From: Chrysoperla carnea
Lineage: Eukaryota > Arthropoda > Insecta > Neuroptera > Chrysopidae
NCBI RefSeq assembly: GCF_905475395.1
Contig: NC_058339.1
Location: 37,581,172 to 37,645,171, forward strand
DNA: 64,000 nt
Direction: 5' to 3'
The notes under the pieces were generated by a model. It did not search any database. It was not told where the DNA came from and saw only the letters and a program-made list of their open reading frames with translations. Position numbers and translations under genes: made by a program. This document shows positions 1-64,000 of the stretch, piece by piece. Positions within the stretch are counted from its first letter, which is position 1. Every line of letters starts with the position of its first letter.

Positions 1-360
1 ATGCCCAACGTTGACTAAAATTGAGGATGCGTATTTTTAACTATACTCCGAATTATTTTGCAAATTAGCGTTATTTTGAAATCTATTTTTTAATTAAATA
101 TTTTTTTTAGATTTATTAACATTAGTTTATTAAAAATTTCCATTCAGTTTTCTTTTTTTATATTAATTATTACTCAGCCTTTAATAAAAATAAATAATTA
201 ACAAAAAACATAAACAAAAATGAATTGGCCACTTAATATAATTTTCTTTTATGCTTTACTAATATTATTTTCGAAAAGTAACGCATTTAAATTCTTTTTA
301 AATTAAACTGTTTTTTCGAAAGATAAGTAAATTAATGTCAAAAACGGAATATGTTTAATG
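1..360. other. 3' flank of CAP unit A
   Basis: AT-rich sequence downstream of the unit A stop codon. On the minus strand it holds two AATAAA hexamers (positions 131-126 and 117-112), about 230 to 250 bases past the stop, which are plausible polyadenylation signals. Nothing else is recognised. Confidence 0.4.
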
Positions 361-714
361 TTATCTGGAAACATTAGCCATAAATTCTCCAACAACGTTA
401 CCACGTGGATAATAGTTAGCAACTACATAAATTTTTCCATTAAGCCCTCTGGCCATTGCCATACCCATTTCTTGTGTATTTTTCCATACCATTTGTGTAA
501 AATGTCCAGTTCGCATATTTTTTGGCTCAGATGTAAATATATAATCTTTTACTTCTGAGTACCAAAATTTACATACATCGCTTGGCGTAACAATTGCATT
601 TTCATTTGGAACCCATGAATAGAACAAACTTTCACCGTATTCTATGTCGGGGCGATGATAAAAGCGATCATCTGTTGCTAATTTATTTGCCCAATCTTGT
701 GCTAATGTTGTTAG
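361..714 (-). CDS. CAP unit A, terminal exon (second half of third CAP domain)
   Basis: This exon encodes 117 residues and a TAA stop at 363-361. It starts after a minus-strand acceptor (ttttttatag, AG at 716-715) in phase 0 with LTTLAQDWANKLA, which continues the half domain ending HHVPALKYSEK in the exon at 1395-2705. CAP hallmarks are visible: a histidine in RFYHRPD, then YGES, WYSEVKDY, GHFTQMVW and the closing NYYPRGNVVGEF. The usual GEN triplet reads GES. The catalytic-site-like tetrad of GAPR-1 (two His, two Glu) is otherwise present. There is no signal peptide or membrane segment. The paralogous exon is 5368-5727. The CAP family assignment is secure; joining to 1395 follows from phase and domain continuity. 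Confidence 0.92.
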   Translation of the reverse strand, partial: LTTLAQDWANKLATDDRFYHRPDIEYGESLFYSWVPNENAIVTPSDVCKFWYSEVKDYIFTSEPKNMRTGHFTQMVWKNTQEMGMAMARGLNGKIYVVANYYPRGNVVGEFMANVSR

Positions 715-1394
715 CTATAAAAAAAGAATCAAATATATTGTACAGTTATAACTCCGTTCTTAAAGACCCTCATTCGTCGATATTTGTAGCGTCTACATTC
801 TACATTACTATAAAAAATTTAAATTACCTTAATCGTTTAAATTATTTTAAAATTTTAGAATTTACCAAAATGTTGAGTTCTAAATGCCAGAATTTGTTTT
901 ATACATCAGCTCTAAATTATTAACTATTTTTCGAAGTCGACAATTTTGTAAGATAAAGTTAATACCAATAGAGACAAATGTTTTAACAAGAGAAATTTTC
1001 AAAATTCAAAAAAATCCTAACAAATTTTTCCGATAAGGCACCTTAAACTTGCACTTGAAACATATCTAAGAGCACTTTCCATTAAATTATCTTTTTCCTA
1101 AGAACCTTCTCCAAACTGAACCGATTTTGAGGATCATCACCTATTCTCTAGTTGTTCCGGGTACAGAACCCTAAATTCACGCTTGAAACATATCTCAATT
1201 AAATTACCTTTCAAAGCGAACAAAAAAAATCAAAATAGGATCATTCGTGTAGGCGATACGGTGCCACAGGAATACAGACACACACGCACATAGCGGTTGA
1301 ACTTATAGTACCCCTCTTTTTGATTCGGGGGTTAAAAATACGAGGAATTCAACAATTACGCAAATATTGTTATAGGATATGAGCCACAACTTAC
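715..1394 (-). other. Intron of CAP unit A
   Basis: Phase-0 intron with donor GTAAGT (minus strand, from 1394) and acceptor TATAG at 715. It splits the third CAP domain at the same residue as the paralogous intron in unit B. Most of its distal half (about 1020-1337) is a dispersed repeat annotated separately. Confidence 0.85.
1020..1337 (-). repeat. Dispersed repeat family R1 (CCCCCGAA-end element)
   Basis: Consensus orientation begins TTAACCCCCGAA and continues with a tract rich in GTGTGTGTCTGTCTG, then AACCGATTTTGATT and AATTTAATGGAGAGT. This copy is inverted and ends in cgggggttaaaaat. Further copies lie at about 9330-9490 (-), 20275-20345 (+, short), 22505-22830 (+), 43362-43480 (+), 44268-44440 (-) and 52300-52500 (-), with an isolated end near 25408. 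No coding capacity is visible. It behaves like a non-autonomous mobile element; its class is not established. Confidence 0.6.
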
Positions 1395-2705
1395 TTTTTC
1401 ACTGTACTTCAATGCAGGAACGTGATGTTTTTTTCGATATTGATTATGAATACGTACTCCTTCTTCTGAAAACTCTTTACTGTTATAATCTTTTATCGGT
1501 TTACTATAAGCACTCTTTATGGAAAAGTGAGAAAGACTGATACTTTTCATAGAAGGCTGTTGTGATTCAAGTATTTTTCCAAAAACAGGAGATAAAACAT
1601 TCTCTGTAAATTCACCAACAATATTTCCTGGTGGAAGATAATTTGCTACTACGAATATATATTGATTATGACTTTTTGCTACAGCTACACCTAATTCCCG
1701 ACTACCTTTCCATACCACTTGTGTAAAATGCCCACAACTGTGTATACATCTCGGTTCACGCCCAAATGTGTAAGTTTTAACTTCACTATACCATTGGTCA
1801 ACTGGTTCTTTACCATTCATGTTACCATTTTTTGGGGTGCGAGTACAATAGACATTTTCCCCATACTCCGGATTTTGTCGATGTTTTATTACACCCTTAA
1901 CAGCCAATTCGTGTGCCCACTCTTTACTGTATTTGCAAAGTTTAGGCGTTAATTTTAATGGTTCAGCTCCATGCAGTTTTCTATATTCGTTGTGAGCTTT
2001 TAAACATTCAGTTTCAAAACGTCCATAATCTTCACCATCTCCTTGAGACGGCGTGGTAGATTTTTCTGATGATTTAAATGTAGCATGGGCTACATTATTA
2101 TCTGATAGTTTGCTGATAGGATCGCCACCAGGGGGTAGAACGTTATCATTAAAATGACCAAAAACATTACCAGGTGGATAATATTTTGCTATAACGTATA
2201 CACAGCCGTTTTTATCTCGCGAATATGCAACACCCATTTCTTTAGTGTTTTTCCAAACTATTTGTGTAAAATAGGATGAACGTAAATTAAGTGGTTCAAT
2301 TCCGTATTGATAGTCTCTTTGCTCTTCGTACCAACTGTCAACTGGCTCATGTCCTGAAGGTTCATAATCAGGGCCGGACATCCAGCTACAATATAAATTT
2401 TCTCCATTTTTTCTACTTTTACTTTGCTCTAATGTACCTTTTGCAGCAGTTTTATCTGCCCATTTTTGACTAGCTTCACATAATTTTTTACTTAATATTA
2501 ATGGAGGTACTCTATGTTTCATCCGGTATTTATTGTGCGCTTCCAAACATTCTTGAGCAAATTTTTCGGGAGTCTTTGCTTGAGAAATTTTAGTAAACGG
2601 TATGTCCTTTTGACAATAAGTTTTCGGTATTTCTTTTTGGTGTTCTATATTCGGTATTTCGTTTCCTTCATTAGCTTCTCGTTCTATTCTGGAACGTAGT
2701 TGTTG
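1395..2705 (-). CDS. CAP unit A, main exon: two full CAP domains and start of a third
   Basis: Open exon of 437 codons, phase 0 at both ends (acceptor AG at 2707-2706, donor GTAAGT from 1394). It starts with a charged linker (QQLRSRIEREANEGNEIP) of about 45 residues. CAP-1 follows (ECLEAHNKYRMKHRVPPL to GHFNDNVLPP), then a Ser/Thr-rich linker, CAP-2 (ECLKAHNEYRKLHG to GEFTENV), another linker, and the first part of CAP-3 (IHNQYRKKHHVPALKYSEK). CAP-2 keeps the putative His/Glu tetrad (IKHRQ, YGEN, WYSEV, CGHFTQ). CAP-1 has lost both histidines (LEQS where His is usual; SSYFTQ instead of SGHFTQ). The family is secreted or intracellular; with no signal peptide nearby and closest resemblance to GAPR-1/GLIPR2, an intracellular protein is inferred. 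The upstream exon is unknown. The exon at 8894-9100 ends in the compatible phase and could feed it. Confidence 0.9.
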
Positions 2706-5367
2706 CTATAAAACAAAAAATATTAAACATTTCTTTGAAATTTTTTAAAACGTGTACTACCTATCCGCCGTAATATTTGCCTAAAGACAAGATATCGGAA
2801 GCTCGAAAACAAAACCTTTCATAAAAATAATTATGCATACAATTTTTTTTAATTCATCTCATCGTGTAAGGTAATTTTAGATTAAGTCTTTAAAAATATA
2901 CTTAATGTCTTCCAGTAATTTTAAAAACGCCTGCGTTCTGCGTCTTTTCAAAATTATAACTCAGATATGAAGTCATCATGCTCATTTGAAAACGCAGCCT
3001 TTTCAAAATAAAAATCGTAGAGGAAATTTTAGTAGGCTCGTCAAAAGCAAGCCACTCACGAAGCTTCAAGTATATGTTTATCATTTTAAAAAAATCCGTG
3101 GGGTAACACGGTCTATATAGAGTTCTACATATAAAACCACATATTTGAAGCATCCAGCATTTTATGCGCCAACCAGGGAACCTCCATTTTTCACGAAGAG
3201 AAATCCATTAGGAGAAAATTAATTTTTTTGTAAATTTGGTAACATCACTTTATTGAATTCAATTTCAAAGTCAGTCTTCTTTATTACAAACCTTTTTTTA
3301 TACAATTAAATGGTAACAAATAATTATAAATATAAAGAGTAAACAAATGATAATATCACAGTCTTATAAAACATAAGACAATGATAAGAATACCTAAAAT
3401 TAAATACAATTCCTCTATGAATGTTTTGGAATAACAAATGTATTATAATTAATAAAATAAAAAAATATATAAATAAACAAAATAAAATAATAAATACATA
3501 ATATTAATTACTAAATTAACATTTAATTAATAGTTTATACCCATTGTGTCAAAAAGACTTCTAATTAAATTTGAGAAAATCAGGACAACAACTATTAACA
3601 CATAATTTTTTGTGCTTGAAAAATATCAAAGCTTTTTATACAAATTTCCTAGGCTAATACCATTTTCGACTATTTTTTTTTTAGTTAATTCTTTATCAAA
3701 TAGGTTAGCTTAGGTTAGGTTAGAGTGGCTAGGTCCTTAGGTCCTGGGGTGGGACACACTTAGACCATAGGGTCCGTTGTGATACCGTAAATGGGTTGGC
3801 CCATCCCCGGCCACTACTCCATGAACCATTTGGAGCTGTTCAACTTATACGTTTAATCGTTTTAATTCAAAAATAATTACGCCAATTTATCAAATATTTT
3901 TGGAGTTAACGATTATTACTAATTTTTTGGATCGTTTTTAATGCTGAAAAATATGATGGGTATACATATGGGCTATCTAAATCCCTCTTGAGGTAATTTC
4001 AATAAAGAATTAACATTTTTTTTATTTTACAATAACACTTGCCCTTAATAATTATTACATGGCATTATCATAAAATAGCATTATCTTTATTACATTGGAC
4101 GTTTTTTTTTTATTAAATAATAAACGCTAAATAATTTTATTTAGCAAAATACATAGTGAACTTGATATTAGGACGATTTTTTAAAAATTTCTTAAATTAT
4201 TATTTGTGACGTTGAAATAGGCCTTGCTTATGATTATCATAGATTATATGCTTCTTTACTGAAGCTTTTTTTTGTTTTGATATGGGATACATAAATATTT
4301 TAATATCAGTCATTGAAGCTAAAAATAATACCGCAAGTGCAAGAAATGTTTTGCATTATTTTTTTAAACATGGAATGATTTAGTGTTAGTTCTAACATAT
4401 TCTTTGGCACTAATTATAATGATTTTTTTTAAACTTTGAGGCGCGCAAATTTTGCAAATTACTCTAATTTTTTCTTTACAAGATTGTCTGTAGATAAATT
4501 TTAATTACATTTTTTAGAATTTAATAATTTTATTTAGAATGTTAAATAAGGTATCAAGATTCATAAGAAATTGTTCCGCATTTTTATAGTGGAGTATTAG
4601 AACAGATAATCGTGAAATTAACCGAACAAAAAATACTACGTCACCTACTACGTTATGCCTGATAACGGAAGAGACTAACCATACTTAACTTAAGCTTATG
4701 AACTTGGTTATTAAGTCTTAAGATTTTAGTCGTTGCTACTATTACTAGCAACTACTAAATCTTTTGAATAGTTTAAAAATTACAGAGTAAATTCTTTAAA
4801 TCGTCATTTACTTAATTGTTTTAAAAATGCGTTTTTCAACTAAACTTAGTGTACATGATTGGTTAATTTCACGGGCACACTTTCATTATCGAAAAATCTA
4901 TTGTTGAAAAGGAAAATAAATAAGCGTGATTCTATACATAAATGTTTTGGATGATTTTGTTTAGATTGTTTTTTTCAAGGGAAAAACTATGCTTATCCCC
5001 ATACAAATCAAAGAAAACTCAAAGATAAAAATTTGGACCAAATTTGTAGTTTTATTCAATTCATATTCTTTTTTATTATTCAAAAATAATTTTATATAAT
5101 AATTGACTCTCGATTTTTACTAATAGTCCTGTCATAACATTTAAAATCAAAATGGATGTTCTTTTATAAAAATAATACGTAATTCGAGTAAAACAAATAT
5201 CCTTAAAATAAAATAAAATTCTTTGGAATCAATCACTTTTAGAGCCTAATTGAACATAGAAAATTTGTTAGCAAAAAACAAATTATTAACTCTCAATTTC
5301 GACATCTCAATTAGGGCAATCAATATTTTTGTTTATACTTTGCTTTTTAGTTATTTTTTTGTGTTTA
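2706..5367. other. Spacer between CAP units A and B
   Basis: No convincing exon on either strand. I searched the minus strand for a first exon like those at 8667 and 6587 (an ATG-Gly start followed closely by GTAAG) and found none. It holds a repeat at about 3695-3845. A slightly richer tract at 2890-3160 contains an 83-codon minus-strand frame without recognisable motifs. Confidence 0.5.
3695..3845 (+). repeat. Short interspersed repeat with TTAGG-like head
   Basis: Begins with taggttagcttaggttaggttag, a run resembling insect telomeric TTAGG units. It passes into a GC-richer block (gagtggctaggtccttagg to ggcccatccccggccactac) that is unlike the AT-rich surroundings. Its compact, composite look suggests a SINE-type element rather than a real telomere. 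Only one copy is visible here. Confidence 0.35.
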
Positions 5368-5727
5368 TTAACGTGGTCTAGGTACATTGGCACTAAATTG
5401 TCCAACAATATTACCACGTGGATTATAATTGGCAACTACATAAATTTTTCCATTACGTCCCCTTGCCATTGCCATGCCCATTTCTGTGCTGCCTTTCCAT
5501 ATCATTTGTGTAAAATGACCAGCTTTCATTGCTCTTGGCTCGGACGCAAACGAATAATCTTTTATCTCGTCGTACCAACTTTTGCATACGTCTTTTGGAG
5601 AAACTTTTGCGTTTGGATCTGAAGACCATAAATAGAAAATATTTTCACCATATTTTGAATCTGGACGATGATAAAAACGATCTTCGGCTGCTAATTTTTC
5701 TGCCCATTCTTTTGCATATTTTGTTAG
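5368..5727 (-). CDS. CAP unit B, shared terminal exon (second half of third CAP domain)
   Basis: Exon of 119 residues plus a TAA stop at 5370-5368. The acceptor is ttttttgtag (AG at 5729-5728), phase 0. It opens LTKYAKEWAEKLA and holds the His of RFYHRPDSKYGEN, WYDEIKDY, GHFTQMIW and NYNPRGNIVGQF, so all four residues of the GAPR-1-type His/Glu tetrad are present. Two different upstream exons end in matching phase 0 at the matching point of the CAP fold: 7266 (…PELKHNED) and 6378 (…PELKYNEN). It is therefore probably the common 3' exon of the three-CAP and the single-CAP products. The paralogue is 361-714. Confidence 0.92.
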   Translation of the reverse strand, partial: LTKYAKEWAEKLAAEDRFYHRPDSKYGENIFYLWSSDPNAKVSPKDVCKSWYDEIKDYSFASEPRAMKAGHFTQMIWKGSTEMGMAMARGRNGKIYVVANYNPRGNIVGQFSANVPRPR

Positions 5728-6377
5728 CTACAAAAAAATTAAAAATTATTAAATTCATATGTATTAGCTAGATTCGACTAACAGGTAGATATTTAAGGAA
5801 TCGACAAAAATAAGGTTTTGTAGACCGTTAAATCTTTTTTTCTTTATTTTGAGATTCGAGTTTTTGTCATATTATATTTGCGGGAGATTATGATTTACGT
5901 ACCGCCGGATTTTAAAAATTGCAGTTTACTTTCATTGTGCATCAATAGTGATTATTTTAGCTTATCTGTGTTTTTTTAGCTTATCCAAGCCATTATATTT
6001 ACGGTTACATTCTTATATTATTCATGATGTTGGCAGAGATGAAACTATTGCAAAGGATATGGATTGGAAAATTACTTGGTCGCAGTCGACTTTTTTATAG
6101 GACCTATCTTAACATTCGTGAGAGGAAACTGTAGAAACCCTTTACTAGCATAGGCGGCTACTTTGCCGCTCTTATCCATGCAAGATTAATAAATTCTATA
6201 ATTGATAATGGCTGCCGAGATTCGAAACGGAAAAATTTGGCCTTTATTCGCTGTTTAGTACCTTTTTATACAAAGTTACGGGGAAGATTCATTGGTCGGC
6301 TAGTCAGTGCAACGATGCCCTTGGAGTTAATTTTAGACGACTACAATTATTTAAGACAATGAAATAAGGTAACTTAC
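5728..6377 (-). other. Intron of CAP unit B
   Basis: Donor GTAAGT on the minus strand from 6377 and acceptor TGTAG at 5728, phase 0. AT-rich, with no repeat copy that I recognise and no exon-like segment inside. Confidence 0.8.
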
Positions 6378-6587
6378 ATTTTCGTTATATTTCAATTCAG
6401 GGACTTTATGTTTTCTTCGATATTCATTATGAACACGCACAGATTCTTTTGAAAACTCAGAATCACTATAATCTTTTGACTCAACATCATCTTTTCTTAC
6501 TTCAGTTTTTTTTGAACCACTCGCATGTGCACTACTTTGTGTTTCATTATTTGGCCCCCCATTTTTTTTGCGTAGTATTTGTCCCAT
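6378..6587 (-). CDS. Alternative first exon of unit B: Met-Gly start, single-CAP isoform
   Basis: Encodes 70 residues from ATG at 6587-6585 to a GTAAGT donor, phase 0. It begins MGQILRKKNGG, continues with a Ser/Lys/Asp-rich stretch, and ends with the CAP opening VRVHNEYRRKHKVPELKYNEN. Joined to 5368-5727 it gives a 189-residue protein with one complete CAP domain. That is near the size of GAPR-1, which is about 150 residues and starts with an N-myristoylated MG. Gly2 next to basic residues suggests membrane anchoring, although Arg at position 6 is less favourable than Ser. The bases just upstream resemble those upstream of the exon at 8650-8667, pointing to duplicated promoters. Splicing from 7266 into this exon would duplicate half a domain, so mutually exclusive use is inferred. 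Confidence 0.72.
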
Positions 6588-7265
6588 CGTAAAATTACTT
6601 AGCTTCAGCCTTAGAAACAAGGTGTATATCCTTTTCCCACGGCTTTAGCAAATTTTGTCTCACAAAATAAGATATGTTAAAAATTTGGTAATATGCACAA
6701 AAATAAAAACAATGTGAAGGATTTCCATGGAAACTACCCATAAAATATGTTAAACGCATCTATTAGGATCTTAATGATTTATTTTGAGAGATCATGCACA
6801 TCAAAGCTTTGAGACATACCCTGTGCTAAGAAGTATATATATTTGGCATTATTAAATCAAGGTTCGGCTGCGAACGGAGCGTATGAGAGTATCTTGTTAG
6901 CAAAAGCATAAACGTATGCATAAGCTGCATGACAACCAATTCTTTATCATTAAATATCCAATCATTAGCGATACCTTTGAAATTTATTTGAGAAGTTTGT
7001 TTCATTGTCAAAAATTTGATCATTTAAATTTATTGCAATAATTGTTGGATAGATTGCTCTAAAAATAAGGTTGATCCAAAAAAAAAAGGAGAGTTCGAAT
7101 CTAGCCACATAAGTCCTCATTTATTAATCAGGAAAGCATAAACTACATCATATTCAAATTTTTGCCAATCGAATGGGATTTTCCCAAAATATTTGAGAAT
7201 ATTTTCATGTTTATCTGTTTTTAAGAAGAAATTATGCTGGAAAATGTATATAAAATAGAACTTAC
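6588..7265. other. Putative internal promoter region and intron, unit B
   Basis: Lies upstream of the 6587 start. About 6600-6740 is recognisably similar to about 8680-8820 (shared cttagcttnagcc, cggctttagcaaattt, and a later tccatggaaac/tctatgaaaac tract). This is a duplicated promoter and 5'UTR segment. No core promoter element could be fixed with confidence. Elsewhere plain AT-rich intron. Confidence 0.45.
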
Positions 7266-8411
7266 ATCTTCATTATGTTTTAGTTCAGGAACATTATGTT
7301 TTTTTCGTAATTCATTATGATGCCGAACACCTTCTATGGAAAAGTCAGAAAGACTATAAGTTTTCATTGCCTGAGCTTTTGTTTCATGTTTACTTCCTCC
7401 ACCAAGTGGTAAAACATTTTCAGCGAAACTACCAACAAAATTTCCTGGTGGTGAATAATTTGCCACGACAAAAATTTGTCCATTACGATTTTTAGCAACA
7501 GCTACACCTAATTCACGACTATCTCTCCATACAACTTGTGTAAAATGTCCACTTTTTAAATTGTTCGGTTCACGACCAAATACATGAATTTTCACCTCAC
7601 TATACCATTGATCCACTGCTTCTCGGCCATTGATACGATGATTTGAATTCGAAGACCAACTACAATAGATATTTTCACCATATTCAGAATTTTTTCGATG
7701 TTCCATCTGACCTTTAATTGATAGTGCTTTTGCCCATTCTTCGCTATATTTACACATTTTTCGATTTAATTTTAACGGTTCTACTCCGTGCATTCGTCTA
7801 TATTCGTTGTGAGCATTTAAACAATCTACTTCAAAATCTCCTTCAGCTCCCGTGGAAGAGCTGGATGGAGGGCGAGGAGTTGGAGTGGATTTTGAAGATG
7901 GTGTTGTTGGTAACCCTGACATTGTATATGGTTTACTGGTATCGATTGGTGGTGGAACATTTTCAGCAAAATCGCCAATGAAATTACCGGGTGGGGAATA
8001 ATTTGCTACAACATATATTCGACCATTTTTACCACGCGAATATGCAACTCCTAACTCTGTTGTTTCTTTCCAAATCACTTGCGTAAAATGTCCTGATCGT
8101 AAATCATTTGGTTCGGTTCCATATTGATGGCGTTTACTTTCTTCGTACCAACTGTCAACAGGCTCACGTCCTGTTGGTTGATAATCTGCAGCGGATGACC
8201 AACTACAATATATATTTTCGCCATAATCTGTATTGTTACTTTGCTCTAAAGAACCTTTTGCAGCGATTTTATCAGCCCATTTTTGGCTAATTTTACATAA
8301 TTTTTTACTTAATGTTAATGGAGGTACACCATGTTTCGTCCGATATTCATTGTGCGCTTCTAGACATTCATTTGCAAATTCTTCAGGGCTTTTGGCTCCA
8401 GGTTGTTTTTT
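7266..8411 (-). CDS. CAP unit B, main exon: two full CAP domains and start of a third
   Basis: Open exon of 382 codons, phase 0 at both ends (acceptor TATAG, AG at 8413-8412; donor GTAAG from 7265). I read 8079-8411 codon by codon and found no stop. Order in exon residues: CAP-1 about 11-152, a Pro/Ser/Thr-rich linker, CAP-2 about 192-336, a short linker, and the opening of CAP-3 from about 357 (FSIEGVRHHNELRKKHNVPELKHNED). CAP-2 keeps the tetrad residues (MEHRK, YGEN, WYSEV, SGHFTQ). CAP-1 has Gln for the first His (LEQS) but keeps YGEN, WYEE and SGHFTQ. No signal peptide precedes it in any candidate first exon, so an intracellular GAPR-1-like multidomain protein is inferred. Unit A main exon is its paralogue. 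Function is otherwise unknown. Confidence 0.93.
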
Positions 8412-8649
8412 CTATAAAAAAGAAAACCTTTACATTTTTGTAATTAAAATTACTCTTTCTTGAAATAATCTAATAAATGGGGGATTAAACTATTTGCCTG
8501 ACTAAAATATACTCAAGGAAGAATTAAATATTGCACGCTTATGAAACTCTAGAAACATTGCTTTCGTAAAACAATATCACAGGCTTAAAATATGCACAAA
8601 ATTCAAACTTTATATTTTAATATCACTTATAAACATGTATTGCACTTAC
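8412..8649 (-). other. Short intron upstream of unit B main exon
   Basis: For the MGLRSS isoform this is a 238-base intron, with donor GTAAGTGCA from 8649 and acceptor TATAG at 8412. For the long isoforms it is part of the larger intron reaching to 8893. Nothing else is seen. Confidence 0.6.
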
Positions 8650-8667
8650 GCTGGACCGTAGACCCAT
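8650..8667 (-). CDS. Alternative first exon of unit B: MGLRSS
   Basis: An 18-base coding exon reading MGLRSS, then GTAAGT, phase 0, compatible with the main exon acceptor at 8412. The joined start is MGLRSS-KKQPGAKSPEEF, closely followed by the first CAP domain. Gly2 with Ser at position 6 and downstream lysines is a good N-myristoylation pattern, as in GAPR-1. The upstream DNA is similar to that before the 6587 start. The predicted product has 507 residues and three CAP domains. It is too short for standard gene finders, and the call rests on splice fit, phase, the family precedent and the duplicated upstream sequence. Confidence 0.6.
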
Positions 8668-8893
8668 AATTAGGTAAATAACTTAGCTTTAGCCATAGAA
8701 GACTTTAATGGACTTTTTCTATGGCTTTAGCAAATTTCGACTGACAAATAAAGTGAAGTATTGTATGTTCCAGTATTTCTAATGTTTCTATGAAAACATG
8801 TTTATGACGAATTTCACAAACATTTTTAGGGAAATATATTTTGAAAATTGTTGGAATAATTTTTTCAGGCAAAATTTTAAAGCGTCTACTTAC
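8668..8893. other. Putative internal promoter, MGLRSS isoform
   Basis: Sequence upstream of the 8667 start on the minus strand. It shares blocks with about 6600-6740. It also contains a 9-bp inverted repeat, agccataga (about 8690) and tctatggct (about 8717), able to form a small hairpin. No TATA box was assigned. Confidence 0.35.
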
Positions 8894-9100
8894 CTTTAAT
8901 GAGGAGACTTTTTTCGGTGTTGTCGTCTTTGAATGTGCTCCTGTACCATTTTGATGTATAAGTTCTGAAGATGAATGAAATCCTAAATCAGGCGATTTTC
9001 GAATACCTTCACGTTTTTCTAATGAAGTTACTTTACGTTCAGTTCGATTCCCATGAAATGTTTCAATTGTTTCACGTGTAATTGTTTCGAATTTAGGTTC
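8894..9100 (-). CDS. CAP locus, N-terminal linker exon
   Basis: Encodes 69 residues, phase 0 at both ends (acceptor TTTTTTTTAG, AG at 9102-9101; donor GTAAGT from 8893). The peptide is hydrophilic and rich in Lys, Arg, Thr and Ser (EPKFETITRETIETF … TPKKVSSLK), with no known domain, and probably disordered. Phase allows splicing to 8411 (unit B) or, skipping it, to 2705 (unit A). It is absent from the Met-Gly isoforms. The call rests on flanking splice signals, an uninterrupted frame and phase agreement with neighbours. Confidence 0.78.
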
Positions 9101-9329
9101 CTAAAAAAAATAAATCCTATGAAATATCCATCGTAAAGAAGTTTAAGCACTAACTTATACAAATTGTATATAGAGATAAAATGTTACACTATCGTTACAT
9201 TGTTTTTGATTAGCAACTACCAATGCTTATGTGCAACAGCTGTTGCATATAAGATAAAATATAAATTAACTTATTTATGTTTTTTAATAATAAATGAAAT
9301 TTACAAATGACTTTTTTCCTTGTTGCTTT

Positions 9330-9490
9330 CTCTAAACTAAATCAATTTGCTTAAAACATAGCTATAAACTCTCTCCATTAAATTACCTTTCAAAAAAAAA
9401 AAAATCAAAATCGGTTCATCCGTTTAGGAGCTACAGTGCCACAGATGGGCACAAACACGCAGCCGTCAAACTTATGACACCCCTCTTTTT
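9330..9490 (-). repeat. R1 dispersed repeat, partial copy
   Basis: Shares aaatcaaaatcggttcatccg, gtttaggagctacagtgccaca and cacccctctttttag with the other R1 copies. It lacks the terminal cgggggtt. Confidence 0.55.
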
Positions 9491-9694
9491 AGGTATGATA
9501 TTAAAAATCGAACTTTTGATGATTTTGAACTGTAATTTCCCGTAATCTACCCGCAAAATACAGATTACAATTTTATTATAATACAATTTAATGCTTGACT
9601 TTTTTTCCTTTAAATACACGTGTGCGAAAAAGTACGTTTCTGAGTTAAATGAAAAATTTATAATATAAATTAGGTATGAACTTTCAGGCAACCA

Positions 9695-9830
9695 CAATTT
9701 TATTCGGTTGGCACGAGTTCAAATTCGCCTTCTGCTCTACTTCCGATCCAGTTCATTCCGGCTATGCAGAGGAGTTGCCAATCACTTCAGGAACTTCAAT
9801 ACCACGAGCTATTCGACTACCTATAATTTT
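9695..9830. other. GC-richer island of unknown origin
   Basis: Base composition is clearly unlike the surrounding intron. On the minus strand one frame is open for 28 codons (SDWQLLCIAGMNWIGS … VPTE, then stop). No splice sites or recognised domain. Could be a fragment of a mobile-element gene or another dispersed repeat. Confidence 0.25.
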
Positions 9831-10379
9831 TTTAATAATACTGAAGATTTGAAAAATAAGCCTCCCTGAGGTTGTAGTCTAATTTTCATAATTTTTTGTA
9901 ATATTTTTTTTTAAATCAATCTACTTTCGAAATTTTATAACTGAAAGTTTGACGAATCAATTTTGCTTTGACTACGCATATTTGTTACAGAATATAGAAT
10001 TATTATTTAATACATTATAAAATATATCTTGCATAGTTTCTAATTTCAATAAAAAATTAAAAATTGATATCTAACTAACTTGAATGTGATATAAGTTATA
10101 TTCAAATCGTGAGAATTAACAATTGTTACATAGTATTATTTAGTACCATGGTCGGCTAGCCAACAGTAAAAGGACATTAATTGTAAATTGTTTTTAGTAT
10201 ATTTTTACATTTAATTAATAAAAATCTTTCAACTTCACTTTCATTTTATCATAGAAATGGAACTTCAAATGATTCCGTGCTAAGTAGTACCTAGGGGTCT
10301 GTGATATTAAAAGATGTTCTGTCATTAGGTATAAATCTACCGTACATTTTTTAGATTTATTTGCAACAAGTCAAACATT

Positions 10380-10700
10380 TACCCCCGTGAAAACTACATT
10401 TTTCGTTTAACCACCCCCTATCCAGAAAATTATCATAAAATGCAGTTGTCATTCGTTTGAAAACAATTTGTCCACGTTTTTCCGCTCTTTAATTATAAAT
10501 TATGAAGAAATTAAAATTTACTTCAGTGCCCCCAAATGCGAATTTTCATAAAGTGCAAATGACATTCGTTAGGTAACGGTTTGTACACGTATGTACAAAT
10601 AAAATTTTTGTTTGTCTGGCGTTCAATTTTAAATTTTGAGGTAATTAAAATTTGGCCTCAGTATAACCCAATGCGAATTTTTACAAAATGTATTTTTGGG
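10380..10700. repeat. Degenerate tandem repeat, about 115-130 bp period
   Basis: Two to three diverged units share cataaaatgcag/cataaagtgcaa, gacattcgtt, a ttgtacacgt-like block and gaaattaaaatttac/gtaattaaaatttgg. Key anchors are near 10433, 10548 and 10678. Confidence 0.45.
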
Positions 10701-11228
10701 ATTTTTTGGGACTTAAAAATCATTTTTGTATTATATATAATTAACGTTTTATTGAATGATAATATCATGTTCAATTAATTAATCTCAACATATCCACTAT
10801 TTAAATCAATAAAACCAGCATCTGACTATGGGTGTCCAGCAGCTAGGCGGAAATAATTATCTAGAACTTAAGTTATAAGTTTATCAAACTTGTTCAATTA
10901 AATAATAAAATACTGCGTTTTATTTCAAAGTATATTCCAATGAATTTTTTGAGTAATCGTAACTTTTCAATCTTTCAACAGATCGACCTTCTCTATCAAA
11001 AGCAGACCAAAAATCAAGTGAAATTTGGTTTTTAACGATTTTTATATTGATTCTCAGGAGAAAAATTGCAACCCTCTATTAAAATTTTGATTTTTATGTT
11101 CAACGCACTTAGAATTTATATGTTTTTCTCTGCGGAATTAATATTTCCTTGGTTATTCGTAAACTATATAAGGAAGAGAAAGGGTAGCAAATTTGAGATT
11201 GATTTATTAATCAATTGAACTGTCTTAC

Positions 11229-11373
11229 CTCTCCATTTTTGGTTGAAGCAAATGTACGCTGATCAGTTTTTCTAACCATAACCACTCGACTTAATCCATC
11301 AAAATCATGACCATGTGCTGTACTTTGGTAACGGTGTAAATCCAGCATTGATGCAGGAAATTTCATTCTGGAT
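11229..11373 (-). CDS. CAP locus, shared exon 2
   Basis: A 145-base exon, phase 2 in (one base completes a split codon), phase 0 out. The acceptor is ctttacag (AG at 11375-11374) and the donor GTAAG from 11228. It encodes SRMKFPASMLDLHRYQ, then a stretch ending ASTKNGE. No known domain. Three separate candidate first exons (19319-19380, 17085-17101, 43843-43880) all end in phase 2 and keep this frame open, which supports it as the common entry exon for the long isoforms. It probably forms a disordered N-terminal region. Confidence 0.78.
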
Positions 11374-13110
11374 CTGTAAAGAACAAAATTAATTTTTAAT
11401 ATTTTGTTAGACTTATTCTCAATTTGGTTAATGGCCTGAATGCGTACAAAAATTATAATAACCCAAATTTAATTATAATTAATTTATGAAAAATTAATTT
11501 TAATTTATGAATTTAGTACACTCGAAAAATTATTTACGCTTTGTTTAATTTTCACTGATTTTATTATACACAAAATTTAATAAAAATTATAATTAATGTT
11601 TTTTTTTTTACGTAATTTCACTGATTGTAGCTAGGAAGAAGTGGAATAAATTTTATTTTGATATTAATTTAAAATTATGACTCAATTTGTCTTAATATTC
11701 AAATAACTTGTAAAATACAGTGAAAACTGTTTATAGTGGCTTTACAATTAATGATATTGAGTGTTATATATGAATTGGTGTAGGCATTTTGGACGCAGGA
11801 ATTAATCAAAATAAAAAAAGTATTTCTAAAGAATTGCGGATATTGATTATCATGTAAAAACATAAAATTCAATCGAAGATATTGGGGGATATTTAGTAGT
11901 GCGATCAAAGTACTTATATTTGAAAAAATATACCCGTTCAAATGTTAAAAAACATGATTTTCGGCATTTTCCGACCTCAAATTTTGCAATATTTAATAAA
12001 ATAGATAGTTTTATGCAGAAAATAAATAGTATTTTCAGTACAAATAATTTCATAAATCAGAATAGTTAACTCAAGAAAAATCTCCTTCGTAAATGACTAG
12101 TTTCATTCATTCGTCATTTCTTATACACTACTTTAATTATAAAATTGTATGTATGCATATATAATGATATGGATTGCATTTATGACTTACATTGAAAATT
12201 TAATATTATTGTCTCACAAATTTAAATAAATATTTATGATAATTTACATTTGAAAAATAATATTTGTGCAATTTGATTTCTTATTTTCACAATTTTTAAT
12301 GCATTAAGTTTAATTAATTAGTGTTTTTCAAAAATTTTAATTTGACATTTTCTATAAGATTAACATGTAAAGAACTGCAAACTAGTCATAAAAGCCAATC
12401 CTCCTTTATCGCCAAAATTTTTCGCTGGAAGCGCTGGGTTCGATTTTATTGTCCTTACCATGACTACGCACACAACGTATAGCTGCTACAAAGATGTATT
12501 AAACAAAAACAAAACAAAATTTTTAGATATCAGAATACGAAAATCCTGTTGGGATTGAGATTTGAGGAGTGATTTTCAATTAATTGAAGATGTATGCGAA
12601 AATGTCACAATAAATACAGTTTTGCATCTAGAAATGGTTGTAATTTTTTAAAAAGAAACATTGTAAGACAAATGGAACACTGTTTTATGAAACAGTTTTA
12701 CTGTAATATTAAAACTAATTGACAAATTTTAATATACAACTTGATTAAATTATTTCCAGTTAATTTAAATCATAAAAAAAGAACACCTACAAAATATTTG
12801 CAATTAAAAAATTATTATTTAATTCAAAAATAATTCGTCATTTGTCATTTATTAAATAAGAATAATAGAACAAAAATTATAGGTTTCTTTATTAATATTA
12901 ATTTCATTTAGGAAATATATAGATATTTTATTTTTTCCATAATTTTTATTGTTTATTTTGGTAAAAAAAGTAAATTATATATTTGTTTTATACCCAAGAT
13001 AAAATGAAAGGCGATAGATAAAAAAAATTGGTGCATTCCTAATTTTTTTTAAAAAGAATTCGATCACTGCTAAAATCTTGTTCAATTACCAAATTTTTTT
13101 TTAACGCTTT
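11374..13110. other. Intron; mostly AT-rich, includes R3 repeat
   Basis: No exon seen. About 12050-12490 is an R3 repeat copy (listed). The rest is simple AT-rich sequence. Confidence 0.6.
12050..12490 (-). repeat. Dispersed repeat family R3, copy 1
   Basis: Inverted relative to the copies at about 27655-28165 and 43470-43795. Shared blocks include cctcctttatcgccaaaa, ttaatgcattaagtttaatt, aataatattaaattttcaat and atacactactttaattata. Non-coding; probably a non-autonomous mobile element or a segmental duplicate. Confidence 0.6.
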
Positions 13111-13114
13111 GAAC

Positions 13115-13430
13115 ATAATAATCGGCTAACCGGCTAAGTGATCGAGCGAGGAAAGGTGCAATCGGCTTTAACCATTTGACTACTTAGACTGGGAGGTTAT
13201 GGGTTCGAATTCAGACAGCGGCAGTCTGACCAATTATAGTTAATGGGGTGGTAAATTGATCACACTGCCGTCGCTTGGATAAGAACGAAGCAACCGACTC
13301 CACACACATCATAAAAATTTAATTGTATGTATTCGGATATAGTTTAAAAAAATAATGATATGGATAGCTTCTGTTATAGACGTATGTCTAAGGAACGGAC
13401 GTTAAACCCCATTATTATTATTATTAAAAA
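13115..13430 (+). mobile_element. tRNA-derived SINE, family S1
   Basis: The tRNA-like head carries a B box (gggttcgaattc near 13200). The body includes aatggggtggtaaattgatc and gtcgcttggataagaacgaa, and the 3' end is an ATT microsatellite tail (attattattattatt). A second copy lies inverted at about 16525-16800 with the same head, body and tail, which defines the family. The tRNA head has an unusual A-box region, so the parental tRNA is not assigned. Confidence 0.7.
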
Positions 13431-13921
13431 TAATTATATTTAATCTAGAATAGCTATTATATTAGTTTCAGAATTCATCAACGTATCGACCGAAAAGACT
13501 GTTGAATTTACGAAATTTTTAGCCCAAAAATATGATTTATTCTATTCTACGTCAAACATCCCTGTTTTGCTTTTAATCAAATCATATTTTGATTAAGGGC
13601 TTATAGTTTTGTCGGTCAACAATAAAGCACGATAGGTTAAGCATGAAATTGACGTACGTGTTTCTGTCAACGTACTTCTTAGCAAGTTATTTCGTAAAAT
13701 AAAATTTCAGTTCTCATACGAAACTCGACGGTCGTATGATATCTGAGCCTGTACAAAAGACAATAAGGCTGTGTACCAAATATTATAAAAATTTATTTTA
13801 AATAACGTAAAATAAATAACGTTCTAAATTTAGAATATTTACCATTTTTAATTTGCAAATTGAGTAGAATAATAATAATTTTTTCTATTTTAATGAAGTC
13901 TATTAAAAATGACCATTATAA

Positions 13922-14390
13922 TCTTAATATATATATTTCTTGTGTGCGTGTGTATGTAATTGAACTTCTCCTAGACGGCTGGACCGATTTTGATGAAATT
14001 TTTTGTGTGTGTTCGTGGAGATTCGAGAATGGTTTAGATTTACAATTTGGTCCAGTACAACTGTTTTTGAGGGCTCCGTACCAAAAAAATGAAATTTCAT
14101 TAAATGGTGGGAGCGCATATAAATCATATCACATTATTATGTATACTATGTGTACTATGTATTTTTAATAGTATTCAGGTATTGTCAATAGGCATGTATT
14201 AGAGCCATATGCGAGCGCAGCGAGCTCTACTATCAAAGGTCAGGCCAAAGGTCGAAGGTCAGGCCACTCCAATAAATAGGAGTTAAATTGGGGTTTAGCG
14301 GGATGGGTTTAGCGGACAGGCTAAACGTAGTATAGGTATTCATGAATTGGAGTTACGTTTTTACGGGACAACGTCCGTCGGGGCCGCTAG
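13922..14390 (+). mobile_element. Non-autonomous Helitron
   Basis: Starts TCTTAATATATA directly after a host A (13921) and ends GGGCCGCTAG directly before a host T (14391). Inside the 3' end is a hairpin-forming acgggac-aac-gtccgt. Helitrons are known to begin TC, end CTRR after a short hairpin, insert between A and T and make no target duplication; all these features are visible. Length 469 bp, no coding capacity (a 102-codon frame inside is incidental). Confidence 0.7.
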
Positions 14391-16520
14391 TATTAATATA
14401 AATAGCATCAAATAATAAATCAAATTTTGTATAATTTTTTAGTAGCCTTGAACTTCATCATATAAAAAAAAAATTGTATTAAAATCTAAAAAAATAAGTA
14501 CATCTATTGTTTGATTTTAAGTAGGTAAAAGTCAATACAATTATTTAAACAAAAAATAACTATTTAAAAAAAAATTATAAATACTTGTAATAATTATTTA
14601 ACAAAAAACGCGTGCGCAGCAGACCATCACTAAAATCATATTTCCCCGTCATTTTATGTTTCTTATTGTTGGAATTTTAATATAGATAAAAATATTGCCG
14701 TAAGCTTAGGTTAGTTCGGGGCGGGGGGTTGTGAAGATATGCTAAGTCTTAAAAATCACGAAAAAAAGATTTTGTGGTATAAAAAGGGGATATTGAGGTT
14801 TGAAAGTTGATTCTCTCAAAAGACTCCAAATTACTGAAATAAGTTTCCGTTTTCATATCATCAATTTGATTTGTATATAACACTACATACCGAAGGAGCC
14901 GTATACTAGAAGATTAACGTGTTCTGTGTGCTTATTACCCTCTGATTTTTACGAGCTATAGACCTGTATATTAGATATCCTCAAATCCTATAGCTCGTGT
15001 TCTAGGCCAAGATACGGATTTAGAACACGCCCCTCTCCGTTGATCTTTGATAAGGCGCATAAGTCTATATATTCGGGGGAAATATGATTAAAAACATATA
15101 AAAAAGAAGAATTAGTTAATTACCCTTAACCGATTATTAATGTTATAGTAATTCTTAATATTTTTATTATATATATATATTTTTTTTTGATATAATCACG
15201 TATAAATAAAAGTGAACTTTCTAATTACTATAATTTCTAAACTTCAGTGATTTTTTTCTAATAAATAATATTAGGGTTCTGTAAATCCTCACAAAATAAT
15301 AACTGCCAATAATTATACAAAAGTGCAATTATTCTTATTTATAATTTAAATATGTAGTACCTTTTTTAACGAGAGATCCCCCCAAAAGTATCCGATTGTT
15401 GAGTTTAATGGAGATACTGATAAAAAAAGAAAATAAGAACTTAACACAAAAACAAGTGTAACAAACAATTGACTGAGTTAATTGTTAAAACTCCATGTAT
15501 AATAAGTGTTGAATATCAGTGCTGCCATTTTTTTTAAATAAATTAGAAGAGTTTATAAAACCAACAAATTTTTTTGTTTTTCGAAAATTCCGAAAGTTTT
15601 CGAAAATATTTTCTAGAACTTATCTTCGTTTTTCGAGAATCTTTCACAATTACTATTTGAAGCTACATGCATATTTTCTATTCGCTATTTTTTATAGTTT
15701 TGGAGAAAATGGACACCAAAGTTATGTCCTAATTTGCGCACTCACGGGGACTTTTGGGCGAGTAGTAGTTTCTGAGATATCAACTAAAATCAAAAACGAA
15801 AAAACAAAACACCCAAAAACCTTGATTACCCTAAAATCTTAAATGATCCAAAGACTCGAAAATCCAGTTTATTTTGCGATTGAACGACTTGTTTCTAAAG
15901 TATCGACGAAGAAATTGCACAGGGATATTACCCTACGTAAATAAGTAGCTTAGTAAAGCTTTCTTGTACGGAATCCTTAAATATATAAAGAAAATTCATG
16001 CTTGGTTGAATACAATTTTATTAATATTTTGTAATACTTCGATTATTAATTAGAACGACGCAATTAATCATTAAAAACATTTCTTTTATACACGATTTCT
16101 TTAAAAGTGTTAAATCTTCGAAGAATTAAATGGAATATTTCCTAATGATAGAGATATAAAGTCAATTATTGTTAGTTGTTTCTATATTAACATAAAAAAA
16201 AACTATCTATCTACCAAATTTACCAATTTTTGGGAATCAATAAATCGAAAAAGTATCTATCGAAATGTAAAAGCCGCAGTATTTGAGGAAAAATCTCAAA
16301 AGTGAATTATATTAAACTTAAAATTACCTTACTTTACTAATTTTAGAATTAGCAGGACAAAAAACAAGAATGCGCTAAACGATATTTCAAAAGTAATGAA
16401 AGTTTGGTAACTACAGCTCGCAATTTTCCTGCAAAGTATGCAAACTACCGTAATTAACTTCATTAATGATAAATTAAAAAAAATACAAACTGTCTATTAA
16501 CCATAATTTACTTTCCAAAT
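14391..16520. other. AT-rich intron stretch
   Basis: No exon. A short fragment at about 15440-15510 (caattgactgagttaattgtt, then tgtataataagtgttga) matches one end of repeat family R2. A 107-codon plus-strand frame at 15519-15842 has low-complexity Phe/Lys content and no splice context, and is not called. Confidence 0.55.
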
Positions 16521-16524
16521 AATG

Positions 16525-16800
16525 GAATAATAATAATAATTAAAGAAGGGGTTTAACTTCCGATTTCAGTCATCCATCCATCCATAACAGAGGCCACCCA
16601 CATCATTATTTATAATCTTTATTTATGAGGGTGGAGTTGGTTACTTCGTTCTTATCCAAGCGACGACAATGTGATCAATTATATCGCCCCATTAATTACA
16701 ATTGACCCACTTGACTGCCACTGACTGGGATCGAATCCGCAACCTCCCAGTCAGTAGTCGAACGGTTAAAGGTGATTGAGCCGGTTTCAAATGGTAGAAT
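16525..16800 (-). mobile_element. tRNA-derived SINE, family S1, second copy
   Basis: Inverted copy of the element at 13115. On the minus strand it shows the tRNA-like head (gactgggaggttgcggattcg with the B box), the shared body (gtcgcttggataagaacgaa) and an ATT tail at the low-coordinate end. About as diverged from copy 1 as an old insertion would be. Confidence 0.7.
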
Positions 16801-17084
16801 GTAACACCATAAGTGTGAGGATTATGTTAGCAAGCTCGCGCCTATCAACGTCTGGAGAGACGTAATGAACAGCTGAATCAACAAAATTCATCCTCATTTA
16901 TGAAATATGATCAAGGAAAATGTAAACAAAAAAGTTTGTTTGAAGTTTATAATAATAAAATTAAAAATGTGCACAAACTTCAAAGCTCTGATTTGTTTAA
17001 ATATAAAAAGCTTGCAATTACCAAATTAAAGCATACACCAAGAAATAAAGATTAAAATGTAAATAATTGTTTTTTAAAACTTAC

Positions 17085-17101
17085 TGAACAAGACCTGGCA
17101 T
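17085..17101 (-). CDS. Alternative first exon of CAP locus: MPGLVQ
   Basis: ATG at 17101-17099 followed by 14 more coding bases and a GTAAGT donor from 17084, ending in phase 2. Joined to 11373 it reads MPGLVQ-SRMKFPAS. The predicted long unit B isoform has 624 residues. The exon is tiny, so support is limited to splice fit and phase. A longer 5'UTR reading back through 17115 is likely. Confidence 0.45.
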
Positions 17102-17884
17102 AGTGATACACTGACCTCTTCTTTTTACAAACAAAATAATAACAACAATCAAATTAAAATACAAACTGGCGTCTATTTTACTAAAAACAACTTTGTTACT
17201 TCACAGACAAGTAATATAAACTATGATATTACAACTATTACTATATTTACGGAGTATAGTTAACGAGAGACACTAAGAATTGTTAAGAATACACCGTTAG
17301 TTAACTTATTTTATTACTTTCAAAAAAGAAAAAAAAATTACACTCATTCAACAACAAAAAATTTAGTAACTGTTGCATGTAATACAAGAATGGTTTAGCC
17401 GCACAGCTCTTGTAATACTAGAAGAAGCAGAAGAAGTAAAGTGTTTAATGTTTTAACCACGATTTTTACAAACAAATAACATTAAAGTTTATAACAATAA
17501 CAAAACAAACTACCATAGCAAAGCAATAATATTTTAATGGTTTGTTGTTGTTTTGTAAAAAAAGAATGATGGATGGTTTTAGTTTAGTTTAGAGTATTGT
17601 GCTCTATGGTTGGATGGAAATGGTTTTTGGATTTATAATGTATGTATTTATTATGAATGAGATGGTATTTAAAAGACTGTGCAACACGCACATCTTATGG
17701 TAAAATTATGATGGTATTGTTGTAATACTTTTATTGTAATTTGTTTGTGTTTTTTGTTAACATATTTGTGGTTAGGGTTTAGTTGTTGCACGCAGCTTTA
17801 TCAACATTAACAGTGGCGAAGGTTACTTGACACAAAAGACGATTTAGTAGACGGCGTCTTCTCCCAATATTTAGCATCCCATCT

Positions 17885-18325
17885 AGAAGACTAGAAATAA
17901 AAACGAGTTAACTCTGGAACTCGGGAAATGCATTCGATGGGACCATATTCGTCCGGCCCTTGTAAATTCGCATATACTATGATGATTATACGCTATGGTC
18001 GTGAGATATAATCAGCGCCGCCAAATTCAGATTTACGAACCAGTGGCGTAGCTCGCCTTGGAGGGGCCCTGTATCAAAATTAGTTGGGGGATCCAAATGA
18101 AAGATAATATTTCTCACAAAAGAAACAATCACTTCCTCCCAGAAAATCATCTGAAGACGGTTTCATTTTTTCTAAAATTTCTGCCTCTATAGGCAATAGT
18201 GATGTATGAGAGCTGTTCCTGTCAGACCTCTGCAGTCCGTAGGAGTTGCAGAGGTCCGGAACCTACAAGTGGCGGACGTATATGGTCCCACTGAAAACCC
18301 AGGGTTAACTCTCCTTTATTTCTGA
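17885..18325. mobile_element. Foldback/MITE with about 70-bp inverted ends
   Basis: The left arm (gagttaactctggaactcgg … gatgggaccatattcgtccg) is matched in inverse orientation by the right arm (cggacgtatatggtccca … ccagggttaactctc). The centre holds an hAT-like terminus (cagtggcgtag at about 18043), suggesting a nested insertion or composite. No coding sequence. Confidence 0.5.
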
Positions 18326-18799
18326 TCTACTTGCATCCATATACCGATATACCTTAAAATTGTCTGAAGCTCATCGTTATTGTCTAAAGCTCTAAAGCGT
18401 TTAACCATGCCAATTAAATGTCTAATATATATACTGTTAAATTGTTTTATGGACACTTAGCGACGGCAGAAAAGTACACTCGTACACGGTGTTCTTCATA
18501 GTAACGCCTAGAAAGATTCACCTTTTTATTCCACAGTTTAAAATTTTGCCAAGTTTTATTTTAAAGTATCATAGACACTATAACGCTTATTCTAAAAACA
18601 CCTTTTCCATAATTTGGATACACTTTTTACAAGACTTTGTTTAGTTTCACCGGTCCCGTTGTCTGTCTATAATCAAATTTAATCCACTTCTCGGTTTCCG
18701 ATTGAGCTTAAATTTTGCATACACATTTAGTTTGGATGACAATGCATGGTAAGGTTGTGGCATCCTGATTTTCCTATTGCTTCCACCATATTTGATATT

Positions 18800-19065
18800 T
18801 TAAGGGACAAGCTTTTATTGTACTAAAAAGTAGAAAATAATTTTATCTATGACTCACTCATACCCGATTATTTGTAAGAGCTTGAGGCGCTTTATATCAA
18901 GAATGAATCGAAAAATAATTAGGCGTGTGGAGTAGATGAGGCGTTCCGATTCATTTTTGATATTTTAAACTAAACGCCTCAAGCTTTTACAAATAGTCGA
19001 GTATGAGTAACTCATAGACAAAATTATTTTCTACTTTTTAGTACAATAAAAGCTTGCCCCTTAAA
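18800..19065. mobile_element. Foldback MITE with about 110-bp inverted arms
   Basis: Left arm from taagggacaagcttttattg, through ctatgactcactcatacccg, to gcttgaggcg. The right arm is its inverse (cgcctcaagcttttac … gtacaataaaagcttgccccttaa). The arms are close in sequence and the spacer is only about 40 bases, so single strands would fold almost completely. Confidence 0.7.
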
Positions 19066-19318
19066 AAGTATTTTTTATTAAAATTTTTAGTTTTAATCCA
19101 TTTTACACTACTAGTTTATTGAAACAAATTCTAACTTTGCTGAAAAGTGTATTTAAAAATTGACCAAAAACTAAGAAAAACTTAAATTTTTATTTTTTAC
19201 AGCAAAATAGATCAAAATATTCATGAAAAAATTATCATTTAATTTTTTCTCCGATGTCCGATTGTATCACTATCTGTAAATTATTTTAATTCTGTAAATT
19301 AAAAAATAAATACTTACA

Positions 19319-19380
19319 ATTCATTTGCATCAAGTCCAAATGATTCAAAGTCAACTTCCAAGTGATCAATGCTTTCCATG
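19319..19380 (-). CDS. First exon of CAP locus, long isoform (MESIDHLEV…)
   Basis: ATG at 19380-19378, 20 codons plus two bases, then a GTAAGT donor from 19318. It encodes MESIDHLEVDFESFGLDANE with Leu completed by the first base of the exon at 11373 (phase 2). The predicted product with 8894-9100, 7266-8411 and 5368-5727 has 639 residues, with CAP domains at about 149-290, 330-474 and 495-634. Acidic N-terminus, no signal peptide and no Gly2, so a soluble intracellular form is inferred. Confidence 0.7.
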
Positions 19381-21340
19381 ATCAAAAATTTATAATAAAA
19401 AAAATTTCACGAAGAATCTCACTTTAAAACTAGAATTAGTATAAACTTTTAAAGTCACAAAAACTCATTAATTTTATAAATTAATTACACTAGCAAATTT
19501 ATATATATAAATTCATTATAATCTTAGAAAAAATTATCAAAAATATTAATAAATCCAATTTTTTGTTTATAATTAAATTTACCTGAAAGCGTCGCGGTTG
19601 TAAATTGTTAAAATGCGTACATTAGTTTTTAGACTTAATTTAAAATAGACTTTTGAACAATAGATTATACCAAATTAGTCATATCCGATAATCTTAAAAA
19701 TATATCAATAAAAGAAATTATCAAAGTTATTAATAGATTCACAAATTTTTTCCACTTATTAATGAATAAAACCGGTAAGCGCGTACTTAAATGTCAAAAT
19801 GCGTATGTTCTGGGTAGTAAAAACTAAACTTGTAAAATAGAAACAATAGCACTAAAATAAAATACATGGTACCGTACATTTCTGTCATAACTGAAGTGTT
19901 TTTTGTGATAAGGAAAAAAAATGTGTTTTGTTATCGAAAATATAAAAAAAAAAAAAAAAATTATGAATGTATTGCTGCGATAATTCTTCACTCCTCCTAT
20001 TTTCAATGGGAATATTATTTAGTTTCAAGGATCTGTTGATTTTATTATTCATATGGTTTTGTAATCATAGCATAGCTTTTTTATTACTTTTGATATGCAA
20101 ATAGAAAAAATTTAATATAATTAGAAAATCCATTAAAAAAAATTATAACAATAATTTAATAGCCAAATTGATTGATGATAGACGAAAAATTTGTTTAAAA
20201 ATCAAATAAATATTTTATATGTGAGTACGATTATAAATATTCAAATCTTTAAGGACCTGAATTGGAAAAATTTTTTAACCCCCGAGGCAAAAAGAAGGGT
20301 GTTATGAGTTTTTTAAATTTTGTAATTTGCACTTGCATCTTTTTTCTTAAAGTATTTCCAGAACGATATTTGTAGTTCCTATGCTAAAACTATGGTAAAA
20401 TTTTTTTTTCGACAGAATCTACCGAGAAATTAAAAAGAACTTAATAGAGCTTACTATTAAATCCCAAAGTTTCTATTCTGTCGAGAGAATTTTTTAATAT
20501 CGTAAAAAATAGCTGGGACGACAATGAATTTTACATGATTTGAATGGGGAAATCAAGAACTTTGCAGCTGATTATCTTGCCAATTAAACAACAAAAAATT
20601 CCGCAACTTTGGGATCTCAATATCACAGCTAACATTATTCTGAGTCTGTGGAAAAAAATAGGCCAAATCTATCGACAAGTACATTCTTGCAAGAAATACC
20701 TTAAAAACATCTAATTTAACTTGTTAGATGTTCATTCATTATTTATTTTTAAAAGATTGATAATTTTAAAAATTATTTTTGACATAAATGATCATTTTCT
20801 TTAAGTTGCTCAAAAAACGACCGAAATTCTATTTAGTTCATACCACGATAATTATCAAAATATAACGATAATACCATCATTATTATAAGTACTATCAAAA
20901 AATGTCCAGGCCCGGAGGGCTTTAGCCAATCTTTTCAGTTCATTTTCACGATATATCAAGACATACGGATACACTGATATCACTTTTCATTTTGATAACA
21001 TTAGTCCCAGTACTCCCAGTCCATTCACGCTTGCTCTCCTTCTGCGCACCTATTGTGAATCTTTTAAGAATTTAATGGAACTACTTATTATTTTAAAAAT
21101 GGGTGTCATTCATTTGAATTAAAATTAACAACTTTTCTTAGAATATTCGCAAATAAAACATTAAAGAATTATTTTATGATATTAAGATAATAAAAAACCA
21201 AGAAACTGTACTTAAATAATCTTCAATTAAATAACTTTATTTCAAAATTATCTCCTGGTAATAAAATGCATAATTTTTTTTTTTAATTTTTATGTTATAA
21301 AATAAATAATGAAATCATTTTATTAAATGCAAAATATATT
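19381..21340. other. Upstream region or intron, AT-rich
   Basis: No exon seen. A short R1 piece lies at about 20275-20345. A slightly GC-richer tract (about 20905-21055) has no recognised feature. If the first exons near 43.2-43.9 kb are real this is intron; otherwise it includes the promoter of the 19380 start. Confidence 0.5.
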
Positions 21341-21344
21341 TAGA

Positions 21345-21915
21345 CAACCTAATTTTTGTTAACAGACAACAGACGTGCGTTAGTTATTACCCATAAAATA
21401 CAAAGAGAGGACAATAAATTGACAATATTTTTAAAAACAAGTGAAAACAAGCATTTGACTGAGTTAATTGTTGAAATACTATGTATAGACAGTGTTGATT
21501 ACTCTGTCACATTACACATACATACATGTCACACATTTATAACTGATATTCCCATATAATAATGTTTACGAAAAAATGTTTCAAACAAAAGTTGTTTACT
21601 TTTTTATAAGGAACATTTTTTACGTTTACACTTTTGTTCTATCTCTAACGGTTTACAAAATGAGTTCTACGGATCCAAGACCCAATTGACCTATGTTGCT
21701 CATTTACGAACTCAACTTCACTTTTTTCGTCCTAAGCACGCTATAAAAATTTCAACTTGATATCTCTTTTCGTTTTTGAATAATCGTGATGACAGATGGA
21801 CAGTCGACAGACAGACAGACAACCGGAAATGAACTAATAAGGTAGTGTTACAAACTTGGGACTAAATTTAGTATACTTTGGTATATTTCATATACATGGT
21901 ATAAAACGGGAATAT
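21345..21915 (-). repeat. Dispersed repeat family R2, near-full copy
   Basis: Inverted relative to the copy at 55785-56420. Shared blocks include ttgactgagttaattgttg, cggtttacaaaatgag, agacccaattgacctat, a (gaca)n/(cgtc)n tract, caaccggaaatg and the AT-palindromic end catatacatggtataaaac. Partial copies lie at 31225-31460 and 47620-47990, and a fragment near 15440. Non-coding; mobile origin is inferred. Confidence 0.65.
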
Positions 21916-22504
21916 TTTAACACACACATAAATTTTCCAAAAATTGATTGCTAATATTTTATAAATTTTTATTATTTTTGATAATTAAATGCATATTAAA
22001 AGCAAGAAAACCGACACATGGTACCGTACCAGTTATTAACTAAATTCCCTACAGATAATAAAAACAAAACCTGTGTCTATGACTCATAATAATGTAAACT
22101 ACATTTAAAAATATAATCAACAAGTTGTATTAATGACATTGCACCTAAAAACACGTGGAACCCTTGTTAATGGTATTATCGCTTTATTTTTCTTGGACTT
22201 GATGTGTCACTATTTACTATTTGATAATAACAATGCGTGTTTACCATGTAGCGCGACGGCGCGGCCGATAAACTACTTATAAAATAATTAAAATTAAATT
22301 ATATTGAAATATAAAAAATACACAAATATTTTTTTATACAATGGTACCAACCATTTGACTGATACACATAGTTAATCATTCCAATTATTAAAGACTTATC
22401 CCGAAGAAAGAAAAGTAACAGATAAATTTCAGAATACAGGATCTTTATCCACCCTCACATTTCGAAATTGGAATGGAAAATCATAATAATGGGAGTGTTT
22501 TAGA

Positions 22505-22830
22505 GTTTTTTTTAGCCCCCGAACCACAAAACGAGGTATTATAAGTTTGACCCTATGTATGTGTTTCTGCCTGTCTGTCTACCTGTACGTGGCATCATTT
22601 TGTTTCACTTGAAAGAAAATTTAATGGAGAGTGTTCTTAGCTATGTTTCAAATCCAACTTTGGGGGTGCCGTACCCGGAACAACTTAAAAATAGGCGATG
22701 ATCCTCATAATCGGTTCAGTTTCGAGAAGGCTTTATGGAAAAACGTAATTTAATGGATAGTCTTCTTAGATATGTTTCAAGTGCGAGTTTAGGGTTGTGT
22801 ACTAGAAAAGTTTGTCGGGGGTTTTTAAAA
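22505..22830 (+). repeat. R1 dispersed repeat, near-full copy
   Basis: Starts with tagcccccgaaccacaaaac. It holds the (gtct)n-like tract and an internal duplication of the block around aatttaatggagagtgttct / aatttaatggatagtcttct, each followed by a tatgtttcaa motif. Best copy for building a consensus with 1020-1337. Confidence 0.6.
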
Positions 22831-23333
22831 TTTTCTAAAATTCACTTATTTTTAATGAAACTGCTCATTTGTTTCTTCTTATTTTTTGCCCCAAAGAGGC
22901 AACTGGGCTTGACTTTTTGACACTTGAAGTATTTTCAGGTTGAAAAGTTAACTCCAAGAAAACTTGTTTACGGATTCTTATTTGTTATTGAAAAATAAAC
23001 ACCTGTAGACCGAAAAAATATTCTTTATATACTAACTATTTTGACACTTTTTAGACATAATAAACCGTTAAATAATCAAGTGCCAAAAATTGAAACCTTG
23101 GAAAAACATTTTCTGATAAAAGTTTTTTTATAATTAAATAAAGTATGCATAATTTTGACTAAGCTACAATCTTTTAATTAGAAAAACAGAAATTGAAAAC
23201 TAATTAATACGTTAAATGCAGGCAAAGGATTCTTATACCGAAAAGAGGAGTCGAATTACTTTGAGCTTAAGAACTTTTTGTTTGAATATTATCATCGATA
23301 ACTAAAACTTATTACACAAGTAACAAGTTAATA

Positions 23334-23475
23334 AATTTCGACTGTTGCCCCAATTTCCTAGATCAGTTTTTTGTATTTTTAAAATACGTATTTTCGACTA
23401 CCAAGTAGTCATCATCAGTAAGAATTAGCTAGTGAATGTTATACTCTTTGCTAATTTGGTGGCGGACTGCACTTC
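23334..23475 (+). mobile_element. Fragment of the 39.4-kb foldback family
   Basis: Shares gccccaatttcctagatcag, cgactaccaagtagtcatc and agaattagctag with the left arm of the element at 39371-39650. The opposite arm is not seen, so it is truncated. Confidence 0.5.
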
Positions 23476-24547
23476 GATAATATTTATACAAGTAACAAGG
23501 ATTATTTACGAAAAAGAATTTAGTTTTTCGATCATATTTGTCAGTTATGAATTATAGCTGATTAATCATTTTAACAGTGACATATATAATTTTTGTTATA
23601 CCTAGCTAGGTATATTTGTAGTCTGAAAAACAAGGTATTTCTATTTTAATATTATTTTTTATTCTGGATTATCAATATTAATATATTTCTTATTAAGTCA
23701 TAACAATATTGTTAATTTTGAAATTCTATAGTTTCGAAAGTAAAACCAAAAAAACCATATCATTCACATAATAACACACACCAAAAAAACACGAATTTGA
23801 ATTTAAAACAATTTTTTATGATTGCAAATTATCACATACTAAAAACACCAAAAACACTCTCACTTATGTACAAACATACTAAAAAATGACCATAAAAATT
23901 GTTCTACATTTATTTAAATTATTTTGGATATAATTTTTTTTGTGTTGAATACAAAAAAGTGTTTTTATTATGTAAAAAAAAAAAATTATACATATATATT
24001 ACATGTTTGAATCAATTAAAGTGATATCATCCTCTAGGCTTTAAAATATAACTTGTCAGTAAATAATAGGTTCAGTGTTGTACCTTGGTGACAATCTACA
24101 TTGGATCTTGGATTGACGACAAAGTTTGCATACTAGGAGCAAGATTATAACTCGGAGGAGAAAGGATTCGATAGGGCTTTGACTATTAGAACGATAACGG
24201 AATTCTTTTGAAGTTTATACCCGAATCGTATTTTAATCCTTAAAAAATTGTGTTCTCAAACCGAAACTCTAAAGAAAAATTACAATTGATCCGGTTTTTT
24301 TTTTTTTTTTTAATTTTAGCATTTGGATTTGGCAAACAAAATCACTTGCAAAAAGGAACTTGCATCTTTGTTTAACTTGAAACCTGAGACTGGAGCAAAT
24401 AGTATTTTAGTTAAAATACAATGTTATTATATTAAGTTTGAAAAGAGGCATCCTCATGCACCTTGATCAAAACACTATATTGTACCATTGATCAGTCATA
24501 TACCAGCATGTATTGTTCTATACCACTTATCACGCACATGTTAGCAT
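23476..24547. other. AT-rich stretch without features
   Basis: No exon-like or repeat structure recognised on either strand apart from homopolymer runs. Confidence 0.5.
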
Positions 24548-24555
24548 AGTACAAC

Positions 24556-24873
24556 CAGTGTCGGATTAAGCTAGTGCTAGACCTGTAGCAAATTCTATCC
24601 AGAGACTTTGGTTTGTTTTAAATCTGGGCTAAAACAAGTATTGTTTTGTGTATGTGTGTGTAATTTTTTTATTATAATCTTCGTAAATGTACCTAAGGCT
24701 TCAGACAGCGCAGAAAATTTTTCCGAAAAGTTGCCTACTTCCTTCTATTTTTCCTTGGAATTGTTCTTTTTTTTCGTTCTAGTAAATCTAGGCCTAAACT
24801 TAAACCCCACGAGGGAGATCTTTGTTTGGTCTATAGCTTTTAATAATCTTTCAACGTGTCTAATCCGCCACTG
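24556..24873. mobile_element. hAT-type MITE with 8-bp target duplication
   Basis: The ends are imperfect inverted repeats, cagtgtcggattaag at the left and ctaatccgccactg at the right. They are flanked by agtacaac (24548-24555) and agtacaat (24874-24881), an 8-bp target-site duplication with one mismatch. hAT elements are known for CAGTG-type ends and 8-bp duplications. Length 318 bp, non-coding; an 88-codon frame inside is incidental. Confidence 0.75.
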
Positions 24874-24881
24874 AGTACAAT

Positions 24882-27650
24882 ATTAGTCCTGATTAGTGTC
24901 CAAGGTATAAAACTTTCCCATATACCAAGTCAGTTTGTAATATGTATTAAATACATAATATCCTCTCATATAGGTCATTATTCTTTTATATCAGTGGTTA
25001 GAATCGTAAATTTTAATTGAAAATACTTTACTCTTATTATTGTAGAGATGTACGTACGATTGTAAAACACATTTAAACTAACTAAATGTAATGAATGTAA
25101 CAGAAATTCAATGCAGCTCTGAGCAACACCGATGTCTTAGTCATAAGTTTTATAAATTCAACTTTGCTTTTCCAGTCCTTGCTCATGTCCCAACACTATA
25201 TTATAAACCAAGCATTTCCAATCATATCTTAGTTGGTTAGATTTTTCTCTACATAAAGCCAAATCCTGTGAAACAAACCAAAAACAAACATATTTTCCAA
25301 GCCTCAATTAATCGCAAATCAACCTTGGGTTTGAGTTTTCAACGTAATCAAAAGACCAAGCTTATTTTCAACTTACAGCTAAGAACTAAATAAGCACCAT
25401 AAAACCGCGACCGGGGGTTAAAAAGAAAAGTTTTATTTTGTTTTTCAATGCAATCTCTTCTAAGAATTGGACCAATATTCAGTTGTTATTTTCCGTATAT
25501 TTTATCATAATTTTTCACAAAATTAACAATTTTTTGACAAAAAATAAAAAAACGTACCTACCAGGTATAAGGAATTTGCAAAAATTGCAAAAAACAAGCT
25601 AAATTTTTGTTCCAACGTCAAAATTAAAGAAATAATTGACTTTCTTTTACTGTATTGTTTATAAAATGAGTAGTAATTAAAAAAAGAGTTAAATACAAAT
25701 AGTTTAATGGACTATTTTTTTTTTATTGATGATTATTGATGATAACCTTTTTAATAATTTGTTTAATAATTTCACTGTTTACATGCATAAATTAGTAATA
25801 AAATCAAATCATACGAAACTATCAAAAAAAATTCTCATCACAATTGGAAATAAAATTAAAATATAAATTCTTTTTTAAATATTTTGATGATGTTTCGATT
25901 TTGTGTGCAATAAATTAAATATCATAAAACAATACAATCCAAATTTTGTATAAATATTAAGCTATTGTCAAAAGTGTATTGTTTCATTTTAATAGGTTGA
26001 TTCATAGCCTGAAAAATGGTGCCAGGGCTTTGATCGTTATTTAAGTCAAATAATTAATTAAGCAAATGAAAATGTGTTTCATTAATGTTAATAACAACCA
26101 CAAATTAACGCTCTGAAAGTTAAATTATATGAAAGTTACCAAAATTAAATCATATGTTAATTTCTTTATCTTGAATTTGAAAAGGGCCAGAAATACTTTC
26201 TACAAAAACTTTTATTTAATAACCTGTTTCGCTCTAAAATATCTTTAAAAAAACTACGGCATTAAATATTTTCATTCATTACTACTGGTATAAACGACAA
26301 TCAGGCCAAATTTACAAATTAAAAATGGTTATTTTTCGAAGAAAAAGTTCGATAAACATATATTTAAAGGAACCTCAACAACTGATGTGAATTCCGTCAA
26401 AAGTCGAGACGGATTCTATCATACATAGACGGACTGAGAGCCGGTCTATGTATGATAGAATAGCTTCAAAAATTAATTAATGCAATTAATCAAAATATTA
26501 ATAAATTAAGAATTTCAAATCGATTCTCTGTACGGTTTACGATTGATTAATTATAAAAACAGGCCTTTTAACATGGTGGTATATGAAGTCGTAATAAATG
26601 TTCGTTTTTTAGTCAATAAGTACTTTTAAGAATGTTTTACCATTTACATAAAAAACTTTTATCAATATCCCTCAAGTTTTAAGCTTTAAAATCATACCAA
26701 AATTAAGAACTGTGCATAAAAACGAAAAACTGTTTTTGATAAAAACACTGACTTTGATAGTTAATTTCTCCTAAACAGTTCAGAGAATCGATAAGAATTT
26801 TTTCACAAAAGACGTATAAAAGAATGATTCATTGATAAATAAAACTTACCTTAAATATATTTAAAACTAAAATGAATTTATAAAAATCATTATTTCAGTA
26901 ATTTAATCTTTAAAATGAATATATGATGATTTTCTTAAATTAGTTTTTAATAAAGGCTTTTTCCACACATATGCAAACTTAAATTTTTTTGCGTCTCAGA
27001 TTACAAACTTAAAAACCGTTTATAGCGCTAATACTTTAATGTGCCTTGAACATTCTGTATTTCTTTTTATATATTTTAAAAATTTTAGTACAAGATATAG
27101 AAATATAGTACAAAATATTATTACTTGAACAAATTACTAAAAATTATTGTTTAACTACTTAATTTGTTTGCGTGATTACAGTTAATTAGACAATATTTAA
27201 GCGAAATATCTTAATGTTCAAAATTTTTCTCTGTCGGTATTTTAAACAAAATAATAAAATTTTATTTATAAAAATAACAATTCTAGAAAGACATTAAATT
27301 TAAAAGCTTTAATTAACTCGATCCATCTATCGATGTACAGGGTAGGGTAGAGAAGTGTGTGATTTTGAAAATACAGCAAAATAAAATTCATTTAAGAAAA
27401 TTAATTATGTTACTAAATAAATTGTATTTTTAAGAAAATATGAATAATGACGTAAATTGTATTGGAAGTCATATTTTGGTTTCCAAATTATAATTTTTCT
27501 CAACGAGTCAACGATCTCAATACTTAATTCAAGAAAATGAGTATTTGAATAGCTAAAAACTAAAGTATTGGAAGCGAATATTTTCTCGAACCGAAAGTAT
27601 TTACTTCCTAACATGTTAAGTACATATTTTCTAACTAGTACTTTTTTTTT
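24882..27650. other. AT-rich stretch with one perfect hairpin
   Basis: No gene recognised. It holds the 18-bp hairpin at 26413-26461 (listed) and an isolated R1 end near 25408. Otherwise simple sequence. Confidence 0.5.
26413..26461. repeat. Perfect 18-bp inverted repeat, 13-base loop
   Basis: Arm attctatcatacatagac (26413-26430), loop 26431-26443, exact reverse complement at 26444-26461. It is not part of any larger foldback that I can see. A small structured RNA or a young palindrome are both possible. Confidence 0.7.
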
Positions 27651-27654
27651 AACT

Positions 27655-28165
27655 GTATATAGTTAGGCCTACAATGGCTATAAGGTTAAACCTATTCCAA
27701 TGGAATTGATTAACGCAACGTTTACTTACTTTGCTATTCGTTGTGTGTGCAGTCATGCTAGGGACAATAAAATGCCAGCACTTCCAGTGAAAAATTTTGG
27801 CGTTAAAGGAGGCTGTTATGACTAATTTGCAATTCTTTACATGTAAATGTTACAGTGAATGTCAAATTAAAATTATTGAAAAACATTAATTAATTAAACT
27901 TAAATGCATTAAAAATTGTGAAGAAAAGAAATCAAATTGCACAAATATTATTTTTCAAATGTAAATTATCATAATTATTTATTTAAATTTGTGAGACAAT
28001 AATATTAAATTTTGACCTAGACGTTAAAAGCGACCTTAAATAAAATAAGTAAAAAAAAAAAATTAAATTTTCAATGTAAGTCATATGTGCATCCATACAA
28101 TTCTATAATTAAAGTAGTGTATCGTTACCATGGAAACGCCTCCAATAAAATTCACACACGGTGCG
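27655..28165 (+). repeat. R3 dispersed repeat, copy 2
   Basis: Contains gttaaaggaggctgttatgac, ttaatgcatt-type blocks, and ends with gttaccatggaaacgcctcc … cacacacggtgcgaatag, which is also present at the end of copy 3 (43470-43795). Confidence 0.6.
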
Positions 28166-28473
28166 AATAGTAAATAAATATGTTCGAATAATAAGTATGA
28201 AAAAGCCGTTCCTTATTTTTTTTAGCAAATTATAATACTTAAGATGTATAATAGTTTTTATGAAAATAAATATTAATTATAGGTTTGATTGACATTTTAA
28301 TCAAATCAAAAATATACTACTTTTACGAATATTATAAATAATATGAATTTTAATGACCTAATATTTATGCTAATATCTGAGAGTACCTCGTGATTTTTAG
28401 TTTAGATATAATTTTGTATAATTTCGCAAATATTGATAAAACAATTTAAATTTATGCAATTTTTTTCTTTTAG

Positions 28474-28581
28474 GGCTTATTACAAGGTCAAAATCTATAT
28501 ATCAATAGTAGTTCAGATGTATCAATGTCGAATATCCTTTCTCTGCCAAGTGGATCATATTTAAAAGTGGAAAGTATTTAA
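28474..28581 (+). CDS. Possible isolated 3'-terminal exon
   Basis: A strong acceptor (ttttttcttttag, AG at 28472-28473) is followed by 35 open codons and a TAA. The peptide (GLLQGQNLYINSSSDVSMSN …) has balanced composition, better than random AT-rich sequence. A second frame is also open to nearly the same point, so the phase is uncertain. No partner exon was found on the plus strand and no family is recognised. Confidence 0.27.
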   Translation, partial: GLLQGQNLYINSSSDVSMSNILSLPSGSYLKVESI

Positions 28582-28589
28582 AATGATTT

Positions 28590-29985
28590 ATACCTATGCT
28601 AATTCTAGTAATTTTCAAAATTTGGACTAATAGAGTATAAAATTTAGACTAAAAATACTTCTAGTGAAATCTAGGAGTAAATTTCATCATCGGTAAAGAA
28701 CCGAAATTTAGTCCAGCACGTCGGAAATAATTATAGCTTGTATATCTTTTCAATACATCATAAATTTGAGCTAGGACCAAACGAATTCATTGTATATGTA
28801 ATTATATTGCCTATATTTGTAAACATTAATATTATTTCTTTGCGTTTGTCCCCTTGATCTCTTTCCACAGTTCTATAAAAGTTCGAGTGAACCTATCTCA
28901 TACACCAAAGGCAAAGTCAGAATCGACCCCTTTTCAATACGGAAATATCATAATCACTGGGAGTGCAGCTCTATATACCATATAATAAGATCTTTGGAGG
29001 GTAAACCATATTTCGAGCGTAGTAAGCTCTGAAACCGTAGCCCGAAACCAGATCTCTCTTCAGAATCTCTCTTCAGAAGTGTAATGTGAACCTATCTATT
29101 TATACCATAATTCGAGCGAAAAGCTATTGGAAGGTTAAAGCCTATTTGGTGACTAAAAGAAGGTGTTTATGGTGGGCCTAATAAGTCTCGAGAGGGCAAG
29201 AACATGGGAGGTTCGAGAGGAACAGGAACATATTGTCTTGCCCGATGCGATAGATAACTGAAGCTGGCTTAGCCATCCATCCGATGCGATAGACAACTGA
29301 ATGTGGAAAAACCAAAAATATTATGTATCAAAAGGCACTTCAATAAATAGATTATACAATCAAACACTTTTTACTTTATGTAAAGGCATTACAACACATG
29401 CCAGGTAGAGCTTGTTTTTTATAAAATTTAAATTTCATTAGAAACCATATTTACTATAAATACATAGAATCGATAGATATGATTTATTGAAATCAGTTAT
29501 CAAAAATAATCAATACTTATAGATATTCATTAAATTTAATATTTCTATACTTTTACAATGTAAGTGCTTTTAATAATAATTTATGCTGTTCACTCGTACA
29601 CAATAATCACATTAATTTATTTAATCATACATATTATTATGAATTTAAAAAATTGATGAGAGACAGACAAGTAAATTACTTATTTTCATTTTAGAAAGTG
29701 ATGAGACCATATGGGTGATTTAAAAAGAAAATTTGAAATGCACGTATAAATTAGTTTTTAAGAACCTAGACTCCTCAGTTGTTAGTTTTTACACAGAGTG
29801 ATTTTTTTAAAATTTTATAAATCAAAAGCGGAATGGAAACCAAAAAAAAAAAGAAATCACATATCTGCTAAAAATGATTTCTTAAATCAGACACACAAGA
29901 TTTTGTAAAGAAAAAATAAATTTTTTATCGAAGATGATGCCTGATATTTGTGACATTATGGCGCTGAAATAATTGAAAAACCCAA
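28590..29985. other. Spacer with short direct repeats
   Basis: About 28990-29310 is GC-richer and holds small direct duplications: tctctcttcaga twice near 29055, and ccgatgcgatagayaactgaa at 29242 and 29281 (39-base spacing). No coding signal. Confidence 0.45.
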
Positions 29986-29989
29986 TAAT

Positions 29990-30306
29990 ACAGAATGTTC
30001 GATTTACATCTAGGCATATAAATATCACGAGTATGACAGAGTACAAGCTTTAAGCAAAGCATCTAAGTAAGAGGTATTATAGGTGTTATATGAAATTGCA
30101 AAAGTGACTTGTATCGTGGCTTATCTGTTGTAATTCATTTATTCAACTAAGAAACAGCCACTCTCCAAGCGTCTTACAACTATCTCATCGCATATGGAAG
30201 CTTCAACACATGTATATAATACCTTCCACTTAGATGTATTGCTTAACGCATGGACTCTGTCATACTCGTGATATTTATATGCTTAGATGTAAATCGAACA
30301 GTCTGT
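29990..30306. mobile_element. Foldback MITE with about 85-bp inverted ends
   Basis: The left arm (gttcgatttacatctaggca, tatcacgagtatgacagagt) is mirrored at the right end (actctgtcatactcgtgata, gcttagatgtaaatcgaac). The arms differ at a few positions. The central region of about 145 bases is non-coding. Confidence 0.72.
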
Positions 30307-31220
30307 ATACAATTTACTATCTATGACTGGGATCATGAAAATCTAAACATGTTACTTTATATAATGTGATGTTTATCAGGTGAAAATAATTAAGCATATA
30401 TCACTATCACATAATATTAAACTTTTGCTTAATTTCTTGTTAATCCTTGATCCAACCCTGATTTATACTAAACTACAATTAAAATTGACCCTGAATAATA
30501 ACAAATGATAAATAAATATTATAATATTGTTATTTGCATTTGACATTTGACAAAACAACAAATAAATAAATATATAATAAATAAAATTTACAAAATTAAA
30601 TAAAATAATTCAATTGTTTTAAAAATGACGTCACACATTTATGCACTTGAAAACCAATATGGATCAGTGACTTTCTTACGTATTTTTTTTATTTATCTGA
30701 ACCTATATAGATAGAGTGTTTGTTATTTTTTAATGCTTCAGTACATTTTAAAACGGAAGAAGTTGCATATCAGTAAATTCGGTAAAAAGAAACTCGCTAG
30801 CAGTAAAGATACATCACTAAGGTCATATTTCCCCCGCTCAATAGAGACTCTTTTTAATAATCTGTTACCTCTTCATGTTTTTGAAAATATGTCTATACAA
30901 AAGGGTGGAACGAGAGGGAAGATATACAAAATATGAAGTTCAGAAAAGGAGATACAGATCTTAGAAGTTCCCACCTTTAAAATGCATTTTCATGGCACTA
31001 AATCAACATACAAAATTGTCAATCCTATCACCCAATTTGCAGGGGTTAAAGAAAGAGGGGAGAATATTTTCTTATTTGCTGAAATCGCCCATTTAATCAC
31101 ATCGTTCTGCTAACATTTGAACTAAAAAGGGCCGCTGAAAAGGCTTTCTTATAAATTGTGTTCTAAAGGGTAACAAAATGAATTTATAACACACCCCTCC
31201 GTTGACTGTTAAAACAGCGT
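30307..31220. other. AT-rich stretch without features
   Basis: No exon or recognised repeat. A 67-codon plus-strand frame at 30733-30936 lacks splice context or motifs. Confidence 0.45.
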
Positions 31221-31224
31221 ATTA

Positions 31225-31460
31225 GTCTATATTTTAGGACAAAATTTGACAGAATACACGTATTCTTGCAGGAATAAAAATAGGTAATGATTTTTGACAG
31301 GTGGGCAAACAACCGGAAATGGACTAATCAGGTGATATTATTTAAAACCAATAGATAAAAAAAATTTTGTTCGTAGCATCAATATTTTTAAGCGTTACAA
31401 ACTTGGGGCTAAACTTAGTATACCTTAATATATATTACATATATACAGGGTATAAAAATT
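31225..31460 (-). repeat. R2 dispersed repeat, 5'-truncated copy
   Basis: Shares caaccggaaatggactaatc, tcgtagcatcaatattttta, agcgttacaaacttgggg and the AT-palindromic end (atatatacagggtataaaaa) with the other R2 copies. Confidence 0.6.
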
Positions 31461-31664
31461 CAATAATGATTAAAAAATAAAAAATAGATTTAACGATTCG
31501 TTAATTGCACGCTATCAAAGTATATGGATGGTTACGCATTTATTAAAATAATTAAATTAAATGAAAGTTTGTTTGTTTTAGTTTAATATTTTGAGCACAA
31601 CAACAACTATTTACTTTCAACAATAGCTGCTGAAATTTTCTTTCATGAGACTCCAAAATTGTTA

Positions 31665-32260
31665 AAATTAGACCTCGCACAAATTGGATGTAGTCTGCAT
31701 TTCGGTCAAACTTTTCCAAATTTTAGGAATAGATAGTAGAAGCTATTCTGAATAAAAGTACCTATGGTCACAAGTCATGAAAATGACAGGATTTCAAGTT
31801 ATCGTTAAACTAAAATTGAAAAATGTACTCATTTGTGTAAAAAAATTATTGTAATTTAATTGTCAAAAATCATATGCGCATATATATGTAGCTGAAAATA
31901 TTGATCTTAACACTTTATATTATTGATCCACTGAACATGTAACACTGCTCCTTCTTTGAATTTCGTAACATATTCTTCATAAAAACAAGAATTAAAAAAC
32001 AACACCCTTACATTAAAAAACATACGTATGCATGTAGTTATACATATCTGTATATGTATTTGCCTATACACACATAGGCATATATTATACAAATGAGTAC
32101 ATTTTCCAACTTTAATTTAGCTATGACATAAAATCTTGTCATTTTCATGACTGGTGACTATTGGAACTTTTCTTTAGAATGATTTAAACTATCATTTTCC
32201 TAAATTTGAAAAAGTTTGACTGAAATGCAAATTACATCTAATTTGTGCAAGGTCATGTCA
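31665..32260. mobile_element. Foldback element with about 170-bp inverted arms
   Basis: The left arm starts gacctcgcacaaattggatg, passes gcatttcggtcaaac and tcatgaaaatgacagg, and reaches aatgtactcatttgtgt. The right arm is the inverse, from atacaaatgagtacattt to caaatttg … caaggtcatgtca. The central part carries alternating purine-pyrimidine runs (gcatatatatg, catacgtatgcatg). Non-coding; the 61-codon frame inside is incidental. Confidence 0.68.
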
Positions 32261-32269
32261 AAAAAAACT

Positions 32270-33950
32270 AATATTAAAAAATTCAAGCTTTCGTTTTGAT
32301 GGTAGTTTAAATATTCATTTTATTGGACTATGCCAGTATTCCAAATAGTTAAAAATGTACATCTTAATTCAAAGATCTTCATAATTACTTAATTTAAAAC
32401 GGAAAAAAATCTAGTTAACTCAATAAATAAATTGTATAGATTTTTTTTTTTATTAACTTAAAATTACTTACTATGCAATTAAACTTATCTAGGCAATCAC
32501 ATTTTTAGTTAAAACAGTTAAATCACCAATAATAGATGCTGTACAAAGATCATTAATAGATACAACATACTTTTTTTTTTCATTTCAAAATAGTATTAAA
32601 AAAGTATTAAAAGGTTAACGGTTAAAATCGTGAAAAAAAAAATGAATGCACATAACCTACTTTATTTCAAATTATGATATTGGATATTCATAAAATTTAT
32701 AGGTATAGGTAGAAAAGTCGAGTAGCCCGGTTCTTAGTCGAACAATGTAAAAGAATGATTTGGACGTCATTCACAACAGTTATTAAAATCCCACATACAA
32801 AAAGTTGGACTCCGATTTTTCTCGATTATGTTCACTTTGAATAACGGTTTGATAACGAAAAAAACGGTTTAACTTTTTCTTAAATTGGATTTTGACGCCG
32901 TTTATGCGAATGGCGTCCAAAGCCTCGACGTAAGACTCGCTTTCGTAATAGCACGGAAAAATGATAAAATAACATGAATGATGATAAATGGTTTGTTTCT
33001 CGACTGGTCTTCATTATATTATAACGCAACTTTCCATGGAAACAAGCCGTAAAATGTGAATTTAGCATGCTATCGAAAAAAAAAAACTAATTTAAGTTCT
33101 CTATTGAATTCATCGGAGTACGGTTTCAATATTTATGGGACCAGAAGTATTAAAAGACAGACACCCTTGATAATATTATCTGATAGAAAATTTATTTTTA
33201 AATTCGTAAATGAAAATAGGTTAGAATAACCTTAACAGTATAGTTTATGGATACATGTATAATAGAGGTACCAAATTTAGCAGATTTTCACTTTTTACTA
33301 TTCACGGAAAGGTCGTTATCCTAATACGTTTAGCCGATAATCAAACATAATAGCATGTATTCTTTATCAATAGTAAATTTTATCACTTAAATAAATCAAA
33401 TTAAAACGTTGATTGAATTAATTATTGTAAAAATAAAAATGATTACTTTTTTTTTCGTATTATTTAACCTTGCATGTTTCAGTTTCACGCTGAATATCAA
33501 TTAAAATTATTATTATTATTATAATTTTATTTAAAATTTTATTTTTATTAAATTTATTTTATTAAATAATTTCTATTTATATATTTTTTTTAAAATTATG
33601 TGATTTTCATTCAGAATGTAATTTTTCAAACCATATGATGTCAAATTTTTAATTTTTCTGGAAAATTTATTCTTAAATAATTTGAAACTGTTTTCCTCCA
33701 TGAACACAGAGCAGAGTTACCTAAAGAACTCAGGGATTCTTTTCTTGCTGCTATATTGATGGTCTTATAACAAGTAAATATTTCTTGAGTCAACGAATAT
33801 GTATACTTAATTTAAAAGAATATGTATAAGATTTAAAAATTTCGTTGAACTAAGAAAATATTTAACATGGTAGTTAAGAATATTTTTTCTTACTGATAAT
33901 TTTTTTTACAGTGTAGGTTTTCTTTACACAAATGGAGACGTCTATATGTT
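32270..33950. other. AT-rich stretch without features
   Basis: Includes homopolymers and an ATT run near 33505. A locally GC-richer segment at about 32885-33065 is open on the minus strand for 62 codons but without motifs. Nothing is called. Confidence 0.45.
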
Positions 33951-33964
33951 ATAATGTATCTTAT

Positions 33965-35110
33965 TAAGGTAGTATGAGTGCCAAGGCAAGTTTAAACTTG
34001 GGATTGAAATTATTTGTACCTTATTTTCAACTTTGATGATGAACTTTGTTTCAACTTCAAGAATGTAGACGAAAAATTAGAAAACAATTTGCTTTTTTCG
34101 AAATATTGAAAAACAGTTTTATTCTTACTTTTCGTATTATATTGACAAATTATAACATAACTAGCGACCCGCCCCGGCTTCGCACGGGTGCAATGCTGAT
34201 ACTAAACACACTACAGAAAAACTGTGAACGTTGTATATAAAAACATAGCGGCCCGCTCTGGCTTCGCACGGGTATAAAATATATAGCCTATGTGATTAAA
34301 ATCGATCCAGTAGTTTTGATTTATTCATTACTGCCCGTGGCCCGCACGCGTTAAATTTGGAGGAAAACAATCCCCCTTTCCCTATACCATGAAGATTTCC
34401 TGCTATCTTATTTGTCGTAAAAAGTAAATGACAAAAAAAAGTTATTGTGGGTTATCCATAAGAGATAGACATATACCATCACGGACTTTTCTATAGACCT
34501 TTTCAATGAGTACAATACTTAGTACATTATTTTGATAAAACTCGTAGGGTTCAGCCTGCGTTTGCAATGTAAGCGGAAAAAATGTAATTATTTACGACAT
34601 CACATTATAAACCTCAAAAATAGCAGTACTTCTCCACTATTTAATGGATGTTATTATACATATAAACCTTCCTCTTGAATCACTCTATCTTTTAAAAAAA
34701 ACCGCATCAAAATCCGTTGCGTAGTTTCAAAGATTTCAGCATACAAAGGGACATAGGGGCAGAGAAAGCGACTTTGTTTCATACTATGTAGTGATTCATC
34801 ATCAAAATTGAAAAAATATATTTTTTTATATTTGCGTCTCCACTACCGTTCTCATACATCCTGAATTAATCGGACTCAAGGGTTTTTTTTGTTTTTAATA
34901 ATTTATTCCGCCGACTAATTTTGGAGAAATCTATGAAAACATATCATCCATCTACCGTTTTCTACTTTCTACTTTTGAAGTTATTTATTTATTTAAATAG
35001 TCGTGCAACCTTTTTCTTAGACTTAATCCAACTTCATATAAAAAAAATCAAGCCTTTTATTCAAAATAGCCCTGGCGCCCGTACATCCTTAATTTTTCTT
35101 GACTAATAAA
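33965..35110 (+). repeat. Dispersed repeat family R4, copy interrupted by a Helitron
   Basis: The two halves (33965-34160 and 34795-35110) together match the uninterrupted inverted copy at about 42215-42780. Shared blocks include gaatgtagacgaaaaat, tattcttacttttcgt, the ccactaccgt tract, tggagaaatctatgaaa and ccaacttcatataaaaaaa. A further related piece is at about 56900-57085. Non-coding. Confidence 0.68.
34161..34794 (-). mobile_element. Non-autonomous Helitron inserted in repeat R4
   Basis: Read on the minus strand it starts TCACTACATAGT and ends with a stem (acccg … cgggt) followed by CGCTAG. It sits between a host A and T. The homologous R4 copy at about 42.6 kb reads straight through this point (tataatataattcaccatc), so it shows the empty site without any target duplication. 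The 3' hairpin is present twice (near 34165-34188 and 34247-34272), so the element has a duplicated or nested end. Length 634 bp, no coding capacity. Confidence 0.82.
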
Positions 35111-36405
35111 TTCATTGATAGATGGATAACACGTGTTGTATAAAGATGCAGGTACCGTTATAGGTTAATATAAATGAGATGATTCTATTATATTTTTCTA
35201 TTTCTATTAAAATACCTTAACAAAATTAAATATGTGTATATAGGTATGCACAGACAATGATAAACATATGTTGACTCTTTTTAAATCAACATTTTTATAC
35301 ATAAAATGACATACATTTAAAATTTTTCCGTATTTTTATATGAATTAATACCTTTTTTTAAATATTTAATTGCATTTTTTTATTTGATTTATGTTCAAAA
35401 AAACCATATGCTCTCACCAAAATCAAAACATAACTATGTAACAAATATGTTTATTGTAAAATAAAATAAAATCTATGAGAAAATTTCCCTGGCCTAAATA
35501 ATAAACATGAAGAATCGATTTTTGTTCGACAAATATTTTATAAAACAGAAAAAAAATTTTTTTAATAAATGGGTATCTCTGTACTCCCTCGACATTAGGA
35601 ATGCTGTTAATGCCTGTCGAGGAATTGAATGGTTTATAAGGAATAAAAATAACTTCAATGAAAAATAGTAGCGAATTATTCAAAAAAAGATGAGATCTTA
35701 GAAAACAAATATTTTTTATTCTTAAAAAAAATGACTTCTCGAAGTAAAAACTTTTATTTGAATTAAATAAAAAGAAATATTCACACCATCAAATTCACAA
35801 CAGTGTCACCCTAGCATCCCTATCGCATTTTCTTCCAAGAGAGTATACAATTAGTACATCTGTTCATAATAATTTTCGGATTACAATAACTTATATTAGA
35901 ACAGATCGTTATAATTTTTCAACTTAATAAAGTGGTCAATTAAGTTGACGCTTCAAAACAGTTCCGAAAACACAGGCTATATTTTGCCGTATCATCTCAC
36001 AGAGTCGCAGCGATACTGTTCAAGTTAGTTTTTTATTTGATGCATTTTGCATTAATTAAGTAGATTTTAATTATTCATGTGCTCTGATCTTATATAAGCA
36101 AATTAAATTCAATCAAGCATAACGTATAAACATCCTTTTAGAAGATTAGTAAAATATCTAACAATTTAATAATCCGGAACCTTTAAATTAAATAATTGAT
36201 ATAATTATATAAACATTTATAATAAGACTTTTTTTATTTATTTATAACTAACAATAATTGCATGTTCTTTACTATTTCAATGTCAATGAAGATTCAATTA
36301 ACGTTTTAACAAATTATAATTATTATAGAATAAAAATAGCGCCATTTGAATATTATTTCAGAAATTATAATTATTTTAACATTTATAGTACGTGGTTCAA
36401 CTTTT
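35111..36405. other. AT-rich stretch without features
   Basis: No gene or recognised repeat. The 86-codon minus-strand frame at 35423-35683 lacks any motif. Confidence 0.45.
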
Positions 36406-36409
36406 AAGC

Positions 36410-36830
36410 CATGCAACGTAAAATTTGGATTTTTTTTTTGAAACCCACTAATTTTGGGTCATTCTTTTCAGCTGCGATGTTAGTTTTTCCTAGCTAAAAT
36501 TATGACCCAAATATAGTAGGATTACATACCTGGTTTATCAAAATTGGATAAAATTTGGATGTGATAGAGCAAAATTAAATTTTTTGGATTTTGATGACGT
36601 CATAAAGTTAAAAAAATTCGATTTTTTTGATAACACAGGCAAATTTGATCCGATCTTATTGGATTTTTTTTTTGAAACCCACTAATTTTGGGTCATTCTT
36701 TTCAGCTGCGATGTCAGTTTTTCGCTAGCTATCACTTATGTGCTCAATTCCAGGACCAGGACTACACATTCTTGAAACCTATTAGAGCTAGAATAATTTT
36801 GATCGCAAATTTGAAAAGTATGTATATAAA
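36410..36830 (+). repeat. 316-bp satellite family, isolated 1.3-unit copy
   Basis: Shares gaaacccactaattttgggtc, gatgacgtcat (TGACGTCA at 36595-36602), gataacacaggcaaatttga and agctatcacttatgtgct with the array at 45.9-47.5 kb. The first unit carries an internal deletion. It may represent a seed or escaped copy of the satellite. Confidence 0.72.
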
Positions 36831-38824
36831 TACAATATTGGTTTTTATTTTTAAATAAAATCCATATGCTCTGATTTCTGTTTTCAAGAATTTTCTATAA
36901 AATTGTTTCATTTCACTGCGTCTATATGGTATCAAATTATAATCATAAATAAATTACGTATAAAGTCGATGCAATTTAATATCCGCGAAATATAAAAATT
37001 CGTAATATTTATATAATATACAACGTTTCATTTTTTAATTTATTATCTTACAATACCCCGTCATTATATTACACTTTTAATATAAAAATATAATGAATAT
37101 AATCGGATCAGAAAAGTAGCTCTATCTATATTCTTAATTATTTAAAATTAACGAAGCTCGTTAAAAATACAAATTAAATCAAAAAACTTCAAAGAATTTT
37201 TTTATTGGAATTACGAATCTGGTCACTATGGGACACCTTTTACACTCCTCGGCATTATTTTTTTTCTTGAATCTAAATTTAAAATAAAGTTATACAAGCA
37301 TTTTCTACATATTACATAGCATTTTATATATTTCCCAAAGCGTACATTCCTAAAGTTTATTTGTTTGTTTTGTTAAATAACCAAATTAATGTTTCAACAA
37401 ATTAATGTTTTAACAAATTTCAAGAAAATACTCCTTGGGGATAAGTTTCTCTTGTTTCAGCTTAATGCCTGTGTAATTAAAATACTATTTATATGTATGT
37501 TTAGGGAACTTGCGAATAATAACACAAACTTTGAGAACGTATACGTTGAAAATATTCAAAAAAGCCTAATATATAAGTAGCTCAAATAGGGAAACCTTTT
37601 TGAAGACAATTTTTAAATGACAGAAAATTTTGAATAAAAATAATATATTTTAAATAAGTGCTACTATTTTTGTGTTTACTTTGAATATTGAATAAAATAT
37701 GACCTATATCCGGACCATACTCAACTGAAACTTACTTAATCATTATAGTAAAATGTCGGAAAATTTCATTTCACCTAGTGAATAGAAAAACGCAATTATA
37801 TGTATTATTAATCGTTTTTCCTACCCTTAAAGGAATGTTATAAAAAACGTTTACATGGAAAAATAAAAATATTTCATTTGGTATTTTATTATAAAACTTT
37901 TTAACATAGGAAGGTACTTCTGAATAAATCAACTGCCATTTATAATGGAATCTTTCATATAATTACAGTAAAACCAGCAAATCATCCAAATGTCGAATAT
38001 AAACGTAAGTCCTGTTGCATACTAGTTTTAGTAATCGGTTGTTCTAAAGTTTTAGTTTAATAAAACGGTCAATTTTTATGAAACTTGAACGAGAACAACA
38101 TGAGTTACCTCTAATTGAGAGGTTGGGTGAGTTTCAACCTTGAATGAAACCTTGAAAAAAATTAAAGGCAAATTTCGTTTTGTTTCATAATAGGAAGAGC
38201 CCCACTTATCCGGCACTTTTAAAGACCTGGAAAAGACGATTTACTAGAGTGAAAATAATGATAAATAAAATAAGGTATTCTTTTTTAAGTAAGTGATTGG
38301 CTTAATAGGTGTATAAATAGAATGTCCCAATCAGAATATGTAATAAACTGAAGAGGTTGTACTGTAACATATATTGTTCCTATTTTAGATAATCAATAAA
38401 ATGTACTACACAACATAAAACGACCTCTTTAAATATTTTATTTAAAAGCTTTGTATGCCAAGTCTGATTCATACAGAGCAGACTTTAAATACTTGATGTA
38501 CTTTTTTTACTTAGACCAACTTTATTTATAGCAGCCAAATAATTACTTACGGGTGACAAATAACATTACACTGCATTCGCAATAAATCATAGAACAGGTA
38601 ATTATTGAAGATTTTTTACTACCTATAGAAGAAAATAATACATCACCATTCTCGCATGGATAAGTGAAAACAATCATACTTTTTTGTACATTACTATTGT
38701 CTTAATTACTAAGACAGTTATTTGTGAGAAAGGAACGTAGTTCTTACTGGGTGTCCCACGATGACCTCTCGTTCTCTTTCTTTTACTCCACCCGTACTTA
38801 AATTCGAGGTTATCTTTTTCTTAG
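36831..38824. other. AT-rich stretch without features
   Basis: No exon-like region or repeat family recognised. Confidence 0.45.
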
Positions 38825-39022
38825 TCAGAATCCACGGTCCGTAGCTCCAATTTTATTCAATGATTTGTTTTGGTGAACCACATTTACTATTCGTACACCT
38901 CCTGCTTTTATTATCGCAGGCAATTGATTCCTTACAGCTTGAAATCGACCTTTAGGTTTATATAGAGACCAAATTTCTCTTAGGGTGGCAAATTGAACAT
39001 ATACATTCTCATGATTTCTCAA
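38825..39022 (-). pseudogene. Open fragment of unknown gene, possibly degenerate
   Basis: 65 codons ending in TGA, with richer third-position composition than the surroundings and a protein-like mix (…YKPKGRFQAVRNQLPAII… ending KIGATDRGF). There is no clear acceptor or start, and only an ATG in poor context. I do not recognise the family. It could be the 3' end of a mobile-element gene, a processed pseudogene, or a real terminal exon. Confidence 0.28.
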
Positions 39023-39370
39023 TTTTCATACTTGACTTTAAATTATTACAACCTTATGAGTATATAAACACAACCTTAAACATACAAATGAAGTATTCCA
39101 TAAATATTTAATAAATTTTACATTATTATTTCTCATGTTTGTAATATTAATGGGAAAACCAAAATATGTATGTAGGTAATTCTAACCTTCTATGGGGAAA
39201 CACTCTATGTAAGCTTGTATTCATGATTGCATGATAAACCTTTTTTTTGTACCCTGAAAAGATTGTTAGCATTTTACGCATTAATTATTTAAAATGCTGT
39301 ATACAAGTAGATGATTAAAAAAAATGCATATATTGCAGTATTAGAATATTCAAAATTAAAGGTATTACAT

Positions 39371-39650
39371 AAATTAAATTTTAATTTTTTCCCCAATTTT
39401 CTAGATCAATTTTGTATTATATAAGTACGTACTTCGACTACCATTTAGTCATCATCAGTATGAAATAGCTAATCGAAATTACTCATACAAATCTGTGCAG
39501 ACTGTCACTTAATTAGCAACTAGTAACATACTCTATATAGAAGAGGTATTACGACTAGCTAATTCATAATAATGATGATTACGTGGTAGTCAAAGCATTT
39601 ATAAAATAGAAAATTGATATAAAAAATTGGGGAAAAAATCGAAATTTAAT
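39371..39650. mobile_element. Foldback MITE with about 110-bp inverted arms
   Basis: The left arm (ttttttccccaattttctag, cgactaccatttagtcatc, gaaatagctaatcg) is mirrored at the right (gactagctaattcat, gatgattacgtggtagtc, aattggggaaaaaatcg). The arms differ at scattered sites, so the insertion is not recent. A truncated relative lies at 23334-23475. Confidence 0.72.
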
Positions 39651-39659
39651 ATTCTTAAC

Positions 39660-42210
39660 TCTCGATTTTTTTAACTTGTATATCGAAAAATATATTACTC
39701 TCCCTCTCGTTAAGCAATTAGAAATCAGAGAGGTAACAGGTTAGAGTCCACTGTAAGAAATCCATGGCGTTTACTAGAATACTGGTATGGTATAAAGGCA
39801 AATACATATAGTATCTATGTTATCATAAGTAATATTACAGAATTGAATAGGGCTATCCACCAAAAGTATTGTGGGTATCGCCAACTACTATGAGCTTGAC
39901 GCCCATATTACATTAACTCGTCCACATTTACTTATGCTATAGTTATTATTCCCTCAATACAGTACATAGTATGGCGTTCACACCGATACAGTACGTTCTT
40001 CACCGATACTGACATAGTGATATCCATAAAAAATTGATTCCCGTGTAGGTATTTAGTATATTATAAAATGGTCTTCTATCTTTTATCAAAAACAAACTTA
40101 AAGACTTGAATGAAAATGAATCACTGCGATAGAAATACCTTACCGTGTAAGATATATCTCATACATTCTTTACCAGTTATGAGTTTTGCGAATATTACCT
40201 TACTTCGTTTAGATACTGGTTTTCATTAACTACAGATTGTTAAATCTAATAATGAAACAACTATTTTGCGTATGTTTTACCATCAATTGTTACTCTGAAT
40301 CACATTTATGAATTAATTATAATCAAACTTTGCGTAATATCTATCTAAATTGAACAACTCTGTATAGAATAAACGGTTTTTTTTTTCATTTTAAATTACC
40401 ATCTAATGTTTGCTATTTTCATGTTTTCTTTGTCATTTTCCAAAGTCAATGAACTTTACCGCATGTTATAATGAAAAGGCTTAAACAAACATTTTTTTGA
40501 CCAATCATAATAAAAAAGGAATACGCCTTACTGTATACATAAATAGGATAAGTATAATAATTATTCAAAAAAAATAATATGTATACCTATAATGGGAATT
40601 ATTAGGATAAAATGTGTTTTAAACATGAAAATTAAATGTTCTTAAATTTACTAGGGGAGTAAATTGTAGTAAACTCTCTTTGATAACACTATAGTTGAAT
40701 TTAGATTTTGTATTATGATTTTTACAGTCCTTAAGGAGGGACAAAAGTTAAGCAACCAAGAATAAAGCCAGTTGATAATTACTATCTAAATTTTCAGTTT
40801 TCTATTTCATTTAAAATTTGCATTCTATTTCCTTATACTATATTATAGGTGGCACATAAACGTCTTTAAAGGCAGAAAAAACTTTTACCTATTCACAAGA
40901 AATGATACCTTTGTATTTTTTATCGAGAAAAAAAAGAAAATCGCCGTTTTTATTGGAGGGGGGGAGAGTATTTTTCAAGTATTTTGACCCACTTTCAGAA
41001 TTTATAAGAGCTTTTATTATTTTAAGGCCAATAGAAATCTTTTTAAAACATTTAATTATTATATAGTTATCAGGGACGGTTTACTTTGATAAGCTCTCTT
41101 GGACTATGTTAAATGGAAAATGTTTAATGTTGATATTTAAAGAAAAATTTTAGTTATTTATTATAATGATAATTTATAATGATGTTATTACACGCCCTGA
41201 TAAGATATTAAGAAAAATTGGAAAGAAAATATTCTTTAAGTAAATAAATACAACCACATATATAATATAGCCAAACCCTATTTTCAAATGAGAACGGAAT
41301 TAAATTAAGAGGGTACGGCCTATTTTCTAATCAAAATATGTATAATATTTTTAAACTGAATTAAGAGTGGGTTGTAAATATGGTCTACCTTCAGGTGATG
41401 ATGGAAGAACCAGATTCGCATCAATAAATTTTCGGAATTTTAATTCTACTTTGATGAAATATACTACAAATTGTGTTCCATAATAAATAACTTTTTATGA
41501 TTACATTTTACGAAAAATGTTTCAAACAAAAATTGCTATGTTCAAAAGGGAACGTTGTATCTCTTATTTGAATTTGATGATACGTCGTACTTATATCATT
41601 TGAAAATAAGGCATTAGAAAGATGTTAAAAAGTCAACATTTTTATGGGAAAAGTTTGTATCTGAATCAGCAGAAAGTGGATGCAAAGGATTATCACTTAC
41701 ATAAAACGTTTTCGCCCATATAATAAAAAACTGAACAAAATGAAACCTACACCAAAAGACAATGTATAAGTAATCTATAAAAATATATAAACTAAAACTG
41801 AATTTCAAAGTTTGAGTAGAAATTTTATTGTAAGTTAGTTATTAAAATTAATATACACAATATGAAAAAAACAATATGAAATATTTTAAAATAGCACAAA
41901 AATGCATAATCGAACATTTGCATTTACTGATTTTTAGTTGTTTTAGAAAGTCTTATGCCGTATTTCGATCAGCAGCGGAATAAAATGTGGGATTTATTTA
42001 TTATGAATCTTAAAACTAAGTAAAAAATATTGTATTTTACATAATTTGTAGTAAAATGTTTTTATGTTGCCAAATACTCGCATACTGAAATAATTAATGT
42101 CAATCGACAATGGATATAAAATTTCCAAAATTCAAAACAACTTGTTGTTAAAATTTTGAACAAAACATATTTAACCTTCAAATTATTTTATTTATAGATA
42201 ATTTTTTTGG
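39660..42210. other. AT-rich stretch without features
   Basis: No gene, tandem array or recognised mobile element seen on either strand. Confidence 0.45.
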
Positions 42211-42214
42211 ACTT

Positions 42215-42780
42215 ATTTTTTGGATGTACGAGCGCCAGGGCAATTTTGGATAAAAAGCTTCATTTTTTTATATGAAGTTGGATTGAGTATAAATCAATTC
42301 TGATTCAAATTTTATGGGAGATTGCCCGACTATTTAAATAAATAAATGACTTCAAAACGAAGGAAATTTAAAATTGCCTTATGGGAAAACGGTAGAAGGA
42401 TGATATGATTTCATAGATTTCTCCAAAGTTAGAAGGTGGAATTAGAAAAAACTATTTAAATTAAAGTTTCAACCTTAATAAATTATTGAAAACAAAAAAA
42501 AACCGTTGTGTCCAACTAATTAAGGATATATGAGCACGGTAGTGGGGACACAAATTAAAAATATACATTTTTTAAATTTTGATGGTGAATTATATTATAG
42601 CTTGACAATATAAAACGAAAAGTAAGAATAACATTTTTCGATATCTGGAGTTACTTTCAAAATATCGAAAATTGAAAATTTTGTTTAATTATTTAACTTT
42701 CGATATTTCGAAAACCAAGGACGATATCGCAAAATTGTATTCTTATTTTTCGTCTACATTCGCATAATTGGAATCCTAAA
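42215..42780 (-). repeat. R4 dispersed repeat, uninterrupted copy
   Basis: Inverse of the split copy at 33965-35110. It also contains an internal imperfect inverted repeat around cgatatctggagttactttc / gaaaaccaaggacgatatcg with the shared ttttgtttaattatttaac. It provides the empty site for the Helitron at 34161-34794. Confidence 0.65.
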
Positions 42781-43161
42781 AAAGGTTTTTCTGAGGAGAA
42801 AAAATGGAATCATTGTCAGGACTTTAATACTCAAGATTATTATATATCAATCACATGCCTTGGATGTATTTAAAATCTATTAAAATTTTCTCGCTTAGCC
42901 CAGTTATGAAAATTATCCAAAAAGGGCTAAATCAATAAGACATTAATTATCTGTACTTATGAAAATCTATAAACATAAAATTTTCCGTTTTAGATATAGA
43001 TTATTCTATAAACAAAAATATAAAAGAAATAACATCATAGGTATAAAATTATTGATTATACACTAAAATAATAAAATCAACTAAAAAACTATTTAGTAGG
43101 TTACTGTGATATTTACGAAAAAAAAAAACTAACAAAATTTAAGGTAGAATGTAACACTTAC

Positions 43162-43200
43162 AATTTTGTCAAAATGTCCGTTATTGTTTTCATTATTCAT
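43162..43200 (-). CDS. Candidate duplicated first exon, copy 1
   Basis: Minus-strand ATG at 43200-43198 followed by MNNENNNGHFDKI and a GTAAGT donor from 43161. In this frame it ends in phase 0, which does not fit the phase-2 acceptor at 11373. A second ATG at 43193 gives MKTITDILTK and phase 2, which does fit. It is homologous to 43843-43880, including about 60 bases of upstream sequence (gataactcat, then atcgatcga). It may be a decayed or alternatively read duplicate. Confidence 0.3.
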
Positions 43201-43842
43201 GATGATAACTCATAAAGACATAATACAACGTCGACGATAAAACTATCGATCGACACGCAAAGGTAAGTAAAAACCCACTGGAAAAATATAACGGGTGGCT
43301 CTACTCAAAAGAATGTTGTATTTTCTTATTTCCAAAGTATAAAATATAACAGATGGCTGTTTTTAACCCCCGAACTAAAAAAGGGATTATATAAGTTTAT
43401 GTGTGTGTGTCTTATCTACGTCTTTCTATTTGTGGAATCGTAGCGCCTAAACGAACGAACCGATTTTGACTTTGGCGATAAAGGAGGCTGTTATGACTAA
43501 TTTGCAGTTCTTAACATGTTAATGTTATAGAAAATGTCAAATTAAAATTATTGAAAAACGCTAATTAATTAAACTTAATGCATTAAAAATTGTGAAAATA
43601 AGAAATCAAATATTATTTTTTAAATGTAAATTATGATAATTATTTATTTAAATTTGTGAAACATCAATATTAAATTTTCAATGTAAGTCTTAAATGCAAT
43701 CCATACAATTATATATGCATCCATACAATTCCATAATTAAAGTATTGTTACCATGGAAACGCCTCCAATAAAACTCACGCACGGTGCGAATAAACGAATA
43801 AGAGAAGGAAGTATTTTTTAATATAGACTATGTGCAACTTAC
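43201..43842. other. Spacer between duplicated first exons
   Basis: Holds the putative upstream sequence of copy 1 (actatcgatcgac near 43242), an R1 piece (43362-43480) and an R3 copy (43470-43795). Confidence 0.5.
43470..43795 (+). repeat. R3 dispersed repeat, copy 3
   Basis: Contains ggcgataaaggaggctgttatg, gcattaaaaattgtg and ttaccatggaaacgcctcc … cgcacggtgcgaataa. It is inserted between the two related first-exon copies. Confidence 0.6.
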
Positions 43843-43880
43843 AATTCCATAAAATGTCCAGTATTATTTTCAATATTCAT
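43843..43880 (-). CDS. Candidate distal first exon of CAP locus, copy 2
   Basis: ATG at 43880-43878, 12 codons plus two bases (MNIENNTGHFME), then a GTAAGT donor from 43842. Phase 2 matches the shared exon at 11373, giving …MEL-SRMKFPAS and a 631-residue long isoform. This would make a first intron of about 32 kb. The exon is short and could belong to an unseen gene. The duplicate at 43162-43200 and matching phase are the main support. Confidence 0.42.
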
Positions 43881-43960
43881 GTTGATAACTCATATAAAAA
43901 CACAACAAAAACACAATATCGACAGTAAAATTATCGATCGATATTTAAACTTACGATAGA
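43881..43960 (-). promoter_or_regulatory. Possible promoter with ATCGATCGAT palindrome
   Basis: On the minus strand, upstream of the 43880 start, atcgatcgat (about 43933) sits about 50 bases before the ATG. The duplicate exon has atcgatcga at the equivalent place (about 43244). The motif resembles the DRE (TATCGATA) found in many insect core promoters, but it is not an exact match. Speculative. Confidence 0.3.
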
Positions 43961-44267
43961 ATTACATACAATTGGTAACAATATACATTTATTACAACAA
44001 TATAAGATATATAGTTGTAAAAGAATAATGTATATACCGAATAACTAAAACACGTGTAATATTCACAATAAAGTCAAGTTTATTACTAAAAAATTAAACA
44101 TGCGTTACATTCAGGTACGCTATTAAATTTTAAATGAGAAAAAAAATTATTATTATTATTATTTAATGTGAATGGTACCATACAAAAGCATATATGAAGT
44201 TATATATGTATTATTTTTAATGATTAAAAATTGAATTATATACAAGTGAAATTAACAAAATTTAAAA

Positions 44268-44440
44268 AACCCCCGACAAATGCAATTTAATTCTTGTAAA
44301 CCGATTTTTGGAAACTTAGCTATAAAATGTTCTCAATCAAATCAGTTCGACCGTTTAGGGGCTACGATTCCACTGAGAAACACACAGACGCACAGATAAA
44401 CACTTTAAACTTATAACACTCCTTCTCAAATCAATATCAA
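44268..44440 (-). repeat. R1 dispersed repeat, diverged copy
   Basis: Shares aaatcagttcgaccgtttagg, ggctacgattccactgag, the (caca)n tract and aacttataacactcctt with R1. The other end carries acccccgacaaatg, so the copy may be composite. Confidence 0.5.
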
Positions 44441-45761
44441 AGTGATGGTCAAGGACATCAGATGAGATGAAAAGGATACTTAGAGAGCTATCATTTTATG
44501 GGACAAATTTTTGGAAAGATTTCAATTGAAATTGAAATATTTAAGCTGACTTTGTTCTTTTGAATTTTTGTTTTGAATTACCTGATTATTTTAACATTTT
44601 GCTTTTCGAAATGAATTGAGCCAGGTTTATTTGACTTATTCACGAATCATTTCTTTTCTCTCCCACCTAGCAACAATGACTATACCCAATATTATAAAAG
44701 TTTCAATAAATATTGAGACTATTTTCACACTCTTAGACGAGTGACAAAGCTTGTGCAAATACTAAAGAAAATTGTTCAACTAGAAAGCGCAATTTATGTT
44801 ATAAATTGTAAGTAATCTAAACTAATAATAAGAGGCTTTTAACATGCGCTTGAATAGCATACCTTCGTATCATAACCAATGATATATCACTAGATTTTCT
44901 TGTATGAAATGTATCAAATAATTCGTAAATAAACAATTCTTGTAAGATGCAACTTAAGTCGTTTCATGTCTTGTATTTTCTTTACTTATTGGAAGAAAAT
45001 AATCTTGAATTTCAATCTGAAATGATGAAGGAAAGCAATTTGATATAGTCATGTTATTTAATAGATTGTAACAAAATTCAAAAAGTAAAACCTTACTTTG
45101 TAAAAGATGAAAATAAATATAGAAAGATTCAAACTCGGATTCCATAATTGGAGTCGGAGCCCCGAAGTACATTTAATTTAATCAAAATTAAATAATGATA
45201 TGAAAAATCCAAATAATGATATTAAAATAATGATATGAAAAATCCACTCCTCATAAACGATTTGAGTTAATGTCTCAAAAATTACTCGTACAAAAGGTAG
45301 CGATATTTTGGGTCAAATTAATTGAGCCAAATTGGAGGATGAAAATATGCTAATATTTTTTTGTCTTATATAGAGGCATTTTTCGAATATTAATTAATAG
45401 GTACCCTGACTTCTTTAGCTGTATCTATTTTCATATATTTGGTACACCTTATATTTATATTATTTATAACTGTCATATGCATATGCTTAAAATAAACTTA
45501 AGTAGCATAATAAGTATAATTTACAAAATAATGACTAATTAATAAACAACAATAACAAATTACATAATAAATAATGACTTAATCTCAAATTAATATTTAT
45601 CGAATGAAAAATAATGTTAAAGCAATAATTTATTTATTGAATTGTCAGAATTCCAGATTCAAATAATATTTATTTATATTAATGTCAACCGGGACATTTT
45701 TTTTTCTTTTATATTCAAGACTTAAAACATTTACAATTGCAAACATTTTAACTGAAATCAG
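44441..45761. other. AT-rich stretch with minor tandem duplication
   Basis: A small local duplication of aataatgatatgaaaaatcca occurs near 45190-45245. A minus-strand frame at 44954-45172 ends at a possible donor but has no recognised content. Confidence 0.4.
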
Positions 45762-45832
45762 GTCCATTACTAGAGCGAGGCAAAGGAAGCACCCGCCACC
45801 AGCGCATAAGAATAAGAGGCGCAAAACAAAAG
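45762..45832 (+). CDS. Possible small plus-strand exon, basic peptide
   Basis: A 71-base segment of clearly higher GC, with a possible acceptor (gaaatcag, AG at 45760-45761) and donor (GTATGT from 45833), phase 2 in and phase 1 out. It encodes SITRARQRKHPPPAHKNKRR and a few more residues, strongly basic like a nuclear localisation segment. No partner exon is identified. It could be a genuine micro-exon of a plus-strand gene or a mobile-element remnant. Confidence 0.3.
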
Positions 45833-45896
45833 GTATGTTTTATACGCAAAACAAAAAGTTAGTAAAGAATCATGAAAAAAGCGCTCATTAATTTAC

Positions 45897-47480
45897 ATAA
45901 AGTCATAAAGTTAAAAAATTCGATAACAAAGGCAAATTTGATCCGATCTTATTGGAATTTTTTTTGAAACACACTTATTTTGGACCATTATTTTCAGCTG
46001 TGATGTCTATTTTTCGCTAGCTATCACTTATGTGCTTCATTCCGGGACCAAGTCTCCACATTCTTGAAATCTATTAGATCTAGGTTAATTTTGATTACAA
46101 ATTTAAAAATTATGACCCAAATTTAGAAGGATTCCATATTTGGTTTATCAAAATTGGGTAAAATTTGGGAAAGATAGAGCAAAATAAAATTTTTTGGATT
46201 TTGATGACGTCATGAAGTTAAAAAATTCAATTTTTTTGATAACAGAGGCATATTTGATCCGATTTTATTGGAATTTTTTTTGAAACCCACTAATTTTGGG
46301 TCGAACTTTTCAGCTTTGATATCAGTTGTTTGCTAGCTATCATTTATGGACTCAATTTCGGGACCAGGACTCCAAATTCTTGAAATCTATTATAGCTAGA
46401 TTAATTTTGACAATAAATTTGAAAAGTATGACCCAAATTTAGTAGAATTCCATACTTGGTTTATCAAAATTGGGTAAAATTTGGGAAAGATAGAGCAAAA
46501 TAAAATTTTTTGGATTTTGATGACGTCATGAAGTTAAAAAATTCAATTTTTTTGATAACAGAGGCATATTTGATCCGATTTTATTGGAATTTTTTTTGAA
46601 ACCCACTAATTTTGGGTCGAACTTTTCAGCTTTGATGTCAGTTTTTTGCTAGCTATCATTTATGGGCTCAATTTCGGGACCAGGACTCCAAATTTTTGAA
46701 ATCTATTATAGCTAGATTAATTTTGACAACAAATTTGAAAATTATGACCCAAATTTAGTAGAATTCCATACTTGGTTTATCAAAAGTGGGTAAAATTTGG
46801 GAAAGATAGAACAAAATAAAATTTTTTGGATTTTGATGACGTCATGAAGTTAAAAAATTTAATTTTTTTGATAACACTCACATATTTGATCCGATGTTAT
46901 TGAAATTTTTTTTCAAACCCACTAATTTTGGGTCGAACTTTTCAGCTTTGATGTCAGTTTTTTGCTAGCTATCATTTATGGGCTTAATTTCGGGACCAGG
47001 ACTCAAAATTCTTGAAATCTATTATAGCTATGTTAATTTTGACAACAAATTTGAAAAGTATGACCCAAATTTAGTAGGATTCCATACTTGGTTTATCAAA
47101 ATTGGGTAAAATTTGGGAAAGGTAGAGCAAAATTAAATTTTTTGGATTTTGATGACGTCATGAAGTGAAAAAAAATTTTTTTTTTTTTTGATAACAGAGG
47201 TATATTTGATCCGATTTTATTGGAATTTTTTTTGAACCCCACTAATTTTGGCTCGAACTTTTCAGCTTTGATGTCAGTTTTTTGCTATCTATCACTTATG
47301 TGCTTAATTTCGGGACGAGGGCTCCACATTCTTGAAATCTTTTATAGCTAGATTAATTTTGACAACAAATTTGAAAAGTATGACCCAAATTTAGTAGGAT
47401 TACATACTTGGTTTCTCAAAATTGGATAAAATTTGGATTTGATAGAGCAAAATTAGTAGGATTACATACTTGGTTTATCA
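45897..47480 (+). repeat. Satellite array, 316-bp period, five units
   Basis: The anchor gacgtcatg recurs at 46206, 46522, 46838 and 47154, exactly 316 bases apart. The first unit is partial at its left. Each unit runs through tttggattttgatgacgtca, ttgatccgatttta, gaaacccactaattttgggt, tttcgggaccaggactc and ccatacttggtttatcaaaa. Units differ by a few percent, and the left unit (45897-46190) is the most diverged. Every unit boundary I could check carries the palindrome TGACGTCA. No coding capacity. Confidence 0.92.
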
Positions 47481-47619
47481 AAATTGCCAATATGGTACTT
47501 TTTGATATCTTTTAATGAACAGCCAATATATATATATAATAATTACAATTTTAATCCAATTTTATGTGAATTACTGTGAATTATTTACTTTTTTTATTAT
47601 CAACAAAATTTCGATTTTG

Positions 47620-47990
47620 GAGGTTAATCAGTTCCTCATGCAAAATACTCCATTATCATTGAGTTACATTACAGTTTACAAAATGGATCCTACAGACCCA
47701 AGATGCAATTGACTTATTTTACACTTTCCGAACTCAAACTCACTTTTTACGTCTTGAGCACGCTATAAAAATTTCATCTCGATATCTCTTTTAGTTTTTG
47801 AGTTAGCGTGTAGACGGACGAACTGACAAACGGAAATCCAGTATGGCTATGGGAAATTAGATGATTCTATGAACACCTGTACCAAATTTTTGTTCATATC
47901 ATCAATATTTCTAAGCAATACAAACTTGAGACTAACATTAGTATAACTTCATATATATTTCATATATGTAATAGAGTATAAAAACGTTAA
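47620..47990 (-). repeat. R2 dispersed repeat, partial copy
   Basis: Directly abuts the satellite array. Shares acagtttacaaaatggatcc, caagatgcaattgactta, agcacgctataaaaatttca and the AT-palindromic end with R2. Confidence 0.6.
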
Positions 47991-48144
47991 AGGTTATAAT
48001 TTTAAATGTTTTACTGTTTTATCATCAACACCTTTTAATTTACATAAGTCATAAATAAATTGTACATATGTAACAAAACGATAAGGCTTCACCTGGTACA
48101 ACCAGTTACATTTATATTAAATGGCGATACTTTATATGGTAGGT

Positions 48145-49070
48145 AGAACCATAGTGATCCAAGCAATATTTTTCTTTAAATATAGACTTTGGCATATGGG
48201 CACGTAGAAAAAATAATTCTTCATAATTCTTCCATTTGGCAACATTTTTTTTTTTTTTCGAGAAATGAATTTGTTATTTTATTTAATTTTTTTATGTGTA
48301 ATAACGAATAGTGCTATTTCAAATAAAAATACTTAAATTTAATATTGTTTTTTCATTATTCTAATAATGGGTTATTATTTATTATTATGTATAAAGAGTT
48401 AATTTCCTACATATAAACTTAAAAACACATCTTCATTTTCTTACAAATACTCCAATCATCTTAGGGTTTCACCTCGGAATCTAACGAAATAAGCTGAATT
48501 TTTGTACAAACCATTCTTTTGAGAGTACAAACTTTGTTACTTTTTCATTTAATTATCGGTTAAATACTACCATCGATAATTAAGTCAAAAAACCGTATAA
48601 TAGACAGGGTCAATCGTGAATCCCAGTCTATTATGCTGTTTTTTTCCGTTAATTATACATAAACTACTTAATAATTATTTAATACCTTATATTTATAAAT
48701 AGATACCCAGCACTGAAGTACGTAAAGCTGAGCGCACCATATCCTGCGCCCTCTATTTCAAAAACGGTTCAACGTACAAAAAAAAGTTGCATACAAAATT
48801 TGTAGAAAATTTTATCTTCTACAACTGTCAATACGATTGAAGGCAAAAGAAACGAGATATTCACAAAAAACAGATTTTCGAGACTTTTGACCTTAAATAT
48901 CTAAGGACGCGCATGCGTGACCATATGTGACTTTTGTGACATTTATATTATCAAAAGAAAGGTTTGTACAAAAATTCAGCTTATTCCGTTCGATTCCAAG
49001 GTTGGCTACTTATTTTGATTAAGATGATCGGGTTAAAATATAAAACTGTTACTTGGATCACTATAGCTTT
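48145..49070. mobile_element. Large foldback element
   Basis: The outer inverted match is atagtgatccaag (about 48152) with its inverse (about 49047). The stronger inner match has aaataagctgaatttttgta and caaaccattctttt near 48490-48520 against the inverse near 48955-48990. The middle contains a hairpin with aatagac … gtctatt arms around 48600-48633. No coding sequence. Confidence 0.55.
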
Positions 49071-51115
49071 CCCATCTCCAAATAATACATAGTAAAAATC
49101 AAAGATTATTTATTATAACTCCACGTAACCTTTAAAATAAATACCGTGTGCATTAAGATCTAATACCATTAAGACGAAGCAAAATTCTCGCTAAAGAAAA
49201 TAATTTTTGGCAACGTTTGGCAAAAGTTCCTCCTTAACCAGCTGGTTCATTGGAGTTTAATTGCTGGTAATTTGGAGTTTAATCAAAGACAATAACACAT
49301 ACCTACGAGACCACGTATATGGCGTAATATTTGCCACAAGAAAAGATCCATTTTTAAAGACCGATAAAAAATTTCACTCAGTGCATTGTGATTAAAGAGA
49401 ATTGAAAAAAACACACTCGCACCAGGAGTCCATTGTGTTTCATTATACGTTCTTAAGTGAGTTCGTGAATGAACTTTTGAAAAAAGAATAAAAGTCACTA
49501 TGCGATTTTCTCTTCAGACGAATACTACACCAGATATGCGTTAATACCGAATGATTAAGAAAAGCACTCGTTTGCTAAATTTTAACGAACGGTTTGTACC
49601 TTGAGTACTATAGTCTTGTGACACTTAGTACTGCAAAAAAGGTGATAAATAAATATTCTTGATGTTTTCAAACCAATTTGCAACATAAAATAGTATAAGC
49701 AAGGAAATGTGTATGAGGTTGGTATAGAAAAAAATTAAACATGCAAACATTTATAGTGAAACTCTACTAGTACAACACGGAGCAAGTAATGAGCGATTTT
49801 GAAAATTCTGTTAAAAATGATTTTATTAAATTTTCTAAATAATTTGTTTATCCCCTTAAGATGTTAATAGAAAAAAATAGACCTGGAAAAAATTATACCG
49901 CAAATTTTATAGACCCGGTAATTACGAGTTGGTTAGGTTGAGTTTGTCGACTATACATGACTGGGTTTGGGGTCTGAACTTTTAAGCCCTTGCGTTCAAA
50001 AATGGTACACAATTACAGAATTTTTTTTGGCCTATTTTTTCTAAATCCCGTTAAGATACATCAAAACGTGCGTTTTTTTCTTCACAAGATAACTCACCAC
50101 CAAAAGTTAAAACAGTGAAAGGACGAATATGAAATAAATTCCAGAAATAACTTGTTCAACTAGAAGATGGTCTACGCCTGAACATTCATCATCTTATAAG
50201 AAGTTTTTAATATTCCATTTTCGTTACATGAGTTAATTTTTTTTAAAGATTTTTTACGGACATTTTATTCTCTTGGTAGAATCTAGAACGAAATCGATAT
50301 CAATTTAAAGATTGATTCAAATCGATTCAAAATGTCGAAATGATTTGCGAGAAACTCTTTCCACATGGTCGCATTGCAAACCGTGGATAGATAGGACTAA
50401 TCCATTTTGAACCAAATATTTCCCATTCATAAAATTAATGATTTTTGAAACAACCATGAGACAACATCTCTTCTCTGAATGAAGGTAGGTAAACCAGTCA
50501 TTTAATATCAAGTAGTAGATAGGTACATCGCACCTTATCTGTCCGTGTTCCACCATAAAGTCAAGTCGAAAATCATCATAAAGCCTCCAGGCAATTATTT
50601 CAATTCTGAAGGCTTACAGCTTTCTCCTAATTATCACGCATCTTAACTGTAAGCATGAGATCGAATCTTGATGTAAAAAGGCATATAGAACGAACGACTG
50701 GTAAAAACAATTTATTTTATGTATTTTAAGATGAAGGTTCTTTTATAACCTTTTCAAAATCGCTCACTATAATGCTCCACTCTTCATTTAAATTAAAAAA
50801 TAAGCATTTTAATGTAATATCCTTCCTATGTCCTAGACATTGAACCTCGATAGTACCTGAGCATATTCTACATCGTTGATGTATATAATATTGTAATGCG
50901 CAGAATATTTAAATCGATACAAAAAAAAAAACTATTTTCAAGGTTAGATGTTATAATTTATACACCTGTAGAGAAAAGAAACAATTCATAGTAGAGTTAT
51001 AAAATTCATAGTTCCTATAGTTATATATTCATTTAGAAGTTTCGCCAACAAAAATTCTATGAGAGAGAATATGACATAGGTTGGCGAAAATTCATAATTT
51101 TTCTTTAGTTTTTAA
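49071..51115. other. Spacer without recognised genes
   Basis: Minus-strand frames at 49283-49498 and 50317-50556 are open for 71 and 79 codons. Neither shows splice signals or a domain I recognise. Confidence 0.4.
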
Positions 51116-51119
51116 ACGC

Positions 51120-51360
51120 GTCAACCCTCAGTAGCTCATTTGGTTAAAGCGTTACCATTTCCGTTCGCGGTATGTTTAGGGTAGCGGGTTCGATGTTATA
51201 TGCATGAAGGAAGTGAACTCAACCTCTGAAAATAATCGAGGAGCTAATAAATGAAATTATCAGCGGAAGGTAAAACACAAATATGGTATCACAATTGGCT
51301 CTATAGCTTAAGTGTGTCCTTCGTGGGCAGACAATAAAATCTAACGTAGCCTAACTGTAG
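51120..51360 (+). mobile_element. tRNA-derived SINE, family S2
   Basis: The head has a very good A box (tagctcatttggttaaagc) and a B box (agcgggttcgatg) about 60 bases apart, as in a tRNA gene. It lacks a closing acceptor stem and continues into a unique body ending gtgggcagacaataaaatct. Single copy in the window. Confidence 0.58.
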
Positions 51361-53765
51361 TTTTAAGGTGTCGAATCCTACAAACGAAAATCTAAAATTT
51401 GTTTACTAAGTAACAAAGTTGGATAATTGATTCCAAGCAATAGTTTTCCAAATATTTAAGAAGAATGGTGGTATTTAGTCCTAAAAATGTGTCAGGACTG
51501 AATATCACTTATATCACTTATTGGCTTCTTAAGTAACAAACTATCAAAGTTGATTCTAATAAAGTTCGACGAAATAAGACAAAAATTGAAAATACAATTT
51601 TCAATATTTCGTTTAGTTTTTTATATATCAGTGCCCTTATTTCTAAAATGGTATTTATTCAAATAAAAATTGGTTCAGTCTTGGAAATAACTTTCGAAAA
51701 TTCGATGGTCACATATAATTTAATCATAAATAAACAAATTTCCTTGGTTGTAGATAGATTTTTGCGTTCCCTTTTTATTTTGAGAGATGATATCCCTCAC
51801 TGACTCGTCTAAATTTTAATATAATTAGCAGATAATGAAGTTAATATATCTACAAAGTACATTATTTTAAGTTAAATTGTCAATTAACGTCAAATAATTA
51901 TTCGAATGTTAATTAAATTAGAATACAATATAAAGGTCACGAACTAATTATTAGTTCAACATATTATAGGTATCTTATAATTAACAGTTAGTTATTTGTT
52001 CAGTTATTAATGTAATACTGTTAGTTAGGCTAAGCAAAATATTGAAAAAATGCTATCCTCTAGATCAGCTTTGAACACATTCAGAGATGAGCAATGCTTT
52101 TAAAAAGTCGAAAAAAGCTGGAATCTCACGAAACTGAACGGATTTTCTTGAATTGTAGCTAAGGATCATTGAAACTAAATCAGAATAAGGAAATTCGATA
52201 ATTTTTTTAAATTAAATATTTGATTCCAACCGAGAGATGCGGGAAAATTGGTATGTCCTATAGACATTAATTTAGTCCCAATAGGTACTTCTAAGATACT
52301 ATCTGAACTTACATAAAAATTTCCAACGCCCTATCTCAATTTGGGCGGGGCTCTTTAGAATTATAGCTAAGAATACTCTCAATCAAGTCATCTATCAATA
52401 ACCAATCTAAATCAAAATCGGTTCATTTATTTGAGAGCTACGATGCCAAAGACAGACTCATAAATACACACATTAAACACATAATACCTCCCTTTGGTTG
52501 AGTCTATGGTTCACGCACGTTTAAAATTACGTGAGTTTTCTCATATTTTAAAATCTTCCTGACTTGGTGCAAGCGAAAGTGTAGTTTTTTAGACTTTTAA
52601 TTGGAAAGGAATGGAAAGTCGTAGTATAACCTAGGATATACAACGGAAAATATCTTACTTCTGGAAAAATACCTCATTTCTCTGGAAAAATTATAGTTTA
52701 ATTAATTTAAATATATTTAATAATAAACGTAGAAATAATCGCATTTTTAGTTTTTGTCAATCTCAGTTATGAATCAAAACTGACTTTAAATGAATCTAAT
52801 TTGGCTCTGAAGATTAAGGTCAAGATTCAAATTCACTATAAGATTTTTTTGTTAACAATATTTGAAACATTTTTTTATCCAAAATTTATTTCACGAGTTA
52901 CTTGTATTGCCAAGTTAAAAAATTAACCCCAAAGTAAGTATGTTTTTTTACCCACGGACCATATATCTGAATATGTTTCAGTCTATACTTATGAAGAAAT
53001 GGTGATTTTGTCAGGATGAGTATCCCTCTATGTTAAACAATTTTTATTTGTAATATAAATTATAAATTCATTATCCACAAAAAATTTACACCGGATACTT
53101 AAAATAATATGTTACAGTGTTAGTAGTTATACGAGATATATGGCCAGCGGATATTTATTTATATCCGCTCGGATATAAGATATTATTTAGCTTAAAATGA
53201 TGACTAAACTGCGGATATTAGAAGAAATGTATGTTAATTAAATTATGTCATAATTTTTTTTTGTATTTCTTAATTAATTATAACAGTCATTAGAGCATTT
53301 TTATTAAATACTTTAGCGCCTTTAATTTTAAATCTAACTTCAGGTCCATATTCAACATTATAAAATCATTCCAAGCAGGTTAAATGGATATGGATTCCAA
53401 TGCACAAATTACAGCAACATTATCCCTCCTTCTATGTTGCGTTTTTCTTCCATCCGATTACACGAATTTAGCTTTATTTTTGTGATGAAACGAAAAACGA
53501 TTTGGCTTAATCAGAGGTGGAGTATTCATAAGGCAAATTAGGCACGTGTATACAGGCGCGAAGTAAAAAAGGGCACAGGGCACGCACGTCGAAGTTTTTA
53601 AACAAACAAAATTAAATGTGTAACTAAGTGTGCAAAAAATTACAACCCGTAGATATTGAACAGCAAGCTTTGGAACCCAATAGAAAAAGAGTATGAAAAG
53701 TACACATATAGAAGATACGGAAGAGGAAGCTCACAGCAGACGATTCTGAGGAAAATATTACTTCT
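51361..53765. other. AT-rich spacer with an R1 copy
   Basis: An R1 copy lies at about 52300-52500 (-) (aaatcaaaatcggttcattt, gagagctacgatgccaaag). No exon is called. Confidence 0.45.
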
Positions 53766-54085
53766 TCATTCGTGATAGTATATCTAGTAATTATAGATAG
53801 ACTTTTGGTTAAACTTCAAAAGAGGCGAGAATTGTACAGCATTTTTTACAAAAATTTTCATTTTTAAGCAATTTGACCATAATTTGAACAAAGAAGAAGT
53901 TTATAATAGAGCAAGTAATACAATCGTTACAAGCGATGCATTTTGGTGATTTAGAAAGGTGCTTTTTTGATGAATGTATCCACTCACATTCTTATTTAAC
54001 AACGATAGCTCCACCCGGAGAACTGCGTCGAACAACAAACGCAATTTTACAGGTTCTAAGAAGTAAAGAACTAAAAACGGGTCTT
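53765..54085 (+). pseudogene. Degenerate ZMYM1/hAT-like transposase-derived fragment
   Basis: The reading starts around VIVYLVIIDRLLVKLQKRRE, continues after a frameshift with FLSNLTII, and after a stop with SLQAMHFGDLERCFFDEC and IHSHSYL. This order of helices and the LVIID … FLSNL … FDE(L)xH pattern resembles the C-terminal part of zinc-finger MYM-type 1-like proteins derived from hAT transposases. At least one frameshift and one in-frame stop are present. Assigned by memory of the family only. Confidence 0.42.
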
Positions 54086-55780
54086 TATTGATTACGGTCG
54101 GGGGCTAATTTTTTTAAATGCCTCATTTTTTAAAATGCAATATCAATAATATATCGCGAAATCCATTATTTTTCTTAAATGTACAAACCGTACCCCTAAA
54201 ACTTTTAGAATACAATTACCCTAATAAGACTCTGGAAACGACTACAGTCGTGTGATTACGGTCAATCGATGAAGACGGTGCGTCGTTTTCTTAACTTCCT
54301 GTATGGCGACTTTTGATCGAACATTATAGAGATGCATGAATGCTGCCAGGGTTAGCTAAAAGTTGAAAAACTTCTCATTTGATAAAACCGATATTTAGAG
54401 TTAGAAAATAATATAAAGTATTTTAATATTGATTCTCTAATTTTTACCCTATTTCATTCCAATCTGGTATTAATTTGACCTATTTCAAATGGTATATATA
54501 TCTTAAAATAGGTCAAACTATCAGATTCTGCTTCAACTAAATTGTATTTCAAATCTAATAATTTTACTGCAATCTAATAATAATAAATCGAATCACAAAG
54601 GTAGGTATTTCTATTTGATATAGAAAAAACTTTATTATTCAGGTTGAAGAGCTATCCAATATATATTTGATAACTTTATACAGGGTGCCACTAAAGTTGG
54701 CTACAATTTTCCCAACAACTTTCTGCCTAATACTAATATTTATAGAACAAATAATGTTATTTTATAGTCTAGAAATTTATTGGCCAGATCGTGGATGATA
54801 ATCTTAAGCATTTCCGTCAATTATAATCCACAAAAATAGTTTAAAAATTTTCTTTTAGGTTTATAATTGGCCATGAACATTTTTATGTGATTAAAATAAA
54901 TCGATTATTTTGTATAATAGGGTTTCCTTGTTTGAATAATAAAATCATACACCTGCATTTTCAATCCACTAAAATTATTATTATCAAAAATAATTGAATA
55001 TGCATTTTTAATCATATTTTCTACGAAAATATAGACTTATGCACTATATGGAAAGTTAACGAGAGGAAGGGTGTGGGTTGAATGAAAACCTTTAGGAGAT
55101 AACTTATCGAGCTTTGGGGACGTTTGATCACCCTTTAGTTCAAATGAGCTGAAAAACTATTTAGGGTTGTTTATCATAGTCGAAACAATATTATAGAAGT
55201 AATTTCGATATATTTGGGATCGGTACCCTATTGAGCTAGAGAATTGAACATTTGTGTATAGGTCGGTTGTGTAGGTCAAGTATGTAGTTTTTGGAGGTAT
55301 CCACTTCTGAGTCCCCTTTAATCCTTTTTATGTCAATATATAACATTTTTTTGCGAACTTGTGGACAGCTTTTGAAGAGAGTTAACTTATTGTATATGAA
55401 TAAAGTTTGACGATGTTCAGTGCCGTTCAGTGCCGTTTGGCGGTGTTAATTTTCCAACATTCCCGCTCATTCTTTTATATCAAAATATGGTTTTCTCTTT
55501 TTGTTTGTCATCTTATGAGGGGGAAATATGATCTCAGTGATAAAGTTCTTCGGCTTATGACAGAGAGCAGACCTCAATATGTTTTTTATAAGGTTTCATT
55601 TATTTTTTTATTGGTAATGAATTATATAATTGAATTGTTTTTTAATCGATAAATTATGATATTGGTATTACTTTTGCAGTAACTATGACTAACTAAAAAA
55701 ATAATAAGAAATTTCTCTGAATGAAATATTTTAAGCAAAATTGGCTCCAAAAAAATGCGTCCTGGTAGATTTTTAATTAA
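54086..55780. other. Spacer without recognised genes
   Basis: No exon, tandem repeat or mobile-element end that I can define. An 81-codon plus-strand frame at 55407-55652 is not supported. Confidence 0.4.
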
Positions 55781-55784
55781 TTAA

Positions 55785-56420
55785 ATATTTTTATACCATG
55801 TATATATGAAATATACATAGTATATTAAGTTTCGTCCCAAGTTTGTAACGCTTAAAAATATTGATGCTACGAAAAAAATTTTGGTATAGGTGTTCATAGA
55901 ATCACCTAATTAATCCATTTTCGGTTGTCCGTCCGTCCGTCCGCCCGTCTGTGGACACGATAACTCAAAAACGAAAAAAGATATCGATTTGAAATTTTTA
56001 CAGCGTACTCAGGACGTAAAAAGTGAGGTCAAGTTCGTAAATGAGCATCATAGGTCAATTGGGTCTTGGGTCCGTAGGACCCATCTTGTAAACCGTTAGA
56101 GATAGAACAAAAGTTTAAATGTAAAAAATGTTACTTATAGATAAATAAAAAACTTTTGTTTGAAACATTTTTTTGTAAACATCACTGTTTACCCACGAGG
56201 GCGTTAAATAGGTGCAAATTTTATAGTATGTATTACTTAATATAGGAATATCAGTTGTGTGTGTGTTGTGTATTTAAAAGTGAATATCTTTTGTTATTTA
56301 CGTGACGTCAACACTTTCTATACGATTGCGCATCAACACTGTCTATACATGGTATTTCAACAATTAACTCAGTCAATTGTTTATGGTGTCTTTAAAATTG
56401 CATACCATTTTTTGTTTTTT
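55785..56420 (+). repeat. R2 dispersed repeat, best copy
   Basis: Starts with the palindrome-rich ataccatgtatatatgaaat and continues through gtttgtaacgcttaaaaata, a (gtcc)n tract, gataactcaaaaacgaaaaa, ggtcaattgggtcttgggtc, the aaacttttgtttgaaacatt block and caattaactcagtcaattg. About 630 bp, non-coding. It is the reference for the inverted copies. Confidence 0.68.
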
Positions 56421-57479
56421 TAGGTTAATGATTAAATTTGTATTAAAGTGAATCTGTTTTTAAGATTTATGTTAATTATTTAATATTGCGTGAAGTATTT
56501 ACTTTTTTAATTTATAAATTTATAACGTTTTATATAATTTATTTTAATTTATATACACTAATTAACTGTATACATTGATCGAATCGAAGTATTTTTAAAT
56601 ACCCACTAATTAATGTTTATTATTTAATTAATTCGTAGTGTAGGTATGTAATCTGGAGAAAGTCATCCCTTTTAAGGAAGTGCACAAATAATTGGTTTTC
56701 TTTCTAATTGTATCAAGAAAAAAAAAATTGAATGAAGGAAAAGTTTTTAACGAACTGTGTATTTAAAATAAGAAAAATACATTGGAATATGAATAAATAA
56801 AAATACATAAATAATACATTAATATCGATTTAGAAAATATTTCAAACGATTTGGGATTTTCCTTGACCTAAGAGAGTCCGGTTCCTAAAATGGCCCATAG
56901 TAATATCAAGTTGAGATTCGTGGTTGAAATTATTTGTTCTTTATTTTCAACTTTGATCATGAAAATACGAAATTTTTCGTTATTTGTCTTGGTTATCGAA
57001 ATATCGAAAGCTAAATAATTAAACAAAATTTTCAATTTTCGATATTTTAAAAATTACTCCGCATATCGAAAAATTTTAATGATAATCATTATGTTAATCA
57101 TTTACAGTGGAAAAAAAAGCATTAATCATGTGAAATCTGTAACAAAAACTTTTCGTATAAGAGATTAACTACAACATAAATGTAGTAAAAAAACCGAGGA
57201 AAAACCTGATATTTGTAATAGAACATTTTATGATAGAAGCCAAAAATTCTTAATAAATAGGGTCTATGAATAGTTATTACTACACTGTATCCGAATGACT
57301 TAATGTGTTTCGGTTTAGAAGCATGTGTTTTCGGTTTATACTTATTCGGTTTTCTCACTCAAATCTCGGATAAGTATAAACTTTAATTTTTTTTTAATGA
57401 ATTTATTAATATGATTTTTTGCAAATCAATTAAATTAATTTGAATACGCATTTATTTTGGAATAAGTTAAATTTATTTA
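56421..57479. other. AT-rich spacer with an R4 fragment
   Basis: About 56900-57085 matches part of R4 (cttggttatcgaaatatcg, aattaaacaaaattttcaat). Nothing else is recognised. Confidence 0.45.
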
Positions 57480-57850
57480 TTCATTAGGTTAATATAATTT
57501 TCTCACTGATATTGCCTGTTTAAATTGTATGTATATATGTCGGGTCATATGGCGATGTGGTGAGCGAGTCCGACTGTTAGTACTAAGATCGTAGGTTCGA
57601 AACCCACTAAGGTACAAAATTTTTTTTTCCCTACGTTATTAATTTAAGTTTGTGTAACAATCCCACAGGTGTTTTAGTCACTCAAAGTTTTTCATTAGGT
57701 TTGTACAGCTTTATCACCGATAATGTCTCTTGATATTGTTTCATCATATAAGAGGTGTCGCAGCTCGGTGTTAAGCGGGTGCGACTCGTAGATCGAAGGT
57801 CTATGGTTCAAAGCTCGGGCAAATAAAAATTGTAAATTTTTTCTCTACAT
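57480..57850 (+). mobile_element. Two tRNA-derived SINE heads in tandem, family S3
   Basis: Two related blocks each begin tcattaggt, then a ttntcacngat-like stretch, then a tRNA-like segment. The first has gatgtggtgagcgagtccga and B box gtaggttcgaaaccca (about 57590). The second has gtgtcgcagctcggtgttaa and ctatggttcaaagctc (about 57805). A third block is at 59850-59990. B boxes and spacing fit a tRNA ancestor. No acceptor stem closes, so these are not tRNA genes. Confidence 0.6.
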
Positions 57851-58499
57851 TTCATGTTCTGATTTATTCAAATTAATTTCATTAATTTAAATGCGTGTTA
57901 AATTTCCGCGCTTTTTTCGGGTGTGGTCAATCAAAATTATTCATTAGGTCAGTAGTGTTTCATCGTTCATAGTGGACAGTTGGTTACATTTGTGCTTTGT
58001 GTTTCACCTTCATTTGACTTCCAAACGTCAAATTTCATTTTCGAATTTGTTTCTGAGTAAGTTTTTGTTTTAATTTACATTTTTCTTATTCTTTTTTTGT
58101 ACATTGTAAAGTTCTATATTATATTTAATTTGTTTCACATTTTGTCCAAATACTTTTTTACACAAAACTTTTAATATTAATTTAAAAAAATTATGTTTGA
58201 ATCATTTGTTTATTTTTTCCAATTGAAATCACATTCTAGAATTAGTTGTTTTATTATTAGTGATTGACTACAAGTATTTTTATTTGATTTCAAAATTTTT
58301 CGAGCTTGTGTTTATTCCCAAGAGATTCAATCTCATTTATACAAAATTTATTTATAATAAATATAACAAAATGAATATGTACTATGGTTCGATAAAATTT
58401 TTTGACGTTAGTGTTATTTTAGATGTAGAATTTACTAATAAACACACAGTTTTAATATTAATAATTATAATTTTTATTTAAAGACGTTCATTCATCAAC

Positions 58500-59560
58500 C
58501 TGTTTTGCTATGTGCGTTTATATGGAAACAGTATTTAAATTTGAAATAATTTTGAAATTTTATTAAAATTTTTAATAATTACTAACTGATAAAAGTTTCA
58601 AGTATAGTTATCGATATAATTTTTGAGAAATATCGATTTATATTTTCCATTTAAACCTATGTTAAAGATTAATTTTTGTCACTTTTTGAATTTAAAATTT
58701 AACATTAATGACGTTTCGATTAATTTATATAATTGTATATTTTTTCTTTCTTAAATCATTCAAAATCATTTAAACTTTTTTATCATCATAATTATTTTTA
58801 TTTGTCTACTTACAAGTCTCATGAATGTACGTCCTTAAATGAATAACTAAATAACTCTACAATCACTTGAACAATATTAATGAAATGTTTTAATATTATT
58901 GTTTTAATCAACAACTCCGTTACTAAATATCGAAAAAAATTCTATCAAAATAATAAATAAAACTAAATTTGTATTCAAATGATTTCAACACTCCGCTCAA
59001 TTCAAACAAAACAGATTCCTATGGACTTAGCAAATTTGTGAAATTTTTGATTTGATAAACCTTTGGTACAAATATCAGCCAGTTCATTTTTTGTAGGTAT
59101 ATAATCAATTTTTTTTAAATTCTGATCGAATGAAATGTTATTTAAGTTCGCGTACATGCGTGAACCTGTTTTGCTACGTGCGTTCATAGGGAAACAGTAT
59201 GTAAATTTTAAAGAATTTTAAATTAATAGAAATTTTTTTGATATTCTATTAAAAGTTTAAATAATTATTACCTGGTAAAAGCTTGTAAAAAAAAGTATTA
59301 ATATAATTTTAGAAAAATATCGTATTTATATTTTCCATTTAGTCCCATGTTAAATCTTACTTTTAATCAATTTTTTAAACTTAAAATTCAATGAAAATAA
59401 TTCGATAACAGGTTATTTTTCTTGTCTTAAATCATAGAAAATCATTTAAACTATCGCATTACCATATTGTTTTTTATTTCTCTACTATTATCGTTGACGC
59501 ATGTACGCCCTTCAATTATTTGGAAATAATATATTTTGAAAATCTAAAAAACAGAATATT
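58500..59560 (+). repeat. Direct duplication of about 400 bp
   Basis: The segment from about 58500 (cctgttttgctatgtgcgtt) to about 58840 recurs from about 59165 (cctgttttgctacgtgcgtt) to about 59510. Shared blocks include ggaaacagtat, tttatattttccattta and aaatcatttaaact. The right copy begins inside a copia remnant, so the duplicated unit probably derives from that element. Confidence 0.6.
59002..59187 (-). pseudogene. Ty1/copia reverse transcriptase-RNase H fragment (minus strand)
   Basis: The open frame of 61 codons ends with KKIDYIPTKNELADICTKGL and a few residues more. IPTxxQ/ELADIxTKxL is the diagnostic C-terminal motif of copia Pol (end of RNase H). Upstream residues (ARSKTGSR … NISFDQN) match the RSKHIDxRYHFIRD region with substitutions. 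Only this end survives; the rest of Pol, Gag and LTRs are not visible. Confidence 0.75.
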
Positions 59561-59607
59561 GTTGCATTAGCTAGCTGCGGTTTGTAAAATGAATGTTTTA
59601 ATATGAT

Positions 59608-59791
59608 CGTTAAACCAGTAATTTTTGAGGATAATCAATCAAGTATTCAATAAGTTAAGAATTAGGAAAGTAAAAGAAGTAAATATAGTGGCATTAAATA
59701 CCATTTCATTCGATCAGAATTAAAAAAAGATAATTTAAAAATTGAACATATACCTACAGAGAATCAATTGGCTGATATTTGTACATACACT
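59608..59791 (+). pseudogene. Ty1/copia RNase H fragment (plus strand)
   Basis: Reads PVIFEDNQSSIQ, stop, then a second stop, then KRSKYSGIKYHFIRSELKK and IEHIPTENQLADICT. FEDNQS, RSKxxxIKYHFIR and IPTxxQLADI are in the order expected for copia RNase H. Two in-frame stops make it non-functional. It lies opposite in orientation to 59002-59187. Confidence 0.78.
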
Positions 59792-59849
59792 AATAATAAA
59801 ATTATTTTTAATTATTTTAATTATTTATCACTAAAATATATTTATTCAT

Positions 59850-59990
59850 TAGGTTGGTCCAGTTTTATCACCGATTATGGCCGTTTAAATTGTAACAAGC
59901 ATCAAGTCGTGTGGCAGAGAGTATAGCGAGTCCTACTCCTCTTACACAGGTATGGAGTTCAAAATCCAGGTAAGTAAAATTTTTATTTTT
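59850..59990 (+). mobile_element. SINE family S3, third copy
   Basis: Same tcattaggttggtccagttttatcaccgat lead and tRNA-like block (gtcgtgtggcagagagtata, ggagttcaaaatccagg) as 57480-57850. The following sequence at about 60075-60150 also matches 57980-58065, showing that a larger unit was copied. Confidence 0.55.
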
Positions 59991-60189
59991 ATTTCCTAAA
60001 TCTCATGTGATAATTTATTCTTAGTAATATAATTAATTTGAGTGTGTGTTTTACTATTCACTATGAATAGCTTATTTATTTGACATTTATCTATTCCCTT
60101 CATTTGAATTCCAAATCTTAAATTTCATTTTCGGGTTTGTTTCTAAGTAAGTTTATGTTAATAAAGGTAAATTAAGATTAAATGAGCCA

Positions 60190-63100
60190 TCTTTAATTGT
60201 TTATGCATAAATATTTAAATTTATTTTACTCTAAATATCAGTTCATTAATTTAAATTTGTAAAATCGGTCTGCCCTATATCCTGAGAAGCGACGTTGACT
60301 AACTAAGGTTAGTATGATGTTTCTCAGGAAAAACTCGTTCGATTTGTTGCATGTGTTATAACACTATGAGAAATTGTGTAGTCAAAAATCAATTTTTTCT
60401 CGTTATGTCTGTCTGAAGCTAAGCGCCTCGATAGGGGATTGTATCAACTCATGATGACGTTGAGACGGAACTTGCAACGTGCGCAGTCATCACTTAAAGT
60501 GAGTTAGGTATATCTAGACAGATAATGTACGGAAAAAATGATCTTGATTACATGGATTTTTCGCCTGTGTTATAGCCTGTGATATTTTGGATTGGTTTCA
60601 TTCTGGGGTAAGTCTACTTATAACTGGGTTGAAAAATTGCCTAATTTTTCTTTTTAAATTTTTTTAAATTTCTTTTTTAAATATATTATTTTAAATTTGT
60701 AAATTCGGTCTGCCCTAAATTCTGAGAAGCGACGTTGACTAACTAAGGTTAGTATGATGTTTCTCAGGAAAAACTCGTTCGATTTGTTGCATGTGTTATA
60801 ACACTATGAGAAATTGTGTAGTCAAAAATCAATTTTTTCTCGTTATGTCTGTCTATAAGCCAAGCGCCTCGATAGGGGATTGTATCAACTCATGATGACG
60901 TTGAGACGGAACTTGCAACGTGCGCAGTCATCACTTAAAGTGAGTTAGGTATATCTAGACAGATAATGTACGGAAAAAATGATCTTGATTACATGGATTT
61001 TTCGCCTGTGTTATAGCCTGTGATATTTTGGATTGGTTTCATTCTGGGGTAAGTCTACTTATAACTAGGTTGATATGGTTAGTTCAAATGGACCTTCAGA
61101 AATATTTATGCATAAAGGTTATTGTAAATTAAGCAATTTTTATTTATTCCTTTTCTTTTTAAAATAATTGAATTTTTTCCAGAGATATTTATGCTTTTTC
61201 ATCTCCGACATTCTCATTTGTATAATTCTGTGTTTGTGACTTGTAAAATTCATATCCTATCCTAGAATTATCTTTTTTTATCATATCCTATCCTAGAACT
61301 TTCTTTAATTGTTTATGCATAAATATTATTGCAAATTAAGCAATTTTTAACTTTTATGCCGAGAGATATTTTTGGTTTTTTTCAATTTATTTTACTCTAA
61401 ATATCAGTTCATTAATTTAAATTTGTAAAATCGGTCTGCCCTATATCCTGAGAAGCGACGTTGACTAACTAAGGTTAGTATGATGTTTCTCAGGAAAAAC
61501 TCGTTCGATTTGTTGCATGTGTTATAACACTATGAGAAATTGTGTAGTCAAAAATCAATTTTTTCTCGTTATGTCTGTCTGAAGCTAAGCGCCTCGATAG
61601 GGGATTGTATCAACTCATGATGACGTTGAGACGGAACTTGCAACGTGCGCAGTCATCACTTAAAGTGAGTTAGGTATATCTAGACAGATAATGTACGGAA
61701 AAAATGATCTTGATTACATGGATTTTTCGCCTGTGTTATAGCCTGTGATATTTTGGATTGGTTTCATTCTGGGGTAAGTCTACTTATAACTGGGTTGAAA
61801 AATTGCCTAATTTTTCTTTTTAAATTTTTTTAAATTTCTTTTTTAAATATATTATTTTAAATTTGTAAATTCGGTCTGCCCTAAATTCTGAGAAGCGACG
61901 TTGACTAACTAAGGTTAGTATGATGTTTCTCAGGAAAAACTCGTTCGATTTGTTGCATGTGTTATAACACTATGAGAAATTGTGTAGTCAAAAATCAATT
62001 TTTTCTCGTTATGTCTGTCTATAAGCCAAGCGCCTCGATAGGGGATTGTATCAACTCATGATGACGTTGAGACGGAACTTGCAACGTGCGCAGTCATCAC
62101 TTAAAGTGAGTTAGGTATATCTAGACAGATAATGTACGGAAAAAATGATCTTGATTACATGGATTTTTCGCCTGTGTTATAGCCTGTGATATTTTGGATT
62201 GGTTTCATTCTGGGGTAAGTCTACTTATAACTAGGTTGATATGGTTAGTTCAAATGGACCTTCAGAAATATTTATGCATAAAGGTTATTGTAAATTAAGC
62301 AATTTTTATTTATTCCTTTTCTTTTTAAAATAATTGAATTTTTTCCAGAGATATTTATGCTTTTTCATCTCCGACATTCTCATTTGTATAATTCTGTGTT
62401 TGTGACTTGTAAAATTCATATCCTATCCTAGAATTATCTTTTTTTATCATATCCTATCCTAGAACTTTCTTTAATTGTTTATGCATAAATATTATTGCAA
62501 ATTAAGCAATTTTTAACTTTTATGCCCAGAGATATTTTTGGTTTTTTTCAATTTATTTTACTCTAAATATCAGTTCATTAATTTAAATTTGTAAAATCGG
62601 TCTGCCCTATATCCTGAGAAGCGACGTTGACTAACTAAGGTTAGTATGATGTTTCTCAGGAAAAACTCGTTCGATTTGTTGCATGTGTTATAACACTATG
62701 AGAAATTGTGTAGTCAAAAATCAATTTTTTCTCGTTATGTCTGTCTGAAGCTAAGCGCCTCGATAGGGGATTGTATCAACTCATGATGACGTTGAGACGG
62801 AACTTGCAACGTGCGCAGTCATCACTTAAAGTAAGTTAGGTATATCTAGACAGATAATGTACGGAAAAAATGATCTTGATTACATGGATTTTTCGCCTGT
62901 GTTATAGCCTGTGATATTTTGGATTGGTTTCATTCTGGGGTAAGTCTACTTATAACTGGGTTGAAAAATTGCCTAATTTTTCTTTTTAAATTTTTTTAAT
63001 TTTCTTTTTTAAATATATTATTTTAAATTTGTAAATTCGGTCTGCCCTAAATTCTGAGAAGCGACGTTGACTAACTAAGGTTAGTATGATGTTTCTCAGG

Positions 63101-64000
63101 AAAAACTCGTTCGATTTGTTGCATGTGTTATAACACTATGAGAAATTGTGTAGTCAAAAATCAATTTTTTCTCGTTATGTCTGTCTATAAGCCAAGCGCC
63201 TCGATAGGGGATTGTATCAACTCATGATGACGTTGAGACGGAACTTGCAACGTGCGCAGTCATCACTTAAAGTGAGTTAGGTATATCTAGACAGATAATG
63301 TACGGAAAAAATGATCTTGATTACATGGATTTTTCGCCTGTGTTATAGCCTGTGATATTTTGGATTGGTTTCATTCTGGGGTAAGTCTACTTATAACTAG
63401 GTTGATATGGTTAGTTCAAATGGACCTTCAGAAATATTTATGCATAAAGGTTATTGTAAATTAAGCAATTTTTATTTATTCCTTTTCTTTTTAAAATAAT
63501 TGAATTTTTTCCAGAGATATTTATGCTTTTTCATCTCCGACATTCTCATTTGTATAATTCTGTGTTTGTGACTTGTAAAATTCATATCCTATCCTAGAAT
63601 TATCTTTTTTTATCATATCCTATCCTAGAACTTTCTTTAATTGTTTATGCATAAATATTATTGCAAATTAAGCAATTTTTAACTTTTATGTCCAGAGATA
63701 TTTTTGGTTTTTTTCAATTTATTTTACTCTAAATATCAGTTCATTAATTTAAATTTGTAAAATCGGTCTGCCCTATATCCTGAGAAGCGACGTTGACTAA
63801 CTAAGGTTAGTATGATGTTTCTCAGGAAAAACTCGTTCGATTTGTTGCATGTGTTATAACACTATGAGAAATTGTGTAGTCAAAAATCAATTTTTTCTCG
63901 TTATGTCTGTCTGAAGCTAAGCGCCTCGATAGGGGATTGTATCAACTCATGATGACGTTGAGACGGAACTTGCAACGTGCGCAGTCATCACTTAAAGTGA
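60190..64000 (+). repeat. Higher-order tandem array, exact 1166-bp period
   Basis: The anchor cggtctgccctatatcc falls at 60266, 61432, 62598 and 63764, always 1166 apart. The anchor cggtctgccctaaattc falls at 60706, 61872 and 63038, also 1166 apart. Each unit is core A (about 366 bp), an AT-rich spacer (about 74 bp), core B (about 367 bp) and a longer spacer (about 359 bp, with ctatcctagaa duplicated). Full units differ by only a few bases, so amplification is recent. The first unit lacks about 70 bases of the preceding long spacer, marking the array edge at about 60190. The right end leaves the window. No open reading frame of note. Confidence 0.96.
60266..60631 (+). repeat. Core A of the 1166-bp unit (structured)
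   Basis: First of the seven core copies; the others start at 60706, 61432, 61872, 62598, 63038 and 63764. Visible inverted repeats: tcctgagaa (60280-60288) with ttctcagga (60321-60329), enclosing actaac-taag-gttagt; the 12-base palindrome gtgttataacac (60353-60364); gatgac (60453-60458) with gtcatc (60486-60491), enclosing gttg/caac; and tctgtct with agacaga about 115 bases apart. In core B the first arm has C to T, which would still pair as a U-G wobble in RNA. No known RNA family is recognised. Structured satellite or a repeated non-coding RNA gene are both open. Confidence 0.6.

Follow-up and report, generated by a model that had tools for sequence, protein, structure and literature searches.

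A long dimeric tandem repeat in a large, very probably Helentron-like non-autonomous element of Chrysoperla carnea

Non-autonomous Helentrons (HINEs) are the closest described systems for the repeat array considered here. In the available part of their description, HINEs have subterminal inverted repeats (subTIRs) at both ends, set in by 2-4 nt on the 5' side and by 38-60 bp on the 3' side, a palindrome 8-35 bp from the 3' end, a T-rich target and, in some copies, tandem repeats (PMC4067079). The central repeats of DINE-TR1 in Drosophila have been expanded to satellites, according to the accessible text on that element (PMC9957191), and in the Pacific oyster short satellite-like arrays are dispersed by riding inside Cg_HINE elements, as the available portion of their description states (PMC7492417).

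The array reported here very probably forms the tandem-repeat block at the centre of a large Helentron-like, non-autonomous element (HINE, Helitron2-type rolling-circle) of the lacewing Chrysoperla carnea. Elements of this kind are already known, and the long dimeric repeat is what is unusual. Compared by the described features, as far as the accessible text gives them, the lacewing element resembles HINEs in its 5' subTIR, the distance of its 3' subTIR, its 3' palindrome, its T-rich target, the lack of coding capacity and the tandem repeats known from some copies, and it differs in that the lacewing copy is 12 kb long, most of which is extra middle DNA (PMC4067079). With DINE-TR1 it shares the character of a non-autonomous Helentron with expandable central tandem repeats; compared by description, in the part of the source available, the DINE-TR1 repeats measure ~150 bp, whereas the lacewing unit is a 1,166-bp dimer with two ~370-bp cores (PMC9957191). 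With Cg_HINE it shares the dispersal of short arrays inside the element and flanking modules that carry a subTIR, an inverted repeat (IR) and a palindrome; the Cg_HINE monomers are mostly 140-180 bp and the accessible text contains no 'dimer', whereas the lacewing unit is dimeric (PMC7492417). Within the open-licence literature, no paper joining Helitron and Chrysoperla was found, and among the matches listed there was by title no satellite-DNA study of Chrysoperla or of Neuroptera (lacewings).

The 1,166-bp unit and its dispersal

The window, that is, the whole stretch of 64,000 nucleotides that was analysed, corresponds to C3:37581172-37645171 of the assembly. It contains two adjacent genes, or parts of genes, in which CAP domains are repeated, at 364-2705 and 5371-11375 (- strand), the second of which is LOC123295218; the CAP-domain protein encoded at 7221-8411 (- strand) has 99% identity over 97% of its length to the C. 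carnea LOC123295218 protein. The features of the array are as follows (window coordinates).

60190..64000, continuing to ~65,864, + strand: central tandem-repeat block with a 1,166-bp unit, 10 cores
60262..60634, + strand: core A, first copy
60704..61075, + strand: core B, first copy
61200..61301, + strand: linker of ~102 bp between units, missing from both one-unit copies read (L009, L010)

The first-pass annotation had described a young higher-order repeat with an exact 1,166-bp period and with whole units differing by a few bases, and both the period and the small differences hold up in self-comparison, in which 6 of 2,621 positions differ at an offset of 1,166, 5 of 1,455 at 2,332 and 1 of 289 at 3,498. 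The span that it gave, 60190..64000, has to be lengthened at the right, where the array runs on past the end of the window for a total of 10 cores. Core copies in the window array are spaced alternately by 440 and 726 bp, and the first unit is shortened just past 60215. Only short open frames occur within the unit, the longest of 49 aa, and protein coding was rejected on that basis. Neither the unit nor a core piece matched anything in collections of phage, viral and prokaryotic sequences.

A search of the whole 559.5-Mb assembly (the published C. carnea assembly is put at 560 Mb in the available part of PMC10116181), with one unit as the query, returned 133 first-look candidates, and the 38 that were scored lie at as many different places on C1-C5. 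On the right the match ended at query position 1010-1016 in all 38, and on the left it began at 1113 in at least 30; two of the places (L009, L010) contain a single 1,065-bp block. The arrays at the 20 loci that were read (L009-L028) comprise 2-10 cores at steps of 440-442 and 726-729 bp, with extra B-type steps in some arrays and with the ~102-bp linker between units. Immediately upstream, an identical stretch of 40 bases (0-1 differences; window bases 60150-60189) is present at 18 of 18 readable loci, a count made without L017 and L022, which were cut elsewhere, and the first ~45-50 bases downstream are nearly identical in 20 of 20. In addition, a marker adjoining the array had 124 matches in the genome at up to 2 mismatches and the core piece had 704 at up to 3, with none for the reversed-pattern control in either case. 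The first 100 of the 704 core matches are all perfect, all lie on C1 and form 21 clusters; among the matches listed, compared by eye, a perfect marker stands beside at least 18 of these clusters.

These counts bear directly on the idea of a free-standing young satellite, a higher-order repeat that adjoins transposons by chance. Its exact period, the few differences among units and the local expansion of the window copy would all suit such a satellite, yet the neighbouring DNA travels with the array at every one of the 20 loci read, at least 18 of the 21 C1 core clusters among the matches listed have the perfect marker alongside, and the arrays read hold 2-10 cores only, so that the idea is refuted for those 20 arrays and is most improbable in general. 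Treating the array as a stand-alone feature was thus mistaken, as array and neighbouring DNA recur together at many places in the genome, and the framing as a young satellite gives way to a repeat that sits inside a dispersed mobile element. The first-pass annotation had named a clear match to a known transposon family, with dispersed single copies, as the observation that would speak against it; what was found is a family of transposons, dispersed in copies of which the smallest hold a single unit, and identified through its structure, not through similarity to a named entry in a database.

The carrier element and its ends

The carrier was read in long stretches at 13 loci and in the window, 14 in all. 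The tandem block lies within an element that is dispersed and has constant ends, and both of these ends are those of a short (~600 bp), very abundant HINE. In the window copy the carrier extends from 55,792 to 67,799, a length of 12,008 bp; oyster HINEs are much shorter than 12 kb. Outside the block, the following parts of the element lie in the window.

55792..64000, + strand: in-window part of the HINE-like element, which continues to 67,799 (L042:3799)
55792..55807, + strand: 5' end with the 5' subTIR (TATACCATGTATATAT), the first base uncertain by a few T
55811..55822, + strand: inverted repeat adjoining the 5' subTIR, with the subTIR match listed at 55812
56338..56384, + strand: internal 3'-end remnant with a subTIR match (56344) and the palindrome, the last ~13 nt missing
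56385..60189, + strand: non-coding middle DNA common to dispersed copies, putatively captured

The element begins with TATACCATGTATAT... and finishes with ...CAATTGTTTGTTTTCACTTG. The 3' end is present in 13 of the 14 loci, L029 being the one without it, and the 5' end (TATACCATGTATATATG...) is visible in 7 of the 14, in L035 by eye and in L041 from the third base. The stretches fetched for L031, L032, L036 and L038 begin inside the element, and the remaining loci, L029, L037 and L040, have shared DNA only from a point further inside. Beyond the 5' end the flanks are unlike from copy to copy and are T-rich, as is described for the insertion sites of HINEs, and directly after the 3' end comes TT in 12 of 13 copies and GT in L032. 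The complement of the 5' subTIR, at one mismatch or fewer, occurs exactly three times in the 12,008-bp element, at 55812, 56344 and 67750. The first of these is the inverted repeat just downstream of the 5' subTIR near the 5' end at 55792, an arrangement that HINEs show as well, and the last is the 3' subTIR, which has 1 mismatch over 11 and lies 39 nt from the terminus, within the 38-60 bp given for HINEs. A palindrome at 67765-67787, whose stem is 7 bp long, stops 12 nt short of the 3' terminus, inside the HINE range of 8-35 bp; on its own its folding does not surpass that of shuffled sequences (z -0.26). The longest stop-to-stop ORF measures 98 aa in 47,500-60,200 and 86 aa in L042, so that both stretches stay below 100 aa and agree with the absence of coding capacity in HINEs, while central tandem repeats, an optional feature of HINEs, are present. 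Within the middle DNA of the element there is also an inverted pair of fragments, 59066-59113 and 59737-59784, 88% complementary, and the frames over them resemble pieces of a Copia RNase H.

Two other classes of element were considered for the carrier. Canonical Helitrons have the form TC ... CTRR and insert between A and T, and this class was rejected on the 3' end, CACTTG, and the TT that follows it in 12 of 13 copies. A retrotransposon, with a variable 5' start and a fixed 3' end, was considered for L029, L037 and L040 and set aside on account of the common 5' end and the subTIR pair; the 5' boundary does vary, in that these three short copies start inside the element.

The 5' end of the element has 3,093 matches in the genome at one mismatch or fewer and none for the control, which makes the family of the short ~600-bp form a very abundant one. 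In the window, further copies or fragments of the same HINE family, all on the - strand, lie at 15451-15512, 21436-21906 and 31309-31457, and a 5'-part fragment at 47671-47967 (- strand) adjoins a separate 316-bp tandem array (45922-47485; 4.8 copies, 91% matches) to which pieces at 36432-36822 are related. Tandem HINE structures were also seen elsewhere, namely three 5' ends at 54-bp spacing at G000:C1:12731895-12732052 and two short HINEs head to tail at L048:326-1538.

Homogenisation and folding of the two cores

Cores A and B agree at 364 positions over lengths of 373 and 372, and the near-identity first noticed between them is thereby confirmed. The two spacers had been described as entirely different, and this is upheld against dinucleotide shuffles: in five comparisons with 500 shuffles each, the likeness of the A and B flanks was no greater than that of shuffled sequences, the proportion of shuffles that scored as good being 0.58, 0.15 and 0.11 for the upstream flank and 0.76 and 0.22 for the downstream flank, though in BLAST the alignment of A with B is extended across an A+T-rich flank to ~420 bp.

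With A or B position assigned from the spacing, 90 cores (42 A and 48 B) were available from 20 loci. Over the middle of the core (columns 21-365), A and B differ by 0.59% within the same locus and by 1.58% between different loci, and none of 2,000 re-pairings of the loci gave a difference as low as that observed. Differences tied to position sit near the core edges: at four edge columns, A is unlike B in 95% of the within-locus and 93% of the between-locus comparisons, and since these differences hold both within and between loci, the core was doubled before it spread. In mid-core, A and B of the window are distinguished by GAAGCT vs ATAAGCC, a difference that does not follow position at other loci, and sub-family variants are common to the A and B cores of the same loci. 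A and B are therefore homogenised by conversion or exchange, in concerted evolution; as the loci fall into sub-families, the test reveals homogenisation along lineages of the element and not an ongoing process at each locus. Two origins were proposed at first, capture of the core twice with later amplification of the block, or constancy of the core through gene conversion or function. A doubling that preceded the spread is supported, as is conversion in the wider form of gene conversion or unequal exchange. Whole units differ on average by 1.1% within a locus (32 pairs) and by 1.8% between loci (829 pairs). The middle three units of the window array are 2-3 positions apart and its first and last units diverge more, so that the window copy seems to have grown to five units by a recent local expansion.

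The remaining alternative, that function keeps the core constant, is not borne out by its variation. With one unit per locus sampled from 20 loci, between-locus diversity (pi) is 0.016 in core A, 0.012 in core B and 0.014 in the short A-B spacer, and 0.029 and 0.021 in the left and right outer parts of the unit, the left value being inflated by the deleted first unit of the window. The core thus varies about as much as the short spacer, and relative to the outer parts its variation is slowed mildly at most.

One functional reading is a cluster of structured non-coding RNA genes, in which each core would encode an RNA of ~345 nt on the + strand, with a closing helix, a 5' hairpin and a long rod, and the doubled core would be kept by selection. 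Such a cluster would accord with the predicted folds, since core A on the + strand folds at -124.4 kcal/mol (z -7.27) and core B at z -7.15, against -2.74 for the reverse (- strand) core and -0.40 for the long spacer, as well as with a core diversity somewhat below that of the outer parts. When the arms of the core are aligned symmetrically, 68 positions are Watson-Crick pairs, 16 are G.T and 9 are others, and the mismatches comprise 16 G.T and 3 A.C, a figure uncorrected for base composition; however, G and T abound on the + strand of the core, which weakens the G.T excess as a sign of pairing. The changes themselves also go against an RNA gene. Among 60 distinct cores of the 90, derived states occur 47 times at 268 paired positions and 16 times at 104 unpaired positions (p 0.76), and 23 of the 47 changes at paired positions keep the pair where 23.1 are expected, so that base pairing is retained no more than expected and selection on the structure of a core RNA is not supported. 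The A and B flanks are unlike beyond the core, and Rfam gave no match at gathering scores over the whole window, in line with the first impression that no known RNA family was recognisable; a permissive Rfam scan of 60100-61500 produced three weak matches (E 0.95-1.4), none credible, and ideas of a telomerase RNA, an snRNA or a ribozyme were dropped for want of Rfam support. An RNA gene cluster is accordingly very improbable.

Tandem hairpins in Drosophila feed silencing. A second reading of the fold is that transcripts with tandem hairpins would feed Dicer or Piwi, as a source of hpRNAs or piRNAs, with silencing of a target gene or of the element family as the outcome. The long rod predicted in each core would be consistent with this, Drosophila hpRNA loci that yield endo-siRNAs have been described in the available part of the literature, and DINE-TR1 is linked to piRNA expression in the title of a paper; against it, the arms are only partly complementary, given the pairs counted above, and are not being preserved among the 60 distinct cores, and we regard a silencing source as very unlikely. 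The strong fold of the core looks like an inherited property of the DNA that is not now maintained, which RNA pathways could still read.

It is conceivable, at rather long odds, that the core is a captured host hairpin-RNA gene, copied to numerous sites by the rolling-circle element and kept uniform through gene conversion. If this were true, a transposon family would be dispersing tandem sources of long-hairpin RNA through the lacewing genome, and these would serve self-silencing or the silencing of host genes.

Proposed origin of the element and its significance

The remnant at 56338-56384 is the end of the short ~600-bp HINE on the left side of the element; this 3' end lacks its last ~13 bases and is followed by ~11.4 kb of other DNA and then by a complete 3' end, which is the pattern expected of a missed termination signal. 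Missed termination and capture have been described for Helitrons, as the accessible text states (PMC4067079). In a short HINE the terminal ~13 nt of the 3' end may thus have been lost, after which replication would have run through into the adjoining DNA until the next 3' end stopped the transfer, and ~11 kb of extra DNA, the repeat included, would have been carried along. The carrier occurs in two sub-forms that have the left ~519 bp, the middle (L030 coordinates 1,284-5,846) and the 3' end in common and differ in their junctions, the second sub-form, with the other junctions, being represented by L033, L034, L035, L039 and L041; a single read-through is therefore too simple, and more than one event is needed. 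L037 (G000:C4:60752900-60762890) has no HINE part; its homology to the element begins at most a few bases from the point where the short-HINE remnant meets the middle DNA, and it is possibly a donor-like locus.

The element would have been copied in trans by an autonomous Helentron, and the number of units may have been altered after insertion through unequal exchange or slippage, with the likeness of A and B presumably maintained by gene conversion or short exchanges. No host function is needed on this account. Helitron Rep proteins are encoded in the genome, with 64 Helitron_like_N matches, some in open frames of 1,100-2,462 aa. In the flanks of two Rep loci of the 64 (L044/L045 and L046-L049), no autonomous element with these ends was found, and the HINE-type ends at both are parts of separate short HINEs. 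No empty site was found in the assembly for the window copy, the sole copy tried, whose joined flanks matched their own two places only.

Two further observations concern the Rep-domain regions. At G000:C3:3767553-3809834, seven equal-scoring Helitron Rep-domain matches stand mostly ~5.8 kb apart, which looks like a tandem Helitron array. In L047 (G000:C7:195000-199000), motif matches recur each 755 bp downstream of a 2,462-aa frame with a Rep domain, and this recurrence suggests another long repeat.

The locus carries a caution, namely that a tandem array seen in one window needs its genome-wide context. A higher-order repeat that looks perfect can sit inside a rolling-circle-type transposon that has spread through the genome, and be homogenised there. 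The lacewing family is, moreover, a natural case for measuring the homogenisation of two duplicated cores, the edges of which record the older doubling.
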